From NCBI GenBank assembly GCA_013791955.1, contig VMSW01000005.1:186001-250000 (forward strand): a stretch of 64,000 nucleotides of DNA. Direction: 5' to 3'. The DNA comes from Propionicimonas sp. (GTDB lineage: Bacteria > Actinomycetota > Actinomycetes > Propionibacteriales > Propionibacteriaceae). The translations under genes were made by a program, and so were the position numbers. Positions 1-64,000 of the stretch are shown here, one piece after another. A model generated the notes under the pieces. The model saw only the letters and a list, made by a program, of their open reading frames with translations. It did not search any database and had not been told where the DNA came from. Position 1 is the first letter of the stretch. Each line of letters starts with the position of its first letter.

Positions 1-220
1 GCGGATCGGTGGGAACTGGCGCCAGCGCGTGCTGATCGACTGCCTCAAGTTCGACCGCTGCGACGCGGCGCTTGGTCGGGCGCGAACTGGCAGCCAGCCC
101 GTCACCGAAGGACGAATCTTGCAGCCGAACCTGGCGGGTCACCCTGCGCACTGACCATAGGTAGGTGAGTAGCACCCCCAAGGCGAATGCGATGGCCACC
201 AGCCACCAGTTGGGGTTCAT
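1..220 (-). CDS. ArfC-like membrane protein, partial
   Basis: Start codon at 220; the gene runs off the left edge, so only about 73 residues are visible. They begin MNPNWWLVAIAFALG, a single N-terminal membrane helix with a WW pair, followed by an Arg-rich hydrophilic stretch. From memory this matches the start of M. tuberculosis ArfC (Rv0901), which also opens with HWWLAGLAFTLG. The start overlaps the arfB-like stop (ATGA). Rv0899-Rv0901 form the arf operon, linked in mycobacteria to growth and ammonia release at acid pH; a similar role here is inference. Gene order and N-terminal similarity together make the call fairly good despite truncation. Confidence 0.7.
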   Translation of the reverse strand, partial: MNPNWWLVAIAFALGVLLTYLWSVRRVTRQVRLQDSSFGDGLAASSRPTKRRVAAVELEAVDQHALAPVPTDP

Positions 221-369
221 CGGGTGGGCTCCGCGTCGGCTGGCTTGAACCTGGCCCGGGCTTGTTCGGCATTGCGGGCGGGCACCACGGCTCGGGCGGT
301 CAACCAGGTGAGAAGCGAAGCCAGGCCGAACACCACCAGGTACACACCGAAATCGATCAGGAAGTTCAT
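217..369 (-). CDS. ArfB-like 50-residue membrane protein
   Basis: Small ORF of 50 residues, the same length I recall for M. tuberculosis ArfB (Rv0900). It has one N-terminal membrane helix (residues 3-23, FLIDFGVYLVVFGLASLLTW) and a charged C-terminal tail. Its start lies 10 bases after the arfA-like stop with an AGGGA ribosome-binding site, and its stop overlaps the arfC-like start as ATGA. Function in mycobacteria is as an accessory to the ArfA (OmpATb) channel; no catalytic residues are expected. The assignment rests on size, topology and position in a three-gene set rather than on strong sequence identity. Confidence 0.7.
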   Translation of the reverse strand: MNFLIDFGVYLVVFGLASLLTWLTARAVVPARNAEQARARFKPADAEPTR

Positions 370-379
370 CTTCGGTTCC

Positions 380-1069
380 CTACGGAATCAGGATTACAAC
401 GCGACGGTTGGCCGCTCGGCCCTTTGCGGTGGAGTTCTTGGCTATCGGATGATGATCGCCGAATCCCTTCACCGTCATCGGGTTCTTAACCCCGAGCGAA
501 CGCAACCGTTTGCGAACCGCTTGCGCGCGGTCCTTGGAGATCAGCTTGTTGGCTTTGGCCGACCCGCTGCGATCGGCGTAGCCGTTAATGAGTACCGGCA
601 CCTGCGGGCAGGCCCTCAGCATCGAGGCGGCGGCCCCAATGGCTATCTTGGCCTTCTTGGTGAGATTGCTCGCGCCATAGGAGAACCGAACTTGGCTCTT
701 TCCAGCCACCCTGGCAACGCGGCTCTCAATGGTGGTGCAGTCGGTATTTGGGTTGGGAGACGCCGGCGCCACTGAACTGGGGGTGGGTGTCGGAGTTTGG
801 GTCGGCGGTTGGGTTGGGATTGGGGAAGGAACCGGGGTCGGCAGTGCTGCGGCGCTCGTGGTGGCGGATGGGGGAAACATTGGGGCAGCAAACGAGCCAC
901 CGCCCACCAATGCCAAGCTGAGTGGGACGCCCAAGAACGCGCCCCACCACCAGCCGCCGGGGGGTCGAACATAGCGGCTGTATTCAGTGTGCCAGCGGAT
1001 CGAATCGCTACTGGCTGAACCAGAATCGGAGGCTGGTTGAGCCTCCGAATCGTCTTTTTGAGTGGCCAT
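380..1069 (-). CDS. ArfA/OmpATb-like OmpA-domain envelope protein lacking BON domain
   Basis: 229 residues when started at 1069, where AGGAGGA sits 5-6 bases upstream; an upstream start at 1159 has no such site. The order is: cytoplasmic tail of about 40 residues, one membrane helix (about 44-63, after WWW), a Pro/Thr-rich linker (about 70-108), then a C-terminal OmpA-like peptidoglycan-binding domain (about 110-229). Visible OmpA signatures are the NGYADRSGS segment, SKDRAQAV, GFGDHHPIAKNST and GRAANRRV. Mycobacterial OmpATb carries a BON domain between the helix and the OmpA domain; here the Pro/Thr linker occupies that place. It heads a three-gene operon with arfB- and arfC-like genes. It probably anchors a membrane complex to the wall; channel activity is uncertain without the BON domain. 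Confidence 0.75.
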   Translation of the reverse strand: MATQKDDSEAQPASDSGSASSDSIRWHTEYSRYVRPPGGWWWGAFLGVPLSLALVGGGSFAAPMFPPSATTSAAALPTPVPSPIPTQPPTQTPTPTPSSVAPASPNPNTDCTTIESRVARVAGKSQVRFSYGASNLTKKAKIAIGAAASMLRACPQVPVLINGYADRSGSAKANKLISKDRAQAVRKRLRSLGVKNPMTVKGFGDHHPIAKNSTAKGRAANRRVVILIP

Positions 1070-1219
1070 GTCTCCTCCTGGCTGCTGCCCGTTGAAGCAC
1101 TCTGGAGAACCATAGACCTCAGTGGCTTTTCCGCGCAGCGAGAACGATTGTTTTCCCAAGTGGTGGGCGTTTTTAGTAGAGTTTGGCTGACCTGAGGTGC
1201 CGCCCCAGACGGTCGCAGA

Positions 1220-2329
1220 TCATCCGATGCGACGCAGGCTCCAGTCGGCGAAGTCGAGCCCGACTCGGGTGGACTCCCGGCTCAGGCCTGGGCCAACCCC
1301 GAACCTGAACTGTCCATTCTGATAAGGGCTTTCGCTGTCCTTGGTTGGGTCGATCGACCACCAGGCTGCGTCCAGATCGTGGGTGAGGGTTGGTGCCACC
1401 ACGCAGGCCAGGGCTGCGGCCGCGCTCACCCCAAGCTCAGATTCCATCATCGAGCCGACCATCACGCCGACTTCAGCTTTGCGAGCCTCGCGGGCGATCG
1501 CCAGCCCGGCATGAAGACCGCCGCATTTGGCCAACTTGATGTTGATCTGGTCGGCGGCCTCGAGCTCGAGGGCTCGGTGCAGATCGTGGACGCTGAACAC
1601 CGATTCGTCCAGCATGATCGGCACGCTGAGTCGTCGGCGCAGTTCGGCGTGGCCGGGCAAGTCCCAGGCTGGCAGCGGCTGTTCGATGAACTCAAGCGCT
1701 ACCCCGCCTGCCAGCCAGGTCTCCACATTCGCCACCGTGGTGGGCACATCCCAGGCCTGATTGGCGTCCACCCGGATTCGGACCCCCTCGGGGGCATCGC
1801 GCTGGATTCGAATCACCCGTTGCACATCGGCGGGGTCGAGACCCACCTTGATTTTCGCGACACCGAAGCCGGTGGGCACCGTCTCGGCGGACGGGTTGTC
1901 GGTTTGGGCGGCAATGGTGACGTCGGTAGCCACCGTGGTGGTCAGACCGCCGATGCTCTCCGCCAATGGGACGCCGTCGCGCCGGGCCAACAGATCAAGC
2001 ACGGCCACCTCGCAGGCGGCCCGGGCGCCGGTGTTCGCCGCGACCGCCGCAGCCAGGAGCTGGTGCACTTCCGCAGCTGGCTGCGCGGCGAGATCGCGTC
2101 CGAGCAGGGCGTCGGCGAGCGGGCCCAAAACACAGGCCTCGATGCCGGCCAGGGACTCCCCGGTCACCCGCCAAATCTGGGGGGCCTCGCCGTAGCCGAC
2201 CACACCGTCGGCATCGGTGACCCGGACGGCAATGCTGAGTACCTGGGTTGTGCGCCGTAGCGCGGTCACGAATGGGGTGTGTAACTCGCGAATCAAGCGG
2301 GCGGTGGCTACTTCCACTAGGCGTGCCAT
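1220..2329 (-). CDS. Enolase-superfamily dipeptide epimerase (L-Ala-D/L-Glu type)
   Basis: 369 residues starting at 2329, preceded by CAGGAGTGG and overlapping the upstream hydrolase gene by 13 bases. All muconate-lactonizing-subgroup residues are visible: the KIK acid/base lysines (159 and 161), metal ligands D188 (RVDAN), E216 (FIEQP) and D241 (LDES), the opposite-face lysine 265 (INIKLAK), and a C-terminal HDLD motif (D318-x-D320), typical of Ala-Glu epimerases. These enzymes epimerise dipeptides such as L-Ala-D-Glu released from murein, making them digestible by ordinary peptidases. The location at the end of a peptide-importer operon fits murein-peptide salvage. Substrate could be another dipeptide, since specificity cannot be read by eye. 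Confidence 0.85.
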   Translation of the reverse strand: MARLVEVATARLIRELHTPFVTALRRTTQVLSIAVRVTDADGVVGYGEAPQIWRVTGESLAGIEACVLGPLADALLGRDLAAQPAAEVHQLLAAAVAANTGARAACEVAVLDLLARRDGVPLAESIGGLTTTVATDVTIAAQTDNPSAETVPTGFGVAKIKVGLDPADVQRVIRIQRDAPEGVRIRVDANQAWDVPTTVANVETWLAGGVALEFIEQPLPAWDLPGHAELRRRLSVPIMLDESVFSVHDLHRALELEAADQINIKLAKCGGLHAGLAIAREARKAEVGVMVGSMMESELGVSAAAALACVVAPTLTHDLDAAWWSIDPTKDSESPYQNGQFRFGVGPGLSRESTRVGLDFADWSLRRIG

Positions 2330-3156
2330 CGAGTCCACTCCTGATAGGTGATCGCACTCAACCGCCCCAGCAGCGCCAACACGGCATCGCCAGCCACCCC
2401 AGAGGTGGTGCAGACCGCGAGGACGTACGGCGGTGCCTTGGCCGGTCGCACCAGGGCCACGTCGTGGCGGACGCCGGGAACCCAGCCGCCCTTGCTGGCG
2501 CTCCACACCCGCGGCGGCAGGCCAGCGGGCAGCCCGTCCAGGTGAGTCTGGCGGGCCAGCATGCTCACCGCCACCTCAGAATCGTCCGCCGATAGCCAGG
2601 CGTCGTTCGCCAGCCCAGCGAACAGGGCCGCCAGCCCGGCCGCAGTGACTGTGTTGGTCAGCCCAGACGCCTCGGCGTCGGCGTCCCCGATCAGGCGTTC
2701 CATGCTGAGCTCAGTGGCCAAGTCGGCGCGAGTGAGGAAGTCGGCCACTGTCGCCAGTCCGATGCGTTCGGCAATCAGATCGGTAGCGATATTGCTCGAA
2801 ACCGTGATCATCGCCTCGGCCAGCTTCAGTAGCTCCACCCGCTCGCCCAGCCGGGCCCAGGTGGCGTCATCCTGATCGTCGCCCTGGCTCAACTCGAAGC
2901 GGCCACCGGTGCGGCTGGGGAAGCGCGCGTGTACCAGCGCGGCGCCAAGGGCCCCTCGTTCCCCGCGAGCGCGAGCGGCCAGCAGGGCGGCCAACACTGC
3001 CACCTTGATGGTGCTGGCCGCGTAGTGGCTGGCGTGTGCATCGCGGGCAACCAGCGGGCCATCCAGACCGCTCAGCACTGCCGAGAAGGTTCCAGGAAGC
3101 CTGGCCAGCTCTGCGTCCCAGCAGGGCCGGAGTGTGTCGGCGAGGGTGCCAGCCAC
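2317..3156 (-). CDS. Class A beta-lactamase-fold serine hydrolase, cytoplasmic
   Basis: 279 residues from a GTG at 3156, 18 bases after oppF. Motifs of the serine beta-lactamase/PBP superfamily are present: S48-T-I-K51 (SxxK), S120-S-N122 (SxN) and K222-G-G (in place of KTG). No signal peptide or lipobox is visible at the N-terminus, unlike secreted beta-lactamases, so the protein is predicted to be cytoplasmic. The Omega-loop region is short and the usual ExxLN is not clear, which argues against true beta-lactamase activity. Sitting between the peptide importer ATPase and the dipeptide epimerase, it may hydrolyse imported muropeptides; that substrate is inferred from context only. Confidence 0.7.
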   Translation of the reverse strand: MAGTLADTLRPCWDAELARLPGTFSAVLSGLDGPLVARDAHASHYAASTIKVAVLAALLAARARGERGALGAALVHARFPSRTGGRFELSQGDDQDDATWARLGERVELLKLAEAMITVSSNIATDLIAERIGLATVADFLTRADLATELSMERLIGDADAEASGLTNTVTAAGLAALFAGLANDAWLSADDSEVAVSMLARQTHLDGLPAGLPPRVWSASKGGWVPGVRHDVALVRPAKAPPYVLAVCTTSGVAGDAVLALLGRLSAITYQEWTRWHA

Positions 3157-3174
3157 CGCGGTCGGCTTCGGCTG

Positions 3175-4155
3175 CTAAAGGACGTTGCGGACGGCCGGGA
3201 AGTGGCAGGCCACCAGGTGCCCGGGCTCGATCTCGACCGGTAGCGGAATCTCGGCCGCGCACCGCTCGACGGCGATCGGGCAGCGAGTGCGAAACACGCA
3301 ACCCGAGGGCGGGTTTTGTGGGCTGGGCAGATCGCCAGTGAGCAGGATCCGCTCGCGGTTGCGGCGGGGTTCGGGCACCGGCACTGCCGACATCAACGCC
3401 TGGGTGTAGGGGTGCATCGGGCGCTCGTAGAGGCGGTCGCGATCAGCGAGTTCCATCATCTTGCCCAGGTACATCACCATCACCCGGTCGGAGATGTGCC
3501 GCACCACGGAAAGGTCGTGAGCGATGAACACATAGGCCAGGTTCTGCTCGGCCTGAATGTCCTCCAGCAGATTGATCACCTGGGCCTGAATGGAGACATC
3601 CAGGGCTGAGACCGGCTCATCGCAGACCACCAGTTTCGGCTTCAGAGCGATGGCGCGAGCCACGCCGATGCGCTGGCGCTGGCCGCCAGAAAACTCGTGC
3701 GGGTAGCGGTTGTAGTGCTCGGGGTTCAGCCCGACCCGCTCCATCAACTCCTGGACGGCCTTTTTCACCCCGCCCTCAGGAGTGATGCGCTGGATCTGGA
3801 AGGGCGCGGCGATGATGGCGCCCACCGGATGCCGCGGGTTCAAGGAGCCGTAGGGATCCTGGAAGACCATCTGCACCTCTCGGCGCAGCTTACGAAGATC
3901 CTCGCCACCGATCTTGGTGACGTCACGACCCTCGAACTCGATGGTGCCAGCGGTGGGCTCCAGCAGGCGAAGAATGGTGCGGCCAGCGGTCGACTTGCCG
4001 CAGCCCGATTCACCCACCAACCCCAGCGTTTCGCCGGGCTCAAGGGAGAAGCTGATCCCGTCCACAGCCTTGATCGGATCGCCTTCGTGGCGGATCAGCT
4101 TCTGGTTGTAGGTCGGGAAATGCTTCTTCAGGTCCGTGACTCTCAGCAGGCTCAT
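3175..4155 (-). CDS. oppF: Oligopeptide ABC transporter ATP-binding protein OppF-type
   Basis: 326 residues. ABC ATPase with Walker A GESGCGKST, Q-loop VFQDPYGSLNPR, signature SGGQRQR, Walker B LVVCDEP and the switch histidine in FIAHDLSV. The C-terminal oligopeptide/dipeptide extension carries a cluster CVFRTRCPIAVERCA typical of OppD/OppF Fe-S-like cysteine regions. It powers import of peptides together with OppD, OppB, OppC and OppA in the same operon. It starts 7 bases downstream of oppD, with the start ATG at 4155. Confidence 0.9.
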   Translation of the reverse strand: MSLLRVTDLKKHFPTYNQKLIRHEGDPIKAVDGISFSLEPGETLGLVGESGCGKSTAGRTILRLLEPTAGTIEFEGRDVTKIGGEDLRKLRREVQMVFQDPYGSLNPRHPVGAIIAAPFQIQRITPEGGVKKAVQELMERVGLNPEHYNRYPHEFSGGQRQRIGVARAIALKPKLVVCDEPVSALDVSIQAQVINLLEDIQAEQNLAYVFIAHDLSVVRHISDRVMVMYLGKMMELADRDRLYERPMHPYTQALMSAVPVPEPRRNRERILLTGDLPSPQNPPSGCVFRTRCPIAVERCAAEIPLPVEIEPGHLVACHFPAVRNVL

Positions 4156-4162
4156 GACTCTC

Positions 4163-5182
4163 CTACAGCCTCGGGGCGATCTGCTCGGCGAACAGTTCAG
4201 CGCGCTTGGCTGCCGGGATGTGGCAACGCGAGTCGTGCTTCGGATAGGACGGGGCCAGTTCGGGCACCACGGTGGTGCAGTCGGCGGCCGCGTAGTCGCA
4301 GAAGGTGCAGCGGGGGTGGAACGCGCAACCCGGCGGGACGTTGATCAGCGACGGCGGATTGCCAGCCACCGGCACCAGGCGCTCCGATTTCACCCGATCC
4401 AGCCGGGGCATCGAAGTGAGCAGGCCCCAGGTATAGGGGTGGTCTGGACGGTGGAAGGCGTCGTCTAGTTCGGCGTACTCAACGCACTTGCCGCCGTACA
4501 TCACCAGCACGTCGTCGGCGATCTCGGCGACTACGCCCAGGTCGTGGGTGATCATGATGATCGCCGAGCCAAACTCATCTTGGAGGCTGCGCATCAGGTC
4601 GAGAATCTGCGCCTGGACGGTGACGTCGAGGGCGGTGGTGGGCTCATCAGCGATCAGCAACTCGGGGTCGTTGATCAGGGCCATCGCGATCATCGCCCGC
4701 TGCCGCATGCCACCGGAGAACTCGTGCGGGTACTGATCCGCCCGGCGTTGCGGGTTGGGAATGCCGACTCGGCCGAGCATCTCGATCACCTTGGTGCGGG
4801 CGTTGGCTTTGGAGACCTTTTCGTGCACCATGATCGCTTCGGCCAGCTGCTTACCGATCGTGTAGTAGGGGTGCATGGCCGAGAGCGGATCCTGGAAGAT
4901 CATCGCCATCTTGCGGCCGCGCAAACCGCGGAGCTCCTCGTCGCTGACGTTGATCAGGTCTTGATCGTCGAGCCAAATCTCGCCGCTCACCTGAGCCCGA
5001 GTGCCGCGGTGTAGGCCCATGATGGCCAGCGAGGTCACCGATTTGCCGGAGCCTGATTCGCCCACGATGCCCAGCGTCTTGCCCTTTTCCAGGTCGAAGG
5101 TGAGCCCGTCCACGGCCTTCACCACACCGTCGTCGGTGGGGAAGTGCACTTTGAGGTCGTTGACCCGCAGGAACTTGTCCAT
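4163..5182 (-). CDS. oppD: Oligopeptide ABC transporter ATP-binding protein OppD-type
   Basis: 339 residues. Walker [10 protein letters not shown]-loop [11 protein letters not shown], signature [11 protein letters not shown], Walker [13 protein letters not shown] and switch ITHDLGV are all intact. The C-terminal cluster [17 protein letters not shown] matches the OppD-type peptide transporter extension. Its start overlaps the oppB stop by one base (TGATG), showing tight coupling. It forms the second half of the ATPase heterodimer with OppF. The specific peptide substrate cannot be read from the ATPase. Confidence 0.9.
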
Positions 5183-6195
5183 CAGGCCACCTTCACTCTC
5201 GGGTCGATGAAGCCGTAGGTGATGTCAACCAGCATGTTGGCGATCACGATGAAGGACGAAACGATCATCACCATCGCCACGATGGTGGGCAGGTCCATGT
5301 AGGTGACTGAGTGCACCGCCAGAAAACCCAGACCGTGCATTCCGAAGACGCTTTCGGTGATGATCGCGCCGCCGAGCAGGCCACCGAGGTCAAGGCCGGC
5401 TGCAGTGACGATCGGCGTCATCGCCGCCCGCAGGCCGTGGCGGAAGATCACTGCCCCCGGCGCTAGCCCCTTGGCCTTGGCGGTACGAATGTAGTCCTCA
5501 CTCATGGTTTCGATCATGTAGGCCCGAGTGAGCCGGACGTAGCTGGCGGCGAAGAAGAGCGCAAGGGTGATCCACGGCAGGATCAGGTTCTGGGCCCAGC
5601 GCCATGGACTCTCCAGGAACGGCACGTAGCTGGGGATCGGTACCAAACCCCATTGGATTGAGACGAAGTAGAGCAGGGTGAGGCCGACGAAGAAGGTGGG
5701 TAGGGAGAAGCCGACCAGAGCGGCGCCGACGATGAGGCGGTCTTGCCATTTGCCCTTGTTGAGGGCGGCGATGATGCCCCCGCCCACGCCGACGATCATC
5801 CAGATGGTGAAGGCGCCGATGGCTATCGAAAGCGAAATCGGCCACGCCTCCGCGACCATCTCGTTGATCGTCCGATGCTGCGTGGTGGAGTAGCCAAGGC
5901 AGGGTGCCGGGCAGTGCACGATCTGCGCGGGGAAGTCTTTGCGGAGTTGCTCGTTATCGGGGTAGTCGCGGCCCACGAACAGCCCGGCCACGAACTTGCC
6001 GTACTGGACGTAGACGGGCTGGTCGAAGCCCAGGGCCTGGCGGTTGCCTTCGAGAATGCTCGTGGTGCAGTTCTTGCCGCAGGTGTAGCGCGCCGGATCG
6101 AGCGGCGAGGCGAAGAACAGTGCGAACGTGGTGGCAGTAATCAGAAAGAGCATCACCACGACCGCAGTCAGTCGCCTGAGGATGTAGTAGAACAC
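5182..6195 (-). CDS. oppB: Oligopeptide ABC transporter permease OppB-type
   Basis: 337 residues, six predicted membrane segments, beginning MFYYILRRLTAVVVML as is typical for OppB/DppB. The large extracytoplasmic loop after helix 1 (about residues 33-110) carries two Cys pairs (CGKNC and CPAPC). The cytoplasmic coupling loop has the EAA-like stretch around EDYIRTAKAKGL. It lies 56 bases after oppA and overlaps oppD. It pairs with the OppC-type permease, which in this operon is encoded first, before oppA, an unusual order. Confidence 0.9.
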   Translation of the reverse strand: MFYYILRRLTAVVVMLFLITATTFALFFASPLDPARYTCGKNCTTSILEGNRQALGFDQPVYVQYGKFVAGLFVGRDYPDNEQLRKDFPAQIVHCPAPCLGYSTTQHRTINEMVAEAWPISLSIAIGAFTIWMIVGVGGGIIAALNKGKWQDRLIVGAALVGFSLPTFFVGLTLLYFVSIQWGLVPIPSYVPFLESPWRWAQNLILPWITLALFFAASYVRLTRAYMIETMSEDYIRTAKAKGLAPGAVIFRHGLRAAMTPIVTAAGLDLGGLLGGAIITESVFGMHGLGFLAVHSVTYMDLPTIVAMVMIVSSFIVIANMLVDITYGFIDPRVKVA

Positions 6196-6251
6196 GAATC
6201 TCCTTGAGGGGAGCTGGGGGCAGGCCCGAGAGCCTGCCCCCAGCCCTTGGC

Positions 6252-7979
6252 TCAGTGCTTGACGCTGATGTTCGCCAGGTCGTAGTAGCCGGTGAACGTG
6301 GTGTTCACGATGGCTCCTTGCACGTTGCTGCCATGGGCAAACAGGAACTGATCATTGATCAGCGGGATGACGCCGAAGTACTTGGTGACCACCTCGGTGT
6401 CGAGGGTGCCCCACGCCTTCTCGCGTGCAGTGCCATCGGTGATGGCCATGGCCTTGTCAATCCCGGCGTTGAAGTCGGCATTGTCGAAGTAGCCATAGTC
6501 CTGACCGGGGCCACCGGAGCTGATCTGGCTGCGGGAATCCAGCAACTGCGGGATCACCGTGGAGGCCGACGGGTAGTCAGCACCCCAACCAGCCCAGTAG
6601 GCGTCGTACTTGGTCGCCGAGGCCGGAGCCTGCAGCGTGCTGTAGTACTGCTCGGCCGGAATAGCGGTCAACTGAGTGTCGAAGCCAGCCGCGTCCCAAC
6701 CCAGCTTCATGCCGGCGAATGCCTTGTCCATCATGGCGTTCTTGCGGTAGGTGACGTTGATCTTCACCGGAAGGGTCAGACCGGAAGCTTCCAGCAAAGC
6801 CTTGGCCTTGGCCGGGTCACCCTTGTCGCCAGCTAGCAGCGGGGTGTTCGGGAAGGCGGGCAGAGCCGGGTTGATCAGCGAGTTGGTTGCCTTCGCGACC
6901 TGATCGCCGCCAGCCGCGACAACGTAGGCATTGCGATCGGTGGCCAGGGCCAGAGCTTCGCGAGCCTTGTCATTGCTGAACACCTTGGACTTGAAGTTCG
7001 GCACTAGGTAACGGGTGTAGGGCGAAGCCACGATCGAGTTGCGGCCGGTGGCGGCGGCAACACTGGCTAGCGCGGTTGGCGGAGCCTGATCGAAGGTGAT
7101 CGCGTTCTGATCCTCACCCTGGTTGGCAATCAGCCGCTGGTAAAGGGTCTCCATGTTGCCGTTGAGCGACTCGTCCCAGACGATCTTGTCCGGGTAGGCC
7201 TTGCGAATGGTGTCGGTCTTGGCGTCCCACTGATCGTTGCGAACGAAAGTGGCTCCCTTGTTGACCGTCCAGGCGCCATCCATCTTGTAGGGGCCGTTGG
7301 AGAAGACTTCGAAGTTCGACTTGTCGCCGTTGTCCTTGTCAGCGCGGAAGGCGCCAAAGGCGGTCATGGTCGCGGCCATGTTGAAGTCGCCGGTGGGCTT
7401 GGCCATCTTGAAGGTGATGGTGTTGCCTTCACAGCTCACGGCCTTGTCGTACAGGTCCTGACCGGTCTTCTTGTACGGGCCGGCGTAGGCCGAGCCGCCC
7501 TTGGCGTCCTTCGGGATGTCGAGGAACTGGATGGCGTAGTTCGGGCCGCCGGTGATCACGTCGACCGCGAAGGTCCGCGAGATGCCGTAGGCAAAGTCGG
7601 CGCAGGTGACGGCCTTGCCGTCTTCCCACTTCACGCCGTCCTTGATGGTGAACTTCCATTCCTTGCCATCGGCGGAGACGGTGCCGGTGTCGGTGGCAGC
7701 GTCAGCCACCAACGTGGCCGCTTCGCCGTCCTTGGCCACGGGGCCAAAGGTGGTGAGGGTACGGGTGAAGAGGCGGTTGCCAGCCTCGATGTTCACGCCA
7801 ACGTAGACGCGCTGGGGATCCCAGTGTTCGGTGGCAGTGGCCGACAAAACGGTCAGGGTGCCGCCAGCAGTGCCGGCCACGGAGCCGCCGGACGGCGACG
7901 CGGTGCCGGCGCAGGCAGTGGCAACCAGTGCCAACGCCAACGTCGTCGCGACTCCCGCGACGATCTTGATTTGTTTCAT
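6252..7979 (-). CDS. oppA: Peptide-binding lipoprotein OppA-type (SBP_bac_5)
   Basis: 575 residues. The N-terminus is a lipoprotein signal with lipobox VATAC (Cys23), so the protein is anchored on the outer face of the membrane. The rest follows the SBP_bac_5 (OppA/DppA) family pattern, for example WEDGKAVTCADFAYG near residues 115-130 and the late QLLDSRSQ segment. It captures peptides for the OppBC permease. It lies between oppC and oppB in the operon. Strong expression is suggested by its central position and the 40-60 base gaps on either side, but no attenuator was identified. Confidence 0.9.
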   Translation of the reverse strand: MKQIKIVAGVATTLALALVATACAGTASPSGGSVAGTAGGTLTVLSATATEHWDPQRVYVGVNIEAGNRLFTRTLTTFGPVAKDGEAATLVADAATDTGTVSADGKEWKFTIKDGVKWEDGKAVTCADFAYGISRTFAVDVITGGPNYAIQFLDIPKDAKGGSAYAGPYKKTGQDLYDKAVSCEGNTITFKMAKPTGDFNMAATMTAFGAFRADKDNGDKSNFEVFSNGPYKMDGAWTVNKGATFVRNDQWDAKTDTIRKAYPDKIVWDESLNGNMETLYQRLIANQGEDQNAITFDQAPPTALASVAAATGRNSIVASPYTRYLVPNFKSKVFSNDKAREALALATDRNAYVVAAGGDQVAKATNSLINPALPAFPNTPLLAGDKGDPAKAKALLEASGLTLPVKINVTYRKNAMMDKAFAGMKLGWDAAGFDTQLTAIPAEQYYSTLQAPASATKYDAYWAGWGADYPSASTVIPQLLDSRSQISSGGPGQDYGYFDNADFNAGIDKAMAITDGTAREKAWGTLDTEVVTKYFGVIPLINDQFLFAHGSNVQGAIVNTTFTGYYDLANISVKH

Positions 7980-8025
7980 GCGCTCTCCTTGATAGTGGAT
8001 AGGTGCGGAGAATCTTGGGTACTGC

Positions 8026-9003
8026 TCACTGGCGGTCAGCCTTCGGGTCTAGGGCGTCCCGCAGGCCGTCACCGAGCAAATTGAAAGACAGAACCACCAA
8101 GAACAAGGTGGTTCCGGGGAAGAGGAAGTAGGCCGGATCGGCCAGGGCGTAGTTCACCGAGTCGTTCAGAATCGAGCCGAAGGACGGGGTTGGTGACTGG
8201 ATGCCGACGCCAAGGAAGCCCAGGGCCGCCTCGGTGGCGATGTTCTGCGGCATGATCAGCGTCGTGTAAACCAGGATCGGTGCCCACAGATGCGGCAGCA
8301 GCTCGGTGAAGTAGATCCGCCAGCGCTTAGCACCCAGAGATCGGGCGGCTTCGATGAACTCGCGTTCTTTTAGGCTGAGCACCTGACCGCGGATGATGCG
8401 CGCGAAGTAGGGCCAGCCGAAGAAGCCCATCACCAAGATCATGAACACCATCGACGGGATGGTGCGATCAGTGTTGAACGCGAGTTGCAGCACGTCGATG
8501 ACGATGGTGGACAGGGCGATCAGCATCAGGGTCTGTGGAAAGCTCAGCACGAAGTCAGTGATGCGCGAGAAGAACCAGTCGACCCGGCCGCCGGCGGTGC
8601 CGGAAATGATCCCGATGATGGTGCCGATGACCACCGAGAGCAACACGGCCAGCATGGCCACGGTGAGCGAGACGGTGAGACCGGAGACCACCCGGGAGAA
8701 GATGTCACGGCCGGTGCCCGGCTCGACGCCCATCCAGTGCTGAAGCGAAACCCCGCCGAAGGGGCCGATTGGCATTGAACCTAGCCCGCCGACGAGTTCG
8801 GTGTGGTTGTTCATCGGGTCGATGATTCCCAGGGCGGTGAGCGCGGGAGCCAGGACGGCGAGGGCAACGAAGAAGATGGCCGCACCCAGGGCAACCATGG
8901 TGATCTTGTCGCGTTGGATGCGGGCCTTGGTGATCTGCCAGGGCGTGCGCCCAGCGATCGGGACCGCTACGGCGCGGGCCTCGATAGCGATGGTGTCTGC
9001 CAT
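8026..9003 (-). CDS. oppC: Oligopeptide ABC transporter permease OppC-type
   Basis: 325 residues, first gene of the operon. It has a hydrophilic N-terminal tail of about 40 residues, then a membrane helix, a loop containing HWMGVEPGTGRDIFSRV typical of OppC/DppC (LGTDxxGRDxxSR), and five further helices. The coupling-loop EAA motif is visible in EREFIEAARSLGA. A GAGAGGAAG site precedes the ATG at 9003. The 282 bases up to the divergent phosphodiesterase gene must contain this operon's promoter; I do not see a convincing -35/-10 pair. Confidence 0.9.
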   Translation of the reverse strand: MADTIAIEARAVAVPIAGRTPWQITKARIQRDKITMVALGAAIFFVALAVLAPALTALGIIDPMNNHTELVGGLGSMPIGPFGGVSLQHWMGVEPGTGRDIFSRVVSGLTVSLTVAMLAVLLSVVIGTIIGIISGTAGGRVDWFFSRITDFVLSFPQTLMLIALSTIVIDVLQLAFNTDRTIPSMVFMILVMGFFGWPYFARIIRGQVLSLKEREFIEAARSLGAKRWRIYFTELLPHLWAPILVYTTLIMPQNIATEAALGFLGVGIQSPTPSFGSILNDSVNYALADPAYFLFPGTTLFLVVLSFNLLGDGLRDALDPKADRQ

Positions 9004-9285
9004 CCGGACTTCCTCTCGACCTCCGCGGACTTGGCCCGTGGCAAATACGCCCGGCCTTCCTCGGCAAGTGCGGCGTAATCTAGCACGCCGCCTGTTGAGG
9101 ATAAACGCCTAGTGCGAGCGGCGTTGCAGCGTAATCAGAGCGTTATCATTCTGTGGTAGCCGTTGGCGTTGTTTTGGCGTTTCGGCGGCTGTTCGGGGTG
9201 GCGATCTCAGGCTGCTCTCAGTGACCTGGGTGATGATCGAGGTGGCCCCGGTGCCCCCGCCGGGTCAGCGGAGGCAGGAGAACTG

Positions 9286-10563
9286 ATGCCCGTTCGTCCG
9301 ATATGGCTCGCTTTGACGGCGATAGCCCTTGTCATGGGCGGTTCTTCGGTGCCGGCTCAGAGTCAGGCCGCGGCGCTGCCAAGCCTCGAAGTGAAGGCCC
9401 ATCGCGGCGGCTGGCTGGCCTACGACGCCCCCGAGGAGAGCCTCAAAGCGCTCACCGCTGCCGCCGAGGACGGTGTGGATTGGGTCGAGTTCGACGTGGT
9501 CTTCACCAAAGATGGGGTGGCCGTCCTTCAGCACGGGGATGTAGTCGGTGGGGGCAGCAGCGGCAGTGCTATTTGTACCCCCCGCGCCGGTGAGAAGATT
9601 CACGAGCTGACCTGGGCGCAGGTGGCAGATGTGCACTGCACCGATAAGGCCAGCGGCGACGTCCAACCCATCGCCCGGCTTGCTGAGGTGCTGACGATGC
9701 TGGCCAGCCATCCGGGCGCCAAGGTCGATCTGGAGGTCAAGACCTACTCCGGGCAGAGCTTGCAGCAGAAGAAGCAGTGGATGGCCTGGACGCTCGGCCA
9801 GACCAGGGCGATTCACTCACGAATGAGCATCTCCAGCTTTGCCTGGCGTGAGCTGGCCGGGGTGATCCGCACCTGGGCGCCCAAGGCCTACTTCTTGGCC
9901 CTGGAGTACGCCCACCTAGTCAGCCTGGGCAAGAACGCCGCCTACGCCAACATCCGGCAGGCTAAGAAGGTCGGTGCCGATGGCTTCGCCTACAACGTCA
10001 ACAGCTCTGAGGTAGGGCACCTGAAGTTCGTCCGGGCGATGGGCTTGGGCGTGCACCTTTACGACTTCGATACCGGTGGTCCGAAGTATTCCGAGCAGGT
10101 CAAGTTCGCCATCGCCAACGGCCAGCGGGTGCTCGGTGCGGACAACCCCCAGCACCTGCGCACCTTCATCGCCGGCCTCGGCGGGCAGCTGCCGACGCCG
10201 CGGCTGGTGGTCACCGGGCTCAAGACAAAGACGGTGCTGAGCACCACTTTGAAGTCGTCCAAGCGGCGCTACCCGCAGATCATGGGCTCGAAATCTACGG
10301 TGCCCAGTTCGGCCCAGAATCAGCTGGATTCGGTGCGGTTGCGAGTGAAGATCACCGCTTCCCGCTCCGGCGGCCTGGTCGAGTTGGCGCCCCGCAACTC
10401 CCGAGTCGGGGTGGACGGGGTTCGGCTGAAAGTTCGCAAGGGCACCCACAGCTATGTGGTCTACGTCTCGGCGGGTGATCACGGTGACCTTCGGGTGCGC
10501 ACCACTCGGACGGTGAAGCTGTCGATAGCGGTAACCGGCTATCGCACGGCGCGTTTCGCTTGA
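9286..10563 (+). CDS. Secreted glycerophosphodiester phosphodiesterase
   Basis: 425 residues started at 9286, where AGGAG ends five bases upstream; a longer frame from 9163 lacks such a site. Residues 1-30 are a signal peptide ending near SQAAA. The GDPD domain (about 35-300) shows H39-R-G, the PEES segment replacing the usual ENT, E68-F-D70, TKDG and H83-G-D. These residues bind the catalytic metal and cleave glycerophosphodiesters to glycerol 3-phosphate and an alcohol. The last ~115 residues form a separate beta-rich domain ending in VTGYRT, resembling the Ser/Pro-Ala-Ser beta-sandwich repeats of actinobacterial secreted wall proteins; that resemblance is inference. The protein probably acts outside the cell on wall teichoic or lipid-derived substrates. 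Confidence 0.85.
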   Translation: MPVRPIWLALTAIALVMGGSSVPAQSQAAALPSLEVKAHRGGWLAYDAPEESLKALTAAAEDGVDWVEFDVVFTKDGVAVLQHGDVVGGGSSGSAICTPRAGEKIHELTWAQVADVHCTDKASGDVQPIARLAEVLTMLASHPGAKVDLEVKTYSGQSLQQKKQWMAWTLGQTRAIHSRMSISSFAWRELAGVIRTWAPKAYFLALEYAHLVSLGKNAAYANIRQAKKVGADGFAYNVNSSEVGHLKFVRAMGLGVHLYDFDTGGPKYSEQVKFAIANGQRVLGADNPQHLRTFIAGLGGQLPTPRLVVTGLKTKTVLSTTLKSSKRRYPQIMGSKSTVPSSAQNQLDSVRLRVKITASRSGGLVELAPRNSRVGVDGVRLKVRKGTHSYVVYVSAGDHGDLRVRTTRTVKLSIAVTGYRTARFA

Positions 10564-10643
10564 GCCGCCTGTGTCGAGTCGTCCGCAGTTGTCACTATGA
10601 GAATTGATGGCCATGTTAGCGGTATCGGGCTAGGGTTTCCGTT

Positions 10644-11792
10644 GTGACGAGCAGCGCTGCCGCCGAGGTTTTTCGGTCGGCCTTCGACCGTGAGCCGGTT
10701 GGCTTCGCCCGCGGGCCGGGACGGGTCAACCTCATCGGTGAGCACACCGACTACAACCTGGGATTCGTACTGCCCTTCGCGATCGATCGCGAGCTAGTGG
10801 CCGCCTTCGCGCCCCGCACCGACCGGTTGGTGCGGCTGGCTACCGACTTCGAGCCGGGCGTCGTAACCGCCAGCCTCGACGATCTCAGGGGGGCCGGCGG
10901 CTGGGCTGCCTATCCATTGGGGGTGGCCTGGGCGCTGGGTGAGTTCGGCGTGGAACTTGCCGACCAGTGCGGCTTTGACCTGGCGGTGGTCTCGACAGTG
11001 CCGGTTGGGGCCGGGCTGTCGTCCTCGGCTGCAGTGGAAACCGCCACCTTGATGGCGCTGAGCAGCATGTGGAGCCTCGATCTCGACCGGCTCACTTTGG
11101 CTCAAGTCGGTCAACGGGCCGAAAACGTGGCGGTTGGTGCGCCCACTGGGGTGATGGATCAGGCGGCGTCCCTGCTGGGGCAGCCGGACTCGGCGGTGTT
11201 CCTGGATTGCCGCAGCCTGGAATACCAAATCGTCGGCCTTGGCCTAGGGGCAGCTGAGTTGGCCGTCCTGGTGATGGACACTCACGTCAAGCACGAGCAC
11301 GCCACCGGTGGCTACGGGCAGCGTCGGGCCGAATGTGAGCAAGGCGCGGCACAGCTCAAAGTGGGTTCATTGCGCGAGGTCGGCCTGGATGATCTGCCCG
11401 CAGCGCAGGGCGTTCTCAATGAGGTGGTGTTTCGCCGGGTGCGCCACATCGTCACCGAAAACCAGCGGGTGCTGGACGTGGTCGAACTGCTCGGCACTCA
11501 AGGCCCGGCCTCGATCGGGCCGGTGTTGGACGCCTCCCATGCGTCCATGCGCGACGATTTCGAGATCTCGGTGCCGGAGCTGGATCTGGCCGTCGAGGTG
11601 GCCCGGGCCAATGGTGCCCTCGGCGCCCGAATGACCGGCGGTGGTTTCGGTGGCTCGGCTATTGCGTTAGTGCCGCAGGATCGAGCCGATGCCATTGGGG
11701 CGGCGGTCGTCGAGGCCTTTTCCGAGGCTGGCTATGCCCAGCCCGGCCTGTTCGTAGTGCATCCGGTCGCTGGTGCTTGTCCGCTTGGCTGA
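10644..11792 (+). CDS. galK: Galactokinase
   Basis: 382 residues from a GTG at 10644. The galactokinase signature GRVNLIGEHTDYN lies at residues 26-38, the GHMP ATP-binding motif PVGAGLSSSAA at about 120-130, and the third GHMP motif MTGGGFGGSAIAL near residues 330-342. It phosphorylates galactose at C1 in the Leloir pathway in the cytoplasm. No galT or galE lies beside it, so the rest of the pathway must be elsewhere. The gene is convergent with the glycosyltransferase gene at 11802-13658, only nine bases apart. Confidence 0.93.
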   Translation: MTSSAAAEVFRSAFDREPVGFARGPGRVNLIGEHTDYNLGFVLPFAIDRELVAAFAPRTDRLVRLATDFEPGVVTASLDDLRGAGGWAAYPLGVAWALGEFGVELADQCGFDLAVVSTVPVGAGLSSSAAVETATLMALSSMWSLDLDRLTLAQVGQRAENVAVGAPTGVMDQAASLLGQPDSAVFLDCRSLEYQIVGLGLGAAELAVLVMDTHVKHEHATGGYGQRRAECEQGAAQLKVGSLREVGLDDLPAAQGVLNEVVFRRVRHIVTENQRVLDVVELLGTQGPASIGPVLDASHASMRDDFEISVPELDLAVEVARANGALGARMTGGGFGGSAIALVPQDRADAIGAAVVEAFSEAGYAQPGLFVVHPVAGACPLG

Positions 11793-11801
11793 CAGTGCCG
11801 A

Positions 11802-13658
11802 TCAGGTGGACGCGGAGTGCGGCAGTCCGTGGGTGTCGAGGGTGCCGTCGTCGTATTCCTCGGTGAGTCCATGGGGGGTCTTTTCCCAGCCGAAGGGGTC
11901 GTAGGCCAGCTGGAAGGCGGCCCGCCAGGCGGCGATCGCGTGCAGTTGCCAGTAGATGGGCAGGAAGACCGCGAAGGCGGCGATCCGCCAGCTGTAGCGC
12001 TGCCACGCCGCTAGCCCCGAGCTGATGACCATCAGCAGGTTCATCACGATCATGTTCACCAAGCCGAAGATGAGCAGCCACGTCGGCAGCCAGATCTGCA
12101 CCAGCGGCCCCAGCAACCAGGCGGTCACGGTGAACCCCAACGCCAACGGGTACAACATGAACGAAAGTGGCGTGCCAACGATCAGGCCGAACATGGTGAT
12201 CGACGCGCGCGGCCCGTTGCGTCGCACCCACCCGACGGGGTGGCGCAGGTTCACCGCCGCGGTGAGGATGTAGCCCTTGATCCAACGCGTCCGTTGCCGA
12301 ATCCAGGGGCCGATCTTGGCGGTGGCTTCCTCCCAGGTGGTCGACTTCACCACGTCCACTCGGTAGCCCGAAGCGGCCAGCCGCATACCCAAGTCGGCAT
12401 CCTCAGTCACGTTGTACGGATCCCAGCCACCCACCTCCACCAGAGCGCTGCGCAGGAAGTGGTTGGACGTGCCGCCAAGCGGAATCGGCGTATTGGCCGA
12501 ATCCATGCCCGGCAACATCGAGTCGAACCATTGGGCGTACTCGATGGCGAACATCCGGGTGAGCACGTTGTAATCAGCGTTGTAGTAGTTCAGCGAGGCC
12601 TGCACGCAAGCCAGCGGCCGATCGGCGCTGCGGCGGCCCTGCACTTCACTGTCGTGCCGGAAACTGACCAGTACCCGCTTCAGCTGGTCTGAATCGGGAC
12701 GGTCCTCGGCGTCGAAAATCACCACGTACTTGCCGGTGGCGAACAGCAGCCCGTAGTTGCACGCCCGCGGTTTGGTGCGCGGCTCACCCTCGGGCACGAT
12801 CATCAACTTGATGTGGGCCGGGGGGTTTGTGGCGCGCGCTGCGGCGATGGTTTCGGCATCGTCGGCCTCCAGCAGCACCAACACTTCGAGCCGATCGGTG
12901 GGGTAGTCCAGCTGTTCGAAGTTGTGCAGGATCTGACCGATCACGTTGGCCTCTTGGTAGACCGGAACCAAGATGGTGTACATCGGGAAGTCGGTTCCCA
13001 GGTCGTCGTCCGGTGCGGTGGCGGCTGGGCCGGCGGGCCGGTCAGCCAAGGCTCGCCGAAGGGAAGCCTGCTCGGTCTCGTCCCGCTCAGTCCGCAGCCG
13101 GCGTTGCTCGGCCGCCCGGAACTTGCGCTCCCGAGTGCTGCGTAGCGGACGGAAACCAGCGGCCAGCACTTTGAAGCCAACGTTCGCCAGGAAGATCACA
13201 TTCGCCAAGGTGACCAGCACGATGACAGTGAGGCGCCAGTCGAGAGCCAGCCCGGCAACTGTGGCCAGCACGGCAACGGCTGGCAGCAAGCCCTGCCACC
13301 AGGTCAGCCCGGCCTTGGCCGAGAACTCCGGATTGTCTAGAGCGAACCGCTCTGCTGCTTCGTGCGCGAGTTCTTTGGGTAGCAGGCGCTGGGCCACCTC
13401 AGCGAGGTCTTCAGCACTGGTGTAACGGAAGTTGACCCGGTCATGGCCAAGTCGGGCGGTGACTTCGGCACGTAGCTCCTTAGTCACCGGCACGCAGGTG
13501 GCCACCCACAAGGTGCCGTAGTGCCAACGCCAGGGCAGCCAGCGCCGGAACAGATCATCAGCCAGCTGATCGGTGTGCAGCACCTTTGGATCGGGCGGCT
13601 GGGCGATCAGATCTACCGGATCGGTGTCGGTGAGGAAGTGCTGATCGATGGTGGTCAT
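11802..13658 (-). CDS. Processive GT2 membrane glycosyltransferase
   Basis: 618 residues. The N-terminal ~120 residues look like the small domain found before some bacterial GT2 enzymes (related to the GspE/MshE N-terminal domain); then a membrane pair (about 130-180), a cytoplasmic GT-A domain, and at least four C-terminal helices. GT2 motifs: FDAEDRPD (the metal/UDP-binding D-x-D region), TEDADLGMRLAA (catalytic ED) and QRTRWIKGY (QxxRW). QxxRW marks processive polysaccharide synthases such as cellulose and hyaluronan synthase. It is translated right after the GT39-like gene (2-base gap), so the two probably build one glycan. Sugar and product are unknown. Confidence 0.85.
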   Translation of the reverse strand: MTTIDQHFLTDTDPVDLIAQPPDPKVLHTDQLADDLFRRWLPWRWHYGTLWVATCVPVTKELRAEVTARLGHDRVNFRYTSAEDLAEVAQRLLPKELAHEAAERFALDNPEFSAKAGLTWWQGLLPAVAVLATVAGLALDWRLTVIVLVTLANVIFLANVGFKVLAAGFRPLRSTRERKFRAAEQRRLRTERDETEQASLRRALADRPAGPAATAPDDDLGTDFPMYTILVPVYQEANVIGQILHNFEQLDYPTDRLEVLVLLEADDAETIAAARATNPPAHIKLMIVPEGEPRTKPRACNYGLLFATGKYVVIFDAEDRPDSDQLKRVLVSFRHDSEVQGRRSADRPLACVQASLNYYNADYNVLTRMFAIEYAQWFDSMLPGMDSANTPIPLGGTSNHFLRSALVEVGGWDPYNVTEDADLGMRLAASGYRVDVVKSTTWEEATAKIGPWIRQRTRWIKGYILTAAVNLRHPVGWVRRNGPRASITMFGLIVGTPLSFMLYPLALGFTVTAWLLGPLVQIWLPTWLLIFGLVNMIVMNLLMVISSGLAAWQRYSWRIAAFAVFLPIYWQLHAIAAWRAAFQLAYDPFGWEKTPHGLTEEYDDGTLDTHGLPHSAST

Positions 13659-13660
13659 CC

Positions 13661-15361
13661 TCAGCCTCCGATCCTGGTGTAGATGATGATCGTGTCGTTG
13701 GCGAAGACCTGCCGGTAGCTGGCCTGGAAACTGGTGGTCTTGGCTAGGGCCGTGACTAGATCGCTGGAGTCACGGCTGGCCCAAACCCATTTCACGTGGC
13801 TGGTTGGATCGGCTAATGCTTCGGTGAAGTACTGGTCGTTGGCGCGCAAGTAGAAGTCACGCAACGGAATCCCGATCTGCGGGAGCACCGCATTAGACCA
13901 GGTGGTTTCGTCGAGGAGAATCTCACCGCCGTCGTAATTGGCGCCTAACCAAGCGGCGGCCTGCCGGGAATCAGCACCGCGGGTCATTGATTCGGCTGCC
14001 TCAGTGATCACCAATGATCGCGCCGCGGGCGCCTGGAGGAACCAGCCCGCCTGCCCGATCAGCACCAAGGTGGTCAAGATGGCGGCGATCGTGGTGGCCC
14101 AGCGCCCCCAACGCTGGCCACCGCGGAAGCGATTGGCCAGGTGCGGTACGGCTTCAACGGCCAACCCGGCCAGCAATGCTGCGGGCAGAATGCTGGCCAT
14201 GCCGAAGCGGTTGTTCCAGATGTAGGTCGCGCCGATGGCCTGATTCCAGATCACCGCCTGGCCGGTGTAGAGCGCCACGATCAGGAACAGGTAGCTGGTT
14301 GCCGAGGTGAGCAGGAACAGCAGCCGGTTGCGGGCCCGCAGCACGGTCAGGGCTGCGACCAGGCCGAGCGCGGCCAAGACCAGCAGCGCCCAGCCGACGC
14401 TGGCGCCAACGGCGAGATTCAAAGTGGCGAACGTTGCGGCGAGGCTGCCCTTGGTGGTGGCCCCGGCAGCGACGATTTCGGTCTGTTGGGCATTGGCCGA
14501 AAACTCGCCATAGAGGAATTCCAGCGGGTTGTGGAAGACCACCCAGTTGTAGGAGAGCCAGGCCAGCATCGCCGCCACCGGCGCGGCAAGGAAGCCCGTC
14601 GCCGACGCGGCCGTCCGGCCAAGGTTGCGGGTGCGTCGCCACGCCACCACGGTCACGAAGACGGTTCCGGTTACGGCAAGTGCCCAACCCTCATACCGGG
14701 ACAGGACGGCAAAGGCCGCTGGCAGCCCGGCGAAGATGGCGACTTCACCGGGGCTGGAAACCCGTCCGCGGGTGGCGAAGTTGGCCAGGCCAGCCAGGGT
14801 GGCGGCCAGGCTGGCGATGAGTACCGGTTCGGTGAGTGCAGTGGAGGTGAGGTAGAGCATCGTCGGGTTGAACACCACCGCGGCCACCGTCACCAATCGA
14901 GTGGCCCGGCCCGCTCCCCACCGAGCGGCCGCCCGGTAGAGGCCGGCGGCAGTCACCCCAAGGCAACCAGCCCCGAGGAGGGCGGCACCCCAACCGGTCT
15001 GCCACGCCCAGACTGAAATGACGAATGGTGCCAGCAGGAGATGCTGCACCGGCAGCCACACCGTGCCCAGTTGGGTCAGGCCCAGCTCGCTGCGAGTGTC
15101 GAGCAGGCGCCGAGCAATGGTCAGGTGGGATTGCGCGTCGCTGTAGGCCAAGCTCCAGCCAGTTGGGACGAGGAAGGCCGAGGCCAGTAGTGCCACCACA
15201 ACGGCAGCCAACGCGATCGGCACCGTACCAGGCACTCGCCGGGACGTGATCGGGGCGTCGAGTTCTGCCCACAGCGCACCCACACGGCTGGTCGGCCGCG
15301 CGAGTGCGCGCTCGGGCGCGAAGGTGCTGGCGGTCACTTCGTCCTTGGTTGTGCGTGGCAA
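13661..15361 (-). CDS. GT39/ArnT-like polytopic membrane glycosyltransferase
   Basis: 566 residues with about ten to twelve hydrophobic segments and a C-terminal extracytoplasmic tail. The first loop contains SLAYSDAQSHLTIARR, with an acidic residue placed as in the catalytic loop of lipid-linked sugar transferases (GT39/GT83 superfamily), followed by WLPVQHLLLAPF. Such enzymes move a sugar from a polyprenyl phosphate to a protein, lipid or glycan on the outer membrane face. It is the first gene of a two-gene operon with the GT2 enzyme. The acceptor cannot be told from sequence. Confidence 0.75.
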   Translation of the reverse strand: MPRTTKDEVTASTFAPERALARPTSRVGALWAELDAPITSRRVPGTVPIALAAVVVALLASAFLVPTGWSLAYSDAQSHLTIARRLLDTRSELGLTQLGTVWLPVQHLLLAPFVISVWAWQTGWGAALLGAGCLGVTAAGLYRAAARWGAGRATRLVTVAAVVFNPTMLYLTSTALTEPVLIASLAATLAGLANFATRGRVSSPGEVAIFAGLPAAFAVLSRYEGWALAVTGTVFVTVVAWRRTRNLGRTAASATGFLAAPVAAMLAWLSYNWVVFHNPLEFLYGEFSANAQQTEIVAAGATTKGSLAATFATLNLAVGASVGWALLVLAALGLVAALTVLRARNRLLFLLTSATSYLFLIVALYTGQAVIWNQAIGATYIWNNRFGMASILPAALLAGLAVEAVPHLANRFRGGQRWGRWATTIAAILTTLVLIGQAGWFLQAPAARSLVITEAAESMTRGADSRQAAAWLGANYDGGEILLDETTWSNAVLPQIGIPLRDFYLRANDQYFTEALADPTSHVKWVWASRDSSDLVTALAKTTSFQASYRQVFANDTIIIYTRIGG

Positions 15362-15479
15362 ATCGGTATTGCACTATCAAGGATACGCCGTCAGTTGTTT
15401 GGAATTGCCGATTTCGTCTAGGTATCTGCGTTGTCGCTCAGGTGGGTGACATTCAGCTATTGCTCAGTTATGAATGGTG

Positions 15480-15513
15480 CCGAATATGTCCCCCAAATGA
15501 GGGACATATTCGG
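15480..15513. terminator. Perfect 13-bp inverted repeat, 8-base loop
   Basis: CCGAATATGTCCC at 15480-15492 is exactly complementary to GGGACATATTCGG at 15501-15513, with loop CCAAATGA. It begins one base beyond the stop codon of the minus-strand ATPase gene, the right place for its terminator, and also lies downstream of nothing on the plus strand. There is no T-run after either arm, so a classical intrinsic terminator is not certain. The AT-rich arm stands out against the local GC content. Alternatives are a protein-binding palindrome or a mobile-element end. Confidence 0.5.
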
Positions 15514-15514
15514 T

Positions 15515-17089
15515 TCAGCGCCTCGCGGTGCCCCAGTAGGTGCGGGCGACCTGACCGCCGACCCGCATTACCTGGTTCCAGAAGGTCGGTGAGCTGAGCA
15601 CCTTCTCCACACCCGACTTGGGGGCCGGACGGGAGCTACCCGAGCTGCGGGTTGGACGCTGCGCCTGCGCCTCGGCCTTGGCTTGAGCCTTGGCCTGCTC
15701 AGCGGCCTCAGCTTCGGCTTTTGCCTTGGCCGCGCCCTCTTCGAGCCGGCGGGTGAGCATTTCGTAAGCCGAGTCGCGATCAACTTCGGGGCCGTACTTG
15801 GCCTGCATCGGCGAGGAAGCCACCCCATTAGTCAGCCATTCGGGATTCATCGGCTCCATGGCGGCCAGTGGGGCCAGCATCCGCGTCCAGGCAACCGGGG
15901 TCGGGGCGCCATTCGGATTCAGGACGGTCACGATCGCCTCACCGATACCGAGCGACTGCAGGGTCTCAGCCAGGTCGTAGTGGCTGGTCGGGTAGGTCTC
16001 CACGGTGGCCCGCAGCGCCTTGGCGTCCTTGGGGGTGTGGGCGCGCAGCTGGTGCTGCACCCGTGAGCCGAGCTGCGCGAGCACGTCGTCAGGCACATCG
16101 GTGGGCGACTGAGTGACGAAGAAGATGCCCACCCCCTTGCTTCGGATCAGCCGGACGGTCTGGGCAATCGCGCTCAGGAAGGCTTTGGAGGCGCCGTCGA
16201 AGAGCAGGTGGGCTTCGTCGAAGAAGAACACCAACTTCGGCTTGTCCAGGTCGCCAACTTCAGGAAGGTCACTGAACAAGTCGGCCAGCACCCACATCAG
16301 GAAGGTGGAGAAGATCGCCGGACGATCCTGCAGGTCCGGCAGTTCGAGCAGTGAGATCACGCCGTGGCCGTCCGAGGTGGTGCGCACCAGGTCGCGAGTG
16401 TCGAATTCGGTCTCGCCGAAGAACTCGTCGGCCCCTTGGGTTTGCAGGGTCACCAGACTGCGCAGGATCACCCCGACGGTCGCCGAGCTGAGGCCGCCGA
16501 GCTCCTTGAGCACGGGCTTACCCTCATCCGAGGTGAGGTAGAGCATGACCTGCTTCAGGTCGGCCAGGTCGAGCAGCGGGAGGCCCTGGGTGTCAGCGAA
16601 GTGGAACACCAAGCCGAGGCTGGATTCCTGGGTGTCGTTCAACCCCAGCACCTTGCTCAACAGGATCGGGCCGAAGGACGACACCGTGGCCCGGATCGGG
16701 ACGCCGTTGCCCAGTCCACCAAGGGAGTAGAACTCGACTGGGCAGCCCTCCGGCTTCCAGTCCTGGCCGATCTTGGTGGTGCGGGCGAGTAGCTTCTCGC
16801 TCGGCGTGCCGGGAATGGCGATGCCCGAAAGGTCGCCCTTGATATCGGCGGCGAACACCGAGACCCCAGCCCGCGATATCTGCTCAGCCATCAACTGCAG
16901 GGTGCGGGTCTTGCCGGTGCCGGTGGCCCCCGCGACGAGCCCATGTCGGTTCAGCATCGACAGCGATAGCCGGATGCGGGTGGTGGGCAGCGGATTCCCG
17001 TCGGCCATCAAGACGCCCAGGTCAATAGAGGGGGTGTCGAAGGTGTAACCAGCGGTGATCGCAGCGATCGGGTCAGAGGATGCAGCCAT
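15515..17089 (-). CDS. HerA-like ATPase, DUF853 family
   Basis: 524 residues from ATG 17089; frames extending further upstream would overlap the divergent riboswitch and lack support. Walker A GATGTGKT at 54-61, Walker B LVFFFDEAHLL, and downstream VTQSPTDVPDDVLAQLG are characteristic of DUF853 (E. coli YjgR-like), a branch of the HerA/FtsK translocase superfamily. Near the C-terminus an Ala/Lys/Glu-rich stretch (about 435-470) predicts a coiled coil or extended helix, followed by a basic tail. Cellular function is not established for the family; DNA or protein-complex remodelling is a guess from the superfamily. Confidence 0.85.
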   Translation of the reverse strand: MAASSDPIAAITAGYTFDTPSIDLGVLMADGNPLPTTRIRLSLSMLNRHGLVAGATGTGKTRTLQLMAEQISRAGVSVFAADIKGDLSGIAIPGTPSEKLLARTTKIGQDWKPEGCPVEFYSLGGLGNGVPIRATVSSFGPILLSKVLGLNDTQESSLGLVFHFADTQGLPLLDLADLKQVMLYLTSDEGKPVLKELGGLSSATVGVILRSLVTLQTQGADEFFGETEFDTRDLVRTTSDGHGVISLLELPDLQDRPAIFSTFLMWVLADLFSDLPEVGDLDKPKLVFFFDEAHLLFDGASKAFLSAIAQTVRLIRSKGVGIFFVTQSPTDVPDDVLAQLGSRVQHQLRAHTPKDAKALRATVETYPTSHYDLAETLQSLGIGEAIVTVLNPNGAPTPVAWTRMLAPLAAMEPMNPEWLTNGVASSPMQAKYGPEVDRDSAYEMLTRRLEEGAAKAKAEAEAAEQAKAQAKAEAQAQRPTRSSGSSRPAPKSGVEKVLSSPTFWNQVMRVGGQVARTYWGTARR

Positions 17090-17152
17090 GGGGAAAAGAT
17101 TGGCATAACCGGGGCCCGGATGGGGGGTGCTCTGGTGGTACTCTCCACGGCA

Positions 17153-17239
17153 CAGACAGGGGAGCGCTACCAAGCGCTGAGAGTGCGGAAAGCCGCAGAC
17201 CCTCGAACCTGATCCGGTTAACACCGGCGTAGGGAGTCG
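17153..17239 (+). promoter_or_regulatory. TPP riboswitch (THI element)
   Basis: Contains the conserved aptamer blocks GGGGAGC, CGCTGAGAG, CAGACCCTCGAACCTGATC, GGTTAACACCGGCGTAGGGA in the correct order. The helix P1 can close between GAC 17155-17157 and GTC 17236-17238. It lies about 50 bases upstream of thiB and therefore should shut the thiamine importer off when thiamine pyrophosphate is plentiful. Confidence 0.95.
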
Positions 17240-17266
17240 GGAAAATCTCCCCGGGGCATCCCGGGC

Positions 17267-17285
17267 CCTCCGAGCTTTTTGGAGG
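17267..17285 (+). promoter_or_regulatory. Shine-Dalgarno sequestering hairpin of the TPP riboswitch
   Basis: CCTCC at 17267-17271 can pair with GGAGG at 17281-17285, the start of the ribosome-binding site (GGAGGAGAAC) of thiB, across a nine-base loop. This suggests translational rather than transcriptional control. The upstream CCCCGGGG/CCCGGG runs may form the alternative pairing; that part is inferred, not folded by computation. Confidence 0.6.
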
Positions 17286-17291
17286 AGAACG

Positions 17292-18341
17292 ATGAAGATG
17301 TTGAAACTGCTGCCGAGGCTGACGGCCGCGATCCTGGGGACGGTCCTGCTGGTCAGTTGCGCCGGTGCCCCCGCGCCCTCGGGGAGCCCGTCCGCGCCGA
17401 CCGAGACCAAGACCCTGACCGTGATCACCCACGATTCGTTCAACCTGAGCAAATCGGCCCTCGCCGCGTTCAAGGCCGACACCGGCTATGAGGTGACTTT
17501 CGTTGCGCCAGGTGATGCCGGCACGGTGGTGAATCAGCTGGTGCTCACCAAAGACTCGCCCTTGGGCGATGTGGTCTACGGCATCGACAACACCTTCGCG
17601 GCCCGCGCCATCGATGCTGGCGTACTGAACAGCTACACCTCCGCCGCCCTGCCCGCCTCGGCAACCCAATTCACCGCGGACGTGGCCGGCAAGCTGACCC
17701 CAATCGACTACGGCGATGTCTGCCTGAATGCCGACACCGGCTGGTTCAAGGCCAAGAACCTGGCCGTCCCGCAGACCCTGGACGACCTGCTCAAGCCGGA
17801 ATACGCCGGCCTGCTGGTGGTGGCCAACCCGGCCAGCTCCTCACCGGGCCTGGCCTTCCTGATGGCAACCGTCGCCGCCAAGGGCGAGGCTGGCTACCTC
17901 GACTACTGGAAGGCGCTGAAGGCCAACAAGGTGAAGGTCGTCAAGGGCTGGACCGAGGCCTACACCGTGGAGTTCTCCGGGTCTTCGGGCAAGGGCAACC
18001 GACCGCTGGTGCTCTCCTACTCCTCATCGCCGGCTTTCGAGCCGGCCACCGAGAACCTGGATCAGACCTGCTTCCGGCAGGTCGAGTTCGCCGGGGTGAT
18101 CGCTGGTGCGCAGAACGAGGTTGGGGCGCGGAAGTTCATCGACTTCCTGCTCAGCAATGAGGTGCAGGCCCAACTGCCGGAGCAGATGTACATGTACCCA
18201 GTGGACTCGTCGGTGAAGCTGCCCGCCGATTGGGCCAAGAAGGCCGCAAAGGTCGAATCGCCGTTCACCCTGCCAGCCGCTGAGATCAACGCCAAGCGGG
18301 ACGCCTGGATCAAGGCCTGGACGGCGGCGGTCATCGGGTGA
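17292..18341 (+). CDS. thiB: Thiamine ABC transporter substrate-binding lipoprotein
   Basis: 349 residues. Signal peptide with lipobox LVSC (Cys23), then a periplasmic-binding-protein type 2 fold as in TbpA/ThiB: TVITHDSFNLSK near residue 40, DVVYGIDNTFAARA, and PIDYGDVCLNADTGWF. GGAGGAG precedes the ATG. It captures thiamine outside the membrane and delivers it to ThiP. A TPP riboswitch lies directly upstream, and thiP starts within the stop codon (GTGA), so all three genes form one regulated operon. Confidence 0.93.
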   Translation: MKMLKLLPRLTAAILGTVLLVSCAGAPAPSGSPSAPTETKTLTVITHDSFNLSKSALAAFKADTGYEVTFVAPGDAGTVVNQLVLTKDSPLGDVVYGIDNTFAARAIDAGVLNSYTSAALPASATQFTADVAGKLTPIDYGDVCLNADTGWFKAKNLAVPQTLDDLLKPEYAGLLVVANPASSSPGLAFLMATVAAKGEAGYLDYWKALKANKVKVVKGWTEAYTVEFSGSSGKGNRPLVLSYSSSPAFEPATENLDQTCFRQVEFAGVIAGAQNEVGARKFIDFLLSNEVQAQLPEQMYMYPVDSSVKLPADWAKKAAKVESPFTLPAAEINAKRDAWIKAWTAAVIG

Positions 18342-19975
18342 ATCAGCGAGGGCGCGGCTGGGTTTGGGCGGCGGTGGCAGTAGTCCCGCTGAGCTTCTTG
18401 GCGGTGTTCTTCGTTTGGCCGGTGGCCGCCCTGGTGGCCAGGGGCTTCTTCGACGCGAACGGGTTCAACCTGAGTGGGGTCAGCGAGGTCATGCTCGCGC
18501 CACGCACCTGGCGCATCGTCGGCCAAACCCTGGCCCAGGCCGTGGTGGCCACCATCGTCGCGGTCGTGCTGGGCGTGCCGGGGGCCTATCTGCTCTATCG
18601 CTGTCGGTTCCCCGGACGGCGCCTGCTGCGCGCGGTGGTGGCGGTGCCGTTCGTGCTCCCCTCGGTGGTGGTCGGGGTGGCCTTCCGGTCGATGCTGGCC
18701 GAAACCGGTCCGCTGGGTTTTCTCGGTCTGGGCGAGTCGTTCGTGGCCGTGGTGGCCGCCCTGGTGTTCTTCAACTACGCCGTGGTCGTGCGGACGGTCG
18801 GCGTGTTGTGGTCGCGCCTGGATCGGCGGATCGCCGAGGCGGCCCGCAGCTTGGGGGCGTCGCGAACCCGGGTCTGGTGGACGGTGACGCTGCCAGCGCT
18901 GGCCCCGGCGATCGCGTCCTCAGCGGCGCTGACCTTCCTGTTCTGCGCCTCGGCCTTCGGGGTGGTGCTGATTCTGGGTGGGGCGAGCTGGGGAACGATC
19001 GAGACTGAGATCTGGTACCAGACCACCCAGCTGCTCGATTTGCCCGCCGCGGCGGCGCTGTCGATTCTGCAGTTGGTGGTGGTTGCCGCCTCCCTGCTGG
19101 CCGCCGATCTGACCAGGGCCCGGCAGGAACGCGCGTTGAAGTTGGCCGGATCGCCAGTCGAGCATCGGCTACGCCGCGGTGATACGCCAGCTGCGGTGCT
19201 GACCGCGGTGGTGGTGCTGGTGGGCCTGGTGGCGCCGATGGCCACCCTGATGTGGCGCTCGCTGCAGACGGCCTCCGGGGTGGGGTTGGGCAACTATGTG
19301 GCCCTCGGGGTGGCTGACGGCCTGCCGAGCGTTTGGCAGGCGACGTTGAACTCTTTGGCGACGGCATCGATGGCCTCGGCGATCGCCCTGGTTTTGGGGG
19401 TGATGGTCAGCTATTTGCTGTCGCGGCGGCCTACCTCGGCGACCGGACGGCGGGTGCTGCGCCTGGCTGATGCGGCCTTCATGCTCCCCTTGGGCGTATC
19501 GGCGGTGACGGTGGGCTTCGGGTTCCTGATCACTTTGAACCGGCCACCACTGGATCTGCGGTCGTCCTGGCTGCTGATCCCGATTGCCCAGGCGATCGTG
19601 GCGTTGCCGCTGGTGGTGCGCAGCCTGCTGCCGACACTGCGAGCTATTGATCCCCGCCTACACCAGGCCGCCGCGACCCTTGGCGCCACGCCAGCCCGGC
19701 TGGTCGCCACTATCGACGCGCCGCTGGCCTGGCGCGGCTTCGGCCTGGCGGTGGGCTTCGCCTTCGCCACCAGCCTGGGGGAGTTCGGCGCCACCACCTT
19801 CTTGGCCCGTCCGGATCGTCCCACCCTGCCGGTGGAAATCTTCCGGCTGATCTCGCGGCCGGGAGTGGAGAATCTGGGCATGGCGATGGCCGCCTCGGTG
19901 GTGCTGGCGGTGTTGACGGCTAGCGTGATGGCCGCCGCTGAATCGATCGGACCCAAGGAGGTGACGCCGTGGTAG
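18338..19975 (+). CDS. thiP: Thiamine ABC transporter permease
   Basis: 545 residues from a GTG at 18338 that overlaps the thiB stop. It is a fused double permease with about twelve helices; two EAA coupling loops are visible, RIAEAARSLGASRTRVWW in the first half and LHQAAATLGATPARL in the second, as in ThiP and other iron/thiamine-type permeases. It forms the whole membrane channel of the importer. The stop overlaps the thiQ start region by seven bases. Confidence 0.92.
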   Translation: MNQRGRGWVWAAVAVVPLSFLAVFFVWPVAALVARGFFDANGFNLSGVSEVMLAPRTWRIVGQTLAQAVVATIVAVVLGVPGAYLLYRCRFPGRRLLRAVVAVPFVLPSVVVGVAFRSMLAETGPLGFLGLGESFVAVVAALVFFNYAVVVRTVGVLWSRLDRRIAEAARSLGASRTRVWWTVTLPALAPAIASSAALTFLFCASAFGVVLILGGASWGTIETEIWYQTTQLLDLPAAAALSILQLVVVAASLLAADLTRARQERALKLAGSPVEHRLRRGDTPAAVLTAVVVLVGLVAPMATLMWRSLQTASGVGLGNYVALGVADGLPSVWQATLNSLATASMASAIALVLGVMVSYLLSRRPTSATGRRVLRLADAAFMLPLGVSAVTVGFGFLITLNRPPLDLRSSWLLIPIAQAIVALPLVVRSLLPTLRAIDPRLHQAAATLGATPARLVATIDAPLAWRGFGLAVGFAFATSLGEFGATTFLARPDRPTLPVEIFRLISRPGVENLGMAMAASVVLAVLTASVMAAAESIGPKEVTPW

Positions 19976-20949
19976 CCGGGCTCGGAGTGGACGAGGTCGT
20001 GGTGCGCTACGGCGAGCTGACCGCGGTCGACCAGGTGAGCCTCGAGGTGGCTCCCGGCGAGGTGGTCGCGGTGATCGGGTCCTCCGGATCAGGGAAGTCC
20101 TCGCTACTGCGGGCAGTGGCCGGGCTGGAGCCAATCGTCGCTGGCAACCTCAGCTGGGACGGCGCCGACCTGTCCCGCGTCCCGGTGCACCGGCGGGGCT
20201 TCGCGGTGATGTTTCAGGACGGGGCGCTGTTCCCGCACCTGAACGTCGGCGGCAACGTCGGGTATGCCCTGCATCGTGAGCCGAAGCTCGACCGGGCGAC
20301 CAGAGTCGCCGAGCTGCTGGAGCTGGTGGGCCTGGCCGGCTATGCCGACCGACTGGTCACTGAGCTCTCTGGTGGCCAGGCGCAACGGGTGGCCCTGGCT
20401 CGCAGTCTGGCGGCCAAGCCGCGGCTGTTGATGCTGGACGAACCACTCTCGGCCCTGGACGCGTCGCTGCGAGAGCGACTGGTTGAGGTGCTGGCTGCGG
20501 GCCTGCGGGCCACCGACACGCCCGCGCTATATGTGACTCACGATCAGGATGAGGCCTTCACCATTGCCGATCGGGTGGCGGTGCTCAGCAAGGGCCGGTT
20601 GTTGCAGCTGGCGGCGCCGGCCGAGCTGTGGCGCCACCCAGTTGACCGGGAGGTGGCTGAGTTTTTGGGCTACCGGCCGTTCCTGACTGCCGCCGAGACC
20701 GCGGTGTTGGGCTGGATCTCGCCACCTGGCCAGCTGGTCGCGCTCGGCCCGGACGCCCTCGTGCTGGACGGCAACGGCGTGGAGGTGGCGGTGCTGGCGG
20801 CGGTGGTCGGACGCGGCGAAACCGGTTTGGAGGTGGAGTTGCCCACCGGGCAGTTGGCCACGGTACGGGTGAAGGGCGTGACCGAACGCCCAGCGCGAGT
20901 ACGCGTCCGAATCGACCCGGAAGGCTGCGCGCTGCTGTCGTTGCTGTGA
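19969..20949 (+). CDS. thiQ: Thiamine ABC transporter ATP-binding protein
   Basis: 326 residues from a GTG at 19969. Walker A GSSGSGKSS, Q-loop MFQDGALFPHLN, signature LSGGQAQRVALARSLA, Walker B LLMLDEPLSALD and switch YVTHDQDEAF are intact. A C-terminal ~90-residue extension, longer than E. coli ThiQ and resembling the regulatory TOBE-type tails of CUT1/Fe importers, follows. It energises ThiBP. Overlap with thiP by seven bases indicates coupled translation. Confidence 0.92.
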   Translation: MVAGLGVDEVVVRYGELTAVDQVSLEVAPGEVVAVIGSSGSGKSSLLRAVAGLEPIVAGNLSWDGADLSRVPVHRRGFAVMFQDGALFPHLNVGGNVGYALHREPKLDRATRVAELLELVGLAGYADRLVTELSGGQAQRVALARSLAAKPRLLMLDEPLSALDASLRERLVEVLAAGLRATDTPALYVTHDQDEAFTIADRVAVLSKGRLLQLAAPAELWRHPVDREVAEFLGYRPFLTAAETAVLGWISPPGQLVALGPDALVLDGNGVEVAVLAAVVGRGETGLEVELPTGQLATVRVKGVTERPARVRVRIDPEGCALLSLL

Positions 20950-21172
20950 TGGCGGTAACGCGTTTGAAGGGCCCCAAGTTGTAATGCGAAGGCGAAAAGC
21001 CGCGCCCCTCAAGTCTCTTTTGGCTTTTTATCAGGATAATCTCAGTTGGGGCATGGGCCGTCCCTCCCACGGGTGACAAGGGGAAGCGCGCTGAGCGTGG
21101 GCGAGCCCTCACGGTCTCAACCCGTACTGCACACTAGTCAAAGCTAAAGCGCGCCAACTTCGCCATGAGTGG

Positions 21173-22576
21173 GTGAATAAGTGCAAGAATGCCGCCGTGG
21201 GAACGGACGCAAAGGTGGTGCCTACGGGCGCCCGGCATGAGGTCGGAGTAGATGAACTCTTCTTCTCCACGACTGACGCCCGAGGGATCATCGATCAGGC
21301 GAACTCTGTCTTCGTCCGCCTGACCCGTCGGTCACGGGATGTCTTGATCGGTGCACCGCACAACATCATTCGGCACCCGGTCATGCCCGGTGGTGCCTTC
21401 CTGCTCATGTGGGACACCCTTGAAGCCGGCGAGCCGTTCTGCGCCTACGTAGACAACCTCGCTGGCGACGGCAGCACCTACGGTGTGTTCGCCACGATCA
21501 CCCCCCTCGGCGATGACTACCTTTCGGTGCGCGCCCGTCCCTTCGTGGACGGACTGCACGATGCCGCCTTCTCTCTCTACGGCGCGGTGCGTCCGATGGA
21601 GCTGGAGCTGCGCGATAAGGGCTGGAACCCGCACGAAGCTGCAGTGGTCGGTGCGGAGAAGCTCGGTGAACTGCTGGTCGGTGCTGGTATCCCGTCCTAT
21701 GAGGAATTCATCTGGAAAGCCCTGCCGGCTGAGGTTGAGGCTCGACTGGAAGTTGCCAGCGGCATCGCCAAGCGTCCGCTGGCCACCGGCGACCTGGCTG
21801 GCATGCTCGACATTGCGGTCAAGATCGACGAGGCACTCCAATTCTGGGTGCACCGCCTGGACGATCTGCAGCGGGTAGCTGACGCGCTGCTGGCTGCGGC
21901 ACCGCAGTTCAGTCAGACGATGGAAGCCAACGCCCACGTCGCCGATCGGATCAACGAAAACGACGCGGAGGGCTTCTTCAGCTCCGCGATGGTCTACCTG
22001 CGCGTTTGGGCCCAGATGGCGCCCGAAGTTGCTGGCATCGTCACCGAGTTGCTGGTTCAACTCGACGAGTTGCGTCGCAGCTGTGCCCAGACCCGATTCC
22101 GCATCGCTTTGGCGGTGCTGCACAACTGGACCGTTGGGCAGTTCGTGGTTGAGCTCATCGACAACGTGCCCGGCTCCGACGAAGCCCGTCCGGCGATTGG
22201 TCAGCTCGGCCGTGCGCTCGACGAAGGCCTGGCGACCACCGCCGAGCAGAGCCAGCGAAATGCGAGCCTGGCTACGGCCGCCGCCGAGCGGATCTCGACC
22301 CTTCGAGACCTCCTCGACCTGCCGCAGACCATGATTCGCGAGTGGCTGTCGCGGGCGGATCGCTCGTCGGCGACGTTCATGGAGATGGTCGACACCATTT
22401 CGGCCCAGGTGGATCGCACCCAGGCTGATATCGACCTGCTCGGTTCGCTTTCGGATGAGTGCCGCCGGATCGCCGTCCCGGTGGACACCCAGGTAGTCGA
22501 AGAGCAGACCGAGCTGTTGCGCTCGTTGCTGGCCGCTCACCAGGGCCATCGTCCGCGCTACGCGATGTCGAAGTAA
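21173..22576 (+). CDS. PAS-domain protein, aerotaxis-receptor-type PAS
   Basis: Up to 467 residues; the start is unclear, with GTG codons at 21173 and 21197 and no good ribosome-binding site at either. Residues ~25-125 are a PAS domain of the Aer class: FFSTTDARGIIDQAN, then GAPHNIIRHPVMPGGAF, MWDTLEAGEPFCAYVDN. Aer binds FAD through this domain in redox/energy taxis. The remaining ~330 residues are predicted helical, but I do not see the conserved methyl-accepting signalling hairpin, HAMP or membrane helices. It may be a soluble sensor with an unknown output. No chemotaxis genes are nearby. Monocistronic by appearance. Confidence 0.65.
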   Translation: MNKCKNAAVGTDAKVVPTGARHEVGVDELFFSTTDARGIIDQANSVFVRLTRRSRDVLIGAPHNIIRHPVMPGGAFLLMWDTLEAGEPFCAYVDNLAGDGSTYGVFATITPLGDDYLSVRARPFVDGLHDAAFSLYGAVRPMELELRDKGWNPHEAAVVGAEKLGELLVGAGIPSYEEFIWKALPAEVEARLEVASGIAKRPLATGDLAGMLDIAVKIDEALQFWVHRLDDLQRVADALLAAAPQFSQTMEANAHVADRINENDAEGFFSSAMVYLRVWAQMAPEVAGIVTELLVQLDELRRSCAQTRFRIALAVLHNWTVGQFVVELIDNVPGSDEARPAIGQLGRALDEGLATTAEQSQRNASLATAAAERISTLRDLLDLPQTMIREWLSRADRSSATFMEMVDTISAQVDRTQADIDLLGSLSDECRRIAVPVDTQVVEEQTELLRSLLAAHQGHRPRYAMSK

Positions 22577-22798
22577 CCAAGACTGAGCCGTTAGCCGCTT
22601 CGACCGACTGGTCGGGGCGGCTTTCGGCTTTTCTGGGCCGAGCCGGGGCCGGGACAGCCGTCTGGCTAAGATGAGTCTCGGAGTGTCGGGAAGCCTGGTC
22701 GACGATCTCTTCGGCGAGCGCCGAAGGGTAAGAAAGCTAGGGAGGCCCGATGACATTCCCCAGTACCACCCGCCAGCCGATCCGCAGCGGAGGCAGCC

Positions 22799-23251
22799 AT
22801 GCGTGCCGGTGAGATCGCTGAGCCCTATCCCGTGGTCGGTATCGACACCTCTGCTCTGGTGGCTGCCCGCCTGATCGCCCGGGATCGCCTGCCCGGCTTG
22901 GTGGTGACCGATGAGAGCGGCAAGCCGATGGCGGTGCTGCCAGCCTCAGAAGTGGTGCGGTTCATGGTGCCCGACTACGTCCAGGACGATCCGGCGCTGG
23001 CCGGGGTTCTCGGTGAGGTGCCCATTGAACGGATTGCGGCCCGGTTGGCCGCAGCGCGAGTGGCCGACCTGTTGCCGTCCCGGCCGGCCGAGCTGCCGGT
23101 GATGAACGTTGGCGACACCGTCGTTGAGCTGGCGGCGATCATGGCACGCCTGCGCAGCCCGTTGTGTGCGGTGGTGGACGGCCAGAAGGTGCTCGGCGTG
23201 GTTACTGCCGCCCGGCTGCTGGAGCTGGTCTGTGGGGACGAGTTGCCATGA
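22799..23251 (+). CDS. CBS-domain pair protein
   Basis: 150 residues from ATG 22799, with GGAGG eight bases upstream. Two CBS motifs are visible: one from about residue 10 to 60 (DTSALVAARLIARDRLPGLVV) and a second from about 95 to 145 (VMNVGDTVVELAAIMARL, ending LGVVTAARLLELV). CBS pairs bind adenine nucleotides and gate enzymes or transporters. The stop overlaps the start of the following ion transporter (ATGA), so this is probably its dedicated regulatory subunit. Confidence 0.8.
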   Translation: MRAGEIAEPYPVVGIDTSALVAARLIARDRLPGLVVTDESGKPMAVLPASEVVRFMVPDYVQDDPALAGVLGEVPIERIAARLAAARVADLLPSRPAELPVMNVGDTVVELAAIMARLRSPLCAVVDGQKVLGVVTAARLLELVCGDELP

Positions 23252-24525
23252 TGATTGTGGCGATCATCGTCTTCGCCATCGTCTACGTCCTGATCGCCAC
23301 TGAGCGAGTGAACCGGGTAGTGGCCGCCTTGGCTGGAGCCGGGGTAATCCTCGCGGTGGGCGTGGTCGGCTCGGATGATGCCTTCTTCTCCCACGACACC
23401 GGGATCGACTGGAACGTCATCTTCCTGCTGTTCGGGATGATGGTGATCGTCGGCGTGCTCCGGCAAACAGGCGTCTTTGAGTACGTGGCGATCTGGGCGA
23501 CGAAGAAGGCCAAGGGGCAGCCGTTTCGGGTGATGACATTGCTGTCGTTGATCACCGCCGTGGCCTCGGCTGGCCTCGACAACGTGACCACGGTGCTGCT
23601 GATCGCGCCGGTAACGCTGCTGGTCTGCGAGAAGATCGGCGTGCGACCGGTGCCGTTCCTCATCGCCGAAGCGTTGGCGTCCAATATTGGTGGTACCGCC
23701 ACTCTGGTCGGTGATCCACCCAACCTGATCGTGGCCAGTCGTTCCGGCTTGGGCTTCAACGACTTCCTGGTGAATCTGGCCCCGATAGTCGTGGTGATGC
23801 TGATCGCTTTCGTGGCGCTGTCGCGGTTCCTATTCCGCAAGGACTTCGTCGCCGATCCCGAACAGGTTGCGCAGGTGATGGAGCTGGACGAGCGGGAGGC
23901 GATTCAGAACCGTCCGCTGCTGATTCGGTCGCTGATCGTGCTGGCGCTGGTGCTCATCGCTTTCACCCTGCACGGCGTGCTGCACCTGGAGCCGTCGGTG
24001 GTGGCCCTGCTGGGTGCCGGACTGCTGGTGGGGATCAGCGGGCTACAGCCAAGGACGTACTTGGTTGATGTCGAGTGGGAGACGCTGCTGTTCTTTGGTG
24101 GCCTGTTCATCCTGGTCGGCTCCCTGGTGAAGACCGGCGTGATCGATCACTTTGCCTCGGCCATGGTCTCGGCCACCGGCAATAGCGTGCCGGCCGCGAT
24201 GATGCTGCTGCTGTGGGGCTCGGCGGTGCTGTCAGCTTTGGTCGACAACATTCCCTACGTGGCGACGATGACACCGGTGGTCGACCAACTCGTCAGCCCC
24301 GGCGGACCCTTCGCCGGCCAGAACGGGCTGTGGTGGGCGCTGCTGCTCGGCGCCGACCTTGGTGGCAACGCAACCGCCATCGGCGCAAGCGCCAATGTGG
24401 TGGTAGCCGGTATCGCCAAGAAGAGTGGCCACCCGATTTCGTTTTGGGAATTCACCCGCTACGGCGCGGTGGTGGCAGTGGTGACCCTGGCCATCGCTAC
24501 GCCTTATCTGCTGCTGAGGTACTGA
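23248..24525 (+). CDS. ArsB/NhaD-type ion transporter (IT superfamily)
   Basis: 425 residues starting at 23248 inside the CBS gene's stop; a longer frame would run through the CBS gene. About eleven to twelve membrane segments. The family-typical motifs are EALASNIGGTATLVGDPPN in the first half and GADLGGNATAIGASANVV in the second, the inverted repeat hairpins that build the substrate site in ArsB/NhaD/citrate transporters. It may carry arsenite, Na+/H+ or an organic anion; no ars genes are near, so substrate stays open. Linked CBS protein suggests nucleotide-dependent control. Confidence 0.82.
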   Translation: MMIVAIIVFAIVYVLIATERVNRVVAALAGAGVILAVGVVGSDDAFFSHDTGIDWNVIFLLFGMMVIVGVLRQTGVFEYVAIWATKKAKGQPFRVMTLLSLITAVASAGLDNVTTVLLIAPVTLLVCEKIGVRPVPFLIAEALASNIGGTATLVGDPPNLIVASRSGLGFNDFLVNLAPIVVVMLIAFVALSRFLFRKDFVADPEQVAQVMELDEREAIQNRPLLIRSLIVLALVLIAFTLHGVLHLEPSVVALLGAGLLVGISGLQPRTYLVDVEWETLLFFGGLFILVGSLVKTGVIDHFASAMVSATGNSVPAAMMLLLWGSAVLSALVDNIPYVATMTPVVDQLVSPGGPFAGQNGLWWALLLGADLGGNATAIGASANVVVAGIAKKSGHPISFWEFTRYGAVVAVVTLAIATPYLLLRY

Positions 24526-24644
24526 GCACTTCGGTGGGCCACGGCCTGGGCTGGGGATGGGGCGAGTTAGGCTGCCACGTGCCGTTGGCCTTGCGCTGGT
24601 AGCGAGGTGCGGCAGATTTCTCCAACGAAGCAGAAGGATCACCC

Positions 24645-26312
24645 ATGGCAGGAATCGTTGACGACCCGTCGTGGTGGCGGCACGCGGTGGTCTATCAGAT
24701 CTACCCGCGGGCCTTCGCCGACAGCGACGGAGATGGCGTGGGCGACATCAACGGGATCCGCTCCCGGTTGGCGTATCTGACCGAACTTGGAGTCGACGCG
24801 ATTTGGATCAATCCGTGGTACCCGTCCCCGATGAAGGACGCCGGCTATGACGTGGCCGACTTCCGAGCCATCGAGCCGATCTTTGGCACCATGGCTGAGG
24901 CGGAGGCGCTGATCAGTGAGCTGCATGCGGCCGGTATTCGGCTGATCCTCGACATCGTCCCCAACCATTTCTCCGACCAGCACCCGTGGTTCGTGGACGC
25001 GTTGGCTGCAGGCCCCGGTTCGCCGCAACGAGCTCGCTTCATCTTCCGCGACGGCAGAGGCAGCGACGGCGAGCAGCCGCCGAACGATTGGCGCAGCGAG
25101 TTTGGCGGCTCGGCCTGGCAGCGGATCACCGAGGCTGACGGCCGTCCGGGGCAGTGGTATCTGCACTTGTTTGCCCCTGAGCAGCCCGATGTCGACTGGA
25201 CCAATCCCGAGGTGCGCGCCGATTTCGAGACCACGTTGCGGTTCTGGTTCGACCGCGGTGTGGACGGCTTCCGCATCGACGTGGCCCACGGCCTGAGCAA
25301 GCATCCTGACCTTCTCGACGCCGAGGGGATGCCCTTTCCGCTGCCGCCGTCGGCGCCAGACGATCTGGATCACCCGCACTGGGACCGTCCGGAGAATCAT
25401 GAGATCTTCCGCTCCTGGCGGCGGGTGGCGGACTCCTACCCCGGTTCGCGAGCGTTTTGTGGGGAACTTTGGATCGGCCGCGATCACCGCCTGGTGGCCT
25501 ATTTGCGCCCTGATGAGTTGCATACCGCCTTCAACTTCGGCTTCTTGACCGCGCCTTGGCAGGTGGCTGACCTGCGGGCCAGCATCGACTCGACGATCAC
25601 CTCGCATGCCCAGGTAGGGGCGCCGCCGACCTGGGTGATCGGCAACCATGACGTGTGCCGTCCGGCTTCCCGGTATGCCCGCGACCCATCGTTGGCCGCG
25701 GTCACCGACCGAGCATTGAGTCACTTCATCGATCGCGGGGCCGACTACGTGGTGGGGGCCAAGCGGGCGCGCGCGGCGGCGCTGCTCAGCTTCGCGTTGC
25801 CTGGTAGCGCCTACCTCTACAACGGCGAAGAACTCGGCCTGCCCGAGGTGGAGGACCTGCCAGCCGCGGTCAAGCAGGATCCGATCGCGGTCAACAGCGG
25901 TGGGCTTGAGTTGGGCCGCGACGGCTGCCGGGTGCCGCTGCCGTGGACCACCGAGGGGGCCAGCTTCGGCTTCTCCCCGGTGGGGGCGGCCGAGCCGTGG
26001 CTCCCGCAGCCGGCCGACTGGGGTGGCCTCAGCGTGCAGGCGCAGGACGGCCGCGCCGGTTCGATGCTGGAGCTGTACCGCGCCGCCCTGGCTTTGCGGC
26101 GGGAACTGCCAGCGCTGGGTGAGGGTGACCTGTCGTGGGTGGAGACAGGCGCGGAGGTGTTGGCCTTCACTCGCGAGCCTAGTTTCGCCTGCTGGGTGAA
26201 CTTCGCCGCTGAGCCGGTGGCGCTCCCGGCGGGCTGGCAGGTGTTGCTGGCCAGTGAGCCGGTCAGTGAGGGTCGGTTGGCGCCCTACGCGGCGGTGTGG
26301 TTGGGCCGTTGA
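24645..26312 (+). CDS. GH13 alpha-glucosidase (oligo-1,6-glucosidase/alpha-glucosidase type)
   Basis: 555 residues, AGAAGGATC upstream of ATG 24645. (beta/alpha)8 GH13 motifs: VVYQIYPRAFADSDGDGVGD near residue 15, DIVPNH, nucleophile D212 (GFRIDVAHG), acid/base E274 (CGELW) and D336 (GNHDV). The QIYPRSF-type start and calcium-site-like DSDGDGVGD mark subfamily exo-acting glucosidases. No signal peptide, so cytoplasmic hydrolysis of maltose, isomaltose or sucrose-type sugars or trehalose-related exchange. Its 3' end overlaps the convergent YwaF-like gene by 28 bases. A second, different GH13 enzyme lies at 44149-45819. Confidence 0.88.
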   Translation: MAGIVDDPSWWRHAVVYQIYPRAFADSDGDGVGDINGIRSRLAYLTELGVDAIWINPWYPSPMKDAGYDVADFRAIEPIFGTMAEAEALISELHAAGIRLILDIVPNHFSDQHPWFVDALAAGPGSPQRARFIFRDGRGSDGEQPPNDWRSEFGGSAWQRITEADGRPGQWYLHLFAPEQPDVDWTNPEVRADFETTLRFWFDRGVDGFRIDVAHGLSKHPDLLDAEGMPFPLPPSAPDDLDHPHWDRPENHEIFRSWRRVADSYPGSRAFCGELWIGRDHRLVAYLRPDELHTAFNFGFLTAPWQVADLRASIDSTITSHAQVGAPPTWVIGNHDVCRPASRYARDPSLAAVTDRALSHFIDRGADYVVGAKRARAAALLSFALPGSAYLYNGEELGLPEVEDLPAAVKQDPIAVNSGGLELGRDGCRVPLPWTTEGASFGFSPVGAAEPWLPQPADWGGLSVQAQDGRAGSMLELYRAALALRRELPALGEGDLSWVETGAEVLAFTREPSFACWVNFAAEPVALPAGWQVLLASEPVSEGRLAPYAAVWLGR

Positions 26313-27085
26313 TCGGCTGAGGGCGCCGGGGAGGTTGGCGCACGGCGGGCGCGCAACACCCACGGTAGGTACAGCAGCGTCCACACGACCGCTAGCAGGC
26401 CGATCAGCACCGGGACGTAGAAGTCACCAGCGAAGGCGTTGATGACCTCCAGGGGCGATCCTGGGGCGCCAGCGTTGAGGAACCAGAAGTTGGTATTCCA
26501 GGTCTGGTTAGCCAGATAGCCGACGCCAGCGGCCACGGCGGCTATCACAGTGACCCGCCACAGATTGCGGACGTTGGGAATCAGGTCGCCACCCACCAGC
26601 CGCATCAGCACGTAGCCGAAGATGAGGGCGTGAATGGCGAAGCTCTGCCAGGTGTACATGTTCAGGATCGGCCGGGTGGCCCAATCGGGGAAGATGTCGG
26701 CGGCCAGAGCGCCCCACCAGCCCAGGGCGTAGAGGAAGTCGCCCGTCCAGCGATTCGGGCGCAGGGAGTCGATGAAGACGGCCGCGGTGGTGATCGCACA
26801 CAGATGCAACGGCAGGATCTCGGGGCTGTAGGCGCCGGTGGCCAGATAGCTGAGCTGCCGGGTCACCTCGAGTAGCAGCACCGACCAACCGACCACATGG
26901 CGTAGGCGTTTGCGGCGGGCATCGTCGGCGCGGCGGTAAGCCAGCACCAACGCTGCGATGCCGATGGCCAGCACGGCGAGCACGCCGAGATGGATTGCGG
27001 AGAACGTTCCGAAGCCGACCCCTGCGGGCATCGGCTGGTTCTGTGGGACGAAGAAGTAGTCCCAGCTCCAGGTCAGATCATCCAC
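26285..27085 (-). CDS. TIGR02206/YwaF family membrane protein
   Basis: 266 residues with six or seven predicted helices. The start WSWDYFFVP, the LPLHLCAITTA segment in the third helix and the following DFLYALGWWGALAA match the YwaF (TIGR02206) family, related to eukaryotic TMEM164. The conserved His/Cys in LHLC sits within the membrane. Function in bacteria is not known; TMEM164 relatives act in lipid acyl transfer, but carrying that over is speculation. Divergent from the TspO-like gene, with a 272-base shared upstream region. Confidence 0.75.
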   Translation of the reverse strand: MDDLTWSWDYFFVPQNQPMPAGVGFGTFSAIHLGVLAVLAIGIAALVLAYRRADDARRKRLRHVVGWSVLLLEVTRQLSYLATGAYSPEILPLHLCAITTAAVFIDSLRPNRWTGDFLYALGWWGALAADIFPDWATRPILNMYTWQSFAIHALIFGYVLMRLVGGDLIPNVRNLWRVTVIAAVAAGVGYLANQTWNTNFWFLNAGAPGSPLEVINAFAGDFYVPVLIGLLAVVWTLLYLPWVLRARRAPTSPAPSADQRPNHTAA

Positions 27086-27357
27086 GGCAGTTGCCGTCCG
27101 GCGCCTGGTCGGTGGCGCCTCGCCTGCGTTGACACAGGCTCATTGTGCAGCCTGGACGTCGCCGACGCAGTTAGGCGACACGGTGCTGATTGACGTGGTC
27201 ATTACCCGGGCCCTCGGGACGGTATCAACGATCTTTGCCGGCCCGCCCGCAGGCGCGGCATGACAACAAATCTCCATAGCGTCCCCGGGACGGGCGCCCA
27301 GGGGCCTAGCGTTGAAGTACCTCGTCACCCCCAATCGCCGACAGCGGGAGGTAAATA

Positions 27358-28170
27358 ATGCAGCGCGTGAGCGTCAGAGCTTCGATTAAGGCACTCATCG
27401 GCCTCACCTATGTGGTGATGATCGCGGTGAACGCGCTGGCTAACGCGCTGCCAATCAACGGGCGAACGACAGGTGCGGTCTCCGATGCCTATCAGAACCT
27501 GTTCGCTCCGGCCGGGGTGACCTTCGCCATCTGGGGCGTCATTTACCTGCTGCTCGGCGCGCACGTGCTCTACCAGCTTGGCCTGTTCCGTGGCCCAGCC
27601 GAGGGCGAGGCTCAGCAGACCCAACGGGTGGCGATGTTGGAACGGGTGGGGGTGCTGTTCTCGTTGTCCTCGCTGGCCAATGCCACCTGGATCCTCAGCT
27701 GGCACTACGAACTCATCGCGGTCTCCACGGTGCTGCTGGCCACGATGCTGGTGTTGGTCATCGTGATCATGCAGACCCTCCAAGCCGCCGACCTCTCCAC
27801 CCGGGATGCGGTCTTCGTCCGGTTGCCCTTCAGCGTGTATTCCGGCTGGCTCACGGTGGCCACTATCGCCAACATCACGGTGTGGTTGGTGAGCATCAAC
27901 TGGGACGGTTTCGGGATCGCCGAAGCGACCTGGGCTGCGGTGATCATCGCGGTTGGCGCGGTCATTGGCACCGCCTTCGTCCTGCGAAAACGGGACATCG
28001 CCTACGGGCTCGTCCTGGTCTGGGCCTACCTGGGCATCTGGATCAAGCACACTTCTGGGGCTGGTTTCCAAGGGGCCTACCCAGTGGTGATCGCCACCAC
28101 ATTGGTTGGCATCGCCGCCTTCGTCGTGGCGGGCGTCGTGGTCGCGCTGCGCAGCCGGAGCGCTCGTTGA
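27358..28170 (+). CDS. TspO/MBR-like (tryptophan-rich sensory) membrane protein
   Basis: 270 residues, about eight hydrophobic segments. The stretch NALANALPINGRTTG followed by FAPAGVTFAIWGVIYLLL resembles the first part of TspO/MBR proteins (P-x-x-x-F-x-x-x-W-x-x-x-Y), and LSSLANATWILSWHYE resembles the helix-2 W-rich motif. At 270 residues it is longer than classic TspO (~160), as in the extended bacterial group. A GGGAGG site precedes ATG 27358. Ligand (tetrapyrrole or other) is unknown. It is the last ordinary gene before the accessory island. Confidence 0.65.
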   Translation: MQRVSVRASIKALIGLTYVVMIAVNALANALPINGRTTGAVSDAYQNLFAPAGVTFAIWGVIYLLLGAHVLYQLGLFRGPAEGEAQQTQRVAMLERVGVLFSLSSLANATWILSWHYELIAVSTVLLATMLVLVIVIMQTLQAADLSTRDAVFVRLPFSVYSGWLTVATIANITVWLVSINWDGFGIAEATWAAVIIAVGAVIGTAFVLRKRDIAYGLVLVWAYLGIWIKHTSGAGFQGAYPVVIATTLVGIAAFVVAGVVVALRSRSAR

Positions 28171-28193
28171 GGGCGTGGCCCTGCGGGAGCGGA

Positions 28194-28487
28194 TCAGGCG
28201 GTCTGGAGCGGCTGGATCTGGTCGAGGGCTGTGCCTAGGCGGTCCCTTTCAGTCTCCAGGTCGTAGCGGTTCTGAAGGTTGAGCCAGAACCGGTCGGTGG
28301 TGCCGAAGTAGCGGGCAAGCCGCAGCGCAGTGTCGGCGGTGATGCGTCGCTTGCCGTGGACGATCTCGTTGATTCGCCGTGGCGGAACGCCGATGGCGAC
28401 CGCGAGCCGGTTCTGCGAGAGCTCGAGCGGCTCGAGGAACTCCTCGGCGAGGATCTCTCCTGGGTGGATTGGGGCGATGGTGGTCAT
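28194..28487 (-). CDS. higA: HigA-type antitoxin (XRE/VapI family)
   Basis: 97 residues from ATG 28487 with GGAGGTG seven bases upstream. It opens with IHPGEILAEEFLEPLELSQNRLA, the hallmark of HigA/VapI antitoxins, then an XRE helix-turn-helix (about 24-75: IGVPPRRINEIVHGKRRITADTA) and FWLNLQNRYDLE. It should bind and neutralise HigB and repress the operon. The toxin gene precedes it by 11 bases, the usual toxin-first order of higBA. Confidence 0.9.
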   Translation of the reverse strand: MTTIAPIHPGEILAEEFLEPLELSQNRLAVAIGVPPRRINEIVHGKRRITADTALRLARYFGTTDRFWLNLQNRYDLETERDRLGTALDQIQPLQTA

Positions 28488-28498
28488 GGTCACCTCCT

Positions 28499-28780
28499 TC
28501 AGTGGTAGTCGACGATCTCGACGCCGGTGGGTCCGGCGTCGGTCCAGGTGAAACAGATCCGCCATTGCTGGTTGATCCTGATGCTGTGTTGCCCTGCACG
28601 GTCCCCGCGAAGGGCTTCGAGCCGGTTGCCAGGCGGAATCCGCAGGTCCTCCAAGTTTTCGGCGGCGTCGAGCATCACCAACTTGCGCAGCGCAACCCGT
28701 TCGATCCGGGGATCAATGGCCTTGCTGCGTTCGCGTGACCACAGCAGCTCCGTCGCCTGGCTCCGAAACGACCTGATCGC
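28499..28780 (-). pseudogene. higB: HigB toxin gene, canonical start codon lost
   Basis: The reading frame encodes a full RelE/HigB-type toxin: IRSFRSQATELLW at the start, LDAAENLEDLRIPPGNRLEAL in the middle and QWRICFTW...VEIVDYH at the end, 93 codons in all. The codon where family members start (before I-R-S-F-R) is GCG at 28780-28778; no ATG, GTG or TTG occurs in frame upstream before a stop. The first usable start is TTG at 28681, which would give 60 residues and remove the N-terminal helices. A single T-to-C change of GTG would explain this. Either the toxin is inactive, or a rare start is used. The downstream antitoxin is intact. Confidence 0.75.
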
Positions 28781-28798
28781 GTCGCCACTATAACGCGG

Positions 28799-28811
28799 GG
28801 CGTCATACGCC
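28799..28811. promoter_or_regulatory. Possible HigA operator and higBA promoter
   Basis: GGCGT-CAT-ACGCC is a perfect 5-bp inverted repeat, 19 bases upstream of the higB reading frame. On the minus strand a TATAGT hexamer (28787-28792) follows it and could be the -10 element, with no clear -35. An XRE antitoxin would be expected to bind such a palindrome. Position supports the call; binding is inferred. Confidence 0.4.
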
Positions 28812-28908
28812 GCTAGTCACGCCATTGACAGGCGCTGACCCAGGATCAACGGAGCTAGTAGCTACCGCCCATGCGTTCAGTAGGGGCGGTACACGTCGGT
28901 GCGGTGGT

Positions 28909-29016
28909 CGCGACATCTTTCAGGAAGTGCCAGGTAGGCCGGTTGACCTCATCACTTACGGCGGCCTCAAGGTTGGTATCGACGATGACATCCGGACCGA
29001 GGCGGTGCTGCTCTGA
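28909..29016 (+). pseudogene. Remnant of MNT-type nucleotidyltransferase antitoxin
   Basis: The last ~35 codons of a reading frame ending at 29016 read RDIFQEVPGRPVDLITYGGLK...EAVLL, matching the C-terminal part of MNT (MntA) minimal nucleotidyltransferases, whose usual ending is RxVDLV..GLxP...EAVxL. The catalytic GSxARG...SDxD region that should lie ~60 residues earlier is not found in any frame upstream. Its stop overlaps the next start (TGATG), the usual coupling to a HEPN toxin gene. Hence a truncated copy, not a working antitoxin. Confidence 0.6.
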
Positions 29017-29183
29017 TGGACCGGAAGGTGGCAAAGGAACTCCTCCACGTCCGCGATTGGCTAGATCGCGCCTGGGGTGTTGTCGCCCGCGGCTAAGAGG
29101 TTTGCGCAGCGGACGGATTGCTTCAGGAAGCCAGCGACTTCTTGGTGATGAAGTTGGGCGAGGCCGCGGTCGGTCGCCGGTGA
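29016..29183 (+). pseudogene. HEPN-domain toxin (HepT) pseudogene
   Basis: From ATG 29016 the frame reads MDRKVAKELLHVRDWLDRA...ARG, then a TAA stop at 29094, then continues in the same frame with ADGLLQEASDFLVMKLGEAA before TGA at 29181. The two parts together follow HepT (DUF86) proteins, where K-D-A-Y-L-A-D-x-L-L-Q-E-A-G-x-S-L-M-M-K-L-G-E-A-A occurs. The catalytic R-x4-6-H motif of the C-terminal half is missing. With the preceding MNT remnant it forms a decayed MNT-HEPN toxin-antitoxin operon. Confidence 0.7.
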
Positions 29184-29336
29184 GGCCAAGACCCAACCGG
29201 GAGGGTCGAGAATGGCTGCCGCGATTCATTCCGGTTTGTCGGCTGCGGCTGCTAGCGTTGGTGGTACCAGATCCCCCTCGCCTCTCCACGATGCGCACTA
29301 GGGGGATTTTCTTCGTCCGGGCCCTACGATCAGGAC

Positions 29337-30371
29337 ATGCCCGCATCACCACGCCGATCCGCGCGTCGAGCGCGCGGCAGCGACGCGTACGCGAAGCCGG
29401 CGCTCACCCATGAGCAGCTCGTCGAGCGCATGCGGTCCCGCGGCCTGGCCATACCCGACCAGGACCGGGCTTTGCGGTACCTGCGGCAGATCGGCTACTA
29501 CCGGCTCTCGCCGTACATGATTCCCTTCCAGCAAGGTCGTGGGGACCACACCTTCCAGCCCGGAACCAGCTTTGACGATGTCCTTGGTCTGTATGTGTTC
29601 GACCGCCAGCTGCGGCTGCTCGTTCTCGACGGTCTGGAGCGCATCGAAGTCGCGGTCCGCGCCAACGTGACCGACACGATGTCGGCTGTGGGCGGCCCTC
29701 ACTGGTACCTGGATTCGACGTGGTTCAAGTCGTTGTCCGACCACCAGCGCTTGATCGATGACGTCCGCACCGAGTGCCATGACCAGTTGAACCGACCCGC
29801 CGAGGACGCCGGAGACCAAGTGATCTTTCCCTCAGCGTTGGAGCACTACCTGACCCGGTACGGACAACCCGAACTTCCACCATCGTGGGTGATGACCGAA
29901 ATGCTCACGATCGGCCAGCTCTCGCACATGGTGGGCAACATCAGCCAGCGCCGCTACCGGACCGAGATCGCCCGCGGGCTCGGCATCAACGACCCGCTGC
30001 TCGTCTCCTGGCTACGCACCTACAACCGGGTGCGCAACATCTGCGCCCACCATGGCCGGCTCTGGAACGTCGGCCTTGGTGTCTACCCAGCACTCCCCAC
30101 CGCCCCGACCGTGCCGTGGCTTGCAGACCGCGACGCCATCGCCAAGTACCCCGACAGGGCCAAGCGGCTCTACCCGGTCCTGACCTCGATCCAGGCCATC
30201 CTGCTCACCGTGTCACCACACAGCAGCTGGGCGCAGCGCCTAATCGACCTGATCGAAACACACCCGGACCTGCCGCTACGCGGCATGGGCCTCTTCCCCG
30301 CATGGTCGGAGGACCCCTTCTGGATTAGGCAGCCCTCAACCCCCGAAGCCGCTGGCGCCACCACCTCGTAG
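29337..30371 (+). CDS. Abi family protein (Abi_2, AbiD/AbiF-like)
   Basis: 344 residues. Residues ~20-250 follow the Abi_2 (PF07751) pattern: ALTHEQLVERMRSRGL, YLRQIGYYRLSPYM, YVFDRQLRLLVLDGLERIEVAVRA, SWVMTEMLTIGQLS and near residue 235 RNICAHHGRLWN. That R-N-x-C-x-H-H motif is the HEPN-type R-x4-H of AbiF/AbiD proteins and suggests RNase activity in abortive infection. A basic N-terminal tail (RRSARRARGS) precedes it. It stands alone between toxin-antitoxin remnants and the STAND gene. Some Abi_2 proteins pair with noncoding RNA; the 150 bases upstream show no obvious structured element by eye. Confidence 0.85.
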   Translation: MPASPRRSARRARGSDAYAKPALTHEQLVERMRSRGLAIPDQDRALRYLRQIGYYRLSPYMIPFQQGRGDHTFQPGTSFDDVLGLYVFDRQLRLLVLDGLERIEVAVRANVTDTMSAVGGPHWYLDSTWFKSLSDHQRLIDDVRTECHDQLNRPAEDAGDQVIFPSALEHYLTRYGQPELPPSWVMTEMLTIGQLSHMVGNISQRRYRTEIARGLGINDPLLVSWLRTYNRVRNICAHHGRLWNVGLGVYPALPTAPTVPWLADRDAIAKYPDRAKRLYPVLTSIQAILLTVSPHSSWAQRLIDLIETHPDLPLRGMGLFPAWSEDPFWIRQPSTPEAAGATTS

Positions 30372-31165
30372 GCCGGGCGGCGCGAAGACCGGGCTCTTCG
30401 TCCGGAGGAGATCCCAGGCGCATTCCAGCGCTGACCGTAGCGGGCCTAGCCTCCACGAGGTCAGAGCCACCAGCCGACTCGAGCGAACAGCTCCCTCGCA
30501 ACCAACCCGCTCGACCATCCCACCACCCCTCCCAGCCGGCCTCCCTCGCCGACACCATCGCCCATCGACACCACCTACGGAACTCTCCCCACTGAAAGCT
30601 CCAACAACCCAGCCGAAGTCCGATACGCCCGGTGCAAATCGGAGCTGAGGCATACCCCGGAGCAGTCGCGCTTGCGTCTACGGATGCACCGGGGCGACAA
30701 GTCCGCCTGGTCCGCGTGGTGGAGGCGAGTGATCGCGACAGCCGCTCCAGCGGCGCGATTGACTCCCGGAGAGCAGTGCACCCGATGGTTCGCACTTCAT
30801 CAGTCCTCATCAGCCGATATCGTGCGAAGTACGCCTGAAGAGAAGCCGGTAAAGCTGTGGATGTCACCGAAGCTCAAGACCCCAGAAGGGTCTGCCATGG
30901 CCGCGGGGCTTCACCCATTCACGTCAGACACGAGCGGATCTCGCCCGCGTGGAGGCGGGGCTGGACACAGGCATTCAGAGACCGTCGCCTCGGAGCGGGA
31001 TTGGTCGGACGTTCGAGTTCGGCCATCGAATGGACGAAGCCGCGATGCCATCGCCGACCTGGCGACTCGCATCCAGGGAGAACACGCTGATGGTGGTCAG
31101 GAGCTCGTGGCCCCAGGCGCTGCAGGCAGCGGAGCCGCACATCAGGTTGATGGGGCTCGATTGAG
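30372..31165. other. 794-base stretch with no recognisable gene
   Basis: Several open frames cross this stretch on both strands, but their translations are Arg/Ser/Pro-rich, overlap one another and show no family motif or convincing ribosome-binding site. It is much longer than other gaps in the window and sits between two defence genes. It may hold the promoter of the STAND operon, a decayed gene, or an RNA. I see no tRNA, insertion-sequence end or repeat in it. Confidence 0.5.
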
Positions 31166-34100
31166 ATGCGGGGGGACAAACCGGGAGGCGGGTCGGCGAG
31201 GCGGTCCGGAGGTTCGCTGCAGGTTAGGGCGTCGCGCGATGGCGACCGGTTTCACTATGTCTGGGCCGCCAGCCGCCTGCTTCGCCTACTCGACCCCGCC
31301 ACTCGACTTCGCCAGGTCACGGTAGAGGGGATTGGAACGGCGCCGGGTGAGCCCGAGCCAGATGGGTCGGAAGTCATCGACGTCATGGAGTACTACGGCG
31401 ATCCTGACGAGCCGTTCTCCAAGGTGGTTGTGACCCAACTCAAGCACTCAACACTTCGGCGCGATTCGCGCATGGGCATCGCTGATGTTGGTGCGATCCT
31501 CGAAAAGTTCGCCGTCCTCGATAGCTCAACGGGGAGACTCCGCGGCGACCATCCGCAAGCCCAGATCCACTTCGAGATTGTGACTAATCGACCGATCCAC
31601 CCAAACGTGCGCGAGGCGCTCGCTTCGATTGCATCTGGCGAGGTGCCGACGCCTGAATCTAGCGCCGACGACCTCCTTGGCCGAATCGGGGCCACATGCG
31701 ACGCCGCAGCATCGCTATGCCGCAGGATCAGCGTGAGTGGGGAAGTGCCTAGCGTTGCCGCGCTAAGGCCGTCGCTGGATCAGAAGGTGGTCGGCTTCAC
31801 CGCTGACCCCGATCTTCGCGTCTCGGCGCAGTTGATCGAACTCGTGGCCAAGCGGGCTGGCACGGAGGCGAGTGGCCCGATCCTCCTCGCGGATGTCGTC
31901 GCAGCCTTCGGCGCTCGCCAGGATGACCTCTTTCCTGCCCCCAATCTGCTGGAGCAGGTGCCGATCGTTTCGCGGGAGGGCTATTCGACGCTCGCGGACG
32001 AGATCATGGCAGCAAGATCACCCGTTGCTGTCGTGTCTGAGGGTGGAGTCGGCAAGAGCACCTTCGCTAGGGCGTTGCCCGACGTTCTTCAGGATCGGGC
32101 GGTGGTGGTCATCTATGACTGTTTCGGTCAGGGCTCCTATCGACGACCTGATCGGACACGCCATCGTCACCGAGACGGCTTGGTCCAGATCGCATCTGAG
32201 TTGGCAGGCCACGAGCTGAGCGTCCCTATCCTTCCAGCGGCCGGTGTCCAACCGGAAGAGTATGTGAAGCTGTTCGTGGAGCGTCTGAGAATTGCGGGCC
32301 AGCTACTGGAACAACGGAGCGGACGGCATCTAGTGGTCGTCGTCGATGCCGCTGACAATGCGGCGATTGCCGCATCGGAAAACGCGGACGGTCGATCGTT
32401 CGCTCGCGACCTCCTGAGGCTCGGAGATGGGCTTCCGGCGAATGTGCACTTGGCAGTCACATGCCGGCCTGAGAGGCTGGAATCACTGGACCCACCTACG
32501 GGGATTCAAGAACTGAGATTAGTCGCGTACTCGTGTGAAGAGACTGCGGCAGTGGTCAGGAGCGTCTTCTCTGATGCCCCGGAAGAGGACATTTCGGAGA
32601 TCCACACACGGACGTCTGGCAACCCGCGGGTTGTGGCGGCCGCACTCGAGGGGACGGGCTCGATTTCGGAGTGCCTTCGCACGCTGGCCGGGCTGCCCGC
32701 TGGAGCGTCTTCGCCGATGGATTCCCTACTGCAGTTGCGCGTCAACGACGTCTTCGAACACTCGGGAGCCGGTCGACCCCAACTGGAACGCGTCGCTCAG
32801 TTGCTTACTCTTCTGCGTCCCAGCGTTCCGGTCTCCGTACTTGCAGCGTTATCTGGCTGCCCAGTCGCTGGCATTCGAAGTTTCGTGGCCGATCTGGGGC
32901 GCGGGCTCATCCTCGATGATGATGCTGTCCAGTTTCTGGACGAGCCAACTGAGACATACTTCCGTTCGAAGCACCCTGCGCCCGCCGATCTGGCCGAAGA
33001 CGCAGCGAACACGCTTCGGAGGCTCGCCGCGACATCCAACTACGCGGCAGCATCGCTCCCCGGAGTGATGTGGAGTGCAGGGCTGCACGACGACTTGCTA
33101 CAACTCGCAGCTGGTGACGATGCGCTGCCTGTGGACAACGAAGTTGAGCGGAGACAGGTCGAACACCTTCGGATCGATTTCGCGCTCAAAGCGGCGGTCC
33201 GCCTGGGCCGTGCAGACGCAGTGGTCGAACTTGCGCTCCGTGCAGGCGCGGCTCGGGCTGGAACAGAACGGCGGTTGAGGATTCTTCGTGATCATCCGGA
33301 CTTTGCTGGCGAGAGTCTCGACGCGCGGCTACTCGACGAGTTGCTAGCGTCACGCCAGCTGCCTGCGGATTGGCCCGGCTCGACCCTCGGTGCCGAGGCA
33401 GCAATGCTTGCGGCTTCCTCAGAGCGTCTCGATTCGGCTCGGAGCCGCTCCCGGCTCGCTGTGGAGGCGCTTCGGGCGTGGGCGCATGCGCCGCACGATC
33501 CGTACGAGCGGCGCAACATTGAGCCCGCGCATCTCGCGCACATCACGATGGCCCTGCTAAGAACTCGCGGCCCGCAGGTGGCGACGGACTACATGGCGCG
33601 CTGGAGGCCAGCTCACTTCGTCCTTCAGGCCGCATCGGAGGTTGCTCACACCTTGGCATCCCGAGGCGAGGTTGAAGTCATGACCGCGATGGTCAAGGCG
33701 ACTCGTCACCCAGGCGTGATCTTGGGTGTGTTCGGTGAACTCCAAAGGCTTGGGATTGCCGTTGACGCCGAGGTTGTGGGCTCCGCCTGGGGGACCCTCC
33801 GTGACATTCGGGTGCCGCTCATCAGCCAAGACTTCGATGACCGCCCGGCAGAAGATATTGCCTTCCGGGGTGCATCCTGGCTTGCGGCAATGGCGTTTCG
33901 GTATGGCCTCGCTGCTGCAAGCGAGTTGTCCCTGCGATTGGAGCACACCCTCCCCGCCGGCCCACCGTTCGGGCTCGGTGACCGCTACGGCCAAGGTCGG
34001 CTCGGTCTCTTGCTAGCCATCGCGTTGCGTATGGAGTTGCAGGACGAGCCACTAACGATCAGTCATTACCGACCACCGGCTGTGCCCGTGGAGAAGGGGA

Positions 34101-37100
34101 AGTACGACCGATCCCGATCGAACGACGAGGACTTGCAGCGGCACCTCGAACCCACCCTCCCCTGGTTGTCGGGATGGGCGAAGTTTGCTCTGGGTCGCCT
34201 GGGCCCGGAAGACGGGGGCGCTGTGCTCCGCCGCTACTCCGCAGGGCGGTTCGGGCAGGACGGATTCACCCTGGAGCTTCGGCTGGCCCGTCAAATCGCG
34301 CCCCAGATCGCCCACGGGATCTCGGGCGCCTCCCTCACGGCTGATTTCGAGAGCCTCATGGCGGAGGCGTCGGCCGCAACGCCCGTGGTGGCTGCTCTGG
34401 ACCTGATCCCACCACTACGAGGCGACGTTCGATTTGAGAGCGCAGTCCTTCGAACGGCGTCCCTCGCGCGGACCGCTATCGACACGGGAAGCGACTTGGC
34501 CGACGTTAAGGCTGACTCGTTCATAGGGATTGCCCGAGGCATGTACGCCTATAGCGCAGCTGAAGCCATGACCTACTACCAGGCGGCCGTCGAGGTCGCT
34601 TCAAGTGCGGGAGACGACACCTTCCAGCGATGGAGCGCGATCGTTGCGCTGACAAGGGCTGCGTCTGGTACTGCGCACGCGGAGGCCGTCCGGCTCGCAA
34701 GCCACGTCGTCCGAGCTGCGGAGCTGGTTCATCCCGCTCTCTACGACGGGTTCGACGAGAAGCAGTTGACTGAGGCGCTGTCACGCCTCGGAGGCAGCGA
34801 GGTGTTCAGGTACCTCTCCCAGTGGCGTGAACGCTGCTTCGGGGACCTTGCGTGGCAACTCCGAGGAGTAGCGCTCGGCGAGAGCGGCCTCTTGGCCGGC
34901 GCTCCGCTACTAGGGATAGTCCTGGCGCCGTTCTCCTCGCGTGTCCCCTTATCCGAGGCGCTGAGCCAGGTGGCGGAAGGTGGCCCGATTGACAGCGGCG
35001 TGCTGCAGACTGCGAATAGCCTCGCAAGCCGAATCGGTGAGGAACTTGACGAGCGCTTCAAAGTCGCTGACCCATGGCTGCCTCGGACTCCACCACGGCA
35101 GGCTCCTTCGGCCGGCCTGGGGCTGAGCAGCGACGACTCCGCGTCAGGCGAGGATAAAGCCGTGGCCATTGACGAATGCAGGGCGCTCATCGCCACGCTC
35201 GACCTGACCAAGCCTGAGGGCGTTGACGCCGCAATCGTAGCTATCGACGTCGCTCGCCTATTCAGCGTTGACCTCCTTCTAGAGGCGGCTGCCGCCACAC
35301 CGGAGTTGGCTCGGGGTGCAGTCTTGAGTTGCATCTCGGAGTCGGGCTCGGTGCCGGAGTACCAGAAGGCGCGCATTCTGAATGCAGCCTTGACGTGGCC
35401 TAGGAGGTCGCGGGCCTTCGTGCAGGCGCTCGTCAGCGCGGTGCGACGCTACGTGGGGCACAACGGTGGCGCGATTCTCGGGGGTAACTGGTCCGGGCTC
35501 GACCTGGTGGGGGCTGCCAGTCTCTTGGGAACCACTGAGCGCGAAATCAGGTTCATGGCACTTGAGCATGTGAGCCCGGAGGAGTCGTTCCGGGATGCGG
35601 ACAGCTGCTATCGGCTCGCAGGCGGAGTTGCCCAGATTCTCCAGCCAGCTCAGGCGGCCGCAGCGTTGTCGCGGGCACTCACTTCCCTTGAACGGGACCT
35701 TGGCGTGGAGCCATCGTCGCCATCGAGCAACGGAGAACCCATACCCCTTGAGGTCGCGGTTGGCGGTTTCATTTGGGCCGCCCTTGGTGACCCGCGAATA
35801 GAGACTCGGTGGCGAGCTGCGCACGCAGTAAGGACTGCTGCCGAGCTCGATTTGACCGAGGTGCTCCGCGCGCTGAGCGAGGCCGTCCGCGAACCAGCTC
35901 CCGACGGCTTCACCGATCCTCGCTTCCCCTTCTACTCTATCTACGCCGCAGAGTGGCTCCTCCTCGCAGTTGAGCGCGCCGGACGCACCGCTGCCGATCA
36001 TGTGCTTCCTTTGATGAGTGCGGTGGCACACCTGAGCGAGAAGTATCCGGACCATGCAAACATCCAAGGCCTCTGCCGGCAGATTGGAGTTATCGCGGGT
36101 ATCGATCCGGATGACCAGCCCGGAACGGATTGGGCGTCCATGCTGCAAGCCCCGCTCGATCTTCCGTCATGGGAGCGCCCACGCGCGCCCAAGCCCTTCA
36201 CCCACGGGGCCCCCAAGTCCGAATACCGGTTTGGCTTCGACGAGGACGAAGAGTTCATCGCTCGACTGACGGAGTCGATGCAGACTGAGCACCAGGCCGT
36301 CTTGGTCGCCGCCAGTTCGTTGATCCTTGACGAATGGGGGTGGCGGGGCGCCGAGGCTCTAAACCAAGACCCACGTCGAAGCGCATCCACATACTCGGAG
36401 GGCGAGACATTCTCCTATCGCGCGGACGTCCCGAAGGCCGAAGACCTTGACTACTACCTGACGCGCAACGCAGTGCTCACCATCGCTGGAAGGCTGATGC
36501 GGACGGTCGCGCCCTACCGCGATCCCGAGACAGGAGACATCTCGGTACTGGACTGGCTCCGCCGGTTTGACCTTGCTCGGGAAGACCGCCTTTGGACATC
36601 AGACCTTCGCAGTCCTGTGCCCACTACTCTCGGGGTCTTTCTTGGGCGGCAAGCAGAGGGCGCTTCCACCGGCGCTATTCAGGAGACTGACTACGCGAAC
36701 GCGCTCCATCCCTCGGCCGATTGGGTGACCGTCCAGCAATCCGCCTCGTACGCGCAGTATGAGCGTTCCGCCGAGGTCACCATCTCGAGCGCGCTGGTGG
36801 GGGACGAAGGGAAGGCCGCGCTCATTCGTTCGCTCCAGACCTCCAAGGGGTATCACGCGTACCGACTGCCCTCGGCGAACGACGAGGAGTCTGAGATCAC
36901 TGACCCTCCGTTTACCCTGCTCGGCTGGATTGACGTGCCCTATGCAGAGGGCGGGATGGATCGGCATGACCCGTTCGCCGTGGACCTCCAGGCGCTGCTT
37001 CCGGAGTTCTCCGACTCGGTCATGCGCGCTCTCGACCTTGAGGTTCGAAGTGGTACGGAATGGATGCGCGAGGGTGGCCTTGAGTTGGTCTGCGTCGGCG

Positions 37101-37396
37101 AGACATGGGCGGACATGGTGCAGGGTCGCGAGCCAACGGGCTCACAGGGATATCGGCTTCGGATCAAAACAGATGCCCTCGACGAGGCCTTGACCTCACT
37201 CGATTGCTCCCTCGTGGTTGATGTCCGACTGCGCAGGCGAGACCGGAGTTGGAGGGACACCGAACTCGAAGAGAACGAAGGAGAGGGCCGCGATCATGAC
37301 GACTTCAGGATCTTCACCTATCGACCAGGCGAGGGATGGAGCGACTTCCACGGCCGTCTTGGAACTCGGCAAGGCGATCGCTTCGGCGCTGGATGA
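31166..37396 (+). CDS. Giant STAND NTPase with N-terminal Cap4-like nuclease domain (Avs-like)
   Basis: 2076 residues from ATG 31166. Residues ~25-150 resemble the Cap4/DUF4297 PD-(D/E)xK nuclease: GDRFHYVWAASRLLRLL, a VEG glutamate (54), IDVMEYY (D72, E75) and TQLKHS (Q91-x-K93), which is the (E/Q)xK half of the active site. Residues ~270-490 are a P-loop STAND module: Walker A GGVGKST (293-299), VVVVDAADN Walker B (D394), CRPERL and the SGNPRV motif. The remaining ~1500 residues are helical repeat-like with no family motif I can name, ending in a beta-richer part. This nuclease-NTPase-sensor order is that of Avs antiviral proteins, which bind a phage protein and oligomerise. It is the main gene of the island and is followed by an overlapping partner. 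Confidence 0.75.
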   Translation: MRGDKPGGGSARRSGGSLQVRASRDGDRFHYVWAASRLLRLLDPATRLRQVTVEGIGTAPGEPEPDGSEVIDVMEYYGDPDEPFSKVVVTQLKHSTLRRDSRMGIADVGAILEKFAVLDSSTGRLRGDHPQAQIHFEIVTNRPIHPNVREALASIASGEVPTPESSADDLLGRIGATCDAAASLCRRISVSGEVPSVAALRPSLDQKVVGFTADPDLRVSAQLIELVAKRAGTEASGPILLADVVAAFGARQDDLFPAPNLLEQVPIVSREGYSTLADEIMAARSPVAVVSEGGVGKSTFARALPDVLQDRAVVVIYDCFGQGSYRRPDRTRHRHRDGLVQIASELAGHELSVPILPAAGVQPEEYVKLFVERLRIAGQLLEQRSGRHLVVVVDAADNAAIAASENADGRSFARDLLRLGDGLPANVHLAVTCRPERLESLDPPTGIQELRLVAYSCEETAAVVRSVFSDAPEEDISEIHTRTSGNPRVVAAALEGTGSISECLRTLAGLPAGASSPMDSLLQLRVNDVFEHSGAGRPQLERVAQLLTLLRPSVPVSVLAALSGCPVAGIRSFVADLGRGLILDDDAVQFLDEPTETYFRSKHPAPADLAEDAANTLRRLAATSNYAAASLPGVMWSAGLHDDLLQLAAGDDALPVDNEVERRQVEHLRIDFALKAAVRLGRADAVVELALRAGAARAGTERRLRILRDHPDFAGESLDARLLDELLASRQLPADWPGSTLGAEAAMLAASSERLDSARSRSRLAVEALRAWAHAPHDPYERRNIEPAHLAHITMALLRTRGPQVATDYMARWRPAHFVLQAASEVAHTLASRGEVEVMTAMVKATRHPGVILGVFGELQRLGIAVDAEVVGSAWGTLRDIRVPLISQDFDDRPAEDIAFRGASWLAAMAFRYGLAAASELSLRLEHTLPAGPPFGLGDRYGQGRLGLLLAIALRMELQDEPLTISHYRPPAVPVEKGKYDRSRSNDEDLQRHLEPTLPWLSGWAKFALGRLGPEDGGAVLRRYSAGRFGQDGFTLELRLARQIAPQIAHGISGASLTADFESLMAEASAATPVVAALDLIPPLRGDVRFESAVLRTASLARTAIDTGSDLADVKADSFIGIARGMYAYSAAEAMTYYQAAVEVASSAGDDTFQRWSAIVALTRAASGTAHAEAVRLASHVVRAAELVHPALYDGFDEKQLTEALSRLGGSEVFRYLSQWRERCFGDLAWQLRGVALGESGLLAGAPLLGIVLAPFSSRVPLSEALSQVAEGGPIDSGVLQTANSLASRIGEELDERFKVADPWLPRTPPRQAPSAGLGLSSDDSASGEDKAVAIDECRALIATLDLTKPEGVDAAIVAIDVARLFSVDLLLEAAAATPELARGAVLSCISESGSVPEYQKARILNAALTWPRRSRAFVQALVSAVRRYVGHNGGAILGGNWSGLDLVGAASLLGTTEREIRFMALEHVSPEESFRDADSCYRLAGGVAQILQPAQAAAALSRALTSLERDLGVEPSSPSSNGEPIPLEVAVGGFIWAALGDPRIETRWRAAHAVRTAAELDLTEVLRALSEAVREPAPDGFTDPRFPFYSIYAAEWLLLAVERAGRTAADHVLPLMSAVAHLSEKYPDHANIQGLCRQIGVIAGIDPDDQPGTDWASMLQAPLDLPSWERPRAPKPFTHGAPKSEYRFGFDEDEEFIARLTESMQTEHQAVLVAASSLILDEWGWRGAEALNQDPRRSASTYSEGETFSYRADVPKAEDLDYYLTRNAVLTIAGRLMRTVAPYRDPETGDISVLDWLRRFDLAREDRLWTSDLRSPVPTTLGVFLGRQAEGASTGAIQETDYANALHPSADWVTVQQSASYAQYERSAEVTISSALVGDEGKAALIRSLQTSKGYHAYRLPSANDEESEITDPPFTLLGWIDVPYAEGGMDRHDPFAVDLQALLPEFSDSVMRALDLEVRSGTEWMREGGLELVCVGETWADMVQGREPTGSQGYRLRIKTDALDEALTSLDCSLVVDVRLRRRDRSWRDTELEENEGEGRDHDDFRIFTYRPGEGWSDFHGRLGTRQGDRFGAG

Positions 37397-37982
37397 TACT
37401 GACACCCTCGGGCGCTGGATGGCCCACTACCTGGCTGAGCAACTAGATGCCCTAGATGCGCTGCAGGGAGCCGAGTTGGCTCAGGCCGAGTCAGAGGTTG
37501 CCGATCTGATCATCCGATTGTGGAGACATCGTCGAAGCTTGCCGACACGGAGCAGCGCACTTGCTGCCGTGGATAGCGTCGAACGAGCGATAGCTCGCCT
37601 CGATCCCGATCGCCCGATGTGGGGGTACTACTCACCGTTCGGTGATGAGCCGACGCCTGGCGAGCAGATTACCGAGACCGATGCGTCCCTCAGGGTGGCG
37701 CTTGCGATTGACCGGGCCGCGGGCGACGTCGTCCATGCTTTGGTTGGTTATGCCGCAGCTACAGCGGAGGTCACGGACGCTGAATGGGTGCAGCTTGGTC
37801 TGCGCGTTGGCGATGAGACCCTCCGGCGAGTTCGGAGGATCCGTTTCGAGACTGCCTCTGCCACTGTCGATGACTGGAGTGCTCTGCTAACGGAGAGAAC
37901 CGCAACCGCGTTTGGCCTGTTGAAGGACCTGAGTGTGGCGCTGAACGGAGTGGATCCTGCGGAGGCGGAGGAGCTTACCTGA
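37296..37982 (+). CDS. Small partner of the STAND NTPase, unknown family
   Basis: 228 residues from ATG 37296, with GAGAGG nine bases upstream; the frame could start at 37218 but lacks a site there. The start lies inside the STAND gene, overlapping its 3' end by 101 bases in another frame, so translation is linked. Mainly helical and acidic: an N-terminal half (GRWMAHYLAEQLDALDAL, IRLWRHRRSLPTRSSAL), a central MWGYYSPFGDEPTPGE loop and a C-terminal helical bundle. No nuclease, membrane helix or known domain is visible. The overlap suggests a regulatory or accessory subunit of the same defence system. I do not recognise the family. Confidence 0.7.
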   Translation: MTTSGSSPIDQARDGATSTAVLELGKAIASALDDTDTLGRWMAHYLAEQLDALDALQGAELAQAESEVADLIIRLWRHRRSLPTRSSALAAVDSVERAIARLDPDRPMWGYYSPFGDEPTPGEQITETDASLRVALAIDRAAGDVVHALVGYAAATAEVTDAEWVQLGLRVGDETLRRVRRIRFETASATVDDWSALLTERTATAFGLLKDLSVALNGVDPAEAEELT

Positions 37983-38012
37983 CCTTGCACCGTGCCTAGA
38001 TCCACGTCGTGA

Positions 38013-38023
38013 CGGGGTGACAG
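38013..38023. repeat. 11-bp copy of the tRNA-Pro 3' end
   Basis: CGGGGTGACAG here is identical to 38128-38138, the acceptor/T-arm end of tRNA-Pro, 115 bases away and in the same orientation. It sits just past the last island gene, where an attachment-site remnant would be expected if the island integrated into the tRNA 3' end. Eleven bases is short, so chance cannot be excluded. Confidence 0.3.
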
Positions 38024-38072
38024 CGTGCGCAGAACCCCGCACGTGTCTGCTGCGGTTAGGATGCAATACGCT

Positions 38073-38119
38073 GAAAGCCGCTCCGATTAGGAATATAATC
38101 CCTAGCCAGAGCGGCTTTC
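38073..38119 (-). terminator. Terminator hairpin downstream of tRNA-Pro
   Basis: GAAAGCCGCTC at 38073-38083 pairs exactly with GAGCGGCTTTC at 38109-38119; the 25-base interior can pair further between TAGG and CCTA. It begins four bases after the tRNA CCA end and reads in the tRNA's direction into a TTTC, so it most likely ends tRNA transcription. The inner loop is AT-rich. Confidence 0.65.
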
Positions 38120-38122
38120 TTG

Positions 38123-38200
<78 letters not shown>

Positions 38201-38253
38201 AAGAGCCCTGAACTGGTCAGGGCCGAGTGGCAGTTTAGCCCAACTGCCCCGCC

Positions 38254-39162
38254 TCAGCCATTCGAGACCGGACGCAGGGTCAACAGGGTCGCCTCAGGCG
38301 GGCAGGCGAATCGGTAGGGCGCATAGGGCGAGGTGCCCAGGCCTGCCGAAACGTGCAACCAGGAGCTGCCGTTAGCCGTCCGATGGACACTGGTGCCCTT
38401 GGCCTGAGCCGGGGGCAGATCGCAGTTCGTAGTCAGCGCGCCCCATCCCGGGACGCACACCTGGCCGCCGTGGGTGTGGCCAGCGAAGATCAGCTCGACC
38501 CCGTCGTCGGTCATCGCGTCCAGCACGCGCAGATAGGGGGCATGGGTGACGCCCACCGACAGGTCGACCTCGGCCGTCGGCGGCCCGGCAACCAAGCTGT
38601 AGTCGTCCAGGCCGAGATGGGCATCGTCGGTGCCGCGGAACTCCAGCTTCAGCCCGCGCACCTCAATGGTGGCCCTCGCCGCGTTCAGGTCCTGCCAGCC
38701 GTGCGCAGCCAGGCCAGCACGCAACTCTTCGGTAGGTAACTGCGCGCGATCAGCATGGACGCCCTCGCGCCCGGTGTCCTTGACCAAGTAACCCAGCGGG
38801 TTGATCGCGTCCGGCCCGGTGTAGTCGTTGGAGCCGAAGACGAAGACGCCGGGGACGTCCAACAGCCCCCCGAGTGCGGCCAACAGCGGTTCCAGAGCCT
38901 CAGCCTCGGCGATGTTGTCACCGGTGTTGATCACCAGATCGGGCTCGAGCCCGGCCAGGGCGGCGACGAAGCGCTGCTTGCTGCCCTGTTGTTTCAGCAG
39001 GTGCAAATCAGACAGGTGCAGCACCCGCAGGCTCTTCGACCCAGGCGGCAGCACCTCCAGGCACAGCCGACGCAGCCGGAATGATCGGACTTCAACGAGC
39101 GTGCCGTAGGCGAAACAGGCCGCACCGGCCAGGGCGAGGCCTTTGGCGAGACGTGGAATCAC
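38254..39162 (-). CDS. Calcineurin-like metallophosphoesterase, membrane-anchored
   Basis: 302 residues from a GTG at 39162, three bases after ponA. An N-terminal hydrophobic helix (about 5-23) precedes a YkuE/YaeI-type phosphoesterase domain: LSDLHLL, INTGDN, VFGSND (in place of GNHD/E) and FAGHTHGGQ, which provide the two-metal site. Position after ponA matches Rv3683 after ponA2 in M. tuberculosis. Some relatives cleave lipid or UDP-lipid phosphoesters near the membrane; this substrate is unknown. Start of the domain at about residue 45. Confidence 0.88.
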   Translation of the reverse strand: MIPRLAKGLALAGAACFAYGTLVEVRSFRLRRLCLEVLPPGSKSLRVLHLSDLHLLKQQGSKQRFVAALAGLEPDLVINTGDNIAEAEALEPLLAALGGLLDVPGVFVFGSNDYTGPDAINPLGYLVKDTGREGVHADRAQLPTEELRAGLAAHGWQDLNAARATIEVRGLKLEFRGTDDAHLGLDDYSLVAGPPTAEVDLSVGVTHAPYLRVLDAMTDDGVELIFAGHTHGGQVCVPGWGALTTNCDLPPAQAKGTSVHRTANGSSWLHVSAGLGTSPYAPYRFACPPEATLLTLRPVSNG

Positions 39163-39165
39163 GAC

Positions 39166-41526
39166 CTATTTCTTCCGCCCCGGTGGGGTGGCTGGGTTGC
39201 TCGGATCAGGCGGGCCGTCGTCAGCTGGTTTTGGCCCTTTGGAGACCAGAACCGCGATGGAACTCCCCTTGGGTGCCTGCCCGGTAGTCGACAAGCCGAT
39301 CAGGCTGCCGCTGGGCACAGTGTCGGAGTAGACCCGCTTGGTGTAGGCGGAGAACCCAGCAGCAATGAGCTTGTTCTTGCAGGCCGTGGCACCGAGACCA
39401 GAGCAACTGGGCACCGACACCGAATCGCCGGCCAGCGCAGCTGCCGTCGGCTCGGTGAACTGGGTGTGTTTTTCGATGTCGTCCAGCGCGGACTTCATCG
39501 CCGGGCGCAGCAACTTGCGGCCAGCGTCCGAGCCATAGCCGGTTAGCCAGGTGCCCGAATAGGGCAGCTTCACGCCGCGCAGGTTCCCCCGGTGCGCCTT
39601 CCAAAACTTCTTGATCTTTTTCTTGGGGCTGTTGTCGACGCTGATCATGGCGCCGGCGGCCAGGTCGGGGGTGTAGGCGATCGCCCAGGCTGCCTTGTTG
39701 TCGGGCACGGTGCCGGTCTTGCCCGCTAGCCGGTAACCCGGGATCTGGGCACTAGTTAGGGTGCCTCGGTAGATGGGTCCCTGAAAGATCTTGTTGATCG
39801 CGTCGGCATAGGCGGCATCAACGACCCGGGTGCAGTTGGCGCTAGGCACCGGGATCGAGGTGCCATCACTGGAGGTGATCGATTTCAAAACCACCGGATC
39901 GCAGCGGACGCCCCGGTTGGCCATTGTCGCGTAGGCGCTGACCAAGGAAAGCGGGGTCACCTCTGCCGAACCGAGGGTGAAGGATGGCCGCCATTGATAC
40001 TCCTTCACGATGTCTTCGCCGGTGGCGGACTTCAGCCCGAGCTTAACCGCCATTTTGACCACCGGGCACATGCCCACGGCCTGTTCCAAGGCGGCGAAGT
40101 AGTTGTTGACCGACATCGATGTGCCGCGCCACATGTCAAAGGTGCCGACCTCGCTGCGGGTGCCGGTGACTGCCCATTTGCCGCCCTGAATGAAGGGGCC
40201 GGTGCAGTTGCGGAAGGTCTCACCCTTCCAATCCTTCTCGTAAGGCACTGTGAAGCTGGTGCCAGCGCCGAAGCCCTGTTCTAATGCGGCGGCGGCCACG
40301 AACATCTTGAAGGTGGATCCGCCCTGGACGCCGCTGCCGCCGCCCATGTCTTTCTCGACGGCATCGTTGTAGTAGGTCTGCCCGGCTTTGGTGCCCATTT
40401 CCTGCCGGTTCTGCGCCATGGCGACGATCAGGCCGGTTTTCGGCTCGAGCATGACGATCACGGAGGTAACCGGGTCTTTTCCGGAAATCATCTTGCGCAT
40501 CTTGGCCTCTGCGCTGCGCTGCGCCTTCGGGTCAACCTGGGTCTTGATCGTCAGGCCGTCCCGATAGACCCGCTGTAGGCGTTCCTCCTTGGTCGCGCCC
40601 AAGGTCGTGGCCTTGTTGACCAGCGTATTGAGGGCGTACTGACACACAAACGGGAATTCGGAGTTGGCGCAGCCAGTGCGGGCGCTAGTGATCTTCGAGC
40701 GGTCGAACCCAGTGGCCTTGGCGGCGGCGGCTTCCTCTTTGGTGACGATCTTCAGCTCAGCCAGCCGATCAAGGACGTCGTTGCGGCGGCCGATGGCCAC
40801 TGTTTCGGACTTCGCCGGGTTGGTGGCGTTCGGGTTGCGCACCAGGCCGGCCAGCATGGCCGCCTGGGCCAAATCGAGCTTGGCTGCCGGAATCCCGAAG
40901 TAGTGCCGCGCCGCGGCCTCGACGCCGTAGGCGCCGTCGCCGTAGTAGGCCATGTTCAGGTAGAACTCGAGAATCTGATCCTTGGAGTTCTGCTTCTCCA
41001 CTGCGATCGCGTAGCGCAGCTCGCGGATCTTGCGGGCGATGGTGTTCTCTTTGGCGGCCAACACAGCAGCCTCGTCATTGCTGGCTTCGGCCTTCTCTAC
41101 CAACACCATGCGGACGTACTGCTGGGTCAGGCTCGAGCCGCCCTGGGTATTGCCCTGGGTGGTGCTCACCAATGCGCGCAGAGTGCCGGTGAGGTCCATC
41201 GCTCCGTGCTCGAAGAAGCGGTGATCCTCAATGCCCACCTGGGCCTTTTTCATGATGTCGGAGATTTTGGTCAGATCGACGTAGACCCGGTTCTGGTCAT
41301 AGAAGTAAGCCAAAACTTTGCCGTCGCCGTCCAGCAGTCGGGAGCGTTCCCACTGCGGTGGCGCCCCCAACTCGGTTGGCAGATCGTTCACCCCGCTGAT
41401 GGCGGTGCGTCCGGCGTCAGCAGCCATGCCCACTGCGGGCACCAGCAAGCCCGCGACCAGGACGCCGCTGAGGATCGAGACGAGGACGAACATGAGCAGC
41501 GAATAGAGGCGTTTGCCGAGCAGCAT
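39166..41526 (-). CDS. ponA: Bifunctional penicillin-binding protein with PASTA domain
   Basis: 786 residues. Membrane helix ~8-30; GT51 glycosyltransferase domain with E100 in VGIEDHRFFEHGAMD and SSLTQQYVRM; transpeptidase domain with GSTFK (Ser about 404), SVNNYF and KTGT (Lys about 603); then one PASTA repeat (about 700-765: SVPSCSGLGATACKNKL). It polymerises and cross-links peptidoglycan on the outer membrane face. The neighbourhood (downstream metallophosphoesterase, divergent whiB) matches M. tuberculosis ponA2 (Rv3682). Short Pro/Lys tail at the C-terminus. Confidence 0.93.
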   Translation of the reverse strand: MLLGKRLYSLLMFVLVSILSGVLVAGLLVPAVGMAADAGRTAISGVNDLPTELGAPPQWERSRLLDGDGKVLAYFYDQNRVYVDLTKISDIMKKAQVGIEDHRFFEHGAMDLTGTLRALVSTTQGNTQGGSSLTQQYVRMVLVEKAEASNDEAAVLAAKENTIARKIRELRYAIAVEKQNSKDQILEFYLNMAYYGDGAYGVEAAARHYFGIPAAKLDLAQAAMLAGLVRNPNATNPAKSETVAIGRRNDVLDRLAELKIVTKEEAAAAKATGFDRSKITSARTGCANSEFPFVCQYALNTLVNKATTLGATKEERLQRVYRDGLTIKTQVDPKAQRSAEAKMRKMISGKDPVTSVIVMLEPKTGLIVAMAQNRQEMGTKAGQTYYNDAVEKDMGGGSGVQGGSTFKMFVAAAALEQGFGAGTSFTVPYEKDWKGETFRNCTGPFIQGGKWAVTGTRSEVGTFDMWRGTSMSVNNYFAALEQAVGMCPVVKMAVKLGLKSATGEDIVKEYQWRPSFTLGSAEVTPLSLVSAYATMANRGVRCDPVVLKSITSSDGTSIPVPSANCTRVVDAAYADAINKIFQGPIYRGTLTSAQIPGYRLAGKTGTVPDNKAAWAIAYTPDLAAGAMISVDNSPKKKIKKFWKAHRGNLRGVKLPYSGTWLTGYGSDAGRKLLRPAMKSALDDIEKHTQFTEPTAAALAGDSVSVPSCSGLGATACKNKLIAAGFSAYTKRVYSDTVPSGSLIGLSTTGQAPKGSSIAVLVSKGPKPADDGPPDPSNPATPPGRKK

Positions 41527-41713
41527 GACCTCAAGGTTACGTCACTGGGCCCAAGCGGCCCACCTGGCCACCGCTTGAACGGGTGGGAAGGTGGGTGGGG
41601 CTCGTGATTGCCTCTAGCGAATTGCAGTGTTGACGATTAACCTGAGCGGTGCAGGGGCGGAGTACGTAGTTCTCCAACGCTGCAGGCCCCCCGCCGAGAG
41701 GAAGTTGAGAGCA

Positions 41714-42001
41714 ATGACGCTCCAAACTGAAGACTGGACCCTGCTGGCAAAGTGCCGCGGGCTTCAGGATGAGTTGTTCCCTGATGGTGCTGAGCAGAAG
41801 CGCGCCCGCACGGTATGTGCTGGCTGCCCAGTGCGCAGTGAATGCCTGGCTGAAGCCCTCGACAACAGGATCGAGTGGGGCGTGTGGGGAGGAATGACTG
41901 AACGCGAGCGTCGCCAGTTGCTCCGCCAGCGCACCGACATCACCTCTTGGACTTCGCTGCTGTGCCCCAAGGCGGGCGCTTACGTGGCTAGCACTTCCTG
42001 A
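41714..42001 (+). CDS. WhiB-family Fe-S transcription factor
   Basis: 95 residues from ATG 41714; an earlier in-frame start at 41627 would add an unlikely tail. The four cluster cysteines are C14, C35, C38 and C44 (CAGCPVRSEC), followed by GVWGG (56-60) and a basic C-terminal helix ERERRQLLRQR. WhiB proteins bind a [4Fe-4S] cluster and the housekeeping sigma factor. Divergent from ponA with a 187-base gap, as whiB4 is from ponA2 in M. tuberculosis, so it is probably WhiB4-like; orthology is inferred from position. Confidence 0.92.
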   Translation: MTLQTEDWTLLAKCRGLQDELFPDGAEQKRARTVCAGCPVRSECLAEALDNRIEWGVWGGMTERERRQLLRQRTDITSWTSLLCPKAGAYVASTS

Positions 42002-42049
42002 ACCAACTCTGGCGGTCGGGTCAGGTGCGACAACCTCTAGGGTGAGCAC

Positions 42050-42208
42050 ATGACGAAATGGGAGTATGTGACCGTGCCGCTGCTGGTGCATGCCACTAAG
42101 CAGATCCTCGACAACTGGGGCAGCGAAGGCTGGGAACTGGTGCAGGTGGTGCCCGGTCTGAACGCGGAAAACCTAGTGGCCTACCTGAAGCGACCGGTGG
42201 CCCAGTGA
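42050..42208 (+). CDS. DUF4177 small protein
   Basis: 52 residues: MTKWEYVTVPLLVHATKQILD followed by NWGSEGWELVQVVPG, ending in VAYLKRPVAQ. This is the DUF4177 pattern (W-E-Y...GWELV) and closely resembles Rv3678A of M. tuberculosis as I recall it. The stop overlaps the ridA GTG (GTGA), so the two are translated together. Function unknown. Confidence 0.85.
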   Translation: MTKWEYVTVPLLVHATKQILDNWGSEGWELVQVVPGLNAENLVAYLKRPVAQ

Positions 42209-42681
42209 GCGAACAGTTGCGCGCCTCGATGCGGCTGGCTGAGTTGGGTCTCAGCCTGCCCGCGGTACCAACTCCGGTGGCCGCCTACGTGCCGGCCAAG
42301 GTGAGTGGCACTCAGGTGTTCACCGCTGGCCAACTACCTTTCGTGGACGGCGTGCTGGCGGCCACCGGCAAGGTGGGCGCTGAAGTGAGCCCAGAACAGG
42401 CCACCGATCTGGCCCGGACGGCCGCGCTGAACGCCATCGCTGCGGCCGCCGCAGCTGCTGGCGGCATCGATCGACTCGCCGGAGTGCTCAAGCTGGTGGT
42501 GTTCGTGGCCAGCGATCCGTCCTTCACGGGGCAGCCAGCGGTGGCCAACGGCGCCTCGCTATTGCTGCAGCAGGTGTTTGGTGAAGCTGGTGTGCACGCC
42601 CGCAGCGCAGTCGGGGTGACCGTGCTCCCACTGGACGCGCCGGTGGAGATCGAGTTGATCGCAGAGCTCGCAGAAAGCTGA
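42205..42681 (+). CDS. ridA: RidA/YjgF family enamine-imine deaminase
   Basis: 158 residues from a GTG at 42205. Family features: PTPVAAYVPAKVSGTQVFTAGQLPF near residue 20-45, ALNAIAAAAAAAGG, KLVVFVAS, and the late VGVTVLPLDAPVEIELIAEL strand. RidA proteins hydrolyse reactive 2-aminoacrylate-type imines. The usual substrate-binding arginine (…ARS AVGV) is visible as R in HARSAVGV. This longer RidA (158 vs ~125) is the Rv3678c type. Its stop overlaps the nth start. Confidence 0.88.
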   Translation: MSEQLRASMRLAELGLSLPAVPTPVAAYVPAKVSGTQVFTAGQLPFVDGVLAATGKVGAEVSPEQATDLARTAALNAIAAAAAAAGGIDRLAGVLKLVVFVASDPSFTGQPAVANGASLLLQQVFGEAGVHARSAVGVTVLPLDAPVEIELIAELAES

Positions 42682-43376
42682 TGAACGAAAGCCGTACCGC
42701 AGTGGTGCGCCGGGCCCGAGCCATCCATCGGGCACTGGGCGAAACCTACCCGGATGCCCACTGCGAACTCGATCACTTGGACGCCTGGCAACTGCTGGTA
42801 GCCACGGTGTTATCGGCGCAATCCACCGATCGCCGGGTGAATACCGTCACACCAGCGCTGTTCGCGCGTTTTCCTGATCCGGACGCGCTGGCCGGGGCCG
42901 ACCGGGGTGAACTCGAGGAACTGATCAAGTCCACCGGATTCTTCCGGGCCAAGACTGACTCGCTGCTGCGGCTGAGCGCTGCGTTGATCGCTGACTTCGG
43001 CGGCGAAGTCCCGGCCAAGTTGGAGCAACTGGTCAAGCTACCTGGGGTTGGCCGCAAGACCGCCAATGTGGTGCTCTCAGATGCCTTCGGGGTGCCGGCG
43101 ATCACCACCGACACCCACTTCATCAGGTTGTCGCATCGCTTTGGCTGGACCAAAGCCAGCGACCCGGCGGTGATCGAAGCTGAGGTGGGCGAGCTGTTCG
43201 TCCGCAAAGACTGGAACAGCCTCAACCATCGGGTGATCTGGCACGGCCGACGCCGCTGCCATGCACGCCGGCCCGCCTGCGGCGCCTGTCCGGTCGCCAA
43301 CCTGTGCCCGTCCTTCGGTGAAGGTCCGACCGAGGCAGCAATCGCGGAAAAGTTGGTGCGGGAGCCCCGCGGATGA
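42681..43376 (+). CDS. nth: Endonuclease III
   Basis: 231 residues. Helix-hairpin-helix LPGVGRKTANVVL contains catalytic K126; D144 follows in TTDTHFIRLS. The [4Fe-4S] ligands have the exact spacing C193-x6-C200-x2-C203-x5-C209. It removes oxidised pyrimidines from DNA and nicks the abasic site. The start is one base after the ridA coding region (stop TGA, ATGA-type) and its stop overlaps the NUDIX gene (ATGA). Confidence 0.95.
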   Translation: MNESRTAVVRRARAIHRALGETYPDAHCELDHLDAWQLLVATVLSAQSTDRRVNTVTPALFARFPDPDALAGADRGELEELIKSTGFFRAKTDSLLRLSAALIADFGGEVPAKLEQLVKLPGVGRKTANVVLSDAFGVPAITTDTHFIRLSHRFGWTKASDPAVIEAEVGELFVRKDWNSLNHRVIWHGRRRCHARRPACGACPVANLCPSFGEGPTEAAIAEKLVREPRG

Positions 43377-44044
43377 CCACCGAATCCCGTCAACCAGGCA
43401 GCCCGGTGCCGCCGGAGTTGGCTGCGGCCCGTGACCGGCTGGCCCATCCAGATGCCCTCAGCTTCATCTCCGGCACCCGCCGACCTGGACGCGGCCGTCC
43501 GGCAGCGGTGCTGATCCTGCTGTGTGCCGGAGCTGAGGGCTACGACCTCGTACTGGTGGAGAAGCGACCCGACTTACGCCACCATGCCGGCCAAGTGGCC
43601 TTCCCCGGCGGCTCGATGGAGGCAGCTGATGCTGATCCGATCGCGGCTGCCCTGCGTGAGGCGCAGGAGGAAGTTGGGGTGGTGCCAGCCGATGTGTCAG
43701 TGCTGGGCATTCTGCCTACCGCCCACATCCGCCGCAGCGGGTTCGACGTGACCTCAGTGGTGGGCTGGTGGACCCGTCCGTCCCCGTTGCAGGTGATGGA
43801 CGTCGGCGAGCTGGCCGCGGTGCACCGGGTGGGCTTGGCGCACCTGCTCGACCCGGCCAACCGCGACACCTGGACGCACCCCAGCGGCTTCACCGGACCA
43901 GGGTTCTGGATAGATGAGCTGTATGTGTGGGGATTCACCGCCTACCTGCTCGACGGGCTCTTCGAGCTGCTCGGCTGGACACAACCGTGGGATGCCGGTC
44001 GCATCAGCGAAATCCCGTCCCGATTTCTCAGCGAAAGGCTGTAA
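43373..44044 (+). CDS. NUDIX hydrolase (CoA pyrophosphatase-like)
   Basis: 223 residues. Nudix box GGSMEAADADPIAAALREAQEEVGV carries the REAQEEVG metal-binding glutamates; preceded by RPDLRHHAGQVAFPGG, the CoA-pyrophosphatase (NudL/PCD1) signature LRxHxGQVxFPGG. It would cleave CoA or a derivative to 4'-phosphopantetheine and 3',5'-ADP. It follows nth with ATGA overlap, as Rv3672c follows nth in mycobacteria. A 7-bp hairpin (44053-44070) after the stop may end the transcript. Confidence 0.85.
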   Translation: MTTESRQPGSPVPPELAAARDRLAHPDALSFISGTRRPGRGRPAAVLILLCAGAEGYDLVLVEKRPDLRHHAGQVAFPGGSMEAADADPIAAALREAQEEVGVVPADVSVLGILPTAHIRRSGFDVTSVVGWWTRPSPLQVMDVGELAAVHRVGLAHLLDPANRDTWTHPSGFTGPGFWIDELYVWGFTAYLLDGLFELLGWTQPWDAGRISEIPSRFLSERL

Positions 44045-44148
44045 AGGCCCCGGGGTGCGGGCGCGCACCCGGTAGTGTGAACGCCGTTCCCTCTTGTGGG
44101 TGAAGGGCACCCGACGTTCAGTCGGTATGAGCAGTTGAGGATGGGTTT

Positions 44149-45819
44149 ATGGCTTGGTGGCACGGCGCGGTGGCGTACCAGATTTATCCGCGTTCGTTCG
44201 CGGACTCCAACGGCGATGGGGTGGGCGACCTGCGCGGCATCATCAACCACGTCGATCATCTGGTGGCGCTTGGCGTTGACGTGGTGTGGCTTTCCCCGGT
44301 GTACCGCTCACCGATGGACGACAACGGCTACGACATTTCCGACTACTGCGATGTCGATCCGTCCCTGGGCACCCTGGCCGACCTGGACGAGTTGATCGCC
44401 GCCCTGCATGCGCGCGGCCTGAAACTGGTCATGGATGTGGTGATCAACCACACCTCTGATGAGCACCCGTGGTTCGTCGAATCCCGCGAGCCGGGTTCAC
44501 CCAAACGTGATTGGTACATCTGGCGGCCGGCCCGTCCGGGGTTCGAGCCTGGCACTCCGGGGGCAGAACCCACCAATGCTGGCTCGGCTTTCAGCGGGCC
44601 GGCGTGGGCCTACGACCCGCAAAGTGGCGAGTACTACCTGCACGTGTTCAGCCGCAAGCAGCCCGACCTCAACTGGGAGAACCCCGAGGTGCGCGCCGAG
44701 CTGTACCAGATGATGCGGTGGTGGGTTGAGCGCGGAGTCGACGGCTTCCGGTTGGACGTCATCAACGTGATCTCCAAGACCTACCCGCCGGTCGACGGCC
44801 CACCCGGACCCGACGGGCTGTGCTACGCCTTGGCGCAGGTGGCCAACGGGCCCAGATTGCACGAGTTCTTGGCCGAGATGAACGCCGAAGTTGGTTTCAC
44901 ACAGAAGGAGTTGTTCGTCGTCGGCGAGACCCCCGGCATCAACGCCGAACTCGCCCGCAGCTTCACCGATCCGGTCGCCCGTGAGCTGGGCATGGTGTTC
45001 ACCTTCGAGCATGTCGAGGTAGATCAGGGCGACTCGAAATGGGAGCTGGTGCCGCTGCAGTTGTCGGCGCTCAAGGCCACCCTCGCCGAATACCAGTACG
45101 GCCTGGAAGAGGCTGGCTGGAACTCGCTCTACTTTGAGAACCACGATCAGGCGAGGTCGGTGTCCCGCTTCGGCGATGACTCGCCGGCCTTCCGGGTGGC
45201 CTCAGCCAAGACCTTGGCCACCAGCCTGCACCTGCTCAAAGGCACGCCGTACGTCTACCAGGGGCAAGAGCTGGGCATGACCAACGCCAGCCTTGGCGGC
45301 ATCGAGGCCTACAACGATCTGGAGAGCATTCGCTTCTACAACCTGGCGGTTTCGCTGGGCCTGCCCAGCGAGCAGCTGCTCAGCGTGATCGCGGCCAAGA
45401 GCCGAGACAACGCCCGCACCCCGATGTGTTGGGACGCCAGCGAGAACGCTGGCTTCACCACCGGAACTCCCTGGCTGCCGGTGAACACCAACTACCCCGA
45501 GATCAACGCTGCCGCCGAGCTTGCAGATCCGGATTCGGTGTTCCACCACTACCGCAAGCTGATCGCGCTGCGCCATGAGCTGGAGGTAGTGCGGTTTGGT
45601 CGATTCGACTTGCTGTTGGCCGAGGACGAATCGCTGTTCTGCTACACCCGCACCTTGGCAGGTGATCGGCTCCTGGTGGTGGCCAACTGGTCCGCTGCGC
45701 CGGCCGACTGGCCGTCAGTGTTGCCGGACGTCACTGCCGCAGAACTGCTGGTGGGCACCCACCCGTCCGGGGAGTTGCGGCTGGCGGGTTGGGAATCGCG
45801 GGTCTACCGGTTGGGCTGA
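44149..45819 (+). CDS. GH13 alpha-glucosidase
   Basis: 556 residues from ATG 44149. Motifs: VAYQIYPRSFADSNGDGVGD near residue 8-27, MDVVINHTSDEHPWF, nucleophile D203 (GFRLDVINV), acid/base E260 (VVGETPG), D333 (FENHDQ). The typical oligo-1,6-glucosidase features (VINHTS and Val-Ile-Asn after the nucleophile) favour hydrolysis of alpha-1,6 or alpha-1,4 glucosides in the cytoplasm. Differs clearly from the other GH13 enzyme at 24645-26312. No transporter or regulator of sugars lies next to it. Confidence 0.9.
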   Translation: MAWWHGAVAYQIYPRSFADSNGDGVGDLRGIINHVDHLVALGVDVVWLSPVYRSPMDDNGYDISDYCDVDPSLGTLADLDELIAALHARGLKLVMDVVINHTSDEHPWFVESREPGSPKRDWYIWRPARPGFEPGTPGAEPTNAGSAFSGPAWAYDPQSGEYYLHVFSRKQPDLNWENPEVRAELYQMMRWWVERGVDGFRLDVINVISKTYPPVDGPPGPDGLCYALAQVANGPRLHEFLAEMNAEVGFTQKELFVVGETPGINAELARSFTDPVARELGMVFTFEHVEVDQGDSKWELVPLQLSALKATLAEYQYGLEEAGWNSLYFENHDQARSVSRFGDDSPAFRVASAKTLATSLHLLKGTPYVYQGQELGMTNASLGGIEAYNDLESIRFYNLAVSLGLPSEQLLSVIAAKSRDNARTPMCWDASENAGFTTGTPWLPVNTNYPEINAAAELADPDSVFHHYRKLIALRHELEVVRFGRFDLLLAEDESLFCYTRTLAGDRLLVVANWSAAPADWPSVLPDVTAAELLVGTHPSGELRLAGWESRVYRLG

Positions 45820-45822
45820 GGC

Positions 45823-46320
45823 TCAGTTTGAACCCAAGGCATCAGTTGAACCTAGAGCCTCGGCAACTGCGGTCGAAGCCGGGGCCTTCTTGCCGGACGC
45901 CTCGGCGCTGGCCTCAGCGATGGTGGCCTTGACGAACTCAACCTGATCCTTCGCGTTGGCGATGGTCTTGGTCGGTGAACCTGGCTGCGGTACGCGGCCA
46001 GCGAGATAACCAATAAGGGCGGCGAGGGCGAGCATCAGCAGCCCCATGACCAGGAAGCCAAGGAACAGGGCGGTGATTACCTCGAGGCCGAACCAGGCCC
46101 GGAAGCCAATCGCCCAAGCGAAGGCGAAGGCGCTGAACAGCACCCCGACCGCGCTGACAGCCAGATAGCCAGCGCCACCGAACAACCCAGCGATGACGCC
46201 AGCCTTGGCTGCCTCACCCTTGATTTCATCGGCGGCCAGGGCGATCTCACCGCGGACGATGGTGGTGACTTCGTCCTGGATGCCCTTGATTACCTCGGCG
46301 ATATCGGTCGACTCGGCCAT
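45823..46320 (-). CDS. Phage-holin-superfamily (PF07332) membrane protein
   Basis: 165 residues. N-terminal amphipathic helix (IADVIKGIQDEVTTIVRGEIALA), two long hydrophobic hairpins (about 40-75 and 80-110), then a Ala/Pro/Lys tail. This is the Actinobacteria 'phage holin family III' (PF07332) type, found as an ordinary chromosomal gene; there is no phage gene near, so no lytic role is implied. Convergent with the GH13 gene by three bases. Confidence 0.7.
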   Translation of the reverse strand: MAESTDIAEVIKGIQDEVTTIVRGEIALAADEIKGEAAKAGVIAGLFGGAGYLAVSAVGVLFSAFAFAWAIGFRAWFGLEVITALFLGFLVMGLLMLALAALIGYLAGRVPQPGSPTKTIANAKDQVEFVKATIAEASAEASGKKAPASTAVAEALGSTDALGSN

Positions 46321-46369
46321 CGCACTCCCTTTCTGACTTCGTCAACAGCCTAACCCTGCCGTGGCGCTG

Positions 46370-47125
46370 CTAAAGAGTGATCTGTAGTCCTTCGGGAGCG
46401 AGCTCAAGATGGCTGGTGAACTCGCTGTGGTTCACCTCGGCCCGCCAGCACTGCACGGCATACGGCAGCGCCAGCGGTTCTGGCGAGTTGGCAGAGGTGT
46501 CGTAGATCGCCCCCACCGCGTCCAGGAGCGCAGAGGCGGCCGGCTCTGGGAGCCCAGACAGCTTCGGTGCGCTGGAGACCATTTCGAACATGCCGTCGCG
46601 AGTGATCGGCACCCAAAGCCGGAAGCTGTGGCTTTCGACGTCCGGAAAGTAGGGGCTGCCGGAGAGGGCGTCAATCGAATCGATCTGTTTGGACGTCATT
46701 AGTTCCGGGTCGTAGACCTGCAGCACCCTAGCCAGCCGCCGCACCCACGGCACGCTGTCATCGCGGGTGGTGTAGGCAAGCCCGAGGTAGCCACCAGGCG
46801 CGAGCACCCGAGCAAACTCGGCCAGCGCCAGGCCGGGTGCGAGCAGGTGCATTCCCTGGGAGATCACCACCGCGTCAAAGGAACACGGCTGGAACGGCAG
46901 CGCCTCGGCCGAGGTCGCCACCACCGCCAAACTCGGCTGGCGTCGCCGAGCGCTTCCCAGCACCGCCGGGTCCCGATCGATCAGGGTGACCTGCGCTCCG
47001 CGGGCGATCAGCCGGGCGGCCATCAGGGCAGAGCCCTGGCCGACGGCCAGCACCCTGGCTCCTGGGGTGGGCACCAGCCAGTCGTCCGCGGCTACCGGGA
47101 AGCCGCCGCCGCTGCGGTTGGTCAT
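46370..47125 (-). CDS. Class I SAM-dependent methyltransferase
   Basis: 251 residues. Rossmann SAM motifs: VLAVGQGSALMAARL (motif I, with GQGS instead of GxGxG), VTLIDRDP, DAVVISQGMHLLAP and FARVLAPGGYLGLAY (motif with PGG). It belongs to the Methyltransf_11 group. The substrate is not readable. Divergent from the short-chain dehydrogenase gene with an 88-base gap. Confidence 0.8.
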   Translation of the reverse strand: MTNRSGGGFPVAADDWLVPTPGARVLAVGQGSALMAARLIARGAQVTLIDRDPAVLGSARRRQPSLAVVATSAEALPFQPCSFDAVVISQGMHLLAPGLALAEFARVLAPGGYLGLAYTTRDDSVPWVRRLARVLQVYDPELMTSKQIDSIDALSGSPYFPDVESHSFRLWVPITRDGMFEMVSSAPKLSGLPEPAASALLDAVGAIYDTSANSPEPLALPYAVQCWRAEVNHSEFTSHLELAPEGLQITL

Positions 47126-47213
47126 GGATTGATCCTAGGTTGGGCCTGCCATCAGGGCCGGGAGGCAACGCTGTCGGGGTAGCGTTGTCAGGGGCTTAGG
47201 AAGGGTGGACGGC

Positions 47214-48038
47214 ATGGCCAAACAGACGATCATCATCACTGGAGCCAGCGACGGCATCGGGGCGGCAGCGGCTCGAACGCTGGCCGCGTCCGGGGAATCG
47301 GTGGTGCTGGTGGGGCGCTCGGTTGCCAAGACTGAGGCCCTGGCGGCCGAGCTGGGAGTGCCACACCATGTGGCCGATTACAGCTCGCTGGCTCAGGTGC
47401 GCCGCTTGGCTGCCGAGCTGGACGCGGCCTATCCCCGGATCGATGTGCTGGCCAACAACGCTGGCGGCATTATGGGCGAGCGGACGGTCACTGAAGACGG
47501 TCACGAGTTGACCTTCCAGGTGAATCACCTGGGCGGCTTTCTGCTGACCACGCTGCTGTTGGACAAGCTCATCGCCTCCTCAGCCAAGGTCATTCAGACC
47601 TCGAGTATCGCGGCGCGCCTGATGGCCAAACTGGAGCTGGACGACCTGGATTCTGAGCATGGCTACTCCGCCCAGGGTGCCTATGGTGCCGGGAAACTGG
47701 CCAACATCTTGTTCACCCGGGAGCTGCATCGGCGCTACGCGGAGCAGGGGCTGTCGGCGGCGGCGTTCCATCCCGGAGTGGTGGGGTCGAACTTCGGCAA
47801 CAGCGGCTCGGGGTTCATGCGCTGGCTCTACGCCAATCCGTTGGCTCGTCGGGGCATGCTCACCTCCGAAGAGGGCAGCGACCAACTGGTCTGGCTGGCT
47901 GAGGGCGTCCCGGGGGTTGATTGGCGCTCCGGGGAGTATTACGAGAAGCGCCGGGTGGCCAAATCGTCGGCGAAGGCTGAGGATGCCGAGTTGGCCCAGC
48001 GGCTTTGGGAGATCTCCGAACAGTTGGTCGCGCAGTAG
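47214..48038 (+). CDS. Short-chain dehydrogenase/reductase
   Basis: 274 residues from ATG 47214, preceded by AGGAAGGG; an upstream GTG at 47205 is less likely. NAD(P)-binding TGASDGIG at about 9-16, ANNAGG, catalytic Ser in QTSSIA and YGAGKLA (Y and K of YxxxK). Domain pattern HPGVVGS and a C-terminal tail WRSGEYYEKRRVAK resemble retinol-dehydrogenase-like SDRs. Substrate unknown. Confidence 0.85.
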   Translation: MAKQTIIITGASDGIGAAAARTLAASGESVVLVGRSVAKTEALAAELGVPHHVADYSSLAQVRRLAAELDAAYPRIDVLANNAGGIMGERTVTEDGHELTFQVNHLGGFLLTTLLLDKLIASSAKVIQTSSIAARLMAKLELDDLDSEHGYSAQGAYGAGKLANILFTRELHRRYAEQGLSAAAFHPGVVGSNFGNSGSGFMRWLYANPLARRGMLTSEEGSDQLVWLAEGVPGVDWRSGEYYEKRRVAKSSAKAEDAELAQRLWEISEQLVAQ

Positions 48039-48157
48039 TCGCGGCTGCGGGGCAAGATGCCCGGCCGGATTTGTGGATAACTCGGTGCCGAAGCCAGCTT
48101 TTCCACAACTTCGGCCAGGGGTGAACGACTTCGGGCCGGCGCACCCAAAGTGCAGGT

Positions 48158-49207
48158 ATGGCACAGCTGAGTCCATCTCGCCCGGTTCTGGTAGTCGCGG
48201 CACCGGGAGATACCCAGGATTCGATCCTGTCTGCAGTCGCGGCCCAGGAGTTGGACGCCGAGGTGGTCACCGAGCCTGAACGGCTCGGTGAACTTTGGCG
48301 GACGGCTTCGACGGTGATCGTCGCCGACGATCTCGCCGAGTTGGTCGCCGGTAGGGCACTGCCGCACCGCGAAGGCGTCTACGTGGTGGGGCCGGAGCCC
48401 GAAAAGCTGTCGATGTGGTCGGCCCCGTTGTCGGCCCGGGTGATTCCGTTGCCGGAGGGGGCTGCCTGGCTGGGTGCGGTCCTCGGTGAGGGGAGCAGCC
48501 GCTCCCGAGCACCGGTGGTGGCAGTCATTGGGGGGTCTGGCGGGGTGGGGGCCTCCACCCTCGCGGCTGCCTTGGCTCAGCTGAGTGCCGCCCGCGGCCC
48601 GTCCGGGGCGGCGCTGGTCGATGCCGATTCGCTTGGCGGCGGCATCGACCTGCTGTTGGGCGCCGAGCGGGTGCAGGGCTGGCGGTGGCCGAGACTGAAC
48701 TCGGCTGAGGGCCATTTGGGTGACTTGCGGCCCTACCTGCCGGTGGTCGACGGCGTGTCGGTGGTATCGATGGCGCGCGGGGCCGAGCTAGATCTGGCCA
48801 GGGAACCGCTGGCCGCGATCGTGGCCTCGCTGTGCACCTGGCATTCCGCTGTGGTGCTCGACCCGGGTCGCTCGAAGGCCCCAGCGGCCAGAGAAGCGGT
48901 GCGGCTGGCCTCGCGGCAGCTGCTGTTGGTCTCGGCGTCCGTCCGGGGAGTTGCGGCCGCTCGGCAGGCAGTCGCCGGCCACGACCTGGAGCGGGCCGAA
49001 CTGGTGGTGCGCCGAGGCCGCGGGGCGCTGCCCTCGGATCTGGTGGCCGAAGCCGTCGGGCTGCCGGTGTTGGCGGAGCTTCCTGAGGAACGCGGCCTGG
49101 CCGGGGCGGCCGAGCGAGGTGAGCCGCCAGCCAGGGGAGCGCGGCGGGGCTACCGCAAAGCGGTGGACCGACTGCTCGACCTGGTGCTGAGCGGAGCGGG
49201 GGAATGA
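48158..49207 (+). CDS. CpaE/Ssd-like ParA-type protein of the Tad pilus locus
   Basis: 349 residues. Residues ~120-190 carry a deviant Walker A GGSGGVGAST (MinD/ParA superfamily), followed by ALVDADSLGGGIDLLLG. An N-terminal ~110-residue receiver-like region precedes it. It belongs to the 'septum site-determining/secretion neighborhood CpaE-like' family (Rv3660c in M. tuberculosis), which leads the actinobacterial Tad locus. Its likely job is pilus assembly positioning; some reports tie it to septum control. The next gene, tadA, starts inside its last codons (ATGA at 49204). Confidence 0.87.
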   Translation: MAQLSPSRPVLVVAAPGDTQDSILSAVAAQELDAEVVTEPERLGELWRTASTVIVADDLAELVAGRALPHREGVYVVGPEPEKLSMWSAPLSARVIPLPEGAAWLGAVLGEGSSRSRAPVVAVIGGSGGVGASTLAAALAQLSAARGPSGAALVDADSLGGGIDLLLGAERVQGWRWPRLNSAEGHLGDLRPYLPVVDGVSVVSMARGAELDLAREPLAAIVASLCTWHSAVVLDPGRSKAPAAREAVRLASRQLLLVSASVRGVAAARQAVAGHDLERAELVVRRGRGALPSDLVAEAVGLPVLAELPEERGLAGAAERGEPPARGARRGYRKAVDRLLDLVLSGAGE

Positions 49208-50352
49208 ATGAGGCCGAATTGGACGCACTGCGCGACCACTTGGCCAAGCGTGGGCAACTGCCGGGCCCGGTGGAGGTCGGCTCGGCCCTGCGCAGCCTTG
49301 GACTACTGGTCACCGATTCGGTGGTTCGCCAAACGGTGGTCGCGCTGCGTCGCGACAGCGTCGGGGCCGGTCCGCTCGATCCGCTGCTGAAGCGGCCCGG
49401 AGTCACCGATGTGCTGGTCAACGGCCCCGATCAGGTCTATCTCGATTGTGGTGCCGGGCTGGAGCCGGCTGGAGTCAGTTTTGCCAGCGAAGCTGAGTTG
49501 CGCCGCCTGGCCGTGCGGCTGGCGGCAACGGTGGGCCGACGCCTCGATGAAGGCTCGCCTTTCGTGGACGCCCGCCTACCCAACGGGGTGCGAGTGCACG
49601 CCGTGTTGGGCTGCGTGGCGGATGCGGGCACCTGCCTATCGCTCCGGGTGCCAAATCGGCAGCGGCTCACCTTGGCGGACTGGTTGGCCAGCGGGAGTTT
49701 GAGCGCCTCGGCCGCTGAACTGCTGGCGGGACTGGTGGCCCAGCGACGCGCGTTCCTGATCTCCGGGGGTACCGGATCAGGTAAGACCACGCTGCTGGCC
49801 GCACTGCTGGGCCTGGTGCCTGCCGCGGAGCGCATCGTGATCGCGGAGGACTCCCGCGAACTTCAACCCGACCATCCCCATTGCGTGCGCTTGGAGGCAC
49901 GTCCGGCCAATGCCGAAGGTAGCGGCGCCCTGACGCTCACCGACCTGGTTCGTCAGGCGCTACGGATGCGGCCGGACCGGTTGGTGGTGGGCGAGGTTCG
50001 TGGCGCGGAGCTGGCCGATCTGCTCAGTGCATTGAACACCGGGCATGAGGGCGGTTGTGGCACCGTGCACGCCAACTCCGCAGCTGACGTGCCGGCGCGC
50101 CTGGAAGCGTTGGGCGCCTTGGGTGGGCTGTCCCGCGATGCGCTGCACGCGCAGCTGGGGGCGGCGCTGCAGGTGCTGATTCACGTGCGCAGGCTGCCTG
50201 ATGGCAGGCGTTGGCTGGACGAGGTGCGCCTGGTGTCGGCTGACGAGGTGACCGGGCGCTGCCGGACGGTCCCTGCGGTGCGCTTTCGCAACGACGCTTC
50301 GATGGTGGCCGGTCCGGGTATGGAGACGCTGCGCAGATTGGCCGGGTTGTGA
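49204..50352 (+). CDS. tadA: TadA/CpaF-family secretion ATPase
   Basis: 382 residues. Walker [10 protein letters not shown] at about 187-195, Asp box [13 protein letters not shown], Walker B LVVGEVRG, and His box [13 protein letters not shown] (about 280-292). N-terminal half [17 protein letters not shown] is typical of CpaF. It is the cytoplasmic motor that polymerises the pilin. It overlaps the cpaE-like gene by 4 bases and the tadB-like gene by 4 (GTGA). Confidence 0.93.
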
Positions 50353-51149
50353 GCCTGCTGGTTGCCGTCACTGCGGTGGGCGCGGCCCTGCTCTGGTTCC
50401 GGCCATCGCCGCGGCACCGGTTGGGTCGACTGATCCCGGCCGAGCGAATGCCGCAGAGTTGGGCAGCAGTGCCAGTGGTGGTGGCCCTGGCGGGGGTGGT
50501 TGTAGCGGCGGTGCTGGGCCTGGTGTTCTTCGGCACCGCCGGTGGGGCCATCGGGTTGAGCTCAGCGCTGGTGGCGGTCACGGTGTTCTGGTCGATGCGT
50601 TGGCAGCGCACAGCCAGCCGGGCGAAGCGGCGCACCGAGGATGTCGTAGATGCCTGCCAGCTGTTGGCCGGGCTGATGCGCGTTGGGCATGTGCCGACGA
50701 CAGCGTTGCGAATCGCCGCCATCGATTCGGCGGTTTTCGCCGAAGCAGATGCCGCTCAACGGGTTGGCGGCTCTGTGGTGGCGGCGCTGCGGCGTCAGTC
50801 CCGGGAACCCGGCGGGGTGGGGCTGGCTGAGCTGGCCACCGCTTGGGAAGTGGCCGAAATCACGGGTGCCTCGATGACCGCAACCTTGGATGCGTTGTCC
50901 GACCGGTTGGATGCGGCCCACAAAGTGGCTCGGGTGGTTGATGCCGAACTCGCTGCCCCCCGGGCGACCGGACGGCTGTTGGCCGCGTTGCCAGTCTTCG
51001 GGCTGCTCCTTGGCTATGCGATTGGCGGCGATCCGGGATCGTTCCTGTTGGGTTCGCCAGTGGGGCAGCTGTGCTTGGTCGTCGGAGTCGCGTTGGCGTG
51101 CGCCGGAGTCTGGTGGATTGAGCGCATCGCTGCCAGGGCTGGTGGTTAG
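50349..51149 (+). CDS. tadB: TadB-like platform membrane protein
   Basis: 266 residues from a GTG at 50349. It has N-terminal hydrophobic segments (about 1-15 and 35-70), a cytoplasmic T2SSF domain (about 90-200: VDACQLLAGLMRVGHVPTTAL and MTATLDALSDRLD) and C-terminal helices (~215-255). It is the first of two inner-membrane platform proteins that pair with tadC. The stop is one base before the tadC GTG. Confidence 0.87.
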   Translation: MSLLVAVTAVGAALLWFRPSPRHRLGRLIPAERMPQSWAAVPVVVALAGVVVAAVLGLVFFGTAGGAIGLSSALVAVTVFWSMRWQRTASRAKRRTEDVVDACQLLAGLMRVGHVPTTALRIAAIDSAVFAEADAAQRVGGSVVAALRRQSREPGGVGLAELATAWEVAEITGASMTATLDALSDRLDAAHKVARVVDAELAAPRATGRLLAALPVFGLLLGYAIGGDPGSFLLGSPVGQLCLVVGVALACAGVWWIERIAARAGG

Positions 51150-51150
51150 C

Positions 51151-51891
51151 GTGACCGGGTCGTTTGGGGCGGAGGCGTTGGTGGCTGCGGTCGCCGCCGG
51201 TCTGGCGGTGCTGAGCTGGTGGCCAGCGGGGGCTGCTCGGCTGGAGCCGCGTGAACTCGGTGACCCGGCGGCGGCCCTGCTGCGGGTCAACCGCCTGCGG
51301 CGAATCGGCTCAGCGGTAGCCACAGGTGCCGCTGTCGCTTTCGCGACAGCTTCGCTGGGCCTGCTGTCGCCGCTGTTCGGGTTCGGGGCGATAGTGATCA
51401 GCCATTACCTGCTGGGCCAACTGGCCAACGGCGTTGATGCCAAGCGGGAGGCCCGCCTACGAGCTGAGCTCTCCCAGGTTTGCGATCTGCTAGCGGTCTG
51501 TCTGGAGGCGGGGCTGCCACTTCGGGTGGCGGCGGCAGCAGTGGCCCAATCGCTGGCGGGGCCGATGGCCGAAGAGCTGGCCGAAGTCAGCGCCAAGGTG
51601 CGCCTGGGCATCGACGAGCAGCGGGCCTGGGCGGAGTTCGGGGCCCGGCCAGCATTGGCCAAACTCGGCCGCGAGTTGAGCCGCGGAGTGGCCTCTGGGG
51701 TATCGCTGACCACCAGGGTGACCGCGCTCGGGGTAGATGCTCGCCGCGAGGCCGCTGCTGTCGCCGAGGCCAACGCCAAGAAGGTCGGGGTGAGCTCCGT
51801 CCTGCCACTGATGGTCTGCTTCCTGCCCGCCTTCGTGCTGATCGGCGTGGTGCCGATCATCGGCGGCATGGTCTCGGGGCTGTTCGGCTGA
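51151..51891 (+). CDS. tadC: TadC-like platform membrane protein
   Basis: 246 residues from GTG 51151; a longer frame runs back through tadB and is rejected. Two N-terminal helices, a T2SSF domain (CDLLAVCLEAGLPLRVAAAAV) and a C-terminal membrane segment (LPLMVCFLPAFVLIGVVPII). It is the second platform component of the Tad pilus. One base separates it from tadB. Confidence 0.87.
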   Translation: MTGSFGAEALVAAVAAGLAVLSWWPAGAARLEPRELGDPAAALLRVNRLRRIGSAVATGAAVAFATASLGLLSPLFGFGAIVISHYLLGQLANGVDAKREARLRAELSQVCDLLAVCLEAGLPLRVAAAAVAQSLAGPMAEELAEVSAKVRLGIDEQRAWAEFGARPALAKLGRELSRGVASGVSLTTRVTALGVDARREAAAVAEANAKKVGVSSVLPLMVCFLPAFVLIGVVPIIGGMVSGLFG

Positions 51892-52021
51892 TTCGCTGTC
51901 CACAAGCTGTTTCCTCAACGCTGCGTAATCCACAGCCCACCAGAACAGGTGAGCAGTTTCCCCTCCAGGTGCCAAAGCTAAGGGTGCGTCCGTGGGTGGC
52001 GTGGATTCGAGAGGAGAAGTT

Positions 52022-52231
52022 ATGGCAAGCAAGCTCGTCAAAGCGGCAATTCGTCGGGGTCAGCGGGGCATGACCACCGCGGAGTACGCGGTCGGTTCGG
52101 TGGCGGTGGCCACGGGCGCAGGGGTGCTCACCTGGCTGTTCCAGCAGGAGTGGTTCAAAGAGCTGCTCATGAAGCTGATCGAGGCACTGTTTCTGGCGAT
52201 CACCGGGGTCTTCGCCCCCTCGGGTGTGTGA
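52022..52231 (+). CDS. DUF4244 Flp-pilin-like protein
   Basis: 69 residues from ATG 52022, preceded by AGAGGAGAAG. A short basic leader RRGQRG precedes MTTAEYAVGS, a class III signal peptide with the E at position five of the mature end (cleavage after G), then one hydrophobic helix TTAEYAVGSVAVATGAG. This is the likely major pilin of the locus, to be processed by a prepilin peptidase encoded elsewhere. The longer frame from 51992 is unneeded. Confidence 0.87.
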   Translation: MASKLVKAAIRRGQRGMTTAEYAVGSVAVATGAGVLTWLFQQEWFKELLMKLIEALFLAITGVFAPSGV

Positions 52232-52638
52232 TCACCGACTCCACGGCCGGCCGGGGCAACCCGGCCGGCCAGGCCCGTCCGGGGCAGCGCAACTCCGGAA
52301 GTGATCGGCGCCAAGCAGGCATGGTGACGGCCGAACTCGCCTTCGCCACCCTCGGGGCGGCGGCGGCGCTGGCATTGCTGGCCTGGACGCTGAGCCTGGT
52401 CATGCTGTTGGCCCGCTGTAACGACTTAGCCACCGCGGTGGCCCGACAGGAGGCCCGCGGGGATGCAGCGGCAGTGGCCAAGATCATCCAGCAGCGCCCA
52501 GTTGGCGCCCGAGTGATCGTCCGACAGAAGTCCACCGAAATCTTCGTCACCGTCGAGATGGCGGCCCAACCGTGGGCCGACTGGCTGCCCAGCGTGCCAC
52601 TGAGCGCGACCGCGACCGTGCTGCGGGAACCGGCATGA
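52228..52638 (+). CDS. TadE-like minor pilin
   Basis: 136 residues from a GTG at 52228, overlapping the pilin stop. After a ~28-residue basic leader comes QAGMVTAELAFATLGAAAALALLAW, the TadE signature (MVTAE) and helix, then DLATAVARQEARGD. Pseudopilin-like; probably processed and built into or anchoring the pilus. Its stop overlaps the next gene start by four bases. Confidence 0.85.
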   Translation: MITDSTAGRGNPAGQARPGQRNSGSDRRQAGMVTAELAFATLGAAAALALLAWTLSLVMLLARCNDLATAVARQEARGDAAAVAKIIQQRPVGARVIVRQKSTEIFVTVEMAAQPWADWLPSVPLSATATVLREPA

Positions 52639-53012
52639 ATCGGGTCGGCCAGCGCGGCGAACGGGGAGCGGCCTCGCTGCTGGTCAGCGCCGCAGTCGCC
52701 CTGGCCATGGTGATCACGGCGGTCGGCCTGCTCGCAGGGGTCTTTGCTGCCGCGCAGCGTGATGCTGCCAATGCGGCCGACTTGGCCGCCCTGTCGGGCG
52801 CCTCGGTCTACAGCAGGGGCGGGTCAGCCTGCGAAGTGGCCGCCCGGATCGCCGCCGAAAATGGGGCTCATCTAGCCAGCTGCCGGGTGAGTGGCGACAG
52901 CTTCGACTTCGTCGTGGCGGTGAGCGTCGACCATCGCCTGGCGCTGCCGCTGGGACTCGCCCCGACCGTGCGCGCTAGCGCCGAGGCCGGCCGACTGGAG
53001 CCGTTGCAGTGA
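52635..53012 (+). CDS. TadG/Rv3654c-like membrane protein
   Basis: 125 residues from ATG 52635. Begins GQRGERGAASLLVSAAVALAMVITAVGLLAGVFAAAQRDAANAADLAALSGA: a GAAS leader, one helix and the TadG-type A-A-N-A-A-D-L-A-A-L-S-G-A motif. It matches the 'helicase/secretion neighborhood TadE-like' family (Rv3654c), the last gene of the locus. Extracytoplasmic small beta domain follows. Confidence 0.85.
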   Translation: MNRVGQRGERGAASLLVSAAVALAMVITAVGLLAGVFAAAQRDAANAADLAALSGASVYSRGGSACEVAARIAAENGAHLASCRVSGDSFDFVVAVSVDHRLALPLGLAPTVRASAEAGRLEPLQ

Positions 53013-53017
53013 CCCCT

Positions 53018-53147
53018 TCGACGGTTTAGCCAACTGGGGGCTTCGACGGGCTCAGCCAACTGTTGTTCAGTTCCCTGAGCTTGTCGAAGGGTCGAAGGGC
53101 TTGGCCAACTTGACCCCCAGTTCCCTGAGCTTGTCGAAGGGTCGAAG
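53018..53147. repeat. Palindromic repeat cluster (TTCGACAAGCTCAGGGAAC family)
   Basis: Four related units lie between convergent genes. CAGTTCCCTGAGCTTGTCGAAG...GTCGAAG occurs twice, exactly 50 bases apart (53068-53097 and 53118-53147). Two units in the opposite orientation, CTTCGACGGTTTAGCCAACTG and CTTCGACGGGCTCAGCCAACTG (about 53018-53062), can fold with them into hairpins. This is a repeat family common between actinobacterial genes; it probably acts as a two-way terminator here. Confidence 0.8.
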
Positions 53148-53164
53148 CCTCGCTGCCGGGTGCC

Positions 53165-55408
53165 TTAGCCGACGATCAGTTCCAGCAGGCGCGCGGCGGC
53201 GGCCTTGTCCAAGGGGTTGTTGCCGTTGCCGCACTTCGGCGACACCACACACGCGGGGCAGCCCTGCTCGCAGGGGCAGGTGCGCAGCCGATCCAGCGTC
53301 GCGCTCAGCCAAGGCGTGATGAGTTGAAAACCGCGCTCGGCGAAACCAGCGCCACCAGCAGCACCGTCATGCACGAACACGGTCAGCTTGCCGGTGTCGA
53401 CGTGCAAGGTGGTCGACAGCCCGCCGATATCCCAGCGATCACAGGGGGCGAAGGCTGGTAGTAACCCGATCGCAGTGTGCTCGGCGGCATGGGCTGCTCC
53501 AGGCAACTCCTTGGCGGCGAAACCAGCCAGCGCATCGGCGTCCAGGGTGTACCAAACGGCCTGGGTGCGCAGGGTTCGGCGGGGCAGTTCGAGGGGCAGG
53601 CTGTCCCACACCTTCCCGGTGAGCTCATCGCGGCGCAAGAAACCGGTCACCTGCCCAGATAGCTCCACCGAGCCGAAGCTCACCTCGGCCCTACCCAGCT
53701 GGCGACTCGCCGCCACGTCGAGAATGTGCACCTCGGAATCGCCTAGCGCCTGAGTGAAGTAGCCCTCCCGGGTGCGGCGCACCAAGGCGGTGTGCTCGGC
53801 AGGCTGATAGTCGATCACCAGCCACTGCTCACCTTGATGCAGGTAGATCGCCCCGGTGTGGACGCTGCGGTCACCGGCAGCCGGATCGATCTGGCCGATC
53901 ACCCGGCCAGTGGCCTCTTCGACCACCTCGATGCTGTTACCCCCGGCGGCCCGCAGGTCGATCGAATCGACGGCCCGATCCGGGCGCGGCCAATACCACC
54001 CATTGGCCCGTCGTCGCAGATAGCCCGCCTTGGTCAGGCGCGCCAACACCGCTGGCAGCCCTGGCCCAAACCACTGCGCGTCGGCCTCGGTGATGGGCAA
54101 CTCCTGCGCGGCGGCTGCCACCTGCACCGCCAGCACCTGCGGGTTCTCCGGGTGCAGCACCGTCCGCTCAACCGGGGCGTCGAAGACCAACTCCGGGTGC
54201 CCGCATAGGAAGGCGTCCAGCGGATCGGGGCGGGCGATCAGCACCGCCAAGGCATCAGCCCCGGAACGCCCGGCGCGGCCAGCCTGCTGCCACAGGGCGG
54301 CCAGAGTGCCAGGGAAGCCGCAACTGATCACCGCGTCCACCCCGGTGATATCGACGCCGAGTTCCAGCGCATTGGTGCAGGCCACGCCGCGCAACGCCCC
54401 CGACTGCAGCCCAGCCTCCAACTCACGGCGATCCTCGGCCAAATACCCACCACGGTAGGAACGCACCGAGTCCGCTTCACCGAGCGCCTGCTGCGTCCGT
54501 AGCGCAACTAACTCGGCCTGCACCCGTGAGGTGGTGAAGGTGAGGGTTTGGCGGCCCTCAGCGACGAACCTGGCCATCAGGTCCGCCGCCTCGTGGTGTG
54601 GGTCCTCACTCGGCTGCCACAGCAAAAAATCGAGGGCTGGGCGGGCCGAAGTATCTTCGGTCACTTCTTGGGTGCCCTCGACCCCAGCCAACAGGCCCAA
54701 CAGATCGCCGGCCGCACTCACCGTTGCCGAGGCGCTGATGAACACCGGGTCAGCACCGTAGTGCCGGGCCAATCGCCGCAGCCGCCGCAACACTTGGGCC
54801 ACCTGGGCGCCAAAGACCCCGCGGTAGCGATGAGCCTCGTCCACCACGACGTAGCGCAGCGTCGAAAGCAGCCGCGTCCACCGCTGATGCGATGGCAGTA
54901 CCGAGCGATGCAACATGTCGGGATTGGTCAAAATGAACTGGCCGAAATCGCGGGCGAAGCGTCGCTCGCCCTCTTCAGAATCACCGTCCAGGGTCACCGG
55001 ACGCCAACCGCTCAGCCCCAGCTCGCGGGCGGCCCGCAACTGGTCGTGAGCCAGGGCCTTGGTGGGCGCCAGATAGATCGCACTGTGGCCGCGGTCAAGG
55101 CCGAGCGGGCCACGGTCAACCTCGAAACCGACGCGTCGGTCAACGCCTGCAGCCAACACCGGCAACAGGTAGGCCAGGCTCTTTCCCGAGGCGGTGCCGG
55201 TGGCCAGGGCCACGTGATTACCGGTGAAGGCGGCCTGGGCAGCCAGCACCTGGTGTTGCCACGGGCGCTCAATACCGACACTGGCCAGCGCGTGGCGAAC
55301 CGGATCGCTGACCCAATCGGGGAAATCGGCGGTGATCCCGGCCTGAGCATCACGGTGGTGGCGGTGGCGTACCCGCTCATCGCCGCTCAACCAATCCGGT
55401 ACCACCAC
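53165..55408 (-). CDS. DEAH-box helicase of the Tad neighbourhood
   Basis: 747 residues from ATG 55408. Walker A ATGTASGKS, DEAH-type DEAHRYRG, motif III SASATVSAAG and the helicase C-terminal domain with QQAGRAGRSG (motif VI). A C-terminal DUF1998/zinc-binding-like region has CPCEQGCPACVVSPKC. It is the Rv3649-type 'helicase/secretion neighborhood' DEAH helicase that regularly faces the Tad locus in Actinobacteria. Such helicases (MrfA-like) act in DNA repair; a link with the pilus is not shown. Confidence 0.88.
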   Translation of the reverse strand: MVVPDWLSGDERVRHRHHRDAQAGITADFPDWVSDPVRHALASVGIERPWQHQVLAAQAAFTGNHVALATGTASGKSLAYLLPVLAAGVDRRVGFEVDRGPLGLDRGHSAIYLAPTKALAHDQLRAARELGLSGWRPVTLDGDSEEGERRFARDFGQFILTNPDMLHRSVLPSHQRWTRLLSTLRYVVVDEAHRYRGVFGAQVAQVLRRLRRLARHYGADPVFISASATVSAAGDLLGLLAGVEGTQEVTEDTSARPALDFLLWQPSEDPHHEAADLMARFVAEGRQTLTFTTSRVQAELVALRTQQALGEADSVRSYRGGYLAEDRRELEAGLQSGALRGVACTNALELGVDITGVDAVISCGFPGTLAALWQQAGRAGRSGADALAVLIARPDPLDAFLCGHPELVFDAPVERTVLHPENPQVLAVQVAAAAQELPITEADAQWFGPGLPAVLARLTKAGYLRRRANGWYWPRPDRAVDSIDLRAAGGNSIEVVEEATGRVIGQIDPAAGDRSVHTGAIYLHQGEQWLVIDYQPAEHTALVRRTREGYFTQALGDSEVHILDVAASRQLGRAEVSFGSVELSGQVTGFLRRDELTGKVWDSLPLELPRRTLRTQAVWYTLDADALAGFAAKELPGAAHAAEHTAIGLLPAFAPCDRWDIGGLSTTLHVDTGKLTVFVHDGAAGGAGFAERGFQLITPWLSATLDRLRTCPCEQGCPACVVSPKCGNGNNPLDKAAAARLLELIVG

Positions 55409-55493
55409 GCCGTAAGCCTGCCACGTACCGCTGACGCCGAACGACGGCGACCTCAGAACGCCCTGGCCTCTACAGCTCAGCCCGGGGCACCAG

Positions 55494-56615
55494 TCAGTCC
55501 AGCGGCACCACGCCGGTCTCGACCTCCAGACCGAGTTCGGCCAGGTCAGTCAAGAACGGGCCAGGCTGCACCAGTTGAGCCTGCAAATGAAGTCCCGGGG
55601 TACGAATGGAGCCGTCGAGGACTCGCCGGATGCAGGCGACCACCGGGGCGGCAGTGAGGAGATACCCGTCCTGACCACCAACCTTCGCCGAAGCTGCCGC
55701 CGGCCGTCCGGAGCGCTGGCCGATTGCCTCGGTCTGCACGACCAGCCGATGTGGCGGCGGCTTGCTGGCCAAGCGAGCCATCGACCACCGGGTCAGCCGA
55801 ATCGTGGGCGAGCGCAGCCCTGGCACCCGCGCCATGCCCATCAACAACGGCAGCACCAGGTAGTCCATAGCCGGGCCGAAGCCACAGATGTAGAAGCCGC
55901 AGCGGCGCAGGGACGGGTACTGCAGCGGCAGGGCGTCCATTTCGGCCAGCGGCATCGGCACGACCAACTTTCGCCCGATCGGTTCGCTGAAGTCGACGGT
56001 GGGGCATTCCGACCAGCGCATCGCCCGGCGCTCCCCATCGATCCAGGTGGTCAGGTCGAAATCGGCAAACTCGTCCAGCATCTCCTCGATCGTCGAGGTC
56101 GACAGCTCCTCGGCCTGCCAATCGATCCGCATGCCAGCACTGACGTCGGCCTCAATCAGCTCGTCGAGCTGTTCGGCAGCCCACCGCACCAACACGGCCG
56201 GTAGCCCGGGATGGAAACCGCCGTCGGTCACGAAGCACCGGCCAGCCTTGATGATCTCGGGCTCCAGTTCCCGCAGCGCATTCAGCTTGGTCGGGCCGGA
56301 AAGCAGGGTGTCGAACCAATCGGCGCCGGCCGCCAACACCGTCCTGGCCAGTGCTCCGACCAGATCTGGACGGCTGACCGTCACCACCACCAGGTCAGCG
56401 CCGGTGACCAGCGCGCCTACCGCAGCCTGATCGCTGGCCTCGGCGAGCGCCGTGGTCACCTTTGGTGGGCCAACGATTGAGTCTTTGGTGGCGGCGAGGC
56501 GGCCAGGATCACGTCCGGCCAGCACCAGTTCGTCGTCGGCTGACAGCGAAGTTGCGAGCAGCCGGACAATCTCAGCGCCGGCCTTTCCGGACGCACCTAG
56601 CGCAATGATGCGCAT
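55494..56615 (-). CDS. Saccharopine dehydrogenase-like NAD(P)-binding protein
   Basis: 373 residues. Starts MRIIALGASGKAGAEIVRLL, a Rossmann GASGKAG fold, followed by ELVLAGRD, ADLVVVTV and DWFDTLLSGP, as in saccharopine-dehydrogenase-like reductases. The C-terminal half is a mixed domain of unknown substrate. Not in an evident operon; divergent from the methyltransferase gene with a 209-base gap. Confidence 0.7.
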   Translation of the reverse strand: MRIIALGASGKAGAEIVRLLATSLSADDELVLAGRDPGRLAATKDSIVGPPKVTTALAEASDQAAVGALVTGADLVVVTVSRPDLVGALARTVLAAGADWFDTLLSGPTKLNALRELEPEIIKAGRCFVTDGGFHPGLPAVLVRWAAEQLDELIEADVSAGMRIDWQAEELSTSTIEEMLDEFADFDLTTWIDGERRAMRWSECPTVDFSEPIGRKLVVPMPLAEMDALPLQYPSLRRCGFYICGFGPAMDYLVLPLLMGMARVPGLRSPTIRLTRWSMARLASKPPPHRLVVQTEAIGQRSGRPAAASAKVGGQDGYLLTAAPVVACIRRVLDGSIRTPGLHLQAQLVQPGPFLTDLAELGLEVETGVVPLD

Positions 56616-56824
56616 CTTCAGCCCCCTTGGATGAACCCGCTCAGTGTTGCACCCGTCGTGGGCGCAACTCGAGGAAAAAGCGGTTACCCGCGCATCGGTG
56701 TTTCGGCGGCGAACTCCATCGCCGTTACCCCCGTTGGCTGCCAGCTCGTTAGTGCGGTTTGGCCGCGGTCGCGACCGCCAGCGGTGGTCGTCCCGCTGGG
56801 TCTGGGCATGGCAGGCTGAGCGCC

Positions 56825-58306
56825 GTGAACGACGAACCCCGATACCTCGCCGAGACCGAGATCGCCGCCCTGCGCGCTGACCTGCTCGCTGGTGCCTACA
56901 CCTTGGAAGCGGTCACCAGTCGACTTGGGGATCAGGCCTTGGCCGGGCTGGCGCGCAACAGCAGCGTCCCGGCGATGCGGGCTTTGGCCGAGCGCCAGGA
57001 TGCCCAGGCCGATCTCACCCGACTTTGGCTCCTCGGACTGGCGTTGCCGCAGACCCGGGTGCGCGAACTGCTCTCGGTCACTGACGCACTGCTCGCGGCC
57101 GGGCTGTTAGTGGCCGAGGGCGATCAACTCCGCGCGGACGTGGAGATCAAGCCCTACGGCGATGATGACTTCGCTGGTTGGATCTGCGCCGACCCCACCC
57201 CACTGGACGGACGCGCGTCGCGGCCCCGACCCGATTTCGTGCTCGGCGCCTCGCCGGCCTCGACCACGCTGGCTCAGCTGATTCCGCGCCAGCACGTGGG
57301 CGCTGCGCTTGATCTGGGCACCGGTTGCGGCATCCAAGCGCTGCATCTGGCCGCCCACTGCGACCGGATAGTGGCCACCGACCTCAACCCGCGCGCGCTG
57401 GAGCTGGCCCGAATCACCACTGGGCTGGCTGAAGTGACGGCCGAGTTGCGGCTCGGTTCGCTTTATGAGCCGGTGGCCGGGGAGCGTTTCGATCTGATCG
57501 TCACCAATCCGCCCTATGTGATGTCGCCGCCGCAGCACAGCGGGTTGGTCTATCGCGAAGGCACCGAGACCGGGGACGGACTGATGCGCCGGGTGGTGGC
57601 TGAGGCCACCGCCCAACTCAATCCGGGCGGCACCCTGATCGTGCTGGGTAACTGGGCCATCACCGACCGGCCATGGCAGGAGCGGCTGGCCGAATGGATC
57701 GGCGACGGTTGTGACGCCCTGGTGCTGCAGCGTGAGGTGCTCGACCCCTGTGAATATGTGGAGCTTTGGCTGGCCGATGCCGGGCTGGTCGGCAGCCCGG
57801 AGTACGCCGCGCGCTACGCCGAATGGCTCGACTACTTCGCCGCCCTGGGCATCACTGAGGTGGGCATGGGTTGGCTGGCCGTTCGCAACACCGGCCGGGC
57901 GCAACCCGAGTTGCGGTTCGAGGAGTGGCCGCACGCCGTCCATCAGCCAGTGGGGGCTGCGTTTGCGGCCTTCTTCGATGCCATCACTGATTCCCGCCTT
58001 GCTACCGAGGATCTGCTCGCCACTCGTTGGCGGCTGCACCCAAAGGTGATCCAGGAAACCCTGGGCGTCCCGGGGGCCGCCGATCCGCAGCATCTGGTGC
58101 TGCGCCAGCAGTACGGCTTCGGGCGAGCCCTGGAGCCGGGCACCGCGTTGGCCGCGGTGGTGGGCGCCTGCGATGGCGACTTGGCGCTGGGCACCCTGAT
58201 CGAGGCGGTGGCCTCGATCCTCGAGGTGGACGGAGTAGAACTGCGGGAGGAGTTGTTACCGGCTTTGCGTAGGCTGGTCAGTGACGGATTCCTGCTGCCA
58301 GCCTGA
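56825..58306 (+). CDS. SAM-dependent methyltransferase, NPPY type
   Basis: 493 residues from a GTG at 56825 (frames from 56759 lack a site). An N-terminal helical domain (~1-140) precedes a methyltransferase fold: DLGTGCGIQALHLA (motif I), ATDLNPRAL, DLIVTNPPYVMSP (motif IV), the Asn-Pro-Pro-Tyr that marks N-methylation of glutamine, adenine or ribosomal RNA. C-terminal ~120 residues form a further domain. The last ~26 codons (VDGVELREELLPALRRLV...LLPA) are duplicated 1442 bases downstream, so this gene is the target of the following insertion. Confidence 0.82.
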   Translation: MNDEPRYLAETEIAALRADLLAGAYTLEAVTSRLGDQALAGLARNSSVPAMRALAERQDAQADLTRLWLLGLALPQTRVRELLSVTDALLAAGLLVAEGDQLRADVEIKPYGDDDFAGWICADPTPLDGRASRPRPDFVLGASPASTTLAQLIPRQHVGAALDLGTGCGIQALHLAAHCDRIVATDLNPRALELARITTGLAEVTAELRLGSLYEPVAGERFDLIVTNPPYVMSPPQHSGLVYREGTETGDGLMRRVVAEATAQLNPGGTLIVLGNWAITDRPWQERLAEWIGDGCDALVLQREVLDPCEYVELWLADAGLVGSPEYAARYAEWLDYFAALGITEVGMGWLAVRNTGRAQPELRFEEWPHAVHQPVGAAFAAFFDAITDSRLATEDLLATRWRLHPKVIQETLGVPGAADPQHLVLRQQYGFGRALEPGTALAAVVGACDGDLALGTLIEAVASILEVDGVELREELLPALRRLVSDGFLLPA

Positions 58307-58343
58307 CTCACAGGTTTTCACAGGAGGACGACAGTTACGGCAT
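58225..58343. repeat. 119-bp direct repeat, left copy
   Basis: Contains the last 26 codons of the methyltransferase gene, its stop, and 37 bases beyond. It matches 59667-59785 with only two substitutions (A/C at 58252-ish, T/C near 58335). The intervening DNA forms an insertion flanked by this duplication; the left copy belongs to the intact gene. Confidence 0.95.
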
Positions 58344-58590
58344 GGGTCTCGCCTGAATGCCGGGGGCCCAACATGCGGACATGGAAGCAATCGCGGCTTA
58401 GATGACGGTGGGAAAGGCTATCAGCAGGCCAAGGGGCATTGACGTCCTGGCCGCCAGGCCGGGAGGGTCCGAATTGTGGACGGCCACATTGGCAAGCCGC
58501 GAGAAGGGAATCGCGGTTCAATAAACCATCGACCGAGGCCAGTTTGCGGAAATTCGGGAAAAATAGATCGGTGGCCGCGCGAGGTGGGTA

Positions 58591-58785
58591 TCACTTACCC
58601 TTGGCATCTTTGTCGGCGCGCATCCAAAGTACAATGATCCAGATCAGGCATGCCGCAGCGATGGCGGACAGCGCGATGGACAAAGGATCGTAGTCCCCGC
58701 GTGCGATCCGAAGGACGCCTTGTCCGCAAGTAATGCTCAAGGTAGAAACCAGCAATACCGCAAGAATTGGATTGAATCGCTTCAT
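58591..58785 (-). CDS. Small two-helix membrane protein, immunity-like
   Basis: 64 residues from ATG 58785, overlapping the stop of the upstream secreted-protein gene (ATGA). Two predicted membrane helices (about 5-27: PILAVLLVSTLSITCG; 34-54: PLSIALSAIAAACLIWIIVLW) and a basic tail RADKDAKGK. Coupled translation with a secreted hydrophobic peptide precursor and its small size suit a bacteriocin immunity protein, but no family is recognised. Local GC is lower than in core genes. Confidence 0.6.
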   Translation of the reverse strand: MKRFNPILAVLLVSTLSITCGQGVLRIARGDYDPLSIALSAIAAACLIWIIVLWMRADKDAKGK

Positions 58786-59336
58786 GACAAGTAGCAATCC
58801 CTCACCGTTGCCACAGCTGCTGTGCCGTAGCCAAGGACGGCTATTGCTGCTACGCCGAAGGTCTCGGCGACCGCCATCACCATCGCTATGGTCGCGATCA
58901 CCAGCCCTGTCACGCTGATTAGGCACGAGATCGTGTCGCTGCCGTCCTGGGGGTGGAGGTTTGGGTCGGCGTGGTGGGTGGCTGAGCTGGCGGATCGGAT
59001 CGGAAGACTGATGGGGGTGCTGTGATCGATGCGCCATTTCCATACTTGCGCCAGTTTGGCCGAGTACTTTTTTGCGAAGGACTTGGACATGCCAGCGCGC
59101 ACTGCGGCCTTCGAATTGAACTTCGGCTTCCCTGACGACGTCTTCTTGGTGTACTTCTTGGCTATTTTGGCGTACTTCTTGATCTTCTTCTTCAGCTTCT
59201 TACTGATTGAACTGCCGCTCGTGGCCACGGTAGAGGCTTGGGGTGCAACCACTGGAGTAATGGCCGCAGCGGGGTTGGAGGTGAGTCCCGTAAGGGATAT
59301 TGAGAGTGCAGCTAATATCACCACAAGCCACCGCAT
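58782..59336 (-). CDS. Secreted Lys-rich protein with Cys-bounded hydrophobic C-terminus, bacteriocin-like
   Basis: 184 residues from ATG 59336, with GAGGAG eight bases upstream. Signal peptide 1-25 (ending AAA); a strongly basic segment 46-100 (KKLKKKIKKYAKIAKKYTKK); then D134-S-D...C138 followed by about 40 hydrophobic residues (VTGLVIATIAMVMAVAETFGVAAIAVL) up to D180-C181-YLS. A signal, linker, and C-terminal Cys-closed membrane-active segment recall processed pore-forming peptides such as SdpC-type toxins, but I see no real similarity to any named family. Uses more AT-rich codons (ATA, TTA) than neighbours. With the overlapping two-helix gene it forms a two-gene cassette inside a 119-bp duplication. 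Confidence 0.6.
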   Translation of the reverse strand: MRWLVVILAALSISLTGLTSNPAAAITPVVAPQASTVATSGSSISKKLKKKIKKYAKIAKKYTKKTSSGKPKFNSKAAVRAGMSKSFAKKYSAKLAQVWKWRIDHSTPISLPIRSASSATHHADPNLHPQDGSDTISCLISVTGLVIATIAMVMAVAETFGVAAIAVLGYGTAAVATVRDCYLS

Positions 59337-59666
59337 ATATCGCTCCTCGGGGGTCGACCCGCTTTGCAAGATCTAGGTTAAAAAGTGACGCTACCATAGG
59401 TGTAGAAAGCGTGCAAGGCGGGTGTCGATGATGGTATCGCGATTCGTTTCAGTCACGCGTCACCCAATTTAGGGGTTGCTCCGGAGTGGTGCAGGGACGC
59501 AGTCATTAGTGGCGGAGGATGCAGGTGGTTGGGGCTGGGCTTACGCTTTGTCGATTGGCGATGGCCCGCGAAGTCAGTCGGGGGCGGCACGGCTCGTGAC
59601 AGGCATGCGGGCTGCCTGGTGCCGGCGGCGATCAAGCTTGGTCCTGTTGCTGTTCGGAAGCTGCCC
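59337..59666. other. Upstream region of the bacteriocin-like cassette
   Basis: 330 bases without a convincing gene. On the minus strand it must hold the cassette promoter; TTGCAC and TAGCGT are seen 17 bases apart near 59390-59425 but match consensus weakly. A plus-strand frame crosses it and fuses to the duplicated methyltransferase end; it looks accidental. Confidence 0.4.
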
Positions 59667-59785
59667 GGTGGACGGAGTAGAACTGCGGGCGGAGTTGTTA
59701 CCGGCTTTGCGTAGGCTGGTCAGTGACGGATTCCTGCTGCCAGCCTGACTCACAGGTTTTCACAGGAGGACGACAGCTACGGCAT
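59667..59785. repeat. 119-bp direct repeat, right copy
   Basis: Second copy of 58225-58343, 117/119 identical. It carries a 5'-truncated piece of the methyltransferase gene (codons 59671-59748, ending VSDGFLLPA) with no start codon, and leads straight into the htrA-like leader. It restores the original junction between methyltransferase and protease genes after the insertion. Confidence 0.95.
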
Positions 59786-59826
59786 TGATTTGCCGCCTTC
59801 ACTGAAGTTGTACCGAAGGAGCAAAT

Positions 59827-61326
59827 ATGGCCGAGGAGAACACCCAGCCGCTGGGTGCCGCCAACCACGGCAGTGAGCCGACCACGCCCGTCCCGCTGCA
59901 AACCCCCGCTGACCAGGCGCCAATCGAGGCGGCCTGGATTCCGCGCCCGGATGCCTACGCTGCCGCCCAGCCGTTCACCACCAGCGGGCCGGCAGCGGCC
60001 AATCAGCCGGCGCCGGCCGGTGCAAGCTACGCACCGCCCAATTACGGTCCGCCCAGTTACGGCCCGCCCAGCTGCCCACCGCCGGCCCCGCCGGGCGCCG
60101 GGTACTACGGACAGCCGCAGCATCCGTCCCGTTACGCCACTGGCGGTTACTCGCCGTCGGCCCCGACTCAGCCCAGCTACCAGATCAACGATCACTACGC
60201 CTCCTACTACGGATCGGCGCCGTACTCGGCTCCGCCGACGCCGCCCAAGCGGCGCTGGCCGCTGGTGGTGGTGGCCGGGCTGCTGGCACTGGCCCTAGGC
60301 CTGAGTGGCTACGTCTTTGCCGGTGGCCAGTTGGGTGCGGCTCCTGAGCCGACGGTTACCCAACCCGTCCGGCCGAGCAATGGGCCCAGCACCGAGCCGA
60401 CCACTAACACCGGGACTCAATCCAAGACGGTGACCGCCACCGAAGCTAAGGGGGTGGCCCTGATTGAGGCTGAGACGTCTGGGGGTACTGCCTACGGCAC
60501 CGGCATGGTGCTCACCGCCGACGGCAAAGTGCTCACCAACTATCACGTGGTAGCCGGGACGACGAAGGTTGCGGTGACTATCGCGACCTCCGGTGACACC
60601 TACGCCGCCACTGTGCTCGGATTCGACCAGACCAGGGACGTTGCCCTGTTGCAGTTGAAGAGCGCCTCAGGCCTGGAAACCGTCACTGTCGACAACGACC
60701 CGGCGGCGATCGGCGATGAAGTGTCCGCGGTCGGCAACGCCAACGGCGGCATGAAGCTGGTGAAAGCTGATGGCGAAATCACCGGCACCAATCAAGACCT
60801 CACCGTCAACTCAGATTCGCCTTGGGGTAACACCGAGGATCTCTCCGGTCTGGTGGCCACCAACGCCGGGGCAGTGCCTGGCGATTCGGGTGGGCCGATG
60901 TTCGATGCTGAAGATGAAGTGCTTGGCATGACCACCGCCGGCTCAACCAGCGACCACGCCAGCTACGCGGTGCCGATCAGCGATGCACTCGCAGTCGTGC
61001 AGCAAATCGAGACCGGCCAGGATGCTGGCACCGTCCGGGTGGGGCCAGCGGGGTTCATCGGGGTCCAGTTGGCTGACAACACCTACACAGGAGTGAGAGG
61101 TTCCACTCTCGCCGGGGTGGTCGCAGGCAGCCCGGCTGAGAAGGCGGGCCTCACTAAAGGATGTCGGCTAACGAAGGTAGGTGGCGTCACAATCACCGAG
61201 GCCACGAATGTCGCGGCGGCGATTCGGGCGGTCGAGCCTGGCCAGCAGGTGACGATCTGGTGGGTGACGGCGAGCGGCAAATCAAAGCATGCGACGGTCA
61301 CTGCCGGGGCCAGTCAGGTGAACTGA
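59827..61326 (+). CDS. HtrA-type membrane-anchored serine protease with PDZ
   Basis: 499 residues, GAAGGAG upstream of ATG 59827. A long Pro/Tyr-rich cytoplasmic tail (YGPPSYGPPS, residues ~1-140), one membrane helix (~143-163), a short Thr-rich linker, then a trypsin-fold protease with H240 (TNYHVVA), D271 (TRDVALL) and S354 (PGDSGGP), and a PDZ domain (about 400-490). Family members trim or degrade misfolded proteins on the outer membrane face. Disordered Pro-rich tails are usual in actinobacterial HtrA. The 1.4-kb insertion was placed directly upstream, leaving its immediate leader in place. Confidence 0.9.
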   Translation: MAEENTQPLGAANHGSEPTTPVPLQTPADQAPIEAAWIPRPDAYAAAQPFTTSGPAAANQPAPAGASYAPPNYGPPSYGPPSCPPPAPPGAGYYGQPQHPSRYATGGYSPSAPTQPSYQINDHYASYYGSAPYSAPPTPPKRRWPLVVVAGLLALALGLSGYVFAGGQLGAAPEPTVTQPVRPSNGPSTEPTTNTGTQSKTVTATEAKGVALIEAETSGGTAYGTGMVLTADGKVLTNYHVVAGTTKVAVTIATSGDTYAATVLGFDQTRDVALLQLKSASGLETVTVDNDPAAIGDEVSAVGNANGGMKLVKADGEITGTNQDLTVNSDSPWGNTEDLSGLVATNAGAVPGDSGGPMFDAEDEVLGMTTAGSTSDHASYAVPISDALAVVQQIETGQDAGTVRVGPAGFIGVQLADNTYTGVRGSTLAGVVAGSPAEKAGLTKGCRLTKVGGVTITEATNVAAAIRAVEPGQQVTIWWVTASGKSKHATVTAGASQVN

Positions 61327-61465
61327 GTCAGTCGGTAATCCCGTCCGGGCCACCCGCTGCGGGCTGAGGCTGGATTGCTCGGCGTTACCATTCCGGTGAT
61401 CAAGGCGGGCTAGAGTGTGGCCTCGATCGCCCAGCAGTGCATTGCCGAGACCCAGGAAGTTGCCC

Positions 61466-64000
61466 GTGGCTACAGGAATCCGTCGACTCGTGATCGTGGA
61501 GTCGCCCACAAAAGCGGTCAGCTTGGCCAAATTCCTGGGGGCCGGCTATGTCGTGGAGTCCAGTCGTGGCCATGTGCGTGACCTACCGACCGGTGCTGCT
61601 GAGGTGCCCGCCAAGTACAAGGGTGAGAAGTGGGCGCGCACCGGGGTGAACATTGAGGCCGACTTCGAGCCGCTGTATGTGGTGGCGCCAGAGAAGAAGG
61701 CCACCATTCGCGATCTCAAGGCGAAACTCAAGGATGCCGACGAGCTCTACCTCGCAACCGACGAGGACCGCGAGGGGGAGGCCATTGCCTGGCATCTGCT
61801 CGATGAGCTGAAGCCGAAGATCCCGGTGAAGCGGATGGTCTTCCACGAGATCACCCCCGAGGCGATTCAGGCCGCAGTGGCCAATACCCGCGAGCTCGAC
61901 ACCGACTTGGTCGATGCCCAGGAGACCCGCCGCATTCTTGATCGGCTGTACGGCTATGAGGTTTCACCGGTGCTGTGGAAGAAGGTCATGCCGAAGCTTT
62001 CGGCTGGCCGGGTTCAGTCAGTAGCCACCCGGTTGATCGTTGATCGGGAGCGCGATCGGATCGCTTTCCGTCCGGCCTCCTATGCCGACATCGAAGCCCT
62101 GCTGGACGCTGGCGAGGACGCCACACCGCGCACTTTTACCGCTCGGCTGAGCACCTTCGATTCGCGCCGCATCGCGGCCGGTCGAGATTTCGATTCGGTC
62201 GGCACGCTGGTCGGCTCGGGGTTGCTCCAACTAAGTGAGGAGCAGGCCGAGTCGCTGGCCACCGCGCTGGCCACAGCCTCTTATGCCGTCTCGGGAGTGG
62301 AGGCGAAGGCCTACACCCGCCGTCCCTACCCGCCGTTCCGCACGACCACGCTGCAGCAGGAGGCCGGACGCAAACTCGGCTTCTCGGCCCAACGCACCAT
62401 GAGCGTGGCCCAGGAGCTGTACGAGCGCGGCTTCATCACCTATATGCGTACCGACTCGGTGACGCTGTCGGCCACCGCGCTGACCGCGGCTCGGGAGCAG
62501 GTCAAGCAGCTGTTCGGCGGCAAGTACCTGCCCGAGAAGCCGCGCACCTACGCCTCCAAGGTGAAGAACGCGCAGGAGGCTCACGAAGCGATTCGCCCGG
62601 CTGGCGAGGCTTTCCGGACGCCGGAGCAGACTGGGCTTAGCGGCGACCAGCGGCGGCTGTACGAGCTGGTCTGGAAGCGCACCATCGCCTCCCAGATGGC
62701 CGATGCCGTCGGCGAGACGGTCACGGTGAAGATCGGCGCCACGCTGGCCGAGCGGTTCAGCGCTACTGATGCGGCCACCGGAGAAATCGTCGAATCGGGC
62801 CGGGCCACCTTCACCGCTTCCGGGCGGACGCTCAGCTTTCTCGGCTTCTTGAAGGCCTACGTCGAATCGGTTGATGACGGCGAATCAGACGATGAGCAGG
62901 CTCGCCTGCCGCAACTGACCTCCGGGCAGCGACTGGAGGCCGAGAAGGTGACCGCGCAGGCGCATCAGACCCGACCCCCGTCGCGCTACACCGAGCCTTC
63001 GCTGGTGGCGAAGCTGGAAGAGCTGGAGATCGGCCGGCCATCCACTTATGCCGCGATCATCCGCACCATCACCGCCCGTGACTACGTCCACAAGCAGGGT
63101 TCGGCGTTGGTGCCCACCTGGCTGGCTTTTGCGGTCACTCGGCTGCTGGAGGAGCATTTCACCAAGCTGGTCGACTACGACTTCACCGCCGGTATGGAGG
63201 ACACCCTCGACGAGATTGCCGCTGGCAATGCCGCTCGGGTGGCCGTGCTGAAGGACTTCTACTACGGCTCCGACGGCGCTGGCCTGGAGAAGCTGGTCAG
63301 CGAACTTGGCGACATCGACGCCCGCAAGCTCTCCACCTTCAACCTCGGCGAGGACGTCGACGTCCGGGTGGGTCGCTATGGAACCTATGTCGAGGACGGC
63401 GAAGGACATCGGGCCAATGTTGATCCGGAGTTGGCTCCCGACGCGCTCACTTTGGCCGAAGCTCGTGAGCTGTTGGCCAAGCCCGCAGCTGAGGATCGTG
63501 AGGTCGGTGTTGATCCGACCAGCGGTCGGATGATCGTGGCCAAGGACGGGCGATTCGGACCGTACGTGACCGAGGTGCTGGCCGAGGATGCGCCGAAGTC
63601 GGCGAAGCCCAGGACGGCATCACTGTTCGCTTCGATGAGCACCGAAACCGTCACTTTGGCAGATGCCCTGAAGCTGCTCAGCTTGCCAAGGGTGGTCGGC
63701 AAGGCCGCTGATGGTGAAGAGATCACCGCCCAGAACGGCCGCTACGGCCCGTACCTGAAAAAGGGTGCCGATTCGCGTTCACTGACCAGTGAAGACCAGC
63801 TCTTCGAGATCACGGTGGAAGAGGCTGAGGCGATCTACGCCCAGCCGAAGACCCGTGGCCGCGGCTCCAGCGCGGCGGCCGGCCCACTGAAGGAACTCGG
63901 TGTTGACCCGACCAACGGCAAGCCGATGGTGGTTAAGGACGGCCGCTTCGGACCGTACGTGACCGACGGTGAGACCAACGCCACCCTGCGCCGCAGCGAT
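61466..64000 (+). CDS. topA: DNA topoisomerase I, 5' part
   Basis: GTG at 61466 with AGGAAG upstream; 845 codons remain open to the right edge, so the C-terminus is missing. TOPRIM domain: VIVESPTKAVSLAKFLG and LYLATDEDREGEAIAWHL (DxDxE); catalytic Tyr326 in FITYMRTDSV; SAGRVQSVATRLI. Repeated C-terminal DNA-binding units are starting (DPTSGRMIVAKDGRFGPYV, YGPYLKKG, KDGRFGPYVTDGE). It relaxes negative supercoils and is usually essential. Its position beside the helicase/Tad block matches topA (Rv3646c) in M. tuberculosis. Confidence 0.96.
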   Translation, partial: MATGIRRLVIVESPTKAVSLAKFLGAGYVVESSRGHVRDLPTGAAEVPAKYKGEKWARTGVNIEADFEPLYVVAPEKKATIRDLKAKLKDADELYLATDEDREGEAIAWHLLDELKPKIPVKRMVFHEITPEAIQAAVANTRELDTDLVDAQETRRILDRLYGYEVSPVLWKKVMPKLSAGRVQSVATRLIVDRERDRIAFRPASYADIEALLDAGEDATPRTFTARLSTFDSRRIAAGRDFDSVGTLVGSGLLQLSEEQAESLATALATASYAVSGVEAKAYTRRPYPPFRTTTLQQEAGRKLGFSAQRTMSVAQELYERGFITYMRTDSVTLSATALTAAREQVKQLFGGKYLPEKPRTYASKVKNAQEAHEAIRPAGEAFRTPEQTGLSGDQRRLYELVWKRTIASQMADAVGETVTVKIGATLAERFSATDAATGEIVESGRATFTASGRTLSFLGFLKAYVESVDDGESDDEQARLPQLTSGQRLEAEKVTAQAHQTRPPSRYTEPSLVAKLEELEIGRPSTYAAIIRTITARDYVHKQGSALVPTWLAFAVTRLLEEHFTKLVDYDFTAGMEDTLDEIAAGNAARVAVLKDFYYGSDGAGLEKLVSELGDIDARKLSTFNLGEDVDVRVGRYGTYVEDGEGHRANVDPELAPDALTLAEARELLAKPAAEDREVGVDPTSGRMIVAKDGRFGPYVTEVLAEDAPKSAKPRTASLFASMSTETVTLADALKLLSLPRVVGKAADGEEITAQNGRYGPYLKKGADSRSLTSEDQLFEITVEEAEAIYAQPKTRGRGSSAAAGPLKELGVDPTNGKPMVVKDGRFGPYVTDGETNATLRRSD

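Follow-up and report, generated by a model that had tools for sequence, protein, structure and literature searches.

The locus described here is very probably a two-gene AVAST type 3 (Avs3) antiphage system, to which we ascribe the mechanism of characterized Avs3 proteins. It lies in a 64,000-nucleotide stretch of Propionicimonas sp. DNA, which we call the window. Its large protein, Avs3a, is a divergent member of the known Avs3 family in the broad sense, and the locus as a whole, apart from this divergence, is an ordinary Avs3 locus, a known kind of system and not a new one. The gene pair comprises the following features:

31166–37396 (+): avs3a, a 2076-aa nuclease-STAND-sensor protein of the Avs3 family
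31217–31945 (+): N-terminal Cap4-type PD-(D/E)xK nuclease region, about residues 18–260, from SeAvs3 homology and conservation
31958–32965 (+): STAND NTPase region, about residues 265–600, with GGVGKST, VVVVDAADN, and SGNPRV, from SeAvs3 homology and sub-threshold AAA_16/NACHT matches
32966–37393 (+): sensor region, residues 601–2076, mainly helices with strands near the C-terminal end, from SeAvs3 homology
37296–37982 (+): avs3b, 228 aa, all-helical in the predicted model, with a PADLOC/NCBIfam match

Domain layout and family assignment of Avs3a

The avs3a reading frame runs from an ATG through 2076 codons to its stop without an internal stop codon, as a preliminary description of this DNA had it, and inspection of the sequence between this ATG and the first conserved residues found no alternative in-frame ATG, GTG, or TTG. 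An open reading frame at 30672–31325 (+) that overlaps the start of avs3a has no family match and is probably not a gene. The motifs named in the preliminary description each occur a single time (EYY at residue 75, QLKH at 91, GGVGKST at 293, VVVVDAADN at 390, and SGNPRV at 484). Their key residues were examined in an alignment of 89 homologues, a set that includes the window protein and that also served for the tree and the avs3b counts. The nuclease residues Asp-72 and Gln-91 are kept in 88/89 proteins each and Lys-93 in 89/89; in the NTPase, Lys-297 is kept in 89/89 and Asp-394 in 88/89. Because these residues are conserved across the 89 homologues, the motifs are not chance occurrences. 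In the window protein, the nuclease D/QxK, Walker A, and Walker B motifs are intact (D72, Q91, K93, G294, G296, K297, and D394), and we take these residues to have the catalytic roles.

Next we compared the whole protein with profile and structure libraries. In the PADLOC scan, with matches considered to E 10, Avs3a was the sole family returned (1051 bits), and Avs3a was also the best NCBIfam match (1166.2 bits). This score lies below the curated cut-off of 2800 bits of the Avs3a equivalog NF041816, and the window protein is therefore filed under the broad Avs3 family only, not under the equivalog. The Avs1, Avs2, Avs4, and Avs5 families, for which both libraries presumably contain profiles, were listed neither by PADLOC (to E 10) nor by NCBIfam (to E 1), in searches where the HMMER filters drop most weak matches. 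A sequence search of the PDB returned Salmonella enterica SeAvs3 (8dgc) as the sole significant match (E 4.3e-224, 751 bits), with an alignment spanning residues 16–1233 and 1337–2054; just one other row appeared up to E 10, at E 0.46. A profile built from 11 homologues aligned with SeAvs3 as one stretch, 2–2091. The homology to SeAvs3 extends through effector, NTPase, and sensor and bears out the nuclease-STAND-sensor layout of Avs type that had been proposed. As a point against the assignment, the N-terminal 260 residues alone gave no Pfam match, including to PF14130 (Cap4_nuclease); this profile matched 3 of the 8 Avs3 N termini scanned, each below the cut-off, and the window's own was not among them.

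The rarity of the gene nearby (a match in 2 of the 146 genomes searched, the window's own included) and the existence of a broken copy elsewhere, in two frames on a Halomonas megaplasmid, would suit a degraded or inactive Avs3 relic left on a variable segment. We consider this highly improbable, because all 2076 codons are open and stop-free, the effector and P-loop residues are kept, and avs3b is likewise open, with a start position common to six close relatives. In the Halomonas copy itself (L007), the change of reading frame may be real or an artifact of the record. Another plasmid-borne relative, from Shewanella baltica (L015, avs3a at 2257–8559), has an aligned N terminus without E54, D72, and Q91, whereas its P-loop and sensor remain; an effector change or loss is possible, as is misalignment of a divergent end.

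Phylogenetic position and the divergent sensor

A scan of the genome collection gave 439 relatives. We retained the best 80, and the 77 with an open reading frame of more than 1950 aa entered the tree (L048, L060, and L071 were left out). Plasmid records contributed 10 further proteins (17 matched, 11 taken, and Halomonas L007 excluded for its two frames), and one further genome locus and the window protein completed the set of 89. L004 and L005, which come from one same-order genome and have a single TGA inside the weaker of the two pieces, and L098, a contig-edge fragment, were not used. The FastTree tree of these 89 aligned Avs3a relatives contained no Avs1, Avs2, Avs4, or Avs5 protein.

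As judged from this set (best 80 of the 439 relatives), the window protein forms a seven-member group, with support of 100, together with proteins of Leucobacter celer, Microbacterium sp. Leaf151, Kocuria salsicia, two Demequina, and a Rathayibacter sp. (L017–L021 and L061). Its identity to these six partners is 39–48%, and the next most similar protein in the set has 29.6%. The group stands on a long stem (0.77 changes per column), and its sister comprises 20 other Avs3 rows; Actinomycetota account for 18 of these and Rhodococcus plasmids for two. FastTree gives local support only, and the tree tool flagged long branches that meet at the Rathayibacter protein and elsewhere, as well as unlike letter composition in many rows; the root is unsure because no single branch set apart the four rows picked as outgroup. 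Because of these cautions, the Avs3 assignment rests on the profiles, the SeAvs3 homology, the fold, and Avs3b, and not on the tree alone. In this Avs3a-only tree, the group of the window protein is sister to other actinobacterial Avs3, but the protein is divergent, with ∼27% identity to the SeAvs3-like protein of Klebsiella variicola (L006), which we used as a stand-in for SeAvs3 in identity figures.

The sensor is the most divergent part of the protein: compared with L006, identity is 22% over residues 1231–2076 and 36% over residues 1–640. Nevertheless, residues 1337–2054 retain homology to SeAvs3 (i-Evalue 2.2e-52), and the predicted model of the last 937 residues (1140–2076) has the SeAvs3 fold. 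The fit of this model to SeAvs3 has a large RMSD, 6.3 Å over 835 residues, and the fold match is therefore no proof of a binding surface shared with SeAvs3. The ∼1500 residues of helical repeats that had been described are indeed mostly helical, but strands of at least 3 residues occur at ∼1853–2059 in the model of residues 1140–2076. The sensor alignment comprised 66 of the 78 listed rows. Trees of three parts of the protein (residues 1–640, 641–1230, and 1231–2076), from which rows filled to <40% in a part were excluded, each recovered exactly the same seven proteins with support of 100. The wider actinobacterial group was recovered exactly in the middle and C-terminal trees and was off by four rows in the N-terminal tree. 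Because the same seven proteins group together in all three trees, nothing points to a sensor swap, and a new Avs branch with a foreign sensor was rejected on the agreement of the part trees and on the match of the sensor to SeAvs3 in sequence and predicted fold.

The preliminary description had raised the possibility of a new Avs branch and of a new trigger. Placement inside a characterized family, Avs3, was found instead, and neither claim is supported by the results. We regard as quite improbable a new branch with a sensor for some phage protein outside the known set of Avs triggers. The long stem of the seven-protein group, the stronger divergence of the sensor than of the effector part, and the score far under the NCBI Avs3a cut-off are in its favor, and an Avs3a-only tree with an unsure root by itself leaves room for very early branching. 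However, PADLOC returned Avs3a alone, SeAvs3 was the sole significant PDB match, the sensor aligns with that of SeAvs3 and is predicted to fold alike, the three part trees keep the same seven proteins, and Avs3b is present directly beside the gene. As a divergent Avs3, then, the window protein adds a deep sub-branch to the known family, and the divergent sensors of the seven-member group provide material for studying how features of the terminase are recognized.

The avs3b partner gene and the genomic setting

PADLOC identified Avs3b directly downstream of avs3a (E 5.7e-30), and the NCBIfam Avs3b profile (NF041817) matched at E 4.1e-28 with 98.8 bits, below its curated cut-off of 200 bits. The likely ATG of avs3b, at 37296, lies ∼100 nt inside avs3a; in all six close relatives, the start codon is 100 or 97 nt inside avs3a. 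To survey the pairing, we used an HMM seeded with three Avs3b proteins on open reading frames from −400 nt to +3000 nt of the avs3a end. In the set of 89, drawn from the best 80 of the 439 relatives and from plasmids, Avs3b adjoins 87 Avs3a genes, among them that of the window and those of all six group partners, and its reading frame relative to avs3a is identical in 85 of the 87 pairs. The HMM search around the avs3a end found no Avs3b beside L014 and L016, a distant Avs3-like pair on Agrobacterium and Janthinobacterium plasmids, respectively, with other small genes downstream and no recognizable Avs3b. Avs3a and Avs3b were each sought in 396 genomes of the phylum, apparently an identical draw in both searches, and at E ≤0.001 both matched in the same three genomes; these include the window's own genome, and one of the other two matches is a contig-edge fragment. 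So steady a pairing suggests that Avs3b has a function, and this near-constant company may be the more useful side result of the analysis.

The positions most conserved in Avs3b are L24, G25, D36, W41, M42, H44, W76, and L102, in an alignment of 75 of the 87 proteins found (those of the window and the genome-collection loci, of 180–300 aa). No convincing relative of Avs3b appeared in any library searched, and a literature search for "Avs3b," with most subscription papers outside its reach, found no paper. Searches by tblastn with the window Avs3a and with the Klebsiella Avs3b gave no match among 50,697 phage records. Among plasmids, the Klebsiella Avs3b had matches in 13 records, including two from Qipengyuania and one from Fibrella that the Avs3a search had not listed. 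On one Qipengyuania plasmid (L130), the Avs3b-like gene at 7956–8702 has no adjoining annotated Avs3a and has a tyrosine recombinase gene next door. In the Fibrella record (L131), a 371-codon open reading frame that follows an IS3 element overlaps the Avs3b-like gene, and we take it, judging by position, to be a putative Avs3a remnant.

The gene pair lies in a segment that differs between genomes of the genus:

28202–38100: variable segment with avs3a-avs3b, ∼9.9 kb compared with ∼1.25 kb in the best-matching same-genus genome
28194–28565 (−): helix-turn-helix protein (HTH_3, E 1.4e-10), antitoxin-like by eye
29272–29307 (+): abiF RNA match, full length, 32.3 bits against a gathering score of 37, ∼30 nt upstream of the Abi_2/AbiD gene
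29337–30371 (+): Abi_2/AbiD gene, from a family match
38124–38200 (−): tRNA-Pro (cgg), which bounds the variable segment

The comparison genome (G007) was the best match among 30 same-genus genomes searched, the window's own included. Positions 15001–28201 and 38101 onward of the window are largely collinear with it, at 88–97% identity over matched pieces and with one extra 1.5 kb in G007 within the otherwise collinear flanks; its 1.25-kb counterpart holds an open reading frame that we read by eye as a PAS-GGDEF protein. The G+C content is 63.7% in the segment and 65.0% and 65.7% in the flanks. A setting among defence genes by a tRNA, as first described, was thus confirmed, with an Abi_2/AbiD gene in a variable segment beside tRNA-Pro. 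Within the genus, variation seems to lie on the side of tRNA-Pro away from the metallophosphatase gene (a PAS-GGDEF-like frame in G007 and Abi_2 plus Avs3 in the window). On the same side in another same-genus genome (G014), a second abiF RNA match (L125, 12354–12389, minus strand) adjoins only a short piece of an Abi_2 protein; in a third (G024), L124:13096–13701 is 84% identical to window 28207–28813 and lies ∼2.5 kb from its tRNA-Pro flank. Insertion at tRNA-Pro by an integrase is not supported: a search for exact repeats of the tRNA region found none longer than 11 nt in 27901–38055, and no integrase was found among the segment reading frames scanned.

The neighbors of the group partners differ from those in the window, with matches in three of the four loci scanned downstream. 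Gabija genes follow avs3b in Kocuria (L019:15956–19932). In Leucobacter, the genes after avs3b include one with a weak Upx match and one that is PifA-like (L017:15979–21916). A weak Upx match lies downstream in L018, and the same downstream scan gave no match in Rathayibacter (L061). Such defence-type neighbors, together with Abi_2 in the window and SeAvs3 homology across nearly the full length, leave next to no likelihood that the protein has no part in defence and serves as a STAND regulator or a housekeeping NTPase, a reading favored by the Pfam matches over the NTPase, which are generic, weak matches of AAA_16/NACHT type only, all below the cut-off.

Proposed mechanism and comparison with known systems

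Avs3 reads the phage large terminase. The title of PDB entry 8dgc supports the large terminase as the Avs3 trigger. By homology, the C-terminal sensor of the window Avs3a would bind a conserved protein of the phage, with the large terminase subunit as the likeliest candidate; upon binding, the STAND ATPase would tetramerize, so that the Cap4-type nuclease domains at the N termini pair into active dimers, which would degrade phage and host DNA and so lead to abortive infection. The available passages on SeAvs3 describe binding of a viral protein by the sensor, which leads to tetramerization and dimerization of the nuclease domains (PMC11291478, PMC10952240, PMC12198126), and those on Avs1–Avs4 describe cleavage of phage and host genomes upon recognition of the large terminase, the portal, or another phage protein (PMC12931631). 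For the window protein, sensing, tetramerization, and cleavage are thus expected from homology. A bolder proposal, which we hold to be rather unlikely, is that the seven-protein group has a re-aimed sensor, directed at a terminase type specific to its hosts' phages or at another phage protein, and forms an obligate two-component receptor in which Avs3b would be needed for sensing or assembly. If true, Avs3 would generally be a two-protein receptor of which the second half has been overlooked.

Overall, among known systems, SeAvs3 has the same domain order, the same catalytic and P-loop motifs, and the same predicted sensor fold as the window protein. The Klebsiella variicola locus (NZ_CP089387.1), whose Avs3a matches SeAvs3 end to end with 4396 bits compared with 751 bits for the window protein, has an overlapping avs3b downstream, as in the window. 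Cap4 of CBASS and DUF4297-HerA belong to the same nuclease fold class as the Avs3 nuclease but, to our knowledge, do not combine a STAND ATPase and a giant sensor in one chain. Consistent with this shared fold class, the top structural matches given for the DUF4297 dimer, in the passage available, are the nuclease domains of SeAvs3 and EcCap4 (PMC11291478).
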